The notes beneath the pieces were generated by a model, which saw only the letters and a program-made list of their open reading frames with translations, ran no database searches and was not told the DNA's origin. From contig JAKOXM010000678.1 of NCBI GenBank assembly GCA_029781095.1, positions 1-53,757 of the forward strand: a DNA stretch of 53,757 bases. The letters run 5' to 3'. The stretch is from Bacteroidota bacterium (GTDB lineage: Bacteria; Bacteroidota; Bacteroidia; Chitinophagales; Saprospiraceae). A program made the position numbers and the translations under genes. Shown here piece after piece: positions 1 through 53,757 of the stretch (positions within the stretch are counted from its first letter, which is position 1; each line of letters starts with the position of its first letter).

Positions 1-1
1 G

Positions 2-799
2 TTGTCGATGAATGAAATGTCGTCGGATAAAGAAAAAGACAGTGCCGCATGGAGTCGCCGCAACCTCATTGAAATGCGGAAATGCATCGAATCATTGAAA
101 AACCTCAACCTCCCCCGCGAATTGCTCCGCAAGATGCGCTCGGAAGTGGATGAAATGCTGCGGCTTACCAGTATGATCTCCTTGTCCATATCCGTGGATG
201 AATTGAATGAACGCATCCCTGATTTTTACTATTTCCGCGATTACCTTCGCCGGGGTGATACGGTGCAGCAGGAACTTAAAACACAAAATCTGACGCCCAT
301 TCTGGCCGACGCCGTCCGGTACCTGGAAGAGTTTGCTGCGGTGAACCGCGTTTCTATCAATCAGCATTTCAATCCACGGGAAAACATTCCCGTTAACTGC
401 CACAAAACCTCTCTCAACAGGGCTTTTCACAACCTGCTTCACAACGCGATCAAATACAGCTGGAGCAAGGGGCAGGACCGGCAACCCTGGGTGGACGTCA
501 ATGTGGAGACGCGTAAAAACGAGGTAGAGATCGTAATTTCCAACTGGGGCGTGCCCATCCGGCGGGAAGAACTGGAAAAAGGGCAGATTTTTCAATTCGG
601 CAAGCGAGGCAGGGAATCGGAGGACAGGGGTCGCTCAGGCACAGGCATAGGGCTTTACGATGCCCTCGATATCATTACCAAACTCGGCGGCACGCTTAAC
701 CTGGTCTCGGAACCTACTTTCGGCAATTTGCCGGATGTGTACTCCAATCCTTTTATTACACGGGCCATTATAACCTTACCAATAGTAAAACAACCATGA
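2..799 (+). CDS. Histidine kinase-like ATPase (HATPase_c), probably 5'-truncated by the window edge
   Basis: N-box-like NLLHNAIKYSW and G-box GTGIGLYDALDIITKLGGTL; overlaps the next gene by ATGA. Confidence 0.75.
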   Translation: MSMNEMSSDKEKDSAAWSRRNLIEMRKCIESLKNLNLPRELLRKMRSEVDEMLRLTSMISLSISVDELNERIPDFYYFRDYLRRGDTVQQELKTQNLTPILADAVRYLEEFAAVNRVSINQHFNPRENIPVNCHKTSLNRAFHNLLHNAIKYSWSKGQDRQPWVDVNVETRKNEVEIVISNWGVPIRREELEKGQIFQFGKRGRESEDRGRSGTGIGLYDALDIITKLGGTLNLVSEPTFGNLPDVYSNPFITRAIITLPIVKQP

Positions 800-1248
800 T
801 AAAACTGCTCTGGATAGACGATAATCTCGACCATGATCTGACGGAAAAGAGGATGGCGCTCTACATGGAAGACGATATCGACCCCCATTTTGCCCGCGAC
901 GCGACAGAAGCGTATCTTCGGCTGCGCGACGAATATTTCGACGTCGTGATCGTCGACCTGCGGCTGCCACCCGGCTCCGACGACATGTGGAACCCATACC
1001 GGGAGAACGGCGTCCAGAAGTTCGGATTCGTCCTGCTCAGCGTGGTGATGGGGCAGGTCGATGACCGCTTCGGGCACTTGTCGAAGACGCGTTTCGGCGT
1101 GTTTACCATCGAGGCACAGGAAGAAAACCCGGAATTATTTGAATCCCCGATCCGCCTGCCCGAGCAAAATTTTAAAATGAAGACGCATGCCTATTATGAA
1201 AACGCATTTGTTGATTTTATCCGCAACGTGAATAAATCATTGCCATGA
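796..1248 (+). CDS. Response regulator receiver-like protein, single domain
   Basis: Starts LLWIDDN with VVIVDLRLPPG phospho-acceptor-like strand; ATGA overlaps at both ends. Confidence 0.7.
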   Translation: MIKLLWIDDNLDHDLTEKRMALYMEDDIDPHFARDATEAYLRLRDEYFDVVIVDLRLPPGSDDMWNPYRENGVQKFGFVLLSVVMGQVDDRFGHLSKTRFGVFTIEAQEENPELFESPIRLPEQNFKMKTHAYYENAFVDFIRNVNKSLP

Positions 1249-2450
1249 TACATCTGCTCGATAATACGACATCATTGCTGAGCGACGAATGGCTTGCATC
1301 GGCTGTTGGTATAGCAATCACGTATTTCGTATTTATCATGGGGGTGCCGGCGCTCATCTTCCAGATATTTATTGCCGATGCCTTGCGGAATCTGTACAAT
1401 GAAAGGCTTGGCAAACTGCAGCCGCGCTTTATTTTGTTTCAGATATCCCTCATACTGTTTCTTTTCATCCTGAGCAATGAAAAGGCATTTAACGTGGAAT
1501 TTGGCCTTGTCGCCGAGTGGATCGTTTTCATTTTGGTACTGGCCGCGATCTGTATCATTCTGTTTGGCGGCTATAATTATCTGATCAAAAACTTCAATTC
1601 CACCCGGAATATCGAACAGCAACTGTCTGAAAAAATTGTGAACGATGCTATCCGGTATTTTGACGAAAACAAAAAACTGAATAAAAAAGACCTGGAAGAC
1701 CTCGGCCTCCTGGCGCGGGAATTGCCCGCGGGCCGGATTAAAAACGCTTTTTTAGAGCAGTGCGAACGCCTTGTGGAATACCTGCTCAACGTTCCGAAAG
1801 CCAGTCGCGATACCAAACTGATCGGGGAAGTGCTGGAAGATGCGGTCTGTCTCAGCGTCACGTACGACGGGGCGCAGGTGAACAATGAAAACATGCGTAA
1901 GGTCCTGGATATTCTGATCCTGACTTACAGTTACATACACCGCAACGACAAAAAGGACGAAAGCAGCTACCTGAACACCACAATCGGCAACTGCATGAAA
2001 GAGATCGGCATCAAGGCTATGCTGAAAAATGACCTGCCCTCTGTGATGGATGCCGTGGAAAAACTCTCTGCCATTGAATTCACCTCACGGGAAATGTTCG
2101 TTTTGGGCAACGAGGCCCTTTTGCAGGGACACGTACAAACTGCCGTTGCCGTCGTCAGAAAACTGGGCGGGAAAGTGCGCAATATCATGAACCCCGGTGA
2201 AATGATCACATACGACGAGAAGCGCACCTATTTTTTCTGGCTGGGACTGGTGGCAAAAATCTACGAACTCCGCGGTTCGGCCCGCAACTTTGCAGAGCGT
2301 CAACTGCAGAACGTGATCTCTGCATCGGGCGATCGCCAGGAAGAAATCGAGTCGCTTTTTAAAGAAACGCAGGTGCATTTCTACCACCTCGCCGATTTTG
2401 CCACCATCGACGCCGTAAAAGGCTTGGAAGAGGTGCTTTTTCCCGAATGA
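1245..2450 (+). CDS. Membrane protein of unknown function: N-terminal TM helices plus helical cytosolic C-terminus
   Basis: Long ORF overlapping the upstream RR gene by ATGA; three hydrophobic segments in the first ~110 aa. Confidence 0.65.
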   Translation: MIHLLDNTTSLLSDEWLASAVGIAITYFVFIMGVPALIFQIFIADALRNLYNERLGKLQPRFILFQISLILFLFILSNEKAFNVEFGLVAEWIVFILVLAAICIILFGGYNYLIKNFNSTRNIEQQLSEKIVNDAIRYFDENKKLNKKDLEDLGLLARELPAGRIKNAFLEQCERLVEYLLNVPKASRDTKLIGEVLEDAVCLSVTYDGAQVNNENMRKVLDILILTYSYIHRNDKKDESSYLNTTIGNCMKEIGIKAMLKNDLPSVMDAVEKLSAIEFTSREMFVLGNEALLQGHVQTAVAVVRKLGGKVRNIMNPGEMITYDEKRTYFFWLGLVAKIYELRGSARNFAERQLQNVISASGDRQEEIESLFKETQVHFYHLADFATIDAVKGLEEVLFPE

Positions 2451-2540
2451 TTAACATTGTTTCACTGTTTTATTGCTGAATTGCTTCATTGTTTTCCCGC
2501 TGCAATCGAGCTGTAGCAATGAAACAATTCAGCAATGAAA

Positions 2541-4445
2541 TCACTTCTTCTTCCCTCCCTGCTTTGTTTTTTCTTCCTGCACCCGCTGTTGTTCCTTCAT
2601 CGCCTGCTCCAGCCTTTCCCGGAAGCCGCCTGATTTTCGCGGTTTGTTCTTGTTCGCTTCCAGTTCCTCTTTTATCTTGTCATTATCTATCAAGAACTGC
2701 TTGGTCACCACGGTTTGACCGATGTTGAGGATGTTGCTGAAACACAGGTACAGCGTGAGGCCGGAGGCAAAGGAATTGAAGAAAAACATGAACATCACCG
2801 GCATGCCGTATTGCATGTATTTCATCACTTTCATCTGGTCGTTCTGCATGGCCGAGGCGTCCATTTGTTTCATCGAATACCAGGTGTACCAGAGGGTGGT
2901 AACGACCCATATCAGCGTGAACAGACTAAGGTGATTGCCCGCTCCGAAAGGCAACTGGAATGGCAACTGCATGATACTGTCGTAACTGGACAGGTCGGTA
3001 GCCCAGAGAAAACTCGCCTGCCGGAATTCGATGGCCGCCGGAAAAAACCGGTACAGGGCAAACCAGATGGGCATCTGGAACACAACCGGCAAACACCCGC
3101 CAAGCGGGTTTACCCGGTATTCGCTGTACATTTTCATCGTTTCCACAGACATCGCCTGCTGATCGTCGCCGTGCTTTTTCTTGAGCGCTTCTATTCGGGG
3201 CTTCAGCGCAGCCATTTTGGACTGACTGAGCACCATGCGATATGTAAGCGGATAGAGCACCAGTTTTACCAAAAGCGTGAGCACCAGTATCACGATGCCC
3301 TGACTGCTGATAAAGCGGGAAAGGAACTCGAAAATGGGGTGAATAACCCAGCGGTTAATAGCCCCGAACACGCTGGCGCCGAATGGAATAATGTCTTCGA
3401 GGCTGACACCGAATTTGCGCAGGCGGTCGAATTCATTGGGGCCTGCATATATCGTCATATTGGCCGAACCATTATCCAGCGGCACCAATGCAGTGGTTTT
3501 CAGCAGTTTCAGATCCGGTTCCCGGTCAGTGAACATCTGCGTTTCACCTACAAATTCGCGAAAAGTGAAATTGTTGGCAATCAAGGAGGTGTTGAAAAAC
3601 TGGCTGCTGTGCGAAAACCAGCTCACGGGTTGCTCGCCGAGGCTTTCAACGGCATTTTTGCGGCAATTGCAGTAATCGGCGGATTTGTCGGCAGGCTTGA
3701 AATACACAGACGACATATTCCGCTCGTATTGCTGGTTTTTTTCCAGTTTGTCGAGATAGTTGACCCAGGTGAGGCGCAGAGAATTCTCGGCGAGTACGTT
3801 TTTGAGGCCGTTTCCGCCGACTTTGTATTCCATGCGGTAATTGTCCGGGCTGAGGGTATAGCTCTGTTCGAGGTAGCGTCCCTCTCCGGCGTCGGCGCGG
3901 AAAGTGATGGTATTGCCTTCCCTTGTCGGTTTGAAATAAAGATCGGCGGTGCTTATTTTGCCGAGCCCGTTCAGGGTCATCTCGTATTCGAAGCGGTTTT
4001 TGTTGTCTTCAAGCAGACGGACGGGCCCCCTTCGATCGGGACCGGTGGTGTCGGCGATGATCCTGTCGAATTTCTTGAGATACACTTCCTTGATCCGGCC
4101 CCCTTTATTCGTAAACGTCACCCGCATGAGATCGCTTTCCAGCACTTCAAATTGTTCCTGACCTGTCGCTGCTCCTGCAAAAGGGCCAAAACGCGCCGTC
4201 AGGATGATGTTTTTCGCTGAATCTGACTGGGCAGGCAGCGCAGCATCCGGCTTGCCGGCCGGCGTGGCGTTGTCCTGTGTGGCAGCCTGCTGGGGTTGCC
4301 CCTGGTCGGCCGCCTGGGTTGTTTGTGTCGTTTGCTGATCCTGGGCGGGTTTGGGCGGCGCCGAATATTGCATCCACAGATAGAGGAGCAGAAAAATCAG
4401 CCCCATGCCGATAAATGTACTGATTTGACTCTGTTTTTCTTCCAT
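2541..4445 (-). CDS. yidC: Membrane protein insertase YidC/Oxa1
   Basis: MEEKQSQISTFIGMGLIFLLLYLWMQY start; C-terminal core NPLGGCLPVVFQMPIWFALYRFFPAAIEFR; basic tail. Confidence 0.95.
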   Translation of the reverse strand: MEEKQSQISTFIGMGLIFLLLYLWMQYSAPPKPAQDQQTTQTTQAADQGQPQQAATQDNATPAGKPDAALPAQSDSAKNIILTARFGPFAGAATGQEQFEVLESDLMRVTFTNKGGRIKEVYLKKFDRIIADTTGPDRRGPVRLLEDNKNRFEYEMTLNGLGKISTADLYFKPTREGNTITFRADAGEGRYLEQSYTLSPDNYRMEYKVGGNGLKNVLAENSLRLTWVNYLDKLEKNQQYERNMSSVYFKPADKSADYCNCRKNAVESLGEQPVSWFSHSSQFFNTSLIANNFTFREFVGETQMFTDREPDLKLLKTTALVPLDNGSANMTIYAGPNEFDRLRKFGVSLEDIIPFGASVFGAINRWVIHPIFEFLSRFISSQGIVILVLTLLVKLVLYPLTYRMVLSQSKMAALKPRIEALKKKHGDDQQAMSVETMKMYSEYRVNPLGGCLPVVFQMPIWFALYRFFPAAIEFRQASFLWATDLSSYDSIMQLPFQLPFGAGNHLSLFTLIWVVTTLWYTWYSMKQMDASAMQNDQMKVMKYMQYGMPVMFMFFFNSFASGLTLYLCFSNILNIGQTVVTKQFLIDNDKIKEELEANKNKPRKSGGFRERLEQAMKEQQRVQEEKTKQGGKKK

Positions 4446-4514
4446 AAATTGTTCCCTCAACTGCCTCCCTCCTTGGTTGCGGAGTGATGGGGAGGACTAA
4501 AGCGCCGCAAAAGT

Positions 4515-4988
4515 ATGTCAAAACCCATCATCGTCATACGAAAGCTCGAAGATTCTCCCGAATGGCTCGACCGAAGGCTTGTTACAGCGTATATACATAC
4601 GATTTACAGCACCTCCCATGTACGCGGTGGCATGACCCTCCGGTTGCATCCCGGGCAATCGCTACCGCAACAATTGGAGGATTTTCTGGAAGAACAAAAT
4701 TGCAATACATGCGCCATTATTACGGCCTGGAACCCCGGATCAGTCACACAGACTGTCTCGCAAAACACCCGCAATAACAGGAAACTGGAAGCAGATCTGC
4801 TCGAAGTGTCGGCGCTGGTACTCCCGGGCACAAACATCGACCCGGACAACCGCTGGCCATCCGAGGAAAGTTATTTTGCTTTCGGAATTTTTGCAGAAAA
4901 TGCGGTGCAACTCGGCAGAAAATACGGGCAAAATGCCATTGTCTGGCTGGAAAAAAGCAAACAACCCGAGTTATGGTGGCTCCTGTAG
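4515..4988 (+). CDS. DUF3293-like protein
   Basis: ORF with AIITAWNPGS and small-protein architecture typical of DUF3293. Confidence 0.6.
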   Translation: MSKPIIVIRKLEDSPEWLDRRLVTAYIHTIYSTSHVRGGMTLRLHPGQSLPQQLEDFLEEQNCNTCAIITAWNPGSVTQTVSQNTRNNRKLEADLLEVSALVLPGTNIDPDNRWPSEESYFAFGIFAENAVQLGRKYGQNAIVWLEKSKQPELWWLL

Positions 4989-5078
4989 CCGGCAATCCGG
5001 CAATTTAACAATGTAGCAATCCGGCAATCCAGAACAATGTAGCAATCCAGCCCATGAGGAGCAAACGACTGCTTATCT

Positions 5079-6263
5079 TTGCCGCCCAGTACCAACGTTC
5101 ATCCGTCATCATACCCGAAAGTGGATTTTAAAAAAGTTCCTTCCCCCTGTTTCATCCTTGAAGAAGCGCGTCTCCGCAAAAACCTCGAATTGATATCCCG
5201 TGTGCAGCGCGAGGCGGGTGTCCAGATCATATTGGCATTCAAGGGTTTCGCGATGTGGAGTACATTTCCCGTTGTGCGCGAATATGTGCAGGGCGCTACT
5301 GCGTCTTCACTGCACGAGGCGCGCCTTTGTTTCGAGGAGATGAAAACAAAAGCGCACACCTATGCGGTTGCGTACCTGCCGCGGGAGTTCGGGAAGATCA
5401 TGGGTTACTCCAGCCATATCACGTTTAATTCCATTTCGCAATACAGACGTTTCAGGCGAAAACTGGAAAAATATCCCGACCACATTAGCCCCGGTATCCG
5501 GGTCAACCCGGGCTGGTCGCCCGTCGGAACGGCGTTGTACAACCCTGCTTCGCCCGGCTCGAGACTCGGCGAACCCGTAGAAAACTTTAAAGGCAATCTT
5601 CCCACAGGTATCGAAGGGCTTCACTTTCACACGCTTTGCGAAAGCACGAGTTTTGATCTTGAAAAGACGCTGGGGTATTTTGAAACGCAATTCGGCCGGT
5701 TTTTGCCCGGCCTGAAATGGGTCAACTTCGGCGGCGGCCACCTGATGACGCGGCAGGGTTATGATGTGGCGCATCTGATCGGCGTTTTGAAGGCATTCCG
5801 GGGTCGGTATCCGCATCTCCAGGTTATTCTGGAGCCCGGAAGCGCGTTTGCCTGGGATACCGGCGTACTGGTGAGCACGGTACTGGATATCGTCAGAAAC
5901 AAGGGCGTGAAAACGGCCATCCTCGATGTATCCTTCACCGCGCATATGCCCGATACACTCGAAATGCCGTACCGGCCCCGCATTCGCGGAGCTTCGGAAG
6001 AGGTGACGGCCGGCGACAAACACCTGTACCGCCTGGGTGGCGTAAGTTGCCTGAGCGGCGACTTTTTAGAAGAATATGCGTTCGAAGGCCCCCTTAAAGT
6101 GGGTGAAAAGATCGTTTTTGAAGATATGATCCATTATACGATGGTGAAAACCACCACCTTTAACGGGGTAACGCATCCGGCCATTACGATCCTGCGCCCG
6201 GACGGTAAACTGGAGGTGGTCCGGCGATTTGGATACAATGATTATAAACGGCGCTTGTCTTGA
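5079..6263 (+). CDS. nspC: Carboxynorspermidine decarboxylase (PLP alanine racemase fold)
   Basis: SPCFILEEARLRKNLELI, LAFKGFAMWS, GIRVNPGWS, GLHFHTLCES, WVNFGGGHLMT, LEPGSAF motifs. Confidence 0.88.
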   Translation: MPPSTNVHPSSYPKVDFKKVPSPCFILEEARLRKNLELISRVQREAGVQIILAFKGFAMWSTFPVVREYVQGATASSLHEARLCFEEMKTKAHTYAVAYLPREFGKIMGYSSHITFNSISQYRRFRRKLEKYPDHISPGIRVNPGWSPVGTALYNPASPGSRLGEPVENFKGNLPTGIEGLHFHTLCESTSFDLEKTLGYFETQFGRFLPGLKWVNFGGGHLMTRQGYDVAHLIGVLKAFRGRYPHLQVILEPGSAFAWDTGVLVSTVLDIVRNKGVKTAILDVSFTAHMPDTLEMPYRPRIRGASEEVTAGDKHLYRLGGVSCLSGDFLEEYAFEGPLKVGEKIVFEDMIHYTMVKTTTFNGVTHPAITILRPDGKLEVVRRFGYNDYKRRLS

Positions 6264-6429
6264 CCCTGGATAGCGTTTTCAGGGCCGGGGCCGGACTGCC
6301 GCCGCTTCATCGGGGAGCAGTGATGGGCCATGAGTGATAAACGATGTTTATTGATTGAAAGCCAATGCTTTGTGGAAATACTGTCACCCATTTGTTATCA
6401 CTTCCCATTCAGGAATGGCCGGGTACTTT

Positions 6430-6567
6430 TTATCTGACGAAGATGAAGTACATCAGTACCATCAACAACAGCGTGGCGATCGCCAGTATGGTTAGAAACT
6501 TGCGGTTATCTTCTTTGTCCTGCTTGACGAAACGCTGCTTTTTCGGTGCTTTCACTTTGTTTGACAT
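6430..6567 (-). CDS. Small single-TM protein, 45 aa
   Basis: Reverse-strand reading: MSNKVKAPKKQRFVKQDKEDNRKFLTILAIATLLLMVLMYFIFVR*; basic N-terminus and one TM helix; absent from the supplied ORF track. Confidence 0.6.
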   Translation of the reverse strand: MSNKVKAPKKQRFVKQDKEDNRKFLTILAIATLLLMVLMYFIFVR

Positions 6568-6718
6568 AATCCGTTGATTTTAAAACACATACTACTTGGT
6601 TTGTCTTTTTTCCTTCCCCGTATCGGGTTTGGAAGCCGAAATATACGGAAGCGATTTTTTGCTCAGAAATTTACGGGGGTCAACTTTTGCAAAGAATAAA
6701 ATCTGCCACCCGGGATAA

Positions 6719-6726
6719 TATCTTTG
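6719..6726 (+). promoter_or_regulatory. Bacteroidota-type -7 element TATCTTTG upstream of 6767 CDS
   Basis: Matches TAnnTTTG; no convincing -33 TTG at standard spacing. Confidence 0.35.
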
Positions 6727-6766
6727 CCACTCGTTACACATTCAAAACATTACGAGACTTTACAAG

Positions 6767-7228
6767 ATGATGAAAAAACTTTTACTCATAACATGCTGCC
6801 TGGCCGCATTCAGCCGCTCCGGGCTTGCCCAGCACCCGGTTGAAAAGCAATCGGACAGCTCCCGTGTGGAAGGCCCTGCAATGACTCCGCCCGCAAAGGT
6901 GGTATCGGATAGCATACTGGTTACCATTATTCTGAAACACCAGCAAAATAAAAACCTGCCGGAAATACGCCGCGTGCTCGAAGCACAAGGCTTTTGGGAC
7001 ATCTTTCCGCCGCAGGATGCCCGTGTGGTATCCTGGACGATCGCCATGGGACTCGGCCATATCATCATCCTGAAGATTCCGGCAGGCGCCGAACGCAGGC
7101 TGAACCTGTCGCTGGAAAACGGCGCCTGGGGAGCCTTCGACACGGAAATATACCTCACATACGACTACAAAGAGGTTTGGGAGGACTATATCGAACGTCG
7201 CGAAGAGGCGAAAGAGGACCGGAATTGA
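6767..7228 (+). CDS. Secreted hypothetical protein
   Basis: Signal peptide MMKKLLLITCCLAAFSRSGLAQ; promoter-like TATCTTTG upstream. Confidence 0.6.
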   Translation: MMKKLLLITCCLAAFSRSGLAQHPVEKQSDSSRVEGPAMTPPAKVVSDSILVTIILKHQQNKNLPEIRRVLEAQGFWDIFPPQDARVVSWTIAMGLGHIIILKIPAGAERRLNLSLENGAWGAFDTEIYLTYDYKEVWEDYIERREEAKEDRN

Positions 7229-7442
7229 CGGCAGACACAGGCTATCCCGGTTTTTACTGCTGCAGTCGGGGGTAAATATTTGATGATACCCGGTTCATCC
7301 CGAATTTTTTAATTTACGTAAACGTCTTTTAATCACCGGGGCATAAAAACAGGCTATCGGAAATGATTTGATAATCTGTGTTTTATCTTCCCGGTCCCAC
7401 AATTGAAATCGCAGGTTGAAAATTCGGGATGAACCGTGTTTC

Positions 7443-8900
7443 CTAAAAATCTTCAAAATAAGTCCGTGCATTGCGGGCCACGTTGCGTTGCATGGTGGTG
7501 GCGTCGTGGTAATTGTCGCCTTCCGTTTGTGTTCCCGCAGCATGTGCATACAGCGTGATCTCCCAGCGCGGATTGTTGATCTCCCCGCGCGCCGTAGAAT
7601 GCAGCATGATAAAATCTTCGCCGGCGAGGCTCGGGTTGTAGAACAGGAATTTCACGTTTTTCTGGTTGGTTTTCGGGAAATTGTAGTACACCCATATCTC
7701 GTAAGGCGGCGCTCCCGGGTCATCTTCCACGTGAATAAAATCGTCCGGGCGGCCAAAACGAAGGAACGTACGGCCCCGGTCCGTTTCAAAACCATACCGG
7801 AATCCGCTTTTGAATTTTTCATGGACGGCTGCGGCCACCTGCATAAATTTCTGGTAGGCCTGCTCCGGGTTGTTGGCATCCTGCCGCACGAAGTAACGGA
7901 AGAGATAATACCGCATGGGCTTTAGTTCTTTTCCCTGCAGGATATTTTTCAGCGTTTCGGATTCCTCGCCGACTGCCATGGCGGAAATGGCGCGGAGTCC
8001 GTACCGGAGGGTTTCTTCATCGAGATTTTCCACGAACTGTCTGGACAACACCTCGTCTGTGATCTCGTTTTCCGTCACATGCAGAAAGGGATTGCTTCGT
8101 TGAAACGTAAGTGAACGGGTGTTCAGCAATTCATTGGCGGCATTGCGCAATTCCACGGTGAGGGAATAGTTGCCGCTTTCGAGCTTGCTGATGTCCATTT
8201 GCACCAGTATAGCATCGATGGAAGAAGGTTTTTTCCGTTGATTTCCTACTGAAACAAGGGTTTTAATACCGTTGCCTTTTTCCTGCTCGATAAAATAACG
8301 AACCGAGTAGTCGGCATCGACGATGCTGTGATTCGAATGGTATATCTCGGCGTAAAACGCAAGCAATACGGCGCTCCGGTCGTAAAAATTGAAAGGCAGC
8401 GGCTCCAGGTAATATCCGTTTTTGGTGAAGGGATTGTCCGAATTGTCGGCCCTGAACCCGCGCAGCAATTGCACTTCCGACAAATGAATATTCTCATCGA
8501 TGGCAACAAGGAGCGGCGCAGCGTAGCTGTCCTTGTTTTCCGCGTCGTTGATGTCCTGAAAGCTGATCTCAAGCGTGTATTCACCGTTCGGGATGGATAA
8601 TCGCTTGACATCGAGCAAGTTTTGCGGTATGTCTACGAGCGGGCTGTTGAGTACATATTTTTCAAAATTCACCACCGTTTCACCCTTTTTTATCAAAATC
8701 AGGGTTTCCACCCCGGCCTGCAAGTGCGTACTGTCTGCCCGTTTGAAGGTAACGGACGCCGCCGCGATTTCTATGTTGATTTCGATATATGGTTTCTCCG
8801 GAGTGGCATACACGGCGTAAGAGACGCCTGTATCAAGGGCCCGGCCGGCAAAATGCAGGAGCAATCCGGCGATGCAGAAAAAAAGCGATTTTGTTTTCAT
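7443..8900 (-). CDS. GWxTD domain-containing secreted protein
   Basis: Signal peptide; C-terminal GFETDRGRTFLRFGRPDDFI...PYEIWVYYNFP typical of the GWxTD family. Confidence 0.8.
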   Translation of the reverse strand: MKTKSLFFCIAGLLLHFAGRALDTGVSYAVYATPEKPYIEINIEIAAASVTFKRADSTHLQAGVETLILIKKGETVVNFEKYVLNSPLVDIPQNLLDVKRLSIPNGEYTLEISFQDINDAENKDSYAAPLLVAIDENIHLSEVQLLRGFRADNSDNPFTKNGYYLEPLPFNFYDRSAVLLAFYAEIYHSNHSIVDADYSVRYFIEQEKGNGIKTLVSVGNQRKKPSSIDAILVQMDISKLESGNYSLTVELRNAANELLNTRSLTFQRSNPFLHVTENEITDEVLSRQFVENLDEETLRYGLRAISAMAVGEESETLKNILQGKELKPMRYYLFRYFVRQDANNPEQAYQKFMQVAAAVHEKFKSGFRYGFETDRGRTFLRFGRPDDFIHVEDDPGAPPYEIWVYYNFPKTNQKNVKFLFYNPSLAGEDFIMLHSTARGEINNPRWEITLYAHAAGTQTEGDNYHDATTMQRNVARNARTYFEDF

Positions 8901-9062
8901 AGCAAGAACGTTGAAAAGTAAACGATTGTCTCTGCCCCAAAAGTCAGGTTCCCGGCGATTTTGAAACGGACAAGTTTTGCGAAAAGTCAGGTTTCCCGAC
9001 GCAATGCTGCAGAAACGAATCGCTGCAAATTTCGCTCATATTTCCATGCTCTGCTGATTTTT

Positions 9063-11267
9063 TCAGCTCTTGAAAATCAGGTAAGACAACATGACCAGCA
9101 AAATGATCAGCAAATAGGTGATCCATATCTTGTTGCTGAACCGGAACAGTCGCCGTTTTTCCCCGGTGCCGGCGGCCGCTCCGGCACCTGAGCGTTGCCG
9201 GGCAATGTACGTCACGTAAAGAAAACAGAAGAAATTGATGCCTAACGTCAGCATGAGAAAAATGTAGGCCAGGTTCATCGAATCCGTTGCGGGCGATATC
9301 TGCACCAGGTTAATGGAGTAGGCCACCGTGGCGAGGAACGAGGTGATGATCAGTTCGCCGACTTCTTCAAAACTGGCTTTGTGGAAGAACAGCATGAAAA
9401 TAGGCAGCGCGCTGAACATGAGGAAGGGCAGTACGATCAGGATAATGGCTCCCCAGGGCTGCCGGCTCACTTTGAGGTGAATATTCAGGGTTTTGTATTT
9501 CTCGAGGAACTGCGCCCTGTCGTCAGGATCGAATGTTACTTTATTGGGCGAACCCAGCGAATTGGTGATCTGGTTGTCGAGGGTAACGTAGTATTCCTCT
9601 GAATCCCAGTCGTTCAGCCTGAAATCGTTGATCTTGTCTTTTACCTGAAGACGACTGTAATCGAAGCTGGTCTTGATCTTGTCGCTGGGCGCAAGGGCCG
9701 AGACGGGGATCAGGAGCTCGTAGCGATCGAACGGGAAATTAAACGAATTGAAGTTGCCCAGAAACTTTCCACTGATGCGGTGTATGCTGACCACGTAGTT
9801 GCTATCGTGTTTCTGGGCGATGGCGTACCGGTTGCCCTCTTCGGAACTGATGTTGGGAAAATCGATGTAGCCCTCCTTGTCGATGTGGTTTGAATCCACG
9901 ATGACCCAGTACAAAAGGTTGCAGTCGAACGTATTTTTACGCACGTCGATGTCGCTGATGCCGATGATGTCGATGCCTACGCGCAGATCGGGGATGGGCT
10001 CTCCCTCGCTGTTGATCTGGATCGGACAACTGCGTGTATTGCCACTTCTTATTTCCTCGAAATTCGGCTCGGGTTTCTGGATAAGCAGGGTGTCGAATAC
10101 ATATAACTCATTGTATATGGATGTTTTACGCCCTTTCAGTTTGTCGTGGAAATAACCGGCTATCTCGTTGCGGCTGATGGAGTCTGCCCGGAGCGCGGAC
10201 TCAAAGATATTCATGGTATCGAAGCAGCGGCGCAAGGTCAGATCCGCCTGGCGCTCCCGTTCCCTTTCGATCTCCCGTTGCTTGGCGGTCATTTTGCGGC
10301 CTTTCCTTTCTTCTTTGATGAAAGGATTCGGATAAATGGATTTGATGATTTTTTTATCGTGGTAAACTTCCAGCGGCAGCAGGTTTTCACTGTTCACCAG
10401 CCGGATGAAAGTATGCCCTTTTTCCTTTGTAATTTTTTCCAGTTCCTTGTCCGTCAGGCTGGTCTGGATACCGACGAAAGTCTTGGGCGGCAGCGGCTCG
10501 TGTTCCAGAAAGCGCATAATGGAATCACCGTAGCCGGCATGGGTATTGAGCAGAATGACGTCTTCCTGCGGCCGGTTGAGCATTTTGCGCAACATTCGTT
10601 TCATCGAAGCGACCGAATCGGAGGGCACTTCCCGGTTTCTGATATAACTGCTCTGCCAGAGGCAAACCGAGTCGTAACTGAGATGATTCTTGATGATGCT
10701 CTCCACAAAACGTTCGTGCAGGAGGTAGTCGCATTCGGTGACAAACCCGATATGCCTGGCTTTCAGCACGGTGGCCATGAACTGGACGAGGTAGTTCGGA
10801 TTGGGATCGCTGGGGTTGAGAAATACGGCATTATCGCCAAAATCGAGTTTGTTCTGGTCGGCAGTTTGTGAAATGACAGGCATGCCCTGCCGGATCAGCG
10901 GTGCAGCATACCGGATATATTTGCCCCAGGTATTATCCACAACGAGCACGATGTTCGTATCGGCCATCATTTCCTGGTAACGCGGTACGATCAGGGAATC
11001 CTTGTAATCGCACTGAAATGTCTTGAGGCGATACTCTACAGGGTAAGGTTTGGGGTCTTCATGCGCATTGATACGGTCAAGATAGGTCTGCAATGCCACG
11101 ATGTGCAGCGAATCCGAGTAATTGTTGGCGCTGTCCCGGGCAACGTCCGTGTAATTGAAACCCAGGTAGGCAACATATTTTACCGGACGCAGCCCCAATA
11201 CCGACTTTTTACAGGCGGAATATGAGACGAGTGTCAGAACAGCAAAGGCGAAGATGATTTTTTGCAT
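9063..11267 (-). CDS. PBP type I domain fused to pentameric ligand-gated ion channel (prokaryotic Cys-loop-receptor superfamily)
   Basis: Signal/lipoprotein-like N-terminus; PBP-I-like VPRYQEMMADTNIVLVVDNTWGKYIRYAAPLIRQGMPVIS; pLGIC beta-sandwich with FNFPFDRYELLIPV; 4 TMs at the C-terminus spaced M1-M2-M3, loop, M4. Confidence 0.8.
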   Translation of the reverse strand: MQKIIFAFAVLTLVSYSACKKSVLGLRPVKYVAYLGFNYTDVARDSANNYSDSLHIVALQTYLDRINAHEDPKPYPVEYRLKTFQCDYKDSLIVPRYQEMMADTNIVLVVDNTWGKYIRYAAPLIRQGMPVISQTADQNKLDFGDNAVFLNPSDPNPNYLVQFMATVLKARHIGFVTECDYLLHERFVESIIKNHLSYDSVCLWQSSYIRNREVPSDSVASMKRMLRKMLNRPQEDVILLNTHAGYGDSIMRFLEHEPLPPKTFVGIQTSLTDKELEKITKEKGHTFIRLVNSENLLPLEVYHDKKIIKSIYPNPFIKEERKGRKMTAKQREIERERERQADLTLRRCFDTMNIFESALRADSISRNEIAGYFHDKLKGRKTSIYNELYVFDTLLIQKPEPNFEEIRSGNTRSCPIQINSEGEPIPDLRVGIDIIGISDIDVRKNTFDCNLLYWVIVDSNHIDKEGYIDFPNISSEEGNRYAIAQKHDSNYVVSIHRISGKFLGNFNSFNFPFDRYELLIPVSALAPSDKIKTSFDYSRLQVKDKINDFRLNDWDSEEYYVTLDNQITNSLGSPNKVTFDPDDRAQFLEKYKTLNIHLKVSRQPWGAIILIVLPFLMFSALPIFMLFFHKASFEEVGELIITSFLATVAYSINLVQISPATDSMNLAYIFLMLTLGINFFCFLYVTYIARQRSGAGAAAGTGEKRRLFRFSNKIWITYLLIILLVMLSYLIFKS

Positions 11268-11397
11268 GGTGGGTTTATCATTTGATTACGCATGGTTTTC
11301 AAAGGCTAAGGTAATAATGTATGACCCAAAAAGTAAAAAAACGCGATAGCGACAGCTCGGGTCTGACGAAACACGATCGCGCTTTGATACAAACGGG

Positions 11398-13284
11398 TTA
11401 TTTCTTCAACAGGGGCAACAGTACACAGGAAGCCCCCACTGGCGCGTGATACACCCGGATATTGGCCGGTATGAAGTCTTCGTCCTTTGCCTGATAGATA
11501 TTCACGAACTGCTGCGGATTGCGGTCGGCCAGAGGAAACCAGGTACTTTGAATCTGGACCATGATCTTGTGCCCCCGCAGGAAGGTATGGGCTACGTCCG
11601 GCAGGTCGAATTTCACTTCCGAAATGGTTTCAGGAGGGAAAGGTTGCCCTTTTTCAAAGCCGTTTCGGTAGCGTCCGCGCATGATCTCGCCCCGTACCAG
11701 CATCTGATAGCCGCCGAGCGGCACGCCGTTTTCCACGCCTTTGAGCGTATCGGGGAAAACGTCGATCAGTTTTACCACAAAATCGGCGTCGGAGGTGCTC
11801 ACGCTTACCCAGAGGTCGGCGGTCACGGTGCCTGTCACCGTGGCGGGTTCCTGCAATACGTCGGTTTGGTACACCAGCACATCGGGCCTGCGCGCGGCAA
11901 AGCGCTGGTCGTCCGTCATGTATTCGCGTGTGCGGGACAGGTGTACGTCTTCCGTGTAGGGCACCGGTTTGGCCGGATCGCTGGTGTATTCGTCCATTAT
12001 CTTGTCGGGCGTCAGCCCTTCAGCCGACGGAGGCGGTGTTTTAGACAAGACACCTCCTTCATGGAAATAGAATTTTGCCGGATGCGCGAAACGTGGCGGC
12101 CAGGCGTCGTAGCTGGTCCACTCGTTGCTGCCTGTTTCAAAAACGGTCGCTCCGGGCAGATCCATCTTGCCATTGTCTTTCAGGTAAAATTCAAAAAACT
12201 TGAATTCGATCTCTTTTTGGTAATAATCACTCGTTTTTTTGCCAAAAACAACGTTGCCGAGTCGCTCGCCGGTGGTACGCGCCCAGCCGCCGTGCGACCA
12301 CGGGCCCATCACGAGACGGTTGCTGAAACTGTCGGGGTTCTGTTTCCTGATCGCCTCGTACACGCGCCAGGCGCCGAAACAATCCTCCGCGTCGAACAGC
12401 CCGCCGACGGTCATGACGGCCGGCATGATGTTTTTCAGGTGCGGGCGGGGGTTGCGCGCTTTCCACCAGTCGTCGTAGTCGGGGTGCGACATGAGATCAT
12501 TCCAGAACGGGATGCCCTTCATACCGAATTTATCTGCGTAGTTGTGCAGTGCGCCTGCGCGCAGGTAGAAATCGTAGTTGTCGGGCGTTTTCCAGTCTTG
12601 AAAACCTTGTGCGGATTCTGTTGTGGGTTCGGGACGCGGCTTGCCGAAGCCCGAATAAAATGAAAAAGCGTCCATCAGCATGAAAGCGCCGTTGTGGTGG
12701 AAGTCGTCGCCAATAAACCAGTCGGTCACGGGCGCCTGCGGCGACACGCATTTGATGGCCGGATGGCCTGCCAGCACGGCCATAGTGGAATAAAAACCGG
12801 GGTAAGAAATGCCGTACACACCGATCCGGCCATTGTTGCCGGGCGTATTTTTCAGCAGCCAGTCGGCCGTGTCGTAGGTATCGCTCGCTTCATCGACGTC
12901 CTGCGGTGTTTTTTTGTCGCTGATAAACGGTCGCACATCCACGAAATCACCCTCGCTCATATAGCGGCCCCTGACGTCCTGGAATACCATAATATAGCCC
13001 GACTTCGCCAGGTACATGTTTTGAAAACCCGTCACAAAGTTTTTTTCGCCGTAAGGAGAGCAGGAGTACGGCGTGCGCTTGAGCAAAATGGGATAGCTGC
13101 GTCTTGTATCCTTTGGCGTATAGATCGCTGTAAACAGCCGTTTACCGTCGCGCATGGGTATCATGACCTCGCGTTTGGTAAAGTTATTGCGGATATAGGC
13201 GGAATCGGCGGCAGGCGTTTGTGCCGTGAGTGCGACGGCCTGCATTGTGAAAAGGAACAGCGGGAGAAAAAAACGTTTTATCAT
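11398..13284 (-). CDS. CocE/NonD (S15-type X-Pro dipeptidyl peptidase-like) hydrolase
   Basis: MRDGKRLFTAIYTPKD, YGISYPGFYS nucleophile elbow, C-terminal jelly-roll region. Confidence 0.88.
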   Translation of the reverse strand: MIKRFFLPLFLFTMQAVALTAQTPAADSAYIRNNFTKREVMIPMRDGKRLFTAIYTPKDTRRSYPILLKRTPYSCSPYGEKNFVTGFQNMYLAKSGYIMVFQDVRGRYMSEGDFVDVRPFISDKKTPQDVDEASDTYDTADWLLKNTPGNNGRIGVYGISYPGFYSTMAVLAGHPAIKCVSPQAPVTDWFIGDDFHHNGAFMLMDAFSFYSGFGKPRPEPTTESAQGFQDWKTPDNYDFYLRAGALHNYADKFGMKGIPFWNDLMSHPDYDDWWKARNPRPHLKNIMPAVMTVGGLFDAEDCFGAWRVYEAIRKQNPDSFSNRLVMGPWSHGGWARTTGERLGNVVFGKKTSDYYQKEIEFKFFEFYLKDNGKMDLPGATVFETGSNEWTSYDAWPPRFAHPAKFYFHEGGVLSKTPPPSAEGLTPDKIMDEYTSDPAKPVPYTEDVHLSRTREYMTDDQRFAARRPDVLVYQTDVLQEPATVTGTVTADLWVSVSTSDADFVVKLIDVFPDTLKGVENGVPLGGYQMLVRGEIMRGRYRNGFEKGQPFPPETISEVKFDLPDVAHTFLRGHKIMVQIQSTWFPLADRNPQQFVNIYQAKDEDFIPANIRVYHAPVGASCVLLPLLKK

Positions 13285-13576
13285 CGGTCGGACAGCAGTA
13301 ATTTGTTTTACCGCACAAATTCTGAAAATTTTAGAAGTTCGCTTATGCTTTTCCGGGCGTATGACAAATGAATTTGGTCGAGTAAGATACGGTTTCTGTC
13401 GCGCCGATTGGCAGGTTCATTGAACCAATTCATGCCCTTTTTGTTTGTAACCTTTTGACATACAGATTTTTGGATCAAATTTTTTGAAGCAGAAGCAAAA
13501 ACACAAACCTGCAACCTCTTTGTAAAAGACCCTGTCTTATACGGCATTACAATCACGACAATCATCTTCTTTAAAT

Positions 13577-13900
13577 ATGAAAACGAATATTTTCCGGACA
13601 ATCGTCCTTTGCCTTTTCCTCAGCCTTTACCACACCACCTCGACTTCCGCCGCCACCACATCCTTCGGACAGGATCCGGACATCAAAGTTGTCGTCAGCC
13701 AGAAACGCATCTGGCTCGTCACCGATGAAATTTCAGTAAAAAACTTGACCGTCCAGGTTATGAATGCCCTGGGAAAGGTCGTTATGGAAAAAAACTTTTC
13801 CTCCAAAATGACCGACTGGTCGCTTCAGATCGGTTCACTGCCCGCAGGATCGTACACCGTGATGGTGGGTTCCAAAAAAATGACCGATTTCACACGGTAA
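13577..13900 (+). CDS. Small secreted protein resembling an isolated T9SS-type C-terminal domain
   Basis: Signal peptide, then VQVMNALGKVVMEKNFSSKMTDWSLQIGSLPAGSYTVMVG. Confidence 0.55.
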   Translation: MKTNIFRTIVLCLFLSLYHTTSTSAATTSFGQDPDIKVVVSQKRIWLVTDEISVKNLTVQVMNALGKVVMEKNFSSKMTDWSLQIGSLPAGSYTVMVGSKKMTDFTR

Positions 13901-13936
13901 CCGGACCGGCAGACAAATAAACACGTAAACACAAAC

Positions 13937-13975
13937 GGGCGGCTTCCGAAATTCGGAGGCCGCCTGCATTTTTTC
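13937..13975 (+). terminator. Intrinsic terminator
   Basis: GGCGGCTTCCGAAATTCGGAGGCCGCC stem then cattttttc. Confidence 0.75.
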
Positions 13976-14044
13976 AAACCGGTCATCGAAAGTTGCAACA
14001 TTTATAACCCGGAAAATTCCGAAACCCTGTAACCTTGCGATGCA

Positions 14045-14812
14045 ATGCAAAACCAAATCTTTAACGAAGACTGTATCGCCGGTATGGCTGCCCGGATTCC
14101 CGACGCTTCGGTGGATCTGGTGATCACCGACCCTCCGTTCGGCATCGAATTTCAGGCAAAAAAAGCCAATTACAACCGGAAAGGCGGCCGGGTACTGGAA
14201 GGTTACAACGAGGTAAAAGGCGCTGATTATCTGGCTTTTACCCAGGGCTGGCTCGGCGAGGTGCGGCGCGTGCTGAAACCCGAAGGTTCTCTCTACATAT
14301 TTTCAGGCTGGAATTACCTGAAAGACCTGCTGATCGCGCTCGACGATCTGGATTTCACGCTGGTGAACCACCTCGTGTGGAAATACCAGTTCGGCCTCGT
14401 CACCACCCGGAAGTATGTGACCTCTCATTACCATATACTGTTTGCCGGGATCGACGAAAAGAAGAGACGTTTTTTTCCGTATGCACGGTTTGACAAGGAC
14501 GAACGCCATCCGGACGGCGGAAGCGCCCACTACAAAGACAAGGAAGACGTGTGGAACATCCCGCGCGAGTACTGGACGGGCGACGTAAAAACGCCCACCA
14601 AACTGCCTGCCGAGATCATCCGGAAAATACTGGCATACAGCAGTCTGCCCGGCGACGTTGTGCTCGATCCTTTCCTGGGCTCGGGGCAGGTGGCTGTGGT
14701 CAGCCAGCTCGAAGGGCGCCGGTACCTGGGTTTCGAGGTGGTACCGGAATACTTCGAATTCGCCCAAAAACGGCTGTCAAGCGGACAATATCGCATCAAG
14801 GCAGAGGAATGA
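14045..14812 (+). CDS. Site-specific DNA methyltransferase (N4/N6, DPPF type), orphan
   Basis: VITDPPFG catalytic motif, DPFLGSG SAM motif; no restriction partner in the window. Confidence 0.85.
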   Translation: MQNQIFNEDCIAGMAARIPDASVDLVITDPPFGIEFQAKKANYNRKGGRVLEGYNEVKGADYLAFTQGWLGEVRRVLKPEGSLYIFSGWNYLKDLLIALDDLDFTLVNHLVWKYQFGLVTTRKYVTSHYHILFAGIDEKKRRFFPYARFDKDERHPDGGSAHYKDKEDVWNIPREYWTGDVKTPTKLPAEIIRKILAYSSLPGDVVLDPFLGSGQVAVVSQLEGRRYLGFEVVPEYFEFAQKRLSSGQYRIKAEE

Positions 14813-14887
14813 TTAGGGAGGGTTGAGAGGGTTTAGAAGGGTTGAGCGAAGCTTCTCAACCCCCTCAACCTTTCCCAACCTTTAGAA

Positions 14888-16234
14888 TCAAACGAAACGA
14901 TTGAGGATATTCTCCATCAGTTCCTGCCTGCCGCTGCGCTGCACGGGTTCGCCGTTGCGTTTGGCTATCCTCACCAGGTCATTCATTTTCAGTTTGCCGG
15001 ATTCGAACAATTGTCCGTCGCCGTCGTCGAAAGAAGCATAGCGGTCTTTCCGCAAGCTCCGGTATGGCGAATGGGAGAGGACGGCGTCAGCGGCGAGCAG
15101 GGCGCGTGCGAAGACGTCGATGCCGCCGATGTGCGCATGGAACAGATCGGCGAGGTCCGTGGAATTGCGCCGTGTTTTGGCGTCGAAATTGACGCCGCCG
15201 CCCTGCAGGCCGCCCGATTCGAGGATGACCAGCCAGGCTTCCGTGAGTTCGTATACGTTGTTCGGGAATTGATCGGTATCCCAGCCGTTCTGGTAGTCGC
15301 CGCGGTTGGCGTCGATGCTTCCGAGCAGTCCGGCATTGGCAGCCACCTGCAATTCGTGCTGAAAACTGTGCAGGGCAAGGGTGGCGTGATTGACCTCCAC
15401 ATTGAGTTTAAAGTCCTTTAACAGCCCGTATTCGCGCAGAAAACCGATCACCGTCGCCGAATCGAAATCGTACTGGTGCTTGCTGGGCTCCATCGGCTTG
15501 GGTTCGATAAAAAATGTGCCTTTGAAGCCGTTTTTACGCGCATAATCCTTCGCCATGTGCAGAAAACGCGCCATGTGATCCAGTTCGCGTTTCATGTCGG
15601 TGTTCAGCAGCGACTGGTAACCTTCGCGGCCGCCCCAGAACACGTAGTTTTCTCCCCCGAGGGCAATGGTCAGGTCGAGCGCCATTTTTACCTGCGCACC
15701 CGCGTGGGCCACGACGGCAAAATCGGGATTGGTGGCTGCTCCGTTCATGTAGCGCGGGTTGCCGAACAGGTTGGCTGTGCCCCACAGCAGTTGAACGCCC
15801 GAAGCGGCCATTTTCTCTTTGGCATATTCACCGACAGCCTGCAAGCGGCGTTCGCTTTTGCCCAGACTTTCGGCCTCCGCCACCAGGTCGAAATCGTGAA
15901 AGCAGTAGTATGGCAAACCCAGTTTGGTGATAAACTCGAATGCAGCGTCCATTTTGTCCTTCGCCTGCCGAACCGGATCCTTGGCATGCAGCCATGGAAA
16001 TTGCTTGGTCGGCGCGCCGAACGGATCGCCGCCCGTGCCACAGAGCGTATGCCAGTAAGCCACCGCAAATTTGAAATGCTCACGCATGGTTTTTCCGGCG
16101 ACGACCCTGTTCTCATCGTAATAGCGATAAGCGAACGGGTTGTCGGATTGCGGGCCTTCGTATTTTATTTTGCCGATGCCTTTGAAGTATTCCGTGTCGC
16201 CGGATGTGGGTTTGATTGGATTCAAATTTGCCAT
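14888..16234 (-). CDS. xylA: Xylose isomerase
   Basis: [50 protein letters not shown]; start at [13 protein letters not shown]. Confidence 0.95.
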
Positions 16235-16319
16235 GAGTAAGTGTAAGTGAGTGATGTTATTATTGTACGGCGAAACACCAGTTTCGCCTGATTGCAGTGA
16301 AACCGGTGCTTCACTATAG

Positions 16320-17798
16320 TTAAAATTTATCGAGGTATGCCGACCAATGCTCGTAGGCATCCCGGCAAGCATTGCTCTGGTCCTGTGGCTCGTAGGTATG
16401 CACGTGTTCGAGCGCACCAAGGCCTTCCCGCACGTCCGGGTACAAACCGATCCCGACGCCGGAAGCAATTGCCGCGCCCGCCGCGCCCGTCGTCCGCAAC
16501 ATTTCGATGCGGCATCCGAGCAGTTGTGCGATGGTGTTGGAAAAAATGGCGGAAAGAAACAGGTTGTCATTGCCTACGCGCATGACCGATACGTTCAGCC
16601 CCAGTTCCTGCAATACTTTCATGCCGTATACAAAGGAAAAAGCCACGCCTTCCAGGGCGGCCCGGTACAAATGCGGTCTGCCATGCCGGTTCAGTTGCAG
16701 GTTGACGATCGATGCGCCGGTATTCATATTGCCGAGCATACGCTCCGCGCCGTTGCCAAACGGAATAATGCGCAAGCCATCCGAACCGGTAGGCACGGAA
16801 GCCGCCATGCGTTCCATGTCATCGTACAATACACCGTCGGCCGCTATCTGTTTGCGCATCCATCCATACATGCTCCCGGCGCCGTTGATGCACAGCAAAA
16901 CGCCGATGCGAGGCGTCTGCGGGTTGTGGTTGACATGGGCAAAGCTGTTCACCCGGTTTTGCCTGTCAGAAACAAGGCTGTCGACGACGCCGTACACGAC
17001 GCCCGAAGTGCCGCCGGTAGCCGCGACTTCGCCGGGGTTGAGCGCGTTGAGAGCCAGCGCGTTGTTCGGCTGGTCGCCCGCGCGATAAGTCACCGGAACG
17101 CCGGCTTTCAAACCGAGATACCCGGCGGCTGTTTCGGTTAACCGGCCCTGGTTACCGAAAGTCGGAACTGTTGGCGGGATCAGCGAACCGTCGATTCCGT
17201 AGTAATCCAGCAGTCGCCGGGCCACGCCGTTTTCGGCAAAATCCCACAGAATTCCTTCGGAAAGCCCGGAGATGGTCGTCAGCGGCTCGCCGGTCATCCG
17301 GTAGGCGATGTAGTCGCCGGGCAGCATGAAATAGCGGATCCGCTCGTATTGCTCCGGTTCGTTGTCCCTGACCCACTTCAGTTTGGATGCCGTGAAATTT
17401 CCGGGGCCGTTCAGGTAATGCTGCAGACAATAATCTTCCCCGATGTCGCGGAATGCCGCATCGCCGATGGAAACGGCGCGACTGTCGCACCAGATAATGG
17501 AAGGGCGAACGACTTCGCCTTCGCGATCTATGGCAACCAGCCCGTGCATCTGGTATGCGATTCCGATGGAAGCGATGTCTGCCGGTGCAATCCCCGTTCG
17601 CCCGAGCAGTTTCTGAACGGCGTCACGACAGTTATCCCACCAGTTTTCGGGGTCTTGTTCCGCCCAGCCGGGTTGCGGCGCCATGATGTCCATCTCCGTT
17701 TCGGGAGCATTGGCAATGCCTGCGGTTTTGCCCGTGCGGGCGTCTACGAGGGCGGCTTTTATGGAAGAACTACCTATGTCTATGCCTAACAGGTACAC
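16320..17798 (-). CDS. xylB: Xylulokinase (FGGY family)
   Basis: [61 protein letters not shown]. Confidence 0.92.
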
Positions 17799-18011
17799 GC
17801 GGAAGGATTGTTTGATTAATTGAAAGAAGGTATCTGCCGAAAATCGCCGACAGGTACCGGACCGGCGAAGTTAAGTGCTCCCCTGAATATTTTGAGGCCG
17901 GAACAATCAAAATGGTTTTTTAGCGGCACGTTAAACGTTCCTTAATAAAACAGCAGGCAAGGCGCGCCATATCGTTAGCGAAGAATCATTTCACAATTAA
18001 AATATTCTACC

Positions 18012-18572
18012 ATGTATGCAATGTCATTTTTTACAGCCTTGATATGTTGCCTGCCGTTCAATGGCAGCCTTTTTGCGCAAAATACTTCAAACCGGCATGA
18101 AGTCGGGTTGCAATTCAGCGGTGTGAATTTTAATGGAGACAATTCTTTTAATGTCGTTTACAAAAAATAGATTGGCGAAAGCCGCTTCCGGCGTTTCCGG
18201 GCTGCTTTCGGCCAACTGGACGTCATCTATGTGGGGAGAGAAATCCAGTCGTCGCTGGAGGCGGGCATTTATTTCGGCGTGGAACAGCGCAAAAAAGAGG
18301 GCGATTACCTTGTGTTTTACGACGGCTGGGAAGCCGGCGCCAAAGTTGCGCGCTTGAACAACAACAGCGATTTTTCGCGATGGACCATCGGTGCGGAAAT
18401 CGGTTACGTACTCGGCTTGCAACACGAATTCAACGATCGCTGGGCTATCAACATCGAAACGGTGCCGGGAATGCGGACCAGGTTCATCAAGACGAGGGGC
18501 GAGAAACTTTTAACAAATGTTTCGGCCGGGTTCACCAGTCTGGCTTCCATGGCGATTATCCGGTCGTTTTGA
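18012..18572 (+). pseudogene. Small outer-membrane beta-barrel-like protein interrupted by an in-frame TAG (18168-18170)
   Basis: MYAMSFFTALICCLPFNGSLFAQNTSNRHEVGLQFSGVNFNGDNSFNVVYKK*IGESRFRRFRAAFGQLDVIYVGREIQSSLEAGIYFGVEQ...MAIIRSF in one frame. Confidence 0.6.
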
Positions 18573-18574
18573 GG

Positions 18575-19588
18575 TTATTTTCTCCCGTACAGCCACTCCA
18601 GCGTGTTCTTGTAAAATATATTCTCCAAAGTCGATCCCGGCAGTCCCATCTGCTCTATGAATGTACCGATCTCCAGGTCGCCGAGCGGGAAGGGATAGTC
18701 GCTGCCGAGACACACTTTTTCATCGCCGATCACTTCCAGGATATAGCGCAGTAATTGCGGGTCGTGCGTCGCCGAATCTACCCAGAATTTTCCGAGGTAA
18801 TCGCGCGGCGGCACCGGGTTGTCCACCGCCACGAGGTCGGGGCGGCAGTTAAAGCCGTGCTGCACCCGCCCGATGGTGGGTATGAACGAGCCGCCGGCAT
18901 GCGCGAAGCAAATGCGCAGATCGGGCAGGCGTTCCATGACGCCGCCGAATATGAGCGAGCAGGCGGCGCGGCTGGTCTCGGCGGGCATGCCTACCAGCCA
19001 GGGCAGCCAGTATTTGCGCATCTGGGCTTCGCCCATCATTTCCCATGGATGCACGAACAAGGCCATGTCAAGCGACTGGCAGGCCTCGAAAATCGGGAAA
19101 AACTGCGGCTCGCTCAGGTTCAACTGGTTTACGTTGGAACCGATCTGCACGCCGGGGAAACCGAGGTCTTTCAAACGTTCCAACTCCTTGACTGCCAGAT
19201 CGGTATCCTGCATCGGGATGGTGCCGAGCGCGACATAATGCTCGGGGAAATCATCCACAACGCCGGCGAGATGGTCGTTGAGATACATGGACAGGTCGAG
19301 GCAATCGGCGGGTTTGGCCCAGTAGGAAAACATGACCGGGATGGTACACACCACCTGCACCGGCGTGCGGTAGCGCGCGTATTCCGGGATGCGCACTTCC
19401 GGGTCCCAGCAGTTTTCTCCGATCTCCCGAAAAAACACGTCGCCTTTCATCATGCGCGCGAAGCCGGGGCGGTGGTGCTCCAGGTGTATAAACTCCCCGT
19501 AGCCGAACTTGTCTGCGAAATTGGGCAGACGCTCGGGCAGGAGGTGGGTGTGCATGTCGATTTTGTGCATACTTTTCTCCGGTTTCAA
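18575..19588 (-). CDS. Amidohydrolase, aminocarboxymuconate-semialdehyde decarboxylase (ACMSD)-like
   Basis: KIDMHTHLLPERLPN metal motif, FVHPWEMMG, CFAHAGGSFIPTIGR, LGSDYPFPLGD. Confidence 0.88.
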   Translation of the reverse strand: MKPEKSMHKIDMHTHLLPERLPNFADKFGYGEFIHLEHHRPGFARMMKGDVFFREIGENCWDPEVRIPEYARYRTPVQVVCTIPVMFSYWAKPADCLDLSMYLNDHLAGVVDDFPEHYVALGTIPMQDTDLAVKELERLKDLGFPGVQIGSNVNQLNLSEPQFFPIFEACQSLDMALFVHPWEMMGEAQMRKYWLPWLVGMPAETSRAACSLIFGGVMERLPDLRICFAHAGGSFIPTIGRVQHGFNCRPDLVAVDNPVPPRDYLGKFWVDSATHDPQLLRYILEVIGDEKVCLGSDYPFPLGDLEIGTFIEQMGLPGSTLENIFYKNTLEWLYGRK

Positions 19589-19644
19589 GGTTCAGTATTG
19601 TGACGGGTGCAAAGGTTGGAAAAAGTTGGGACAGGTTTCGGAAG

Positions 19645-19710
19645 AGGTGTGGCATGAATAAGGCGGTAAAATTGCAAAAGCAATTTTACCGCCTTATTCA
19701 TGCCACACCT
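19645..19710. repeat. 31-bp perfect inverted repeat with AAAA loop
   Basis: AGGTGTGGCATGAATAAGGCGGTAAAATTGC-AAAA-GCAATTTTACCGCCTTATTCATGCCACACCT. Confidence 0.9.
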
Positions 19711-19713
19711 AAT

Positions 19714-19744
19714 GTCCGGCGGTGACTGTTACTCACCGCCGGAC
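19714..19744 (-). terminator. Second hairpin, GC-rich, just downstream of the subtilase stop
   Basis: GTCCGGCGGTGA-CTGTTAC-TCACCGCCGGAC, 12-bp perfect stem. Confidence 0.5.
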
Positions 19745-19759
19745 TTTGTCAATGCGGGT

Positions 19760-21556
19760 CTATTCTTTCACCAATCTTCCCGACGCCACGCCATTCGCAG
19801 TGCGTACCTGCCAGAAATACACGCCATTTGGCTGACTTTTGAGTGAAACGGGCACCAGTTCATGATTCTGCGCCACCCAGTTTTTATTAAACACTAACTT
19901 GCCGTCGGCGGAAAAAATGTCGAGTTCGGTTTTGCCGGATACGTTTTTCAGGTCGAAAATCGTCTCGTCGGCGACGGGATTTGGGAACACGCCGGCCTCG
20001 GGCGCTGCCGCTTCCGGCGCAGAGACGGGCTGGAACGCAAGCGCCGCGTTCACGGCGCCGATGGCTTCCACGCGCCCCCAGCCGTAGGCGTGGTTGGGGC
20101 GGTCGGTACCCAATGTTGGCGGGCAATCCATCGTGTCGGCATGAAACACCGAAGTCTGCTCGATGATATCTTCAATCTCTTCTACGTGACCGGCCAGCGC
20201 CGGGTTGGCGGAAAGCATGAGCGCGACGAGGCCGACGACGTGCGGACCGGCCATGCTGGTACCCCAGAAATGAGCATACCCGCCGTTGCGTACGCTGGAC
20301 CGCACGGCTGCGCCGGGAGCGCACACATTTGGCTTGGTACGGAAACTGCTGTCGACGAGCACCGGCCCGCGACTGCTGAAGCCGGTGATGGTGTCGTTGC
20401 TCATCGTGGCGCCGACGCTGAAACTCTCTTCAAAATATCCCGGAGGGCCGCTGGTTGTACCGCAGGTACCGTTGTTGCCGTCGTTGCCGTTGCTCACCAC
20501 GACCACGATGCCGGCCGCTTTCATATTGATCACCGCGATACGGAGTAATTCGTTGATTGACAGATCGGTACAGCCCTCGAAGGTAGCGCAGTACCAGGAA
20601 TTGTTGATCACGTCGGGTGATTTCGCAGGGTTGGGGTTGTCGCCGTTGAGGTCGGTGGGCGCGAGGAACCATTCGAAACATTCGAGGTATGACGAAGGTT
20701 TGCCCCAGCCGCGCTCCATATTGCGGCAACCGACCCATTTGGCTCCTGGCGCTACCCCGATCTGGTTGCCAAAACCGTCGTCGCCAGTCATGGTGCCCAT
20801 GGTATGCGTGCCGTGGTTGTTGTCGTCGCAGGGCGCCTGCGCGTCGAGGCCGCAGGGATTGTTGAACGGGTTGGCGGTCGTATCGCCGTTCAGCGGGTTA
20901 AGTTCGTGGATGGCGTCGTGCCAGTTGTATTGGTGACTGGTGGTAAGCGAATCGCCCGTCCAGCCGCGGTAGTGGGTTTTGATGGCCGGGTGCCACCATT
21001 CGTAACCGGTGTCGGCGCCGCCGACGGTGACGCCCTGGCCTGTGTAGCCCAGCGCCCAGACGGCCGGTGCGTTGATCTTGTCGACACCCCATTCAACGGT
21101 GCTGCGCCCGGAGGGCGTGTCGCCGCTTGTTTGGACGGGGCCCTGAAATTTTATCCAGGGATCGGCGCCCAGCCATTCGACTTCCGGCAGTTCAGCCAGT
21201 TGACGAGCGATAGATACGTCCGCTTTTTCCACCGCAAGGGCATTGACGAGGTAAAGGCGGTTGGCGAAAACCTGCTGTTCGCGGACGATTCGCGTGGCGT
21301 TTGCCTGCGAGCGGGCGGCGGTTTCGACGAGCCTGTTGTAAACGTACCGGTTTTTTTCAGACTTGGTTTTCAGGAGGCGGGCGCCGGAGAGATCGGCGTG
21401 ATCGCGGAAAATGACGATGAAATCGGCCTTTTCACCCCGATCAAGCGCAGTACGTATTTCAGGAGATACTTTTGATTGCCACGCCGCAGGCGACTGGCCG
21501 AAAGAGACGATTACAGCGGTGCCAAGAAGCAGCGCAAACAGCAGGATTTTTTTCAT
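19760..21556 (-). CDS. Subtilisin-like S8 peptidase with T9SS type A sorting domain
   Basis: GADTGYEW, NNHGTHTMGTM, WGTSMAGPHVVGLVALM catalytic motifs; C-terminal EAGVFPNPVADETIFDLKNVSG sorting domain. Confidence 0.92.
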   Translation of the reverse strand: MKKILLFALLLGTAVIVSFGQSPAAWQSKVSPEIRTALDRGEKADFIVIFRDHADLSGARLLKTKSEKNRYVYNRLVETAARSQANATRIVREQQVFANRLYLVNALAVEKADVSIARQLAELPEVEWLGADPWIKFQGPVQTSGDTPSGRSTVEWGVDKINAPAVWALGYTGQGVTVGGADTGYEWWHPAIKTHYRGWTGDSLTTSHQYNWHDAIHELNPLNGDTTANPFNNPCGLDAQAPCDDNNHGTHTMGTMTGDDGFGNQIGVAPGAKWVGCRNMERGWGKPSSYLECFEWFLAPTDLNGDNPNPAKSPDVINNSWYCATFEGCTDLSINELLRIAVINMKAAGIVVVVSNGNDGNNGTCGTTSGPPGYFEESFSVGATMSNDTITGFSSRGPVLVDSSFRTKPNVCAPGAAVRSSVRNGGYAHFWGTSMAGPHVVGLVALMLSANPALAGHVEEIEDIIEQTSVFHADTMDCPPTLGTDRPNHAYGWGRVEAIGAVNAALAFQPVSAPEAAAPEAGVFPNPVADETIFDLKNVSGKTELDIFSADGKLVFNKNWVAQNHELVPVSLKSQPNGVYFWQVRTANGVASGRLVKE

Positions 21557-21674
21557 GTATGCGTTTGTAAAGATTATGGTAACCACGGCAACCGCCGTCA
21601 TTACGATTCGCTTTTATATCGCCTCAAAAGTACGCGCTCTGCACAATCCTGTCCGGCCAGAATCAGCAAACGTC

Positions 21675-21682
21675 TATCTTTG
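21675..21682 (+). promoter_or_regulatory. Bacteroidota-type -7 element TATCTTTG upstream of rpiB
   Basis: TAnnTTTG match 55 nt before the rpiB ATG. Confidence 0.4.
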
Positions 21683-21736
21683 CAGAAAAAACCGGAGGTT
21701 TCTCTGAAACGGAGTGCCTTCTCATTGCTTAAACAT

Positions 21737-22168
21737 ATGAAAATTGCAATCGGCTGCGACCACGCGGGCTTTCCTTACAAAGACGGCATCATTGCGATGC
21801 TGCAATCCCAGGGGCACATGGTGCTCGATTTCGGTACCAATTCGCTCGAATCGGTGGACTATCCCGATTTTGCCCATGAGGTGGCCAAATCGGTGGAATC
21901 CGGCACGGCAGACCGGGGCGTGCTGCTTTGCGGCAGCGGCAACGGCGTCGCCATTACGGCAAACAAACACCAGGGGATTCGCTGCGCTTTGTGCTGGATG
22001 GAAGAAATTGCCGCCCTCGCCCGGCAACACAACAACGCCAATGTGATCGCGTTACCTGCCCGTTTTGTGCCCGAAATACTCGCCCAGGCAATGGTGCGTA
22101 TTTTTCTCAGCACGGAATTTGAAGGAGGACGCCACGAGCGGCGCGTAGAGAAAATCGCCTGCGCCTGA
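21737..22168 (+). CDS. rpiB: Ribose 5-phosphate isomerase B
   Basis: MKIAIGCDHAGFPYKD, GVLLCGSGNGVAITANKHQGIRCALC, NANVIALPARF. Confidence 0.95.
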   Translation: MKIAIGCDHAGFPYKDGIIAMLQSQGHMVLDFGTNSLESVDYPDFAHEVAKSVESGTADRGVLLCGSGNGVAITANKHQGIRCALCWMEEIAALARQHNNANVIALPARFVPEILAQAMVRIFLSTEFEGGRHERRVEKIACA

Positions 22169-22298
22169 ACGTGTACTTAACTTTTGAACAACAATTTCTC
22201 CAGTGTGCAAGCAAACCGGATTGGGGATATTTGCGCCTTGTTTCCGGCAGCACGAGCTGCCATTCCGGACATTTTAAACTTTGAACCAAGAAAGAGAT

Positions 22299-23954
22299 AT
22301 GAAACTGCGTTTCGCTTTTTTATTGTTCCTGTTGCCCGTGTTTGCCCTCACGGCACAGCGGGATTCGACCAAAACCAAAAGATCGCCCCAGGAAAAATAC
22401 ATGAGTTCGCTCGGTATCCCCGATCCCACACCATTTGCCGCAGGCATTACCGCCGGGGAACTGAAATCACTGCTCGACGTGCTGGCATCCCGGGAAATGG
22501 AAGGCCGCGAAACAGGCGAGCCGGGCCAGCGCAAAGCGGCCGATTTCATCGCCGCCCAGTTCAAGGCGCTCGGTTTGCCGACCGTGGCAGACCGGAATTC
22601 GTACTTTCAGAAAATCAGTTTGCAAAGCGACAACTGGAAGGACATTGGCCTGAAAGTAGGAGAACAGGAATTCAAAAACCGGACGGACTTTTACGTTTTT
22701 CCCACCTTTAACCAGGATAATCCGAAGCTGGAACTGAAAGAGGTGGTGTTTGTCGGCTACGGCATAGAGGACACGAAATACAACGATTACGGCTCGGCAG
22801 ACGTAAAAGGGAAGGCGGTCATTTTTTACGATGGCGAACCGATGGACAACAATGGCAAATCGCTCATCACGGGCTCCGAGTTTCGCTCCTCGTGGTCGCT
22901 TGACTGGAAACGGAAAGTCGAGCTCGCCAAAAAGAAAGGCGCCCTGATGGTCTTTATCGTAGACAGCAACTTCGATGAAAGCCTGAAAAAGAACCGCCAG
23001 CTAATTTCTACCCGTGGCTGGAAGGCCGCGACTACGATGGGCGACAAGCAACCCGACGATTTTGTCAATAATATGTTCGTTTCGCCGGCTGTGGCAGCGG
23101 CTATTCTCGGCAAAAAGGCTGATAAAGCAGAAGACGCGATCTCCGCGTTGCGCAGCGGTAAGGAATTCAAGCCCGTAAAAGTGAAAGCCAAACTGGAAGT
23201 CCGGCTCGACAAGGAAACCAAATACCTCGAAGGCGCGAACGTGATCGGTTTCATTGAGGGCTCCGATCCGAGGATAAAAGACGAGTACGTTTTTATTACG
23301 GCTCACTACGACCACCTGGGTATGTCGGACAGCACGGTCATCTATTACGGCGCCGACGATAATGCTTCCGGTACATCGGGCGTGATCGAGATTGCCCGGG
23401 CTTTTGCCGAAGCGAAAAAAAGTGGCGTTGGACCCAAACGAAGCGTTGTCTGCATGCTCGTAAGCGGTGAGGAAAAAGGGCTGCTCGGTTCGAGGTATTA
23501 CGTCGATTTTCCGTTGTTTCCGCTCAAAAAAACCATCGTCGACGTCAATATTGATATGATCGGCCGGGTAGATGACGCCCATGCCGGCAACCCGGACTAC
23601 ATCTATGTGATCGGCGCCGACCGCATCAGTCCCACACTTCACGAAATCAACGAAACTGCCAATAAATACTATACAAAACTGACGCTCGACTATAAATACA
23701 ACGCCACCGACGACCCCAACCACTACTACGAGCGCAGCGACCACTATAATTTTGCCGAACAGGGCATACCTGCGATTTTTTATTTCAACGGTACGCATGC
23801 CGACTACCACAAACCGACTGATACGGCGGACAAGATCAATTTCGATGCGATGGCCAAAAGAACCCAACTGGCGTTTTATACGGCCTGGGACATTGCCAAT
23901 CGCTCTTCGCGCCTGACGGTGAGTATTCCTTCGGATAAAAGCAAAAAAGATTGA
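22299..23954 (+). CDS. M28 family (PA domain) zinc peptidase, secreted
   Basis: Signal peptide MKLRFAFLLFLLPVFALTAQ; ITAHYDHLG, GADDNASGTSGVIEIARAF, LVSGEEKGLLGSRYY, ERSDHYNFAEQGIPAIFYFNGTHADYH. Confidence 0.9.
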   Translation: MKLRFAFLLFLLPVFALTAQRDSTKTKRSPQEKYMSSLGIPDPTPFAAGITAGELKSLLDVLASREMEGRETGEPGQRKAADFIAAQFKALGLPTVADRNSYFQKISLQSDNWKDIGLKVGEQEFKNRTDFYVFPTFNQDNPKLELKEVVFVGYGIEDTKYNDYGSADVKGKAVIFYDGEPMDNNGKSLITGSEFRSSWSLDWKRKVELAKKKGALMVFIVDSNFDESLKKNRQLISTRGWKAATTMGDKQPDDFVNNMFVSPAVAAAILGKKADKAEDAISALRSGKEFKPVKVKAKLEVRLDKETKYLEGANVIGFIEGSDPRIKDEYVFITAHYDHLGMSDSTVIYYGADDNASGTSGVIEIARAFAEAKKSGVGPKRSVVCMLVSGEEKGLLGSRYYVDFPLFPLKKTIVDVNIDMIGRVDDAHAGNPDYIYVIGADRISPTLHEINETANKYYTKLTLDYKYNATDDPNHYYERSDHYNFAEQGIPAIFYFNGTHADYHKPTDTADKINFDAMAKRTQLAFYTAWDIANRSSRLTVSIPSDKSKKD

Positions 23955-23957
23955 CGC

Positions 23958-24788
23958 TTACTTCCCGAGTTGTTTCCGCCACTGCTCGATAGCCGCCCGG
24001 ATCGCTTCCTGGCGGTTTTCCGGGTCGGGGTGCGTGCTTTGAAACTCGGGGGTGCGGTTTGGTCCGGCGGCCTGCTTGAGCACCTCCATCACCTGGATGA
24101 GGTTTTCAGGGTCGTAGCCTGCCTCGAGCATAAAGCGGACGCCGAGGTTGTCGCTCTGCAATTCCTGCGCCCTGCCGTACTTGAGCTGGATCATATTGGC
24201 TACCGACTGGGCAATATAGGCGGTATTCGGATTGGAAGGATCGTAGGTGGCCATGGTAACGGCGCCGGTAATACCCTGTGCCAGTTCCATTTGCGCCATT
24301 TTTTCGGCACTGTGACGCGCTACCACGTGACCGATCTCGTGACCGAGCACGCCGGCAAGCATGTCTTCATTGAGCGAGCGGCCGTCGGTCGTCAGGCGTA
24401 CGAGCAAGCCTTCGGTGATAAATACCTGGCCGCCGGGCAGGGCGAAAGCGTTGATGGTGTTCGGGTCGGCGAGGAGGTGGAAGTCGTATTTGTAAGGCGT
24501 CCGGGCGGCGGCTGAATTCCGCACAACTTTTTGCCCTACCTGTTCGACAATGGCAGTCATTTGCTGGTTCGAACTGAGTCCGCCCATCTCCTGTGCCATT
24601 TCGGGAGCACTTTGCAGGCCAAGCGCGATTTCCTGTTCCGGCGACATGGAAATGTGCTGCGTCTCGCCGGTAATTTCGTTTGTCGAGCTGTTGCTGTAAT
24701 ACCTGCAAAAGGCAAATCCTGCCATGACAACTGCAATGATGATGGTCGGGGAGATGCGGAACCCGCCGCCTTGACGTTGCGCGTACAT
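23958..24788 (-). CDS. M48 family metalloprotease
   Basis: LAGVLGHEIGHVVARHSAEKMA (HExxH), QELQSDNLGVRFMLEAGYDPENLIQVM, STHPDPENRQEAI. Confidence 0.92.
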   Translation of the reverse strand: MYAQRQGGGFRISPTIIIAVVMAGFAFCRYYSNSSTNEITGETQHISMSPEQEIALGLQSAPEMAQEMGGLSSNQQMTAIVEQVGQKVVRNSAAARTPYKYDFHLLADPNTINAFALPGGQVFITEGLLVRLTTDGRSLNEDMLAGVLGHEIGHVVARHSAEKMAQMELAQGITGAVTMATYDPSNPNTAYIAQSVANMIQLKYGRAQELQSDNLGVRFMLEAGYDPENLIQVMEVLKQAAGPNRTPEFQSTHPDPENRQEAIRAAIEQWRKQLGK

Positions 24789-24884
24789 AGTTTTTCTTAG
24801 TTTGGTGAATCAATAAAACGGGCGAAAGGTGTTTACCCTTTCGCCCGCTAAGATAGATTTTTAAGAAAACCCGAACGATTAAAT

Positions 24885-26384
24885 TTAGTTGAACAGATCC
24901 CGCATATCCTCGTCGTCCTCGTCTTTCAGGTTGCCTGTGAGGAAATCCTTGAACACCCATTTCGTCTGTACAAACTCCTTGCTGAGCACCTCGAACTCCG
25001 CCAGACCGTGCAGGGCAAGTTCTGCGAACGTATACATGTCGGCTTTTGCGGCATCGGTGGATTCGGCCACTTTCGTCAGGCCCGCAACCTGGTCGAGTTC
25101 CAGGTAGAATTTCTTGTTGGGCAGGTCGGTGAAAAGGTCTGTGACATTACCCGCTGCAAACCAGGCTTTTACGACGCCGTATGGGTCGCGTTCCTGGCCG
25201 CGTTTCAATTTGGTCGGGTTGGGGAAATGCTGAAGGAATACCTTTTTGATGGCTGTGCCGATGATGTTCAGCGCCACGACATAAGGCCCTTCCTGCTCGC
25301 CTTCGTATACCATTTCCACCTTGCCGGTAAGGGCCGGAATGACGCCCCAGAAATCGGTGATGCGGGCCGTCGTTTTTTCTTCTCCGTTGCGCAGCAGTCG
25401 GCGCTCGGCAGTCGAGTACAGGTTTTCGTATGCCGAAATCGTCAGACGGGCGCTCACGCCGCTTTTTTTATCCACGAATTCGCTTTCACGGGCTGCGAAC
25501 GCGATTTCTTCGATGAGGTTTTTCAATATTTCCGGAACATGAATTTGCGCCTTTTGTTCCGGAGTGATGCGCGATTCCTGTTCGGTGATCTTGCGGCCGA
25601 TGTCGATCGAGGCAGGGTAGTGCGTGGTGATCTGGCTTTCGATACGGTCTTTCAGCGGCGTGATGATGCTTCCGCGGTTGGTATAGTCTTCCGGGTTGGC
25701 GGTGAAAATGAACTCCACATCCAGCGGCAGGCGGAGTTTGAAGCCCCGGATCTGCATATCGCCTTCCTGCAGTACGTTGAACAGCGACACCTGAATTCGG
25801 GCTTGAAGGTCGGGTAACTCGTTGATAACGAACAAACAACGGTGCGCGCGCGGGATCAGCCCGAAATGTATGACGCGCTCGTCGGAATACGGCAGACGCA
25901 GGTTGGCGGCCTTGATGGGGTCCACGTCGCCCACAAGGTCGGCGATACTGACGTCGGGGGTGGCGAGTTTTTCCACGTAGCGCTGGTCGCGGTGCATCCA
26001 TTCAACGGGGGTATCGTCGCCTTTTTCAGCGATCAGGTCTTTTGCGAAGCGGCTGATGGGCGCGAGGGGGTCGTCGTTGAGTTCGCTGCCTGCCACGACG
26101 GGCGTGTATTCGTCGAGCAGGTTGATGAGCATGCGGGCAAGGCGCGTCTTGGCCTGACCGCGCAGACCGAGCAGCAGGATATTGTGCCGGCTCAGCACGG
26201 CCCGCTCCACATCGGGTAAAACGGTATCGTCGAAGCCGAAAATGCCCGGGAAAATGGTCTCTTTCCGGCGAATTTTGTCGATCAGATTGTCGCGCAGTTC
26301 CTGTTTTACGCTTTTAGGCCGGTAGCCGCTTTTTTTCAATTCGCCGAGGGTGCGAATCTGGTGGATGTCTTTCATGCCGGGCAA
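24885..26384 (-). CDS. MoxR/magnesium chelatase ChlI-like AAA+ ATPase
   Basis: ILLLGLRGQAKTRLARMLINLLDEY, VINELPDLQARIQVSLFNVLQEGDMQIRG, EFIFTANPEDYTNRGSIITPLKDR. Confidence 0.85.
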   Translation of the reverse strand: MPGMKDIHQIRTLGELKKSGYRPKSVKQELRDNLIDKIRRKETIFPGIFGFDDTVLPDVERAVLSRHNILLLGLRGQAKTRLARMLINLLDEYTPVVAGSELNDDPLAPISRFAKDLIAEKGDDTPVEWMHRDQRYVEKLATPDVSIADLVGDVDPIKAANLRLPYSDERVIHFGLIPRAHRCLFVINELPDLQARIQVSLFNVLQEGDMQIRGFKLRLPLDVEFIFTANPEDYTNRGSIITPLKDRIESQITTHYPASIDIGRKITEQESRITPEQKAQIHVPEILKNLIEEIAFAARESEFVDKKSGVSARLTISAYENLYSTAERRLLRNGEEKTTARITDFWGVIPALTGKVEMVYEGEQEGPYVVALNIIGTAIKKVFLQHFPNPTKLKRGQERDPYGVVKAWFAAGNVTDLFTDLPNKKFYLELDQVAGLTKVAESTDAAKADMYTFAELALHGLAEFEVLSKEFVQTKWVFKDFLTGNLKDEDDEDMRDLFN

Positions 26385-26429
26385 AACGCTGACAGGCCGC
26401 TTTTGTTTACAAATCGGCCCGCCGGCATT

Positions 26430-28013
26430 TTATATTTTCACCAATCGCTCCGTTTGGCTGTAACCGGCGGTCCGGAAACGCAGCAGGTAAAGCCCGGCGG
26501 AAACGGTGTTGGGCAGGTCAATGTCAAAGTTGTTTTCGCCGGAAACCGGTTCCTCAAAATTCCAGGACCCGAGCAAACGGCCTTGAATATCCATCAGTTC
26601 GAATCGAACGGGTTGCGGTGCAGAGAGCGTCAGTTTGCAGGCAAGACGGTCGGATACCGGATTGGCCCCGAGTTTCAGGACGGGTGAGTCCGCAACCGAT
26701 GGTTGCCCGTTTGTCGGGGTTGTTTCTCCCAGGTATGCCCAGAAACGGACCAGCGAGATGTCATAATTACCCACACTTATACAACCCAGCGTTCCCGCAC
26801 CGACGATTTTCCCGTCGGGTTGAAGTGCAATGGCGTTGATCACCTGGGTGCAGTACTGTTGATTGGCGTTTGCCTGGGCAAGTCCCTGATAGCCGAAATT
26901 GGGGTCTGTCTGGCCAAAGCGATCGTACCGGACAAGGGCATAATCGGGGAAAAGGTTATTGACACTCCCGGCAGCGATGATCTTGCCGTCGGGTTGTATG
27001 ATCAGGTCGTTGACCGTGCTGTACTGCGGGAAAAAAGCCCGCCCGGCATTACCGAAATTCATATCGATGTCACCGTTTTCGAGTACGCGCAATACCTGGA
27101 ATTCCGAGCCTCCGGCGAACAGCATTTTGCCGTCCTGTTGCATTTTTGCCTTGAAATTAACGCCTTTAAAGTCATAAATGTGCTGTCCGGCTATTGTGTC
27201 CGGCGCGCCGTTTTCCCAAAAATGAACGGTGGCGAGTTGTCCGACCCCGCCGCCGAAGCCGGCATTGCTGGCGGCGCACGCGACAAGAAAATCACCGGAT
27301 TCCTGCAATAAAACCCCCGTTCCTTTTTCATCCAGGAAGCTCGGAATGTCGTAAATAACCCTACCGTCGGTCCCGAATTCGGGATCGAATTGTCCGTCGG
27401 GCAGGAAGCGCGCCGCCATGATTTTTAGCTGGTCAAAAAATTTCTCCTCATAACCGGCTGCGAGTATCTTCCCGTCCGGTTGAAGTACGAGGGCCTCGAT
27501 TCCGGCCCTGTTATCGAATACTATCACACCCTCGTCCCCAAAGCTGTCGTCAGGCGTGCCGTCGGGCAGATAGCGCGCCAATACGGCGTGATAGGACCCA
27601 AAATATTGTGCATACCCGCCGGCAACGATTTTGCCGTCCGGCTGAATGGCGATCGCGTTGAATATCTCCTTGTTTGGATAGGTCAGATTGTCGATATCGG
27701 TGAAGACCTTTCCTTCGGTGCCAAAACTGCTGTCGGGGGTGCCATCGGGATTATAGCGAAGCAACGTAAGCAGGTTGCCGACATTGGTGGATTGACCGTT
27801 GGATTTGGAGGTGCCGCCAACGATGATCTTGCCGTCAGCCTGCAGGGCAATGCACTGGGCTTTATCATCAGCGGAAAAATTGGCCAGCACAAAGCCGGAT
27901 TGACCGAAATCAGTGTCAAGGCTGCCCGGAACCTGGGCGTGTATTTGATTGCGGGAAAAAACGGTGAGCAGGAGAAGCGGAATAAAGTGATTCCATGCAG
28001 GGTTGTTCGGCAT
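26430..28013 (-). CDS. Delta-60 repeat protein with T9SS-type sorting domain
   Basis: Repeated LQPDGKI(I/V)(V/A)GG and PDGTPDxSFGxxG units; C-terminal LKLGANPVSDRLACKLTLSAPQPVRFELMDIQGRLL. Confidence 0.85.
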   Translation of the reverse strand: MPNNPAWNHFIPLLLLTVFSRNQIHAQVPGSLDTDFGQSGFVLANFSADDKAQCIALQADGKIIVGGTSKSNGQSTNVGNLLTLLRYNPDGTPDSSFGTEGKVFTDIDNLTYPNKEIFNAIAIQPDGKIVAGGYAQYFGSYHAVLARYLPDGTPDDSFGDEGVIVFDNRAGIEALVLQPDGKILAAGYEEKFFDQLKIMAARFLPDGQFDPEFGTDGRVIYDIPSFLDEKGTGVLLQESGDFLVACAASNAGFGGGVGQLATVHFWENGAPDTIAGQHIYDFKGVNFKAKMQQDGKMLFAGGSEFQVLRVLENGDIDMNFGNAGRAFFPQYSTVNDLIIQPDGKIIAAGSVNNLFPDYALVRYDRFGQTDPNFGYQGLAQANANQQYCTQVINAIALQPDGKIVGAGTLGCISVGNYDISLVRFWAYLGETTPTNGQPSVADSPVLKLGANPVSDRLACKLTLSAPQPVRFELMDIQGRLLGSWNFEEPVSGENNFDIDLPNTVSAGLYLLRFRTAGYSQTERLVKI

Positions 28014-28286
28014 AGTCGAGGAATTTTAGAGGATGCCGGGGTTTTTCTGCGAGGGGCGAAAACGCCTGGTTTTAACCCGTTCACCGGCATGGTGGAAGTG
28101 TTGAGTTGAACAAATTTACTGCAACCCTTTGGCCTGTCCCATAATATGACGGCTCATTGCCACGAATGGCGAAATTCAATCCGTGAAATCCATCATCAAC
28201 AGGCGGTGATGCGCTATTCGGGACAAGTGGTGAGTTTGAACCTGATTATCAATGATTTGGATTTTGCCACGCGCACAAATTTGGCG

Positions 28287-29264
28287 CTATCCGGCATCAC
28301 CACTGACCGACTCCTGCTTCTCCTGCCTTTGGTCCCGCAATACCGCGATCCCGGCGTTCAACTCGAAGCCGATCAGCAGGATCATGCAGTTCAGGTTGAT
28401 CCAGACCATCAGCACGATCAGCGTGCCGATGGAGCCGTAGAGTTTGTTGTAGTTGCCGAAATTGTCGACGTAGAAGGAAAAACCCCAGGATGTCAGGATG
28501 GACAAGGGCGTGGCGAGCATGGCGCCGGGGTTGAAAAAGGGAATGAGCCGCCGCGTGGAAGAGCCGAAACGGTAGATCATGGAAAACAGGGTGTAGAACA
28601 ACAGGACCACCACTACCCAGCGCAGCGAGAAAAAGGCCAGGCGGGTGATCACGTCCACCTTTATGTACTGGAAGACAAAATTGAGGATCGTATTCCCCAG
28701 AATGACGAGGATAACCGAGGCTACCAATACAAAGCCGACAAGGAAGGTGAGCTGAATGGCGATCAGGCGCTTTTGAAAGGCCGTGCGCCGTTTAAAGGTG
28801 ATGGTGTAATCTTTTTCCAGGCCCCGCATCATGGACAACATGCCGTTGGAGGCAAACCAGATGGCCAGAAAAAAACCTGCGGACAGCAAGCCTTCCTTGG
28901 GTTTGGTGGCGATATCCTTGATTGTCCCGAAGATCATGTCGCCCGCCTTGCCGGGCATTACCTCCTTGATGGAGCTTTGCAGGGTGCCGAAGAAATCGAC
29001 GCTGATCGGCAGGTACGGCAATAAAGAAATCAGCACCAGGATGCCCGGGAAAATGGCCATGAAAAAACTGAAGGCCATGCTGTTGGCGCGGGTTGTAATG
29101 GCGTCGTCATGCGTTTCCTTCTCGATGAATATGAACAGGTTGTACAAGGGAATGCGCTGAAGCCCCGGCAGCGAATGCGTTTTTGCCCACTCGATCAGCC
29201 GCATCCGGAGCGGATGGGTAGCGAAGTAGCGGTAAACGCGTCTTATTTGTTCAATTCTGTTCAC
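28287..29264 (-). CDS. YihY/virulence factor BrkB family membrane protein
   Basis: Six hydrophobic segments; NSMAFSFFMAIFPGILVLISLLPYLP, LMVWINLNCMILLIGFELNAGI. Confidence 0.85.
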   Translation of the reverse strand: MNRIEQIRRVYRYFATHPLRMRLIEWAKTHSLPGLQRIPLYNLFIFIEKETHDDAITTRANSMAFSFFMAIFPGILVLISLLPYLPISVDFFGTLQSSIKEVMPGKAGDMIFGTIKDIATKPKEGLLSAGFFLAIWFASNGMLSMMRGLEKDYTITFKRRTAFQKRLIAIQLTFLVGFVLVASVILVILGNTILNFVFQYIKVDVITRLAFFSLRWVVVVLLFYTLFSMIYRFGSSTRRLIPFFNPGAMLATPLSILTSWGFSFYVDNFGNYNKLYGSIGTLIVLMVWINLNCMILLIGFELNAGIAVLRDQRQEKQESVSGDAG

Positions 29265-29281
29265 CTGTCTGCCGTCGGAGG

Positions 29282-29695
29282 TTATTTTTCAAAATGAGGT
29301 CTGAGTCTTTCCAGCAGGTATTCCGGGGCAGGCACCACTTTTTTGGTTTTGGCGTCGAAAAAGCACAGCCGCACACGGCCTGCATTGACGAGTTTTTTCC
29401 GCTCGTTGAACACTTCAACGTGGAAAGTGATGTATTCGCCGGGCAGTTCGCGCAGTTCCGAGCGCACGGTCAGCAACTCGTCGTAATACGCCGGCCGCAC
29501 GAAACGCATGTCGAGACTCACTACCGGGAGCCAGATGCCGTGCACTTCCTCCAGTTCTTTATACGTCACACCCAAAGAACGGATCATCTCTACGCGGCCC
29601 ACCTCGAAATACTGGGCGTAGTTGCCGTAGTAGAGGTAACCCATCTGGTCGGTTTCGCCGTAACGGACGCGGATATGGATTTCGTGTGTGTACAT
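29282..29695 (-). CDS. Acyl-CoA thioesterase (YbgC/4HBT family)
   Basis: IRVRYGETDQMGYLYYGNYAQYFEVGRVEMIRSLG hotdog-fold active site. Confidence 0.9.
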   Translation of the reverse strand: MYTHEIHIRVRYGETDQMGYLYYGNYAQYFEVGRVEMIRSLGVTYKELEEVHGIWLPVVSLDMRFVRPAYYDELLTVRSELRELPGEYITFHVEVFNERKKLVNAGRVRLCFFDAKTKKVVPAPEYLLERLRPHFEK

Positions 29696-29802
29696 GGTAC
29701 GGTTGGCAGGTTTCGGGTTTGCGGGTAGTCGGGTTGGGCTCCGGGCTATTCATCGGATTTTGCCAACCCGAAACCTGAAACCCGCCAACCCGCAAACCTT
29801 TT

Positions 29803-31071
29803 TCAAATCTCCTCCCTTTCAATTGGACACGTCATGCAGTGGCTCCCGCCACGTGCCCTCGACAGTTCGTTGGAAGGTATCGTAATGATCGTGTTTTCTA
29901 TTTTATCGATGGTGATCTTGCCGTTGTCGATGTCGCGGAGAATTTTTTCCGCACCGATGACTTTATAGCCGAAATCCTTGAACGCGCGTTCGGTCACGGG
30001 ATTGCGATCGTAGGTAATGGCCACGCCGGGCTTGAGCGCCACGAGATTGCAGCCGTCGGTCCATTGTTCGCGTTCCTGGTAAGGGCTTTCGCCGCGGCCC
30101 GCCCAGATGAATTCCATGTTGGGATTCACTTCAGCCAGCAGAAAATCGCGCAGACTGGGGTATTCGATGGTTTCGCCGTTGGAGCGGTGTACGTCGACAT
30201 AGGAGCCGAGACCTTCCTGCACGATGGGCCGGTATGCGACGAAGTGGTTGTGGTTGATCTGGGTGAATACCGTATCGATGTGCATGTAGGTGCGCTCGGC
30301 AGGGATGTTCACCTGCACCACGTTTTTGATGATACCCCGGTCGAACAGGTAATTTTTGATCATTTGAAAAGCGTACTCATTGGTGCGTTCGGAGCACCCG
30401 ATGAGCAGGTAGTCCTTGTTCAGCACCATGACGTCGCCGCCTTCCACGCTGATGGTTTCGCCTTTTTTATTAGGCGGGAATTTGTCCACGCGGTTCAGGT
30501 TGATGGTTCGGCCGTCTGCTTTCAGGCGGCGAAACACCGGGTGGCTGCTGAAAATCAGGCGGGTGAGGAAGTTTTCCCGGAAGCGCGCCGTCTTGTTGGC
30601 CTTTGTGATGATGACGTGGCCTTTCACCGTGACAGCGATATCGCGGGTGAAAATGAGGTTGGGGATAGGGTCGAACAGGATGCGGTCTTCGGGTTCGAGG
30701 TAGCCGGTGATGAGGGTGTCGGCCAGTTGCTCGGACGATAATCCCGCCAGCCGGGGGATAAATGAATACGGAAGTTCCTCAAAATCAGTGATTTTATTGA
30801 TCACCTCGTATTTGCTTTCCTCATCCCGGGTGCTTTCTGCCAGCAGATCGCGTACTTCCAGCACATTTTCCTTGCCGAGGAATGCCTTTAGCACGGAAAT
30901 AAAGGTGTCGTGTTCGTCCTGCATATTGGGCAGGTGTACGATGTCGTCGAACAGGAGCTCGCCTGCGCGTTTGGGAGTGATGCGGGCAATGCCTTCGTCG
31001 GGGCGGTGTACGATTACCTTTTTGAGCCTGCCGATTTCTGAATCTACGTAAATACGACTGTTCGCGTCCAT
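29803..31071 (-). CDS. Arginine deiminase family protein
   Basis: FTRDIAVTVKGHVII, SVEGGDVMVLN, TYMHIDTVFTQINHNHFVAY, GGSHCMTCPIERE catalytic Cys. Confidence 0.92.
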   Translation of the reverse strand: MDANSRIYVDSEIGRLKKVIVHRPDEGIARITPKRAGELLFDDIVHLPNMQDEHDTFISVLKAFLGKENVLEVRDLLAESTRDEESKYEVINKITDFEELPYSFIPRLAGLSSEQLADTLITGYLEPEDRILFDPIPNLIFTRDIAVTVKGHVIITKANKTARFRENFLTRLIFSSHPVFRRLKADGRTINLNRVDKFPPNKKGETISVEGGDVMVLNKDYLLIGCSERTNEYAFQMIKNYLFDRGIIKNVVQVNIPAERTYMHIDTVFTQINHNHFVAYRPIVQEGLGSYVDVHRSNGETIEYPSLRDFLLAEVNPNMEFIWAGRGESPYQEREQWTDGCNLVALKPGVAITYDRNPVTERAFKDFGYKVIGAEKILRDIDNGKITIDKIENTIITIPSNELSRARGGSHCMTCPIEREEI

Positions 31072-31530
31072 AAATTGATGATGTTGATTTATCCTTGGTT
31101 GGGCAAAAGAGCGGCAAAAGTAGAACGAAAAATCGGGGTAGGCCGCGACTAATTTATTATGTCGATTAAAAGCAATTACGGCTCATATCCGGCATTTCAG
31201 CGTGTTTGTCATCATGGTTGTAGCAAAAACAATGAAATCGGCATACCGCAAAGGCTTGTCCTGAAAGACTTGTATCCAGGAGCGTTTCCCGGAAACGCAG
31301 TATTAAACACATTCAAAATACGACAACGCGAAATGAATTACGGCGGCTTCCCTTTGCGGCAAGAAACCAGGTTCATAAAGGCGAACATCGTTCGCAAACG
31401 GCACAATCGCCAAGCGGGCGCCGGCCCGGATAACCCGTCCGGATATCTTGAAAAACAGCCGAGTGGCATTACCGGCTCCATGTCGTGACTTCATTCCCGT
31501 AAAGAATTATTAAAAATTTCTTCACATCCG

Positions 31531-31560
31531 TTGCAAACATGCCACCCTTCTCTACCTTTG
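31531..31560 (+). promoter_or_regulatory. Bacteroidota-type promoter (TTG-N19-TACCTTTG) upstream of the ACIII operon
   Basis: TTG at 31531-31533, TACCTTTG at 31553-31560. Confidence 0.5.
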
Positions 31561-31693
31561 CGCCTCCGGTTTTTAACGGTTCTTTAACCTTTCTCCTGCA
31601 ATAAGTCTGTTTAGAGTTCATCTAAATAATATACTTTCTTGGCGGTTCGCTTTGCGGAAATAGGGGCGTTGGTAATTTTGCGCACACAATTGA

Positions 31694-33151
31694 ATGACCA
31701 ATATCATCTCCGGAACTTACATCGGGCAATCGAAAAAATACAACTACACTCTGAATATGTTGCTGAAACGCATTTGTTGGGTTTTCACGCTCTTTTTTGC
31801 TGCCTCGCTTTCGCTCTCCGCGGCTCCCACAATCGAAGAAGGTAAAACCCTTTTCACTGCCAACTGCGCCTCCTGTCATAATAAAAACATGAAGGACAAC
31901 CTCACCGGCCCCGCTTTGGGCGGAGTTGAGGATCGTTGGTCAGGTTTTCCGCGCAAGGACCTGTATGCCTGGGTGCGCAACTCCCAGTCGCTCATTGCAA
32001 CCGGACATCCGCGCGCCAACGAACTGTGGGCCAAGTGGAAACCGACGATGATGAATAACTTCCCGGGACTGACGGACGATCAGATCGAGAGTGTTCTTCT
32101 CTATGTGAACGATCAATACGTCAACGCTGGCAAAAAGGTGGTACCGCCTGGTGGCGACATTCCTACGGAAAAGGAGAGCGAAACACCCTGGATGTTCATC
32201 GGTCTTACGATCATTCTCGGGTTGCTGGCCTTTGCGCTCATGCGCATTATCGACAACCTCGGCAACATCACCCGCGTGCAGGCCGGCGATGCCCCCGTTC
32301 GCAAGAGCGTGGCCCAGACGCTGACAAGCAAAGGCGCGATCGCCTTTATGGTTTTTGCCGTGACCCTGATCTTTGGCTATAAAACGGTGGATAATGCCAC
32401 CAGAATGGGCCGTGAACAGAATTATCAGCCGGATCAGCCCATCGCGTTCAGCCACAAACTGCACGCCGGCACGAATAAAATCGATTGCCAGTATTGCCAC
32501 GATGCCGCCCGCCGCTCCAAACAGTCGTTCATTCCAGGCACCAATACCTGCATGAATTGCCACGCGGCGGTAAAAAAAGGCAGCAAAACGGGTACTTCCG
32601 AAATTACAAAGATCTTCGCCTCTATCGGTTTCGACCCGCTCCAGAATAAATACATTCCCGATTACGAAAACTGGAGCGACAAGCAGATCGAAGACCTCTA
32701 TAAAAAATGGATCGGCCAGGAATACATGTCCGCCAACACCCTGACGGCACTGGACGACAATGGCCGCATGACCGTTGAAACACAATGGGAAGGCGTCGTC
32801 AAGGCGCTCAAAAACGACCTGAACGGCAAAATACAGGGGCCGATCGAGTGGACCCGTATCCACAACCTCCCCGACCACGTTTATTTCAATCACTCCCAGC
32901 ACGTTACCGTCGGACAGATCGCTTGTCAGAAATGCCACGGCCCCGTGCAGGAAATGGACGTTGTGTATCAGTACTCCACCCTCGGAATGGGCTGGTGCAT
33001 CAATTGCCACCGCGAAACGGAGGTGAAATTCAAAGACAACGCTTACTACGATCAATACGAGCGCTACCATAAGGAACTGGCCTCCGGCAAACGCGAAAAG
33101 GTGACGGTGGAAGACATTGGCGGCCTCGAATGCCAGAAATGTCACTATTAA
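31694..33151 (+). CDS. actA: Alternative complex III subunit A: multiheme c-type cytochrome with an extra N-terminal monoheme domain (true start may be ~31757)
   Basis: Six CXXCH motifs: CASCH, CQYCH, CMNCH, CQKCH, CINCH, CQKCH; followed by ActB-F. Confidence 0.9.
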   Translation: MTNIISGTYIGQSKKYNYTLNMLLKRICWVFTLFFAASLSLSAAPTIEEGKTLFTANCASCHNKNMKDNLTGPALGGVEDRWSGFPRKDLYAWVRNSQSLIATGHPRANELWAKWKPTMMNNFPGLTDDQIESVLLYVNDQYVNAGKKVVPPGGDIPTEKESETPWMFIGLTIILGLLAFALMRIIDNLGNITRVQAGDAPVRKSVAQTLTSKGAIAFMVFAVTLIFGYKTVDNATRMGREQNYQPDQPIAFSHKLHAGTNKIDCQYCHDAARRSKQSFIPGTNTCMNCHAAVKKGSKTGTSEITKIFASIGFDPLQNKYIPDYENWSDKQIEDLYKKWIGQEYMSANTLTALDDNGRMTVETQWEGVVKALKNDLNGKIQGPIEWTRIHNLPDHVYFNHSQHVTVGQIACQKCHGPVQEMDVVYQYSTLGMGWCINCHRETEVKFKDNAYYDQYERYHKELASGKREKVTVEDIGGLECQKCHY

Positions 33152-33210
33152 ATTTAATGTGCTGATGTGCTTTTGATAATGGGCTATTTCAAGCCATTAC
33201 AATAATCTGA

Positions 33211-33320
33211 GCAGCCCATTAGCCCATTAATCACATTAGCAAATTAGCACATTAACCCCATTAGCCCATTAGCAAATTAACCCCATTAGCAAATCAGCAC
33301 ATTAGCAAATTAGCACATTG
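33211..33320 (+). repeat. Degenerate short-word tandem repeat between actA and actB
   Basis: Repeating cattagcaaattagcacattaaccccattagcccattag words. Confidence 0.85.
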
Positions 33321-36300
33321 AAAAATATGCACCACGATAACGGTATTTGGGTCAGCACGGAAGATTTGATGCGGGAAGACGCCTTCCTGCAATCGGCTGA
33401 AAAAGAATTTTCCATTGAAAACATCGACCAAACCGACGGCAAATGGGAAACCAACCGCCGTGACTTCCTGAAACTGCTCGGTTTCGGCCTGGGCGCTGCC
33501 ACACTTGCGGCCTCCTGCGAGATTCCAGTCAAAAAAGCCATTCCGTACGTTACCAAACCGGACGAAATCGTTCCGGGCGTGGCCAACTATTTCGCGTCTT
33601 CCTTTGTCAACGGCGGCGATTATTGCCCCGTTCTGGTGAAGACCCGTGAAGGCCGCCCGATCAAAATTGAAGGCAATACGCTCAGCAGCATCACCAAAGG
33701 CGGCACCAGCGCACGGGCGCAGGCATCCGTTCTCAGCCTCTACGACAACCGCCGCATTCAGCACGCGGGTCTTGTAAAGGACGGCAATGTGACGAAGCAG
33801 GAGTGGAATGCGCTCGACCGGGAAGTAAAAGCCAAACTGGCTGCCGGCGGCAATATCAGGTTGATCACCAATACCATTATCAGCCCGACGGCAAAAAAGG
33901 CGCTGACGGAATTTACCACCAAATACCCGGGCAGCCGCGCCGTGACCTACGATCCCGTATCGCATGCAGCCCTGCTCGCCGCCAACCAGCAATGCTTCGG
34001 CGCGCGGGTGATCCCCAACTATAAATTCGGCGATGCCGAAGTCATTGTCTCTTTCGGCGCCGATTTCCTCGGCACCTGGATCAGCCCGGTCGAATATGCA
34101 CGCGCCTATGCTGAAAACCGCAAAATCCGCGGTGTAAAAGGCGCTAAAATGTCGCGCCACTACCAGGTAGAAAGCCATATGTCGCTTACAGGCTCGAATG
34201 CCGACAACCGCATTCTGGTAAAACCGAGCGAACAGGGCGCAGCCATCGTTGCCTTGTACAACGAACTGACCGGTAACAGCGGCGGTCCCAAACTCAGCAA
34301 CGAAAAGGCCGCGGCAGCCATCAAAAAAATGGCGCACGACCTGGCCGAACACAAGGGCAAATCGCTCGTCGTATCCGGCTCCAACAACGTGATGGAGCAG
34401 GTTTACGTCAATATGATCAACGACCGGCTCGGAAATATCAACGCCACGGTCGATTTCAGCGCCGTATCCAACCAGCGCCAGGGCGACGAGCGCGACATGA
34501 TGCGCCTGATCGAAGAAATGAACGCAGGGCAGGTGGCTGTTGTGATCGTTTGGGGAGCCAACCCGGCTTACGAACTTCCCAATGCCGCCAAATTCAAGGA
34601 GGCATTCGCCAAAGTTGGCACCCGGATATCGTTTTCCGGTGTCATGGACGAGACCACAGCCCTTTGCAGCCATTCAGCCCCGACCCACCACCAGCTCGAA
34701 TCCTGGGGCGACGCAGAACCCAAAGCCGGCTACTTCAGCCTGATCCAGCCAACCATTGCACCACTTTTCGCCACGCGCCAGGCAGAACACTCCCTGCTCG
34801 AATGGGCGGACAGCCCCAACCTCGACCGGCAGGCCGAACAACCATACTACGAATACCTGAAGGCAGCCTGGGCCGCTGAAATTTTCGGACGCCAGACCAA
34901 ATATGCCACACAACAGGCATTCTGGGATATGAGCCTCCACGACGGCGTGGTGGAACTGCCTCCCGTAGCCTTGACGGCTGTCATGAACAACGTGTCGCTG
35001 AACCCGGATGCCGTAACCAAACCCTCCGGCAGCGAACTCGAGATATCTTTTTACGAAACGGTCAACGTCGGAGGCGGCCAATACGCGCACAACCCCTGGT
35101 TGCAGGAAATGCCGGATCCGGTAACCCGCACCGTGTGGGGCAACTACCTCCACATTCCGGTGGAGTGGGATGGCGTGAATCATATCAACGGCTGGAAGGG
35201 CCTCAACGACGGCGACAACGTTGAAGTTGAAATAAACGGCCAGAAACTGACCTGCACGGTCGTTCGTACTTTCGGCCAGGCGCCCGGCACGGTAGCCATC
35301 GCACTCGGCGGCGGACGCGAATCGGGCGGTTGCGGCGTCGGCTTCGGCGTAAACGTAAATCCATGGCTTCCGGTAGACGGTGGTCTTATCCAGTACTTTG
35401 CCAAAGACGTAAAAGTGTCCGACAAAGTGGGCGTCGACAAAAACTTCGCCTGCGTTCAGTTCCACCATACCATGGGTGTGCAGGCGCTGGGCAAAGAAGA
35501 AGGCAAAGAGATCAATGTAGACGAAAAATCACTGGGCTGGAAAGGTTTTCAGGGCGCTCTTACCGATCGTTCGATCATTTTCCATGCACACGTGGACGAA
35601 CTTCCCAAGTTTGCCTCGGAGATGGAAGAGTTTCATGCCGAGAGCAAACACCTCAATGAGCAAACCCTTTACCCCGACCGCAGCGATTATTTCGGAACGG
35701 GTATGAAATGGGGCATGTACGTCGATATGAATGCCTGTGTCGGCTGCGGCGCATGCCAGGTTGCCTGCGTCAGCGAGAACAACGTTCCGGTGGTCGGCAA
35801 AAACGAGGTGCATCGCCACCATGAAATGACCTGGTTGCGCATCGATCGCTATTTCTACGGCGACTTCGAAAACCCGAAAGTTGTGTATCAGCCGATGATG
35901 TGCCAGCACTGCGACAATGCGCCCTGTGAAAACGTGTGTCCGGTTGCCGCTACCAACCACTCCATGGAAGGCATCAACCAAATGGCATACAACCGCTGCA
36001 TCGGCACGCGCTACTGCGCCAACAACTGTCCTTTCAAGGTGCGTCGCTTCAACTGGCTCGACTACACCACAGCAGACGTATGGCCGGCCAACGAAGAGCG
36101 CGTATTCCACGCGGAAGGCGACGAATTGCCGTTCTATGCCGATAACCTTGTTCGTATGGTGCTCAATCCGGATGTAACGATCCGTTCGAGGGGCGTTATT
36201 GAAAAATGTTCATTCTGCATTCAGCGCATACAGGAGGGTAAACTGACCGCCAAACGCGAAAACCGCGCGATCATGGACAATGATATCCGGTCGGCCTGCC

Positions 36301-36482
36301 AGACGGCCTGCCCGACAGGCGCCATCATATTCGGCAACCTCAACAACCCGGACAGCGAAGTAAGCAAACTCACCAAAGCCGCAGGCGCTATTGCCTATAA
36401 GGTACTGGAAGAGATCAACGTTCGCCCCGCAGTGAACTATTCAGCAAAGATTACCAACAGCAACGAAGAACTTTATTCTTAA
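33318..36482 (+). CDS. actB: Alternative complex III subunit B, TAT-variant molybdopterin-like/Fe-S protein
   Basis: NRRDFLKLLGFGLGAATLAASC; C-terminal CVGCGACQVAC, CQHCDNAPCENVCPVAA, CIGTRYCANNCPFKVRRFNW, CSFCIQRIQ ferredoxin motifs. Confidence 0.95.
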   Translation: MKNMHHDNGIWVSTEDLMREDAFLQSAEKEFSIENIDQTDGKWETNRRDFLKLLGFGLGAATLAASCEIPVKKAIPYVTKPDEIVPGVANYFASSFVNGGDYCPVLVKTREGRPIKIEGNTLSSITKGGTSARAQASVLSLYDNRRIQHAGLVKDGNVTKQEWNALDREVKAKLAAGGNIRLITNTIISPTAKKALTEFTTKYPGSRAVTYDPVSHAALLAANQQCFGARVIPNYKFGDAEVIVSFGADFLGTWISPVEYARAYAENRKIRGVKGAKMSRHYQVESHMSLTGSNADNRILVKPSEQGAAIVALYNELTGNSGGPKLSNEKAAAAIKKMAHDLAEHKGKSLVVSGSNNVMEQVYVNMINDRLGNINATVDFSAVSNQRQGDERDMMRLIEEMNAGQVAVVIVWGANPAYELPNAAKFKEAFAKVGTRISFSGVMDETTALCSHSAPTHHQLESWGDAEPKAGYFSLIQPTIAPLFATRQAEHSLLEWADSPNLDRQAEQPYYEYLKAAWAAEIFGRQTKYATQQAFWDMSLHDGVVELPPVALTAVMNNVSLNPDAVTKPSGSELEISFYETVNVGGGQYAHNPWLQEMPDPVTRTVWGNYLHIPVEWDGVNHINGWKGLNDGDNVEVEINGQKLTCTVVRTFGQAPGTVAIALGGGRESGGCGVGFGVNVNPWLPVDGGLIQYFAKDVKVSDKVGVDKNFACVQFHHTMGVQALGKEEGKEINVDEKSLGWKGFQGALTDRSIIFHAHVDELPKFASEMEEFHAESKHLNEQTLYPDRSDYFGTGMKWGMYVDMNACVGCGACQVACVSENNVPVVGKNEVHRHHEMTWLRIDRYFYGDFENPKVVYQPMMCQHCDNAPCENVCPVAATNHSMEGINQMAYNRCIGTRYCANNCPFKVRRFNWLDYTTADVWPANEERVFHAEGDELPFYADNLVRMVLNPDVTIRSRGVIEKCSFCIQRIQEGKLTAKRENRAIMDNDIRSACQTACPTGAIIFGNLNNPDSEVSKLTKAAGAIAYKVLEEINVRPAVNYSAKITNSNEELYS

Positions 36483-36483
36483 A

Positions 36484-36565
36484 AGGGGTTTGAGGTTTCA
36501 GGATTTCAAGGTTTCAGGGTTATCCGCCCAAAAACCTGAAACCCTGGAACCCTGAAACCATCTAA
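36484..36565. repeat. Word-repeat hairpin spacer between actB and actC
   Basis: ggtttcaggatttcaaggtttcaggg ... cctgaaaccctggaaccctgaaacc. Confidence 0.75.
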
Positions 36566-36580
36566 CCATAATAAAAAAGT

Positions 36581-38005
36581 ATGTCTCAAGCAGTTGCGCC
36601 GGTTCGGCACGTTTTGATTGAAGGCAATAAATCCTACCACAATATCACGGAGGATTTGTGCACCCCTACTGAAAAAGCGCCTTCACGGGAGTGGATAATC
36701 GCTTTCTCGATCGCTTCGGCTTTCCTCGGGCTGTACATATTCTCCATTATTTGGACGGTATGGAAAGGCATCGGTTCCTGGAACCTCAACCGTACGATCA
36801 ACTGGGGTTGGGATATTACCAACTTCGTGTGGTGGATCGGTATTGGTCACGCAGGGACGCTGATTTCGGCCATTTTGTTGCTGTTCCGCCAGCGCTGGCG
36901 GACGGGGGTGAACCGCGCTGCGGAAGCCATGACCATCTTCGCCGTGATCTGCGCCGGCCAGTTCCCCGTTTTCCACATGGGGCGGGTGTGGCTCGCATTC
37001 TTCATCTTCCCGTTCCCGAATACCCGCGGACCGCTTTGGGTGAACTTTAACTCGCCGCTGTTGTGGGACGTATTTGCCATATCGACGTATTTCTCGGTTT
37101 CGCTCCTGTTCTGGTACACCGGTTTGGTACCTGACCTTGCTACCGTCCGCGACCGCGCGTCGGGTTTCCGCAGAAAGATGTACGAGATTTTTTCTTTCGG
37201 GTGGACCGGCAGCGCCAAACACTGGCAGCGCCATGAGGCTCTTTCGCTGGTATTGGCCGGCATTTCAACGCCGCTGGTACTTTCGGTACATACCATCGTA
37301 TCCTTCGACTTTGCCACGTCGGTTGTTCCGGGCTGGCATACCACCATTTTCCCGCCTTATTTTGTTGCGGGCGCTATCTTCTCGGGATTTGCCATGGTGC
37401 AGACGCTGATGGTGATCACCCGTAAAGTGCTGAAACTGGAAGAATATATTACGCTGAACCACATTGAATCCATGAACAAGGTTATCGTGCTTACGGGTAC
37501 GATCGTCGGTGTGGCGTACCTCACCGAGTTGTTCATCTCCTGGTATTCGGGTTATATCTACGAGCAATTTGCTTTCTACAACCGCGTATTCGGCATTTAC
37601 TGGTGGGCATATTTCGGTATGATGTTCTGCAACGTGGTCAGTCCGCAGCTCTTCTGGTCGCGGAAGATCCGCCGCAGCATCTGGTGGACGTTCTTCCTTT
37701 CCATCGTGGTGAATATCGGAATGTGGTTTGAGCGTTTTGTGATTATCGCAACGACGCTGGCCCGCGATTTTTTACCGTCTTCCTGGAGTTACTACAGCCC
37801 GAGCTGGGTAGAGATATGCATTTTCTCCGGCACCATCGGTCTGTTCTTCGTTTGTTACCTGATCTTCACCCGCGTTGCGCCGGTGGTCGCCATTGCCGAA
37901 ATCAAAGCCATTTTGAAAGTGGCAGGCGATCAGTACATCGGACCGAATGCCCAGAAACAGGCGCATGGCCACGCCAAAAGCGAACCCGCGAAAAAAGATC
38001 ATTGA
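36581..38005 (+). CDS. actC: Alternative complex III subunit C (NrfD/PsrC family)
   Basis: Ten-TM NrfD-like; WNLNRTINWGWDITNFVWWIGIGHAGTLISAILLLFRQRWRT. Confidence 0.95.
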   Translation: MSQAVAPVRHVLIEGNKSYHNITEDLCTPTEKAPSREWIIAFSIASAFLGLYIFSIIWTVWKGIGSWNLNRTINWGWDITNFVWWIGIGHAGTLISAILLLFRQRWRTGVNRAAEAMTIFAVICAGQFPVFHMGRVWLAFFIFPFPNTRGPLWVNFNSPLLWDVFAISTYFSVSLLFWYTGLVPDLATVRDRASGFRRKMYEIFSFGWTGSAKHWQRHEALSLVLAGISTPLVLSVHTIVSFDFATSVVPGWHTTIFPPYFVAGAIFSGFAMVQTLMVITRKVLKLEEYITLNHIESMNKVIVLTGTIVGVAYLTELFISWYSGYIYEQFAFYNRVFGIYWWAYFGMMFCNVVSPQLFWSRKIRRSIWWTFFLSIVVNIGMWFERFVIIATTLARDFLPSSWSYYSPSWVEICIFSGTIGLFFVCYLIFTRVAPVVAIAEIKAILKVAGDQYIGPNAQKQAHGHAKSEPAKKDH

Positions 38006-38052
38006 TACCCGACCCTGAACGCCCAACTTCAAACTTCAAACATTTTTTATAA

Positions 38053-38583
38053 ATGGCTGCTGAAAGTAAAAAAGTTCTTTACGGACTTTACAACGACGAA
38101 GAAGACCTGAAAGGCGCAATCAAAACTGCGAATGCGGCGCACCTGAATATCATGGACGTGTTTACGCCCTTCCCGGTTCACGGGCTGGACCCGATTCTCG
38201 GATTGAAAGAGAGCCGCCTGCACATCCTCGGCTTTATTTACGGGGCTGTGGGCGCAACCTTCGGATTTCTCGCCATGACCTGGATATTCACGAGCGACTG
38301 GCCGATCGTGTTTGGCGGCAAACCGTTCTGGTCGGTGCCGGCTTTCATCCCGATCACCTTCGAGATGACGGTATTGTTCTCCGCATGGGGTATGACCATT
38401 TCCTTCTACACCATCTGTGGTATGTGGCCGGGTGTGAAGGCGAAATCGCTCGATAATCGCATTACGGATGACAAATTCTGCATCGCTTTCGATGTAACCA
38501 GCGCACCGGACAGCGATGTGAAAAACCTTCAGGGCTTTTTTACCAATACCGGCGCTTCCGAAGTGAATGTAAAGGCAATGTAA
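38053..38583 (+). CDS. actD: Alternative complex III subunit D (DUF3341)
   Basis: LYGLYNDEEDLKGAIK, VFTPFPVHGLDPILGLKESRL. Confidence 0.95.
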   Translation: MAAESKKVLYGLYNDEEDLKGAIKTANAAHLNIMDVFTPFPVHGLDPILGLKESRLHILGFIYGAVGATFGFLAMTWIFTSDWPIVFGGKPFWSVPAFIPITFEMTVLFSAWGMTISFYTICGMWPGVKAKSLDNRITDDKFCIAFDVTSAPDSDVKNLQGFFTNTGASEVNVKAM

Positions 38584-38627
38584 CCCACTGATAACCAACA
38601 ACCAACAACGGACAACTAATAAAGAAT

Positions 38628-39440
38628 ATGAAATACGCAATTGGCGCGATTCTCGGCGTTGCATTTTTTGCCTGGGCGTTTTCGCTGTGCTCACCGGCCG
38701 GCAAGAACAAAACCGGGCATGAATACATGCCGGACATGTATCACCCTGTCGGTTATGAAGCCAACCAGTACAGTGCCTATTACTGGAATCACTGGGATGA
38801 TAAAAGCACCTTCACGAAGGCCCAACTATCCATGCCGCGCGGCAAGGTGAACGGAACGATTCCCCGCGGTTACACTGCCGCATATTATGGCCAGGATATC
38901 GGCTATGTACGTGGAAAAAATGCCGACAACGCCATCGCTGCCCCCGTAAACGGTGAAGCGCCGTTTTACTACGCGAATAATGAAGATGACCGTCTGCGCT
39001 GCGAGCAACAGATGACCGACAATCCCTATCCGATCACAAAGGAAGGGCTCGATCGCGCGAAAAACCTGTACACGATATATTGCGGCATTTGCCATGGCGA
39101 CAAAGCCGACGGACAGGGATGGCTTGTTACGATGCCTGATACGAAGTACCCCGCCCAGCCCAAAAACCTGATCGGCGACGACATGATCGCTGCCGGCAAC
39201 GGACGCTTTTATTTTGCCATGATGTACGGTAAAAACGTGATGGGCGGCTACTCGGACAAACTCTCGTTCGAAGAACGCTGGCAGGTGTTGCACTACATCC
39301 GTTCGCTGCAGGCCAAATCCAAGAACCTGGAATACAGCGAAACCGCCAATACCCTGAGCAACGTTGAAAAACCGGCCAAGGGCGTAGCCACTGGCCCCGC
39401 AAGGGCAGTTGTCGCACCGCCGCCGCCACCGTCAAAATAA
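38628..39440 (+). CDS. actE: Alternative complex III subunit E, monoheme cytochrome c
   Basis: MPDMYHPVGYEANQYSAYYWN; CGICHGDKADGQG heme motif. Confidence 0.93.
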   Translation: MKYAIGAILGVAFFAWAFSLCSPAGKNKTGHEYMPDMYHPVGYEANQYSAYYWNHWDDKSTFTKAQLSMPRGKVNGTIPRGYTAAYYGQDIGYVRGKNADNAIAAPVNGEAPFYYANNEDDRLRCEQQMTDNPYPITKEGLDRAKNLYTIYCGICHGDKADGQGWLVTMPDTKYPAQPKNLIGDDMIAAGNGRFYFAMMYGKNVMGGYSDKLSFEERWQVLHYIRSLQAKSKNLEYSETANTLSNVEKPAKGVATGPARAVVAPPPPPSK

Positions 39441-39524
39441 GAGATCGATTTTCCGTAAATAAACCATCCCGTTGAACCTGATCTATACAAAATAACTTTA
39501 TTGGGCTCTGCCCAAACCTGCGAT

Positions 39525-41123
39525 ATGAATCTGACCAAGACGCAATTTGTATTTGAAGGCAAAACCAAACGCGTGCTCATCGGCGGTATGGCACTGGGAG
39601 TGCTTTGCCTTGCTCTCTCCGCGCTCAACGATGACGAGTTTCACACGCGCTTCTGGACCAATTTCCTTCACAACTCGGTGTATTTCACCGCGGTGGCTTT
39701 TATGGCCGTGTTTTTCCTGTCGGCCCAGTTAACAGCATTTGCCGGCTGGCTGACCGTCATCAAACGCATTTGGGAAGGCATGGGACAGTTCATGCTGGTG
39801 GGGCTTGTTCTGATAGGCATTATTGTCATTGGCGTGTGGGGGCATCTCCATCACCTTTACCACTGGAACGATCCGAATCTGAACATCACCGATCCCGCAG
39901 GCCCGCACTATGATCGCATTCTGGCAGGCAAATCTGGTTTTCTGAACCCGGTGTTCTTTACGATCGCCAGCCTCGGCTTCCTCGGCATCTGGTATTTCTG
40001 GGCGTATAAAATGCGTCAAAACTCCATTGCGCAGGATACCATGGAAACTCCGTCCCTGGATTATTACAAAAAAGAACGCAAGTGGGCGGCGTCATTCCTG
40101 CCGATCGGCGGCTTCCTCAGCGCCGTATTTTTCTGGCAGGTGCTGATGTCGGTCGACCCCCATTGGTACAGCACCATGTTTGCATGGTATTCCACGGCTT
40201 CGGCCTGGCTGGGCGCGCTTGCCCTGACCGTCATGATCATAATTTACCTCAAATCGCAAGGGTATCTCGAATACGTCACCTACGATCACCTGCACGATGT
40301 TGGCAAATACCTTTTCGGTATCAGCGTGTTCTGGACATACCTGTGGTTTGACCAGTTTATGTTGATCTGGTATGCCAATAACGGTGAGGAAACGATCTAC
40401 TTCAAGGAACGCATGGAAAATTACCCTGTGCTTTTCTGGGGCAACCTGCTCATGAACTTCGTGGCGCCGTTCCTTATTCTGATGCGCAACGATACCAAGC
40501 GCAAATTCGGAACCATGTTCTTTGTGGCCATCATCGTTTTCTTTGGCCATTGGTGGGATTATTTCTACATGATCAAGCCGGGCGCACGGATTGCGGCTCA
40601 TGAGGCCAGGGAAATGGCCGAAGGCGTTCAACATAAAGTAAGTCTGAATACAACGAGCGAACTTCACACGCCCGGAAATATCCAAATCGCCTTGAGCAAG
40701 GCCGGAGGCGATCAGGCGCAGGAACCCGCAGCGGATAAACCGGCCGAAAAGCCTGCCGAAGGCCAGGCAGCGCCGCAGGAAAGCGCCAATGACGCTGAAC
40801 ATCCGGGAGCAGGCCAACAAAGCGCCACTGCCTCCGACGAACCGGCAACTCCGGAACACGGCGGGGAGACCCATGCCGAGGGCGGAGAAGAACATGGCGA
40901 AGGCGTGGCGGAAGGCCCAGGCAGTTTCAAGTTAGGCTATACCATACCCGGATTGGAAGAAATCGGAATTATGCTTGGGTTCCTGAGCCTGTTTCTGTTC
41001 TTCGTTTTCACCCAGCTCGAGCGCGCGTCGCTCGTGCCGCTGAAAGATCCGTACCTCGAAGAAAGCCTCCACCACGAAACGGGCGCCAATATTGAAAGCG
41101 AAGGCGGCGGCGATCACCACTGA
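39525..41123 (+). CDS. actF: Alternative complex III subunit F (quinol:cytochrome c oxidoreductase, quinone-binding subunit 2)
   Basis: Multi-TM; MSVDPHWYSTMFAWYSTASAWLG; operon position. Confidence 0.92.
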   Translation: MNLTKTQFVFEGKTKRVLIGGMALGVLCLALSALNDDEFHTRFWTNFLHNSVYFTAVAFMAVFFLSAQLTAFAGWLTVIKRIWEGMGQFMLVGLVLIGIIVIGVWGHLHHLYHWNDPNLNITDPAGPHYDRILAGKSGFLNPVFFTIASLGFLGIWYFWAYKMRQNSIAQDTMETPSLDYYKKERKWAASFLPIGGFLSAVFFWQVLMSVDPHWYSTMFAWYSTASAWLGALALTVMIIIYLKSQGYLEYVTYDHLHDVGKYLFGISVFWTYLWFDQFMLIWYANNGEETIYFKERMENYPVLFWGNLLMNFVAPFLILMRNDTKRKFGTMFFVAIIVFFGHWWDYFYMIKPGARIAAHEAREMAEGVQHKVSLNTTSELHTPGNIQIALSKAGGDQAQEPAADKPAEKPAEGQAAPQESANDAEHPGAGQQSATASDEPATPEHGGETHAEGGEEHGEGVAEGPGSFKLGYTIPGLEEIGIMLGFLSLFLFFVFTQLERASLVPLKDPYLEESLHHETGANIESEGGGDHH

Positions 41124-41206
41124 TTTATACTCATTCTATTCAAGCCTCAGTATCCGCAAAACCACCGAACAAACTTTTTACCTTTGGGTTAAAGCAATAA
41201 AATTCA

Positions 41207-41890
41207 ATGACAGCGCTAATCATAATACTCTGCGTCATCCTGATTTCCATCGTTTTGGTGCAAATCGGGAAAGTTACCGAGCTCACCGCCCAGATCAAGG
41301 GGGAGAGTGAAGCAATGCGCGACACCAGCAAATGGAATGGCTGGCTGTCCCTCGCATTCATGGTCGTTTTTCTGGGAGGTGTGTGTATTTCTGCCTACTA
41401 TTATAAAAATGAAATGATGGGCTACGGCCCCCATACTTCGGCATCGGCACATGGCAGCACGCTGGACGATTTGTTCCACATTACACTGCTGTTCACAGGG
41501 GTCGTGTTCGTATTATGCCATATAGCATTGTTCTGGTTTGCCTATAAATATCGCTGGCAAGAAGGACGCAAGGCGCAATTTATCGCCCATGATAACCGTC
41601 TCGAACTGATCTGGACAGCCATCCCCGCCGTCGTGATGACCATCCTCGTGGTACGCGGCCTGAATGCCTGGAATACGGTTATGGCCGACGTGAAGCCTGA
41701 TGAAGATTTTATCGAAATCGAGGCCACGGGGCAACAGTTTAACTGGATCATCCGCTACCCCGGACCGGACGGCAAACTGGGTACGCGCAACTACAAACTT
41801 ACGACAGCCAACAACCAGCTGGGCATGGACTTTACGGATCCCAAAACCTGGGATGATGTGATTCCCGGCCAGGAACTTACCTCCCCGTAG
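41207..41890 (+). CDS. coxB: Cytochrome c oxidase subunit II, N-terminal part (frame terminated by an apparent 1-nt deletion near 41878)
   Basis: Two TMs, IWTAIPAVVMTILVVRGLNAW; ends DPKTWDDVIPGQELTSP* where homologues continue as ..LHLPVGK. Confidence 0.88.
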   Translation: MTALIIILCVILISIVLVQIGKVTELTAQIKGESEAMRDTSKWNGWLSLAFMVVFLGGVCISAYYYKNEMMGYGPHTSASAHGSTLDDLFHITLLFTGVVFVLCHIALFWFAYKYRWQEGRKAQFIAHDNRLELIWTAIPAVVMTILVVRGLNAWNTVMADVKPDEDFIEIEATGQQFNWIIRYPGPDGKLGTRNYKLTTANNQLGMDFTDPKTWDDVIPGQELTSP

Positions 41891-41898
41891 GCAAAAAA

Positions 41899-42717
41899 GT
41901 GCGTGTTCGCATAACGGCTAAAGACGTGCTCCACAACTTCTTTCTCCCGCACTTTCGTGTGAAAATGGATGCCGTGCCGGGTATGCCGACCTATTTCATT
42001 TTTACGCCGATAAAAACAACCGCCGATTATCGTAACGAATTGCGCAAATACGAGGACTACAACGTGCCTGCCGACGAAGCAGATCCAACAGGACCCAAGC
42101 GCTGGGAAAAATTCGAATACGAACTGGCATGTGCAGAACTCTGCGGGAAGGGCCACTACTCCATGAAGCGCATCCTGCGCGTGGTGCCCCAGGCTGAATT
42201 TGATGAGTGGTACAAAAAACAGGAATCTTTTTACCTGACCCAGGTTCGCGGAAAAGAAGATGATCCCAACAAGGACAAGGTTCTGGATATAGAAGTCCGT
42301 CAGCGCGCGCAGGAATTCAGCGACAACGTAAAAAAAGCCGTTGAATCCTCCAATGCAACAGATAAAACATTAACACTCAATCATATCAATTTTGAGACGG
42401 GCTCGTCAACGCTTACCTCGAACAGCCGTTACGAACTGGACAACCTGGTAACAGCCCTGACTGCATACCCCGGTCTGGTGATTGAAATAGCAGGCCATAC
42501 CGATAATACCGGCGATCCGGCAGCAAACCTTTCGCTCTCTGCGGCACGTGCGGCTGCAGTGGCAAAGTACCTGACGGACAGGGGCATTTCGGAAAGCAGG
42601 CTGCGGACGAGAGGTTATGGCGAAACCAAACCGCTGGCGCCAAACGATACGGAAGAAAACCGTGCGAAAAACCGCCGCACGGAATTCACGATCCTGAACC
42701 AGACCACTGCTTCTTAA
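41899..42717 (+). CDS. coxB: Cytochrome c oxidase subunit II, C-terminal CuA part fused to OmpA C-terminal domain
   Basis: VRVRITAKDVLHNFFLPHFRVKMDAVPG; CuA motif CAELCGKGHYSM; then LNHINFETGSSTLTSNS...IEIAGHTDNTGD...RLRTRGYGETKP...NRRTEF. Confidence 0.88.
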   Translation: MRVRITAKDVLHNFFLPHFRVKMDAVPGMPTYFIFTPIKTTADYRNELRKYEDYNVPADEADPTGPKRWEKFEYELACAELCGKGHYSMKRILRVVPQAEFDEWYKKQESFYLTQVRGKEDDPNKDKVLDIEVRQRAQEFSDNVKKAVESSNATDKTLTLNHINFETGSSTLTSNSRYELDNLVTALTAYPGLVIEIAGHTDNTGDPAANLSLSAARAAAVAKYLTDRGISESRLRTRGYGETKPLAPNDTEENRAKNRRTEFTILNQTTAS

Positions 42718-42784
42718 AGTATTACAGACACCGCGAACCCAACGAAAGTCTCATTATACAAATCGTACAAAACTCCTGGCTATT

Positions 42785-44638
42785 ATGGCTCATGTAGTTA
42801 CCGCCGCTGAAACTCTGGAAGAAAAACTCACGCAAGAGTTGGGTTATGATGATCATTTCCATGAGCATCACCATGGCGACAAGTTTCAGTCGAATTTTCT
42901 AACGACCTACATTTTCAGCACCGATCACAAAATGATCGGCCGCCAATTCCTCATCACGGGGATATTTTGGGCATTCGTGGGTGCTGCCATGTCCATCGTT
43001 TTCCGCCTGCAGCTCGGCTTCCCCGAAGCGGATATGGCATGGCTGAGACCCATACTTGGAAAATGGATACAGGTAAACGATGCCGGCATCGGCAAACTCG
43101 ATCCGGAGTTTTACTACTCCCTTGTGACAATGCACGGCACGATTCTCGTGTTTTTCGTGCTGACGGCCGGTCTGAGCGGTACGTTTGCCAACCTGCTTAT
43201 CCCCGTGCAAATCGGCGCGCGTGATATGGCATCTCCCTTGCTGAACGCATTTTCCTACTGGTTCTTCTTCCTCGCCGGTGTGGTGATGTTCCTGTCGCTG
43301 TTCCTCAGCACCGGGCCATTTTCGGGGGGATGGACGGCTTATCCGCCTTTAAGCGCATTGCCACAGGCATCCGACGGCTCAAAAGCGGGGATGACGATGT
43401 GGATAGTGGGTATGGCGCTCTTTGTCGTGTCGTCCTTGCTGGGGGGCATCAACTATATCACGACGATCCTTAACATGCGCACCAAGGGCATGAATATGTG
43501 GCGCATGCCGCTCACCATCTGGGCTATTTTGGTCACGGCTATTTTGGGTGTGTTGTCATTCCCGGTATTGCTGTCGGGCGTGCTTCTTCTTATGTTCGAC
43601 CGCAGCCTCGGCACTTCGTTCTATCTGAGCGAAATCGTCGTAGGCGGTCAGGTACTTGACCGGATAGGCGGCAGCCCGATCCTCTACCAGCACTTGTTCT
43701 GGTTCCTCGGTCACCCGGAGGTGTATATCATCATCCTGCCCTCCATGGGAATCGTATCGGAGGTGTTGTCGGTGCATGCCCGCAAGCCGATCTTCGGCTA
43801 TCGCGCCATGGTGTACTCCATTCTGGCCATCGGTTTCCTTTCATTTATCGTGTGGGCGCACCACATGTTTATGTCGGGCGTAAACCCCTTCATCAGTAAT
43901 TTCTTTGTGGTGTTCACGCTGATTATAGCCGTACCCTCGGCTATTAAGGTGTTCAACTGGATCTCAACGGTTTACGGATCAAACTTCCGCTTCAACTCGG
44001 CAAGCCTCTTTGCCGTTGGGTTTGTTTCCATGTTTATTTCCGGCGGTCTGACGGGTATATTCCTCGGCAACTCGGCGATCGATATCCAGATGCACGACAC
44101 TTACTTTGTGGTTGCGCACTTCCACATTGTGATGGGTGTTGCGGCGTTCTTTGGGATGTTTGCCGGTATTTACCACTGGTTTCCCAAGATGTTCAGCCGG
44201 ATGATGAACGAAACGCTCGGCAAAATTCACTTTTGGGGTACCCTTATCGGAGCATACGCCATTTTCTGGCCAATGCACTATACAGGTATGGCAGGTGTAC
44301 CGCGCCGCTACTACAGTCTCGAAAATTTCGATTCGTTCAAACACTTTGTTGACTTGAACAGATTTATCACTGTGGCTGCCATCGTGGTTTTCTTCCTGCA
44401 GGTATTGTTCATTATCAATTTCTTCTACTCCATTTTCAGCGGTCGCAAGATGACCAGCAAAAATCCGTGGGGATCGAACACGCTGGAATGGACGACACCT
44501 ATCAAACCGGGGCACGGCAACTGGCCGGGCAATATTCCTTCCGTACAACGCTGGCCGTATGATTATGGCAAAGACGGTACGGAGTTCATTCCGCAATACG
44601 TGCCTTTGAAAGAAGGAGAACACGATCACGGACACTAA
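42785..44638 (+). CDS. ctaD: Cytochrome c oxidase subunit I
   Basis: STDHKMIGRQFL, LFWFLGHPEVYIIILPSMGIVSEVL, VWAHHMFMSG, VAHFHIVMGVAAFFGMFAGIYHWFPKM. Confidence 0.97.
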   Translation: MAHVVTAAETLEEKLTQELGYDDHFHEHHHGDKFQSNFLTTYIFSTDHKMIGRQFLITGIFWAFVGAAMSIVFRLQLGFPEADMAWLRPILGKWIQVNDAGIGKLDPEFYYSLVTMHGTILVFFVLTAGLSGTFANLLIPVQIGARDMASPLLNAFSYWFFFLAGVVMFLSLFLSTGPFSGGWTAYPPLSALPQASDGSKAGMTMWIVGMALFVVSSLLGGINYITTILNMRTKGMNMWRMPLTIWAILVTAILGVLSFPVLLSGVLLLMFDRSLGTSFYLSEIVVGGQVLDRIGGSPILYQHLFWFLGHPEVYIIILPSMGIVSEVLSVHARKPIFGYRAMVYSILAIGFLSFIVWAHHMFMSGVNPFISNFFVVFTLIIAVPSAIKVFNWISTVYGSNFRFNSASLFAVGFVSMFISGGLTGIFLGNSAIDIQMHDTYFVVAHFHIVMGVAAFFGMFAGIYHWFPKMFSRMMNETLGKIHFWGTLIGAYAIFWPMHYTGMAGVPRRYYSLENFDSFKHFVDLNRFITVAAIVVFFLQVLFIINFFYSIFSGRKMTSKNPWGSNTLEWTTPIKPGHGNWPGNIPSVQRWPYDYGKDGTEFIPQYVPLKEGEHDHGH

Positions 44639-44653
44639 TCTGACTGAAAAGAG

Positions 44654-45559
44654 TTGATAATGGAGCGCAACCAGGCAAAGCAGGTAACAGTATTTGAAGG
44701 CTTGACACAATCGGTGACCGATTTCGGTTTGCTGGTAAAGTTCAAGCTGACATTGCTGGTTCTTTTTTCGGCGGTCATGTCCTATGCAATTGTATGCAAC
44801 GGAGATGTGGACTGGATGACGATGGGTTTGCTGGCATTCGGAGGCTTTATGGTAACGGGGGCTGCCAATGCACTCAACCAGGTACTCGAACGCGATTACG
44901 ATCTGTTGATGACGCGCACCGCCAACCGGCCCGTTGCCACCGGGCGGATGAGCGTTTCAAAAGCCGTGTTGTGGGCGGGTTTGATGGCGCTGGCAGGTAT
45001 TACGGTACTTTCCATGTTCAGCCCGCTTACGGGGTTTCTCGGCACCTTGTCGCTGATAAGTTATGCCTTCGTTTACACGCCCTTAAAGCGCTCCACGTCG
45101 CTGTCTGTGGTGGTGGGCGCCATACCGGGAGCATTACCGCTGATAATCGGTTGCGTGGTGCACGAAGGCGCTATCTCGCATACGGCGCTGATGTTGTTCA
45201 CGCTCCAGTTTTTGTGGCAGTTTCCACATTTCTGGGCGGTGGCGTGGCTGGCCGACGATGATTATAAACAAGCGGGTTTTTACCTGTTGCCCTCAAAAAA
45301 CGGAGAAAAAGATGCTACAACAGGCCTTTTATCCTTCGTTTTTTGCCTGCTTATGATCGGCAATGCCGCTTTGGGTTATTCGCTGGGCCTGACAGGAGGA
45401 CTTGCAACACTTGTGCTGGTTGCGTTGAACGCTTATTGGGCGTGGTATTGCTGGAAGTTGTATAAAGAGTGTTCGCGGGAAGCGGCGCGCAGGCAAATGT
45501 TTTTTTCTTTTCTGCATTTGCCGGTGTCGCTGATCGTACTGCTGATTGACAAAATGTAA
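44654..45559 (+). CDS. ctaB: Heme o synthase (protoheme IX farnesyltransferase)
   Basis: NALNQVLERDYDLLMTRTANRPVATGRMS, YAFVYTPLKRSTSLSVVVGAIPGALPLIIG. Confidence 0.95.
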   Translation: MIMERNQAKQVTVFEGLTQSVTDFGLLVKFKLTLLVLFSAVMSYAIVCNGDVDWMTMGLLAFGGFMVTGAANALNQVLERDYDLLMTRTANRPVATGRMSVSKAVLWAGLMALAGITVLSMFSPLTGFLGTLSLISYAFVYTPLKRSTSLSVVVGAIPGALPLIIGCVVHEGAISHTALMLFTLQFLWQFPHFWAVAWLADDDYKQAGFYLLPSKNGEKDATTGLLSFVFCLLMIGNAALGYSLGLTGGLATLVLVALNAYWAWYCWKLYKECSREAARRQMFFSFLHLPVSLIVLLIDKM

Positions 45560-45639
45560 AATTTGATCGCGGTTGATAATCGTTTATCCGGGTTGGGCAC
45601 CAACCTTGCAGACGGTTATCAAGCGTTTAAACCAAAAAT

Positions 45640-46221
45640 ATGGGTGCTGTTTCATCTCCCGTAATAAGCCGGAACAAGATCTATCCGCAAAAACTGGCGT
45701 TGTGGGTTGCCATCGGAAGCATCATAATGATGTTCGGCGCCTTTACAAGTGCCTATGTGGTACGGCGTTCGGCGGGCAACTGGCTGGAGTTTAAACTCCC
45801 GGATATTTTCTTTTTTAATACAGTGGTGATCGTTGCGAGCAGTTTTACGATTCACTATGCATACCACTCGTTTAAAAAAGGGAACGAAAAATTGTATAAA
45901 GCGCTGCTGGTCACAACCTTTGCGCTGGGTATTGCTTTTGTGATACTACAGTACAAGGGCTGGGAAGCCCTCAACGCAATAGGCGCGACTTTTACTGCAA
46001 ATCCCTCCAGTTCGTTCGTATACGTAATTTCGGGGATGCATGCAGCCCACGTACTGGGCGGTATCGCCGCATTGGTTGTTGCGCTGACGCATGCTTTTAT
46101 ATTGCCGTTCAAACCGACTGTGCGGCGCAGGCAGCGTTTCGAACTGGTGGTGCATTACTGGCATTTTGTTGATGTGCTTTGGGTATATCTCATCATGTTT
46201 TTCATGCTCCAATCGCAATAA
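45640..46221 (+). CDS. Cytochrome c oxidase subunit III-like protein (copy 1)
   Basis: SGMHAAHVLGGIAALVVALTHAF, RFELVVHYWHFVDVLWVYLIMFF. Confidence 0.92.
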   Translation: MGAVSSPVISRNKIYPQKLALWVAIGSIIMMFGAFTSAYVVRRSAGNWLEFKLPDIFFFNTVVIVASSFTIHYAYHSFKKGNEKLYKALLVTTFALGIAFVILQYKGWEALNAIGATFTANPSSSFVYVISGMHAAHVLGGIAALVVALTHAFILPFKPTVRRRQRFELVVHYWHFVDVLWVYLIMFFMLQSQ

Positions 46222-46302
46222 AATAAATCGTCCGCCTTTCCGCATCTGCCGGTCGGCGACCAAATAAGAATAAAGCCTAATATTAATAACTGACTGATTA
46301 TC

Positions 46303-47205
46303 ATGGCAGAAACATCTGTTGCTCACGCACACGAAGCGCACGATCAGGGGGAAGGACCCGAACTTTGGGAAGGCGGGAAACCACCGTTTAAGGCCAGTTA
46401 CGGCAAGTTGATGATGTGGTATTTCCTCGTATCGGACGCATTCACGTTCGCCGGATTTCTGATTGCCTACGGCGCGCTGCGTTTCAGCATGCCGACCTGG
46501 CCGGAGCCGGACTTTGTGTTTGCATCCTTTCCGTTTGTAAAGGCCCACTGGCCATTGATTTTTGTTACGTTCATGACATTCGTGCTGATTTTCAGCTCGG
46601 TGACGATGGTGCGTGCCGTACAGGAAGGACACCGCGAAAACAGGCGGGGCGTCGTATTCTGGATGATCCTGACCATCCTTGGCGGGGCAACCTTTCTTGG
46701 CAGCCAGGCATACGAATGGACAACGCTGATCGTGCATGAAAATGTAAGCGTACGGCAAAACCCGTTTGGACGTCATATCGCCGATGGTGTGTACCTCAAC
46801 GACGACGGCACGGAAGCCAAAAAGCCCGATGGCACGCCCGATACCTTTCACAACGGGGAGTCATACCTGTTGCATACGCACAAGGTGACTCAACCCGACG
46901 GTACGGTAAAAGAAGTATTGAATCAGCGCAAAGTGAAATATACAACCGGCGCCTATGCCGGCCGGACGGGTGTCCAGGAACTGGGACCGAAAGCATTCGG
47001 CGCACTCTTTTTCTTTATCACGGGTTTCCACGGTTTTCACGTGTTTTCAGGCGTGCTGTTCCTTTCCATTATCATGATCAATGCCGCAAGCGGTCTTTAT
47101 GCCGCCCGTCGCAACGGATACGAAATGGTGGAAAAGATCGGCCTCTACTGGCACTTTGTGGATTTGGTCTGGGTATTTGTGTTCCTCGTGTTTTACCTGC
47201 TCTGA
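46303..47205 (+). CDS. Cytochrome c oxidase subunit III (copy 2)
   Basis: GFHGFHVFSGVLFLSIIMINA, GLYWHFVDLVWVFVFLVFYLL; hydrophilic insertion in the middle. Confidence 0.92.
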   Translation: MAETSVAHAHEAHDQGEGPELWEGGKPPFKASYGKLMMWYFLVSDAFTFAGFLIAYGALRFSMPTWPEPDFVFASFPFVKAHWPLIFVTFMTFVLIFSSVTMVRAVQEGHRENRRGVVFWMILTILGGATFLGSQAYEWTTLIVHENVSVRQNPFGRHIADGVYLNDDGTEAKKPDGTPDTFHNGESYLLHTHKVTQPDGTVKEVLNQRKVKYTTGAYAGRTGVQELGPKAFGALFFFITGFHGFHVFSGVLFLSIIMINAASGLYAARRNGYEMVEKIGLYWHFVDLVWVFVFLVFYLL

Positions 47206-47260
47206 TCCTCCCGAACCATCCTGTTAACAACGCATCAACAGTTCAACAATTCAACATTTT

Positions 47261-47695
47261 TTGAAAATGGCTGGACATCAAACATATGAAGAACAAAAGG
47301 CGCTGGTATTTCGAGGTCTTATGATACTCGGCGCCGTTACCATTGTGGAAGTAGTAGTTGCCTTATTCGCCAAAGGTCACATCATTGAAGGCGTATCGTT
47401 TAAACATGGATTTGGCCACTACCTCTACATGTTGTTGATGGTAGGCTTTTCCTTCTTCAAGGCATATTTCATCATTTTCTTTTTCATGCACATGGCCTAT
47501 GAAGTACGCGGGCTGATGCTGAGCGTTCTGCTGCCGACCACCCTGCTCATCTGGGCGATCATCGCTTTCTTCCAGGAAGGCAGCTCGTGGGGTGCAAGAA
47601 GGGAACTGATCAAAGAAAAGAATGAGGAAGTAGCCAAACCTGCATCCTCCGGCCAACCGACAGGGTATCTGTTGCCCGGTACAATGAAAGGTTAA
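47261..47695 (+). CDS. Cytochrome c oxidase subunit IV family protein
   Basis: Three TMs, SFFKAYFIIFFFMHMAYE; operon position. Confidence 0.85.
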   Translation: MKMAGHQTYEEQKALVFRGLMILGAVTIVEVVVALFAKGHIIEGVSFKHGFGHYLYMLLMVGFSFFKAYFIIFFFMHMAYEVRGLMLSVLLPTTLLIWAIIAFFQEGSSWGARRELIKEKNEEVAKPASSGQPTGYLLPGTMKG

Positions 47696-47702
47696 CAATA
47701 CC

Positions 47703-47738
47703 AAAAAAGGCGGGGCAACAAAACCTCGCCTTTTTTGT
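47703..47738 (+). terminator. Intrinsic terminator after COX IV
   Basis: AAAAAAGGCGGGGCAACAAAACCTCGCCTTTTTTG. Confidence 0.75.
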
Positions 47739-47754
47739 TATTTGACAGAAATTT

Positions 47755-48378
47755 ATGGAAAATAACGACGGAAAGCCCTCAGCCGGGCGAAAAATCTATA
47801 TAGCCGCAGCGCTGTTCCTCATTCTCATCGTATTGCCGGGAGCATCCTGGCTGTACCTTCGCGGCGGCCTCAACTGGCACAAAAAGGCCGTGGCCGAACT
47901 CTCGGTGTACGGAAAGATCAGGAGTGTCCCTATTATATGGCAGGATCAGACCAAGGAAGATCTCCTGAAAACCAAAGTCGTCGTTATACACAGTTTCGGC
48001 GACAACCCGGACCTCACCGAGGCCAACAAGAAGATAATCGATACGGGTGAAAGGCTCTTCAAGCAATTCGGTAATAATCCGTACTTCCGCCTCGCCATGA
48101 TCTACAAGGGCGGGACAGCCGAATTCCGATCCTATGCGCAGACCCTGCCCAGCGCCGATTATGCCACCTGGGTGTGGACGGGCGGCGTGGGGGCATGGCA
48201 GCCTATCCTTCAGAACGGTTATGAATACTACTGCATGTCGGAAAAAACGAAACCCGATCCGGAATACTACGCGTTGGCCGATACCGCGGGTACTATTCGC
48301 AGATATTACAACGCATTGGATGACAAACAAGTAGACCGGATGGTGCAGCATATCGCGTTGCTCCTGCCGACACAATAA
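47755..48378 (+). CDS. SCO1/SenC-like thioredoxin-fold protein lacking the CxxxC motif
   Basis: N-terminal TM; WVWTGGVGAWQPILQNGYEYY and YALADTAGTIRRYYNALDDKQVDRMVQHIALLLP SCO-like tail; only one Cys in the ORF. Confidence 0.65.
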   Translation: MENNDGKPSAGRKIYIAAALFLILIVLPGASWLYLRGGLNWHKKAVAELSVYGKIRSVPIIWQDQTKEDLLKTKVVVIHSFGDNPDLTEANKKIIDTGERLFKQFGNNPYFRLAMIYKGGTAEFRSYAQTLPSADYATWVWTGGVGAWQPILQNGYEYYCMSEKTKPDPEYYALADTAGTIRRYYNALDDKQVDRMVQHIALLLPTQ

Positions 48379-48387
48379 GTACTGCAT

Positions 48388-48933
48388 ATGTCAACAGTTC
48401 AAGCCAATATTCAACTCGAAAAACGCCTCAACGTGGTGGCATATATCGTGTCTGCCGTCGTGTTGCTGCTGGTCGGGATGATGCGCCGGTATAAAGTTGA
48501 AATTCCGGGTATTGACTTCAGTTTTTTGCCGCCCTTGCACGCTTCGCTGAATGCGCTTACGGCCGTCATTCTGCTTGCGGCACTCTATTTTATAAAAAAC
48601 AAGCAGGTGGAAAACCACCGCAGGGCCATCTATGCAGCCATGACCTGCTCTGCACTTTTCCTGCTTTCCTACGTTTTGTACCACTTTACTACCCCGGAGA
48701 CGCGCTATGAAGGGGTGGGCGTATGGCGAACGGTTTATTTCTTTTTCCTGATCACACACGTCATACTTGCGGCCCTGACGCTTCCGTTTATTCTTTTTAC
48801 ATTTACACGCGCTTATACAGGGCAGTTTGCGCGGCATAAAAAAATGGCGCGCTGGGTTTATCCCCTCTGGTTGTATGTAGCCGTGACCGGACCTGTTTGT
48901 TACCTGATGCTGCGTCCTTACTATCCGAATTGA
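48388..48933 (+). CDS. DUF420 domain membrane protein
   Basis: LPPLHASLNALTAVILLAALYFIKNKQVENHRRAIYAAM; usual neighbour of COX assembly genes. Confidence 0.88.
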   Translation: MSTVQANIQLEKRLNVVAYIVSAVVLLLVGMMRRYKVEIPGIDFSFLPPLHASLNALTAVILLAALYFIKNKQVENHRRAIYAAMTCSALFLLSYVLYHFTTPETRYEGVGVWRTVYFFFLITHVILAALTLPFILFTFTRAYTGQFARHKKMARWVYPLWLYVAVTGPVCYLMLRPYYPN

Positions 48934-48945
48934 CAATAAGAGATT

Positions 48946-49233
48946 ATGAAAAATCGCATTTTACAATTCATACGATTGTCCGCCCTGCTTTTCCTGCTGG
49001 CGGGATCTGCTGCGCCCGCCTCCGCCCAGTGTCCGATGTGTCGCATGTCGGCAGAATCGAACCTTAAAAACGGCGGCACCGACGGACGCGGACTGAATGC
49101 GGGTATTATGTATATGCTGTTGTTGCCCTATCTGACGGCCGCCAGTATCGGTTTTTGGTGGTGGTACAACCGCAAAGACGAAGATGAAGAATCCGAATCG
49201 TTTTCAGAAGAAGACTTCGCCACCTACAATTAA
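48946..49233 (+). CDS. Small exported/anchored protein with CPMCRM motif
   Basis: Signal peptide ending ASAQ, then CPMCRMSAESNLKNGGTDGRGLNAGIMYMLLLPYL and acidic tail. Confidence 0.7.
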   Translation: MKNRILQFIRLSALLFLLAGSAAPASAQCPMCRMSAESNLKNGGTDGRGLNAGIMYMLLLPYLTAASIGFWWWYNRKDEDEESESFSEEDFATYN

Positions 49234-49335
49234 TTCACCTCGATGCCCGGCAGAAAAATTCTCGCCGGGCATCGGTGTTTATAGGCCCGTCCTTACTTTC
49301 GCATTTTCATCCACTCACTCGAAAACTGTTGTTAC

Positions 49336-49728
49336 ATGAAACAAAAGTTAATCTATTTGCTCGCCTCTCTTGCCATGATATTGTTAAATCCGGTTGTTCA
49401 TCACGCTGCAACGGCTGTTTCTCCGCAGGAAATGCGCACAGGGCTGGCCGAAAAACTGCGCTCCAATCCGGAGACCCTGGTTAATACAGAAATGAAAGCC
49501 TCGAAACGACTGAAAAGGCTCGCCAGGCGGCTCGAACGCAAAATGGCGAGACACGGTATGCAGGTCGATTTCAGCGATCCCGTGGATCAATGGTTGTGGT
49601 ACGGTGTTTTCGGCCTGGGTATCGCCATTCTGTTGTCATTTTTCAACTTCGGCCTGGGCGGTCTGATTGCATTTCTCGCCCTGGTCTGCCTGGTAATCTG
49701 GGTTGTCAAACGCGGCGGTTCCGTCTGA
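49336..49728 (+). CDS. Hypothetical membrane protein
   Basis: N-terminal signal/TM, basic helix, two C-terminal TMs. Confidence 0.6.
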   Translation: MKQKLIYLLASLAMILLNPVVHHAATAVSPQEMRTGLAEKLRSNPETLVNTEMKASKRLKRLARRLERKMARHGMQVDFSDPVDQWLWYGVFGLGIAILLSFFNFGLGGLIAFLALVCLVIWVVKRGGSV

Positions 49729-49739
49729 TCGCAAAAGAA

Positions 49740-49790
49740 GAGGCCGCCTCCGGGAATAACCCCGGAGACGGCCTCTTGCAAATATTTTTT
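49740..49790 (+). terminator. Intrinsic terminator
   Basis: GAGGCCGCCTCCGGGAATAACCCCGGAGACGGCCTC followed by a T-rich run. Confidence 0.75.
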
Positions 49791-49835
49791 GTTGCTAATG
49801 TGCTGAATTTGAAATTATCAGAACCATTAATCGAA

Positions 49836-50327
49836 TCAGTTAATGGTATAACGGGCACTCAAGGCGCCGTAACCACCGCCAAACCCGTTGCCGTAGCCAT
49901 TGACAAAAAATACCGGTAACCAGTCTACCGAAAGATTGACCGGCGCATTGGCGAATTTGTAATCCAGACCGAGCGTTCCAAGTATTCCGATACTGGTATT
50001 CGTATTGTTGTCGCCGACAAAAACATCGTCATAATGCCACAGGAAAACCGAAGCGCCGCCGCCAAAGTACCATTTCAGCCCGTCAACACCTGAAATGGGC
50101 ATATGGTGCTCATACAAAGCGCCGACACTGATCCAACGATACAGACTATAGGAACGGAAACCGAGAAATGCCTCTATCGCCCCCGGCTCGCTGATAAACT
50201 GCTTGTAGGAAATGGATGCCGGGTATCCGAGGCGTAAACCGATGGCAGAATGGTAACTTTGAGCGTTGGAAGCGTAGCAAAAGCCGAGGGCAAATGCCAG
50301 GGTGAGCAACAATTGTTTTGTTCGCAT
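49836..50327 (-). CDS. Outer-membrane beta-barrel-like protein
   Basis: Signal peptide MRTKQLLLTLAFALGFCYASNAQS; alternating aromatic/glycine strands. Confidence 0.65.
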   Translation of the reverse strand: MRTKQLLLTLAFALGFCYASNAQSYHSAIGLRLGYPASISYKQFISEPGAIEAFLGFRSYSLYRWISVGALYEHHMPISGVDGLKWYFGGGASVFLWHYDDVFVGDNNTNTSIGILGTLGLDYKFANAPVNLSVDWLPVFFVNGYGNGFGGGYGALSARYTIN

Positions 50328-50485
50328 GTTGATTGTGTGTTTGATTTTTAACTGTTTTATCGGGTAAATTTAAAGTGTTTTGCAATGCTGAAAATTTATC
50401 CGCCCCGGATTTATTTTTGAATCCGCTTTTCTTTTCCGGAAACATGCGAAAATTCCCAACTTCGCGTTCGTCTTAGCCAATAAAA

Positions 50486-50980
50486 ATGAAAATTGCCGTA
50501 TTCCCGGGGTCTTTTGATCCCATCACCATCGGCCACGTTGACCTCATTCGGCGTGCCTTGCCCTTGTTCGACAAGGTCATCATCGCGGTAGGCGTCAATT
50601 CCACGAAGAAAAACCTGTTCCCCCTCGAACAACGGCTCGAATGGCTGCGCCAGGTGTCTGTTATATTCCCCAATGTAGAGGTGGATTACTTTGAAAAACT
50701 GACTGCGCACTATTGCCTCCGTATCGGAGCCCAGTACCTGCTCCGCGGACTGCGCAACGGCTCCGATTTTGACTACGAAAAAACGATATCGCAACTCAAC
50801 CATATTGTCGGAAACGGCATTGAAACCGTATTCCTGATCTCTCAACCTGAATATTCGCATATCAGCAGTACGATCGTGCGGGAAATTATCGTGGGCGGCG
50901 GCGACCCCACGCCGTTTATTCCGGTGGAAGTCGCGCAAACATTCCAGTCGGCCCTGCAGGCGCGCGACCGCAATGATTAA
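50486..50980 (+). CDS. coaD: Pantetheine-phosphate adenylyltransferase
   Basis: MKIAVFPGSFDPITIGHVDLIRRA, LLRGLRNGSDFDYE, HISSTIVREI. Confidence 0.96.
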   Translation: MKIAVFPGSFDPITIGHVDLIRRALPLFDKVIIAVGVNSTKKNLFPLEQRLEWLRQVSVIFPNVEVDYFEKLTAHYCLRIGAQYLLRGLRNGSDFDYEKTISQLNHIVGNGIETVFLISQPEYSHISSTIVREIIVGGGDPTPFIPVEVAQTFQSALQARDRND

Positions 50981-51063
50981 AAAGAACCAGAGACGAGGAC
51001 TGAAAAGTCTTCAATACATATACTAACCAAACACCCGGATTGCAGTATCCGCACCACAAGTTT

Positions 51064-52695
<1,632 letters not shown>

Positions 52696-52707
52696 TGGTT
52701 TGCGCAG

Positions 52708-52778
52708 CACTCACCGGGTGACTCAAAGTCACCCGGTGAGTGGGTCACGTGACGTGACTCAAAGTCACCCGGTGAGTG
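52708..52778. repeat. REP palindromes 1 and 2 (2 is left-arm degenerate)
   Basis: CACTCACCGGGTGACT-CAA-AGTCACCCGGTGAGTG perfect 16-bp stem, then GTGACT-CAA-AGTCACCCGGTGAGTG. Confidence 0.9.
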
Positions 52779-52793
52779 GCTCAACGTGAGTGC

Positions 52794-53366
52794 TTAAGAC
52801 AAATTCAAAAGATCCCTTGCCAATACCTGATTGCACAACGTCCCACTCCGCAATCCGAGGTAATCCCGGGAGGAAGAATACGGCCATTCTTCCGCTCGTT
52901 TCACCAGACCGGCCTTTACCGGATTTTCATGGATGTACTGAAAACAGGTGTATCCATATTCGTTCCAGAACTGTGAACGCGTCCGTCGGTCTTCAAGAGC
53001 GATAAAGCCTTCCATCCAGCCGTCTTTGGCTTTGGTGTCTTCCCGGAATAATGCACCGGTCCGGTTTTCCTGTTTATTGATGGCCCGGGTATAGGAACGC
53101 AGCAAAATGGCAATGGAGTCATTGAGCGCACGCCATTCACCGGGTGACTTCAAGTCACCCGGTGAATAGGCTTTAACCTCCCGAACATAAAACAACCAGT
53201 GGAAGTGATTGGGCATCAGGCAATAACACAGCATATCGCCATGAGGCAGCAGATATTTCCGCATTTTTTGCTGGAAAAACAAATAGTTGTCCGGTTTGAA
53301 AAAGATGGGTTGCCGGTTGTTGCCCTGGTTATAGATATGGAAAATGGTGTCAGGTTCGAAGCGCAT
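52794..53366 (-). CDS. REP-associated tyrosine transposase-like protein (Y1_Tnp/IS200-like, RAYT)
   Basis: [30 protein letters not shown] (HxH), [41 protein letters not shown]. Confidence 0.92.
53135..53167. repeat. REP palindrome 3, inside the RAYT coding sequence
   Basis: ATTCACCGGGTGACTT-C-AAGTCACCCGGTGAAT perfect 16-bp stem. Confidence 0.92.
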
Positions 53367-53412
53367 GGCTGGGGGTATTTTCTGCGCACTAAGATAATGA
53401 GAAAACGTGGGT

Positions 53413-53445
53413 ATTCACCGGGTGACTCAAAGTCACCCGGTGAAT
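53413..53445. repeat. REP palindrome 4, upstream of RAYT
   Basis: ATTCACCGGGTGACT-CAA-AGTCACCCGGTGAAT perfect 15-bp stem, followed by GCTGCGCA. Confidence 0.92.
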
Positions 53446-53467
53446 GCTGCGCACCGAGTAAAAAATA

Positions 53468-53540
53468 GTGAGGCATTGACTTCAAGTTAACGCCTCACAA
53501 GATACTGATGCTCATTTTTGGTTTTGAGTCAACGCCTCAC
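53468..53540. repeat. Second palindrome family (GTGAGGC..TTGACTTCAAGTTAA..GCCTCAC) plus a half copy
   Basis: 53468-53498 imperfect palindrome; 53524-53540 TTGAGTCAACGCCTCAC half-site. Confidence 0.7.
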
Positions 53541-53566
53541 TGGAAATGGCCAACTGAAAGTTGGCG

Positions 53567-53757
53567 TTACCCGTTCTCTGTAAAGCCCGGATACAGGGTC
53601 ATGCCGCCGTCTACAAAGATCGTGGTGCCGTGGATGTAGTCCGACTCGTCGGAGGCCAGCCAGACGGCTACCGCGCCGATGTCGGAAGTTTCGCCGACGC
53701 GCTTGTAGGGGATGAGTTGGAGGAGTTTGGCTTCCGCTTCGGGTGTTTCCCAGGCAG
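53567..53757 (-). CDS. SDR family oxidoreductase, C-terminal part (runs off window)
   Basis: Reverse-strand reading AWETPEAEAKLLQLIPYKRVGETSDIGAVAVWLASDESDYIHGTTIFVDGGMTLYPGFTENG*. Confidence 0.9.
   Translation of the reverse strand, partial: AWETPEAEAKLLQLIPYKRVGETSDIGAVAVWLASDESDYIHGTTIFVDGGMTLYPGFTENG

Follow-up and report, generated by a model that had tools for sequence, protein, structure and literature searches.

Locus and gene architecture

We analysed a window of 53,757 nucleotides from a Saprospiraceae bacterium (contig JAKOXM010000678.1 of assembly GCA_029781095.1). One gene in this window, on the reverse strand, almost certainly joins a type I periplasmic binding protein (PBP) to a pentameric ligand-gated ion channel (pLGIC) of the Cys-loop type. 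A preliminary description of the same DNA had placed the reading frame at 9063 to 11267 on the reverse strand and had mapped amino acids 28-395 to 10083-11186; both agree with our coordinates, and the stretch GKFLGNFNSFNFPFDRYELLIPV quoted there is found in the protein. The frame has an ATG start and encodes 734 amino acids. The following features will be needed below ((-) marks the reverse strand; aa, amino acids).

9063..11267 (-): PBP-I and pLGIC fusion, complete gene, 734 aa (ATG start; orthologues)
11211..11267 (-): N-terminal signal, aa 1-18, and Cys19, a possible lipoprotein cleavage site (alignment)
10083..11186 (-): type I PBP fold, aa 28-395 (AlphaFold, Foldseek, Peripla_BP_6)
10923..10937 (-): DNTWG, aa 111-115, invariant cleft-side loop of lobe 1 (alignment and model)
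10851..10862 (-): ADQN, aa 136-139, cleft-side loop; A136, D137 and N139 invariant (alignment and model)
10725..10739 (-): TECDY, aa 177-181, cleft-side loop of lobe 2; T177, E178, D180 and Y181 invariant (alignment and model)
10539..10547 (-): NTH, aa 241-243, cleft-side loop of lobe 2; N241 and H243 invariant (alignment and model)
9990..10082 (-): linker between PBP and channel, aa 396-426; P401, F403, G409, Q417, N419 and G422 invariant
9468..9989 (-): pLGIC extracellular (periplasmic) domain, aa 427-600 (hhalign; low AlphaFold confidence)
9726..9737 (-): FPFD Pro-loop, aa 511-514, all four residues invariant (alignment)
9387..9458 (-): M1 helix, aa 604-627; pre-M1 R602 and M1 P614 invariant
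9297..9371 (-): M2, putative pore helix, aa 633-657, with E634 at -2', E635 at -1', E638 at 2', T642 at 6' and L645 at 9'
9198..9287 (-): M3 helix, aa 661-690 (hydrophobicity and model)
9069..9128 (-): M4 helix, aa 714-733 (hydrophobicity and model)
7443-8900 (-): gene of a GWxTD-domain protein, the immediate downstream neighbour of the fusion in about half of the loci

The combination of a type I PBP with a pLGIC, already proposed in the preliminary description, is upheld by profile comparison, Foldseek, signature residues and the model of the PBP. In a Pfam and NCBIfam scan of the window's protein no family exceeds its cut-off, both halves lying below the Pfam thresholds. The lack of a Neur_chan match had been named beforehand as an argument against a channel; taken literally, this lack is what we found, whereas the more sensitive profile and structure tests were positive. 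The genus also has stand-alone pLGIC paralogues, and most of those that we scanned likewise miss the cut-offs of Neur_chan_LBD and Neur_chan_memb despite strong matches to GLIC and ELIC. Such a cut-off serves annotation and does not define the channels biologically. We rejected a match to the permease UgpA (E 0.06, far under the cut-off), which covers transmembrane helices only, and we attribute matches to liprin and keratin to chance.

The N-terminal half

The AlphaFold model of amino acids 28-395 (pLDDT mostly 65-93) consists of strands alternating with helices, and together with Foldseek it gives two alpha/beta lobes with the topology of a type I PBP. The comparison with LIVBP/LivJ-type proteins that had been suggested for this region came out in favour of the PBP reading: the best match of the N-terminal half in the PDB is LIVBP (1z15, E 1.9e-11), with further matches to the ATD of GluA3, to GABA-B and to mGlu receptors. 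Normalised by target length, the TM-scores of the single-domain targets are about 0.5-0.66. A profile search of the PDB with the PBP half returned no PBP, the sequence being remote from known PBPs. In a scan that listed matches up to E 0.1, Peripla_BP_6 was found in 10 of 16 family members (best E 2.3e-6) and ANF_receptor in two of the 16, every entry with a score lying under the curated cut-off.

Conservation of the PBP domain differs between its two sides. If the C-terminal ends of the parallel strands are taken as the cleft side, with sides assigned from the secondary structure of the AlphaFold model, then 31% of the positions in cleft-side loops are invariant, versus 5% in the opposite loops and 14% in the domain as a whole. 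Conservation within the cleft is uneven: about half of the nine loops carry the signal, chiefly DNTWG, ADQN, ECDYLLH and THxGYG, and loops 204-208 and 292-298 contain no invariant position at all. Because most cleft-facing loops are strongly conserved, a real ligand is favoured, and we infer from this pattern that the cleft binds a small one. The canonical amino-acid-binding Ser/Thr of LIVBP-type PBPs are presumably not kept here, judging by an alignment made by eye against LivJ, which we treat as a lead only.

Preceding the PBP domain, Cys19 is invariant in 19 of 19 aligned orthologues although the residues flanking it vary. At -1 to Cys19, 17 of these sequences have Ala, Ser or Thr and the other two have Arg; position -3 is atypical in most. 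Judged by its sequence, a lipoprotein signal for signal peptidase II at Cys19 is possible.

The C-terminal half

That the C-terminal half is a pLGIC is borne out by profiles, Foldseek and motifs. The beta-sandwich proposed for its extracellular domain is a prediction, the model of this half being of low confidence. Compared by hhalign with the family of stand-alone pLGICs, the channel half scores 68.7 over 276 columns, with 60 column-shuffled controls reaching at most 29.7 and reversed controls 19-21. The extracellular region contributes most of this score: taken alone, it is matched to the stand-alone pLGICs with probability 92 and a score of 51.1 (reversed control 12.6). The transmembrane part alone scores 28.7, which is within the shuffled range; hence the case for this part lies in its register and motifs. 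The stand-alone pLGICs of the genus themselves match GLIC, ELIC and GABA-A chimaeras with E values between 1e-17 and 1e-19, and a profile built from these stand-alone members alone finds the fused genes in 21 genomes (E about 1e-5 to 1e-9). When a profile of 19 sequences was searched against the PDB with HMMER, only GLIC chains were among the best 60 matches (top E 0.005). For the C-terminal half AlphaFold yields a mean pLDDT of 46 and a pTM of 0.28, too low for the model to show the beta-sandwich with confidence. All 50 of the 50 Foldseek matches listed for this low-confidence model are pLGICs, with GLIC as the best (E 4e-5).

P512, F513, D514, W554, R602 and P614 align with GLIC and do not vary among 19 orthologues. 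The FPFD motif is present at amino acids 511-514 without a Cys-loop pair, as had been noticed earlier, and 33% of the positions of the extracellular domain are invariant, versus 14% in the PBP.

Hydrophobic segments at about 604-627, 633-657, 661-690 and 714-733 account for the four transmembrane helices previously claimed. A gap-free alignment of M2 with GLIC, with E634 at -2', E638 at 2', T642 at 6' and L645 at 9', was recovered by HMMER against the GLIC chains of the PDB, and the pre-M1 SRQ and the M1 proline also match GLIC as described, R602 and P614 being among the invariant residues. To these positions we add E635 at -1', which is absent from the preliminary description and invariant in 19 of 19 orthologues. 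M2 belongs to the most conserved parts of the protein, and its predicted pore-lining residues do not vary: Glu at -1' and 2', Thr at 6' and Leu at 9' are the same in all 19 orthologues; -2' is Glu or Asp in these sequences but Gly in L030. M2 would line the pore, and since it carries acidic rings at -1' and 2' (and mostly at -2' too) the channel is likely to be cation-selective, a claim whose backing comes from sequence. At the corresponding site the stand-alone paralogues carry D-x-R instead; the pore entrance of the fused type therefore differs from that of other pLGICs in these genomes.

Distribution and selection

Within one Saprospiraceae genus, as grouped in the genome collection that we searched, 24 of 42 genomes carry the fusion, at full length or in part. 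Those of their records that have a name are MAGs of Saprospiraceae or Bacteroidetes. Twenty-one copies are full-length or near-full-length and the remainder are in pieces on separate or short contigs; in every fully assembled copy the PBP-channel fusion is intact. The 20 other full-length or near-full-length orthologues are 46-76% identical where aligned. An assembly artefact or chimaera can be rejected, first because the fusion recurs in these 21 copies and second because the order of S15 peptidase, fusion and GWxTD protein is common to the window, L021, L030 and L045. Outside the genus, no full-length fused relative was found in samples of 248 genomes of the family, 399 of the order and 396 of the phylum, searched with a first-look filter that may miss distant members. 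Pfam Neur_chan_LBD is too insensitive to map the family across the phylum. A plasmid search for the fused protein gave no match.

Pairwise dN/dS is 0.03-0.09 over amino acids 28-690, and it is below 0.1 in the PBP, extracellular and transmembrane parts each, wherever dS could be estimated. Hence, the entire fusion has been kept by purifying selection.

The window's genome also carries two complete stand-alone pLGICs of different subfamilies (L098, G000:C116:5834-6763; L099, G000:C480:5901-6809) and a fragment of a third (L100, G000:C144:5206-5634). Fused or stand-alone, a pLGIC is present in 39 of the 42 genomes of the genus. Most pLGIC-bearing bacteria have just one (Tasneem et al. 2004, PMC549065). 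The two plasmid pLGICs that we examined in Azospirillum are both stand-alone. One of the stand-alone channels, on plasmid pAB510b of Azospirillum sp. B510 (L091:2279-4799), is annotated as hypothetical and lies 20 bases before a CheW-annotated gene and near an MCP, a neighbourhood that suits the earlier idea that such channels take part in chemotaxis.

Genomic neighbourhood

We considered the GWxTD gene as an operon partner of the fusion and rejected it. It is found in 41 of the 42 genomes of the genus, with or without the fusion, and the other neighbours are unrelated, so we read the linkage as inherited position. These other neighbours (PGM, MFS, GH30, glutaminase, AraC) differ between loci, and across the fusion loci compared there is no conserved neighbour that would hint at a ligand or pathway. 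The fusion gene looks like a solo unit. In three genomes a protein family of about 500 amino acids abuts the fusion upstream (L026:362-1876, L024:6420-7985, L048:8198-9700); a Pfam and NCBIfam scan of one member, that of L026, gave no match.

Elsewhere in the window, a respiratory cluster at 31694-47205 encodes a multihaem cytochrome c, an Fe-S protein and NrfD, followed by haem-copper oxidase subunits. It looks like an ordinary alternative complex III with cytochrome oxidase. Two long reading frames of 459 and 264 amino acids at 33294-35468 (-), antisense to the gene of the 1054-amino-acid Fe-S protein and without a family match, are most likely open by chance.

Discussion

We lean slightly towards the view that the fusion forms a pentameric cation channel, that its PBP binds a ligand and that closure of the PBP directly controls gating. 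Each protein would be one subunit of an inner-membrane pLGIC, with the type I PBP on the periplasmic side. Five copies probably assemble around their M2 helices into a cation-conducting pore, with the acidic rings where it opens to the cytoplasm. The ligand, small and probably polar, would bind in the conserved cleft of the PBP, and the conserved linker, about 30 residues long, would relay closure of the two lobes to the extracellular domain of the channel. From there the signal would travel via the Pro-loop and the pre-M1 arginine to open or close the pore. One could also argue, tentatively and with considerable doubt, for a lipid-anchored channel receptor, in which acylated Cys19 tethers the PBP head of each subunit to a membrane and the anchored clamshell pulls on the pore as the ligand closes it. 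Gating of this kind, by a PBP in a lipidated subunit, is not known to have been described for the pLGIC superfamily.

Alternatively, the pore could open when a ligand binds at the classical subunit interface of the extracellular domain, or in response to protons or another ion, with the PBP merely concentrating the ligand or tuning the channel allosterically. We regard this as unlikely, though it has to be taken seriously. It comes close to the suggestion of Tasneem et al. (2004, PMC549065) that a fused PBP-I domain senses the ligand or concentrates it, the nearest solved relative is the proton-gated GLIC, the additional N-terminal domain of DeCLIC is apparently a modulator, and conservation is higher in the extracellular domain than in the PBP. 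On the other hand, the strong conservation of most cleft loops suggests that the ligand of the PBP matters in itself. It is rather improbable that the PBP has become a docking, assembly or tethering module for a partner protein or the membrane instead of binding a small ligand: the N-terminus could be lipidated through Cys19, which is invariant and lies at the signal cleavage site, and the PBP domain is far in sequence from known PBPs, but the invariant residues cluster on the cleft side, away from the opposite loops. A sensor that descends from a pLGIC but has lost ion conduction would fit a class with no demonstrated function in the open-licence literature, but given the high conservation of M2 and its invariant predicted pore-lining residues we consider it very improbable.

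The fusion bears on a wider question: why do bacteria have channels of the nerve-receptor type, and what do the additional N-terminal domains of these channels do? About 20 intact versions of the protein are available from nature; their PBP is well predicted, the candidate site for its ligand is conserved and the pore resembles that of GLIC. Most genomes with the fusion also contain stand-alone pLGICs for comparison. The fusion gives a way of testing how added sensor domains control such channels. If it is true that the PBP switches the channel, then the protein would also be a ready biosensor scaffold.

Comparison with known systems

The best-scoring solved relative is GLIC of Gloeobacter, with which the fusion has in common the gap-free M2, Glu at -2', the Pro-loop, the conserved Trp, the pre-M1 SRQ and the M1 proline. 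GLIC differs in being without an N-terminal domain, and it has Ala and Thr at -1' and 2' where the fusion has Glu and Glu. In fold, amino acids 28-395 resemble LIVBP/LivJ-type PBPs, the best Foldseek match, with no significant sequence match in the PDB; those PBPs serve an ABC transporter, whereas the PBP of the fusion is covalently joined to a channel.

The preliminary description also drew a parallel to animal glutamate receptors. This parallel holds in that a PBP-I domain lies outside a ligand-gated channel and that Foldseek matches the ATD of GluA3. In iGluRs, the PBP-I ATD has mainly a modulatory role and agonist binding falls to a PBP-II domain; their tetrameric pore is unrelated to that of pLGICs. 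Agonist domain, stoichiometry and pore thus differ, and the likeness is a loose one of architecture only.

Like the fusion, DeCLIC of Desulfofustis is a pLGIC that carries a large N-terminal domain in the periplasm, but that domain consists of two lobes related to calcium-binding domains, not of a PBP. According to a paper of November 2025 (PMC12664993), no pLGIC other than DeCLIC has had such a domain even partially characterised. Jaiteh et al. (2016) left terminal domains out and noted that evidence for such associations came from genomes only. For PBP-fused pLGICs we found no functional study in the open-licence literature, in keeping with the earlier view that the class is functionally uncharacterised; subscription or unpublished work may exist.

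The early comparative genomics of a PBP-fused prokaryotic channel that the preliminary description mentioned is the work of Tasneem et al. (2004, PMC549065), who reported fusions of PBP-I and LGIC domains in the alphaproteobacteria Magnetospirillum and Bradyrhizobium. These ART-LGICs and the present family combine a signal peptide, a PBP-I domain, an LBD and a four-TM channel domain in one protein. Compared by description only, those fusions are alphaproteobacterial, whereas the present family belongs to the Saprospiraceae and has an invariant Cys at the signal cleavage site. The architecture was thus already reported in 2004, and the Saprospiraceae family is a new lineage of it.
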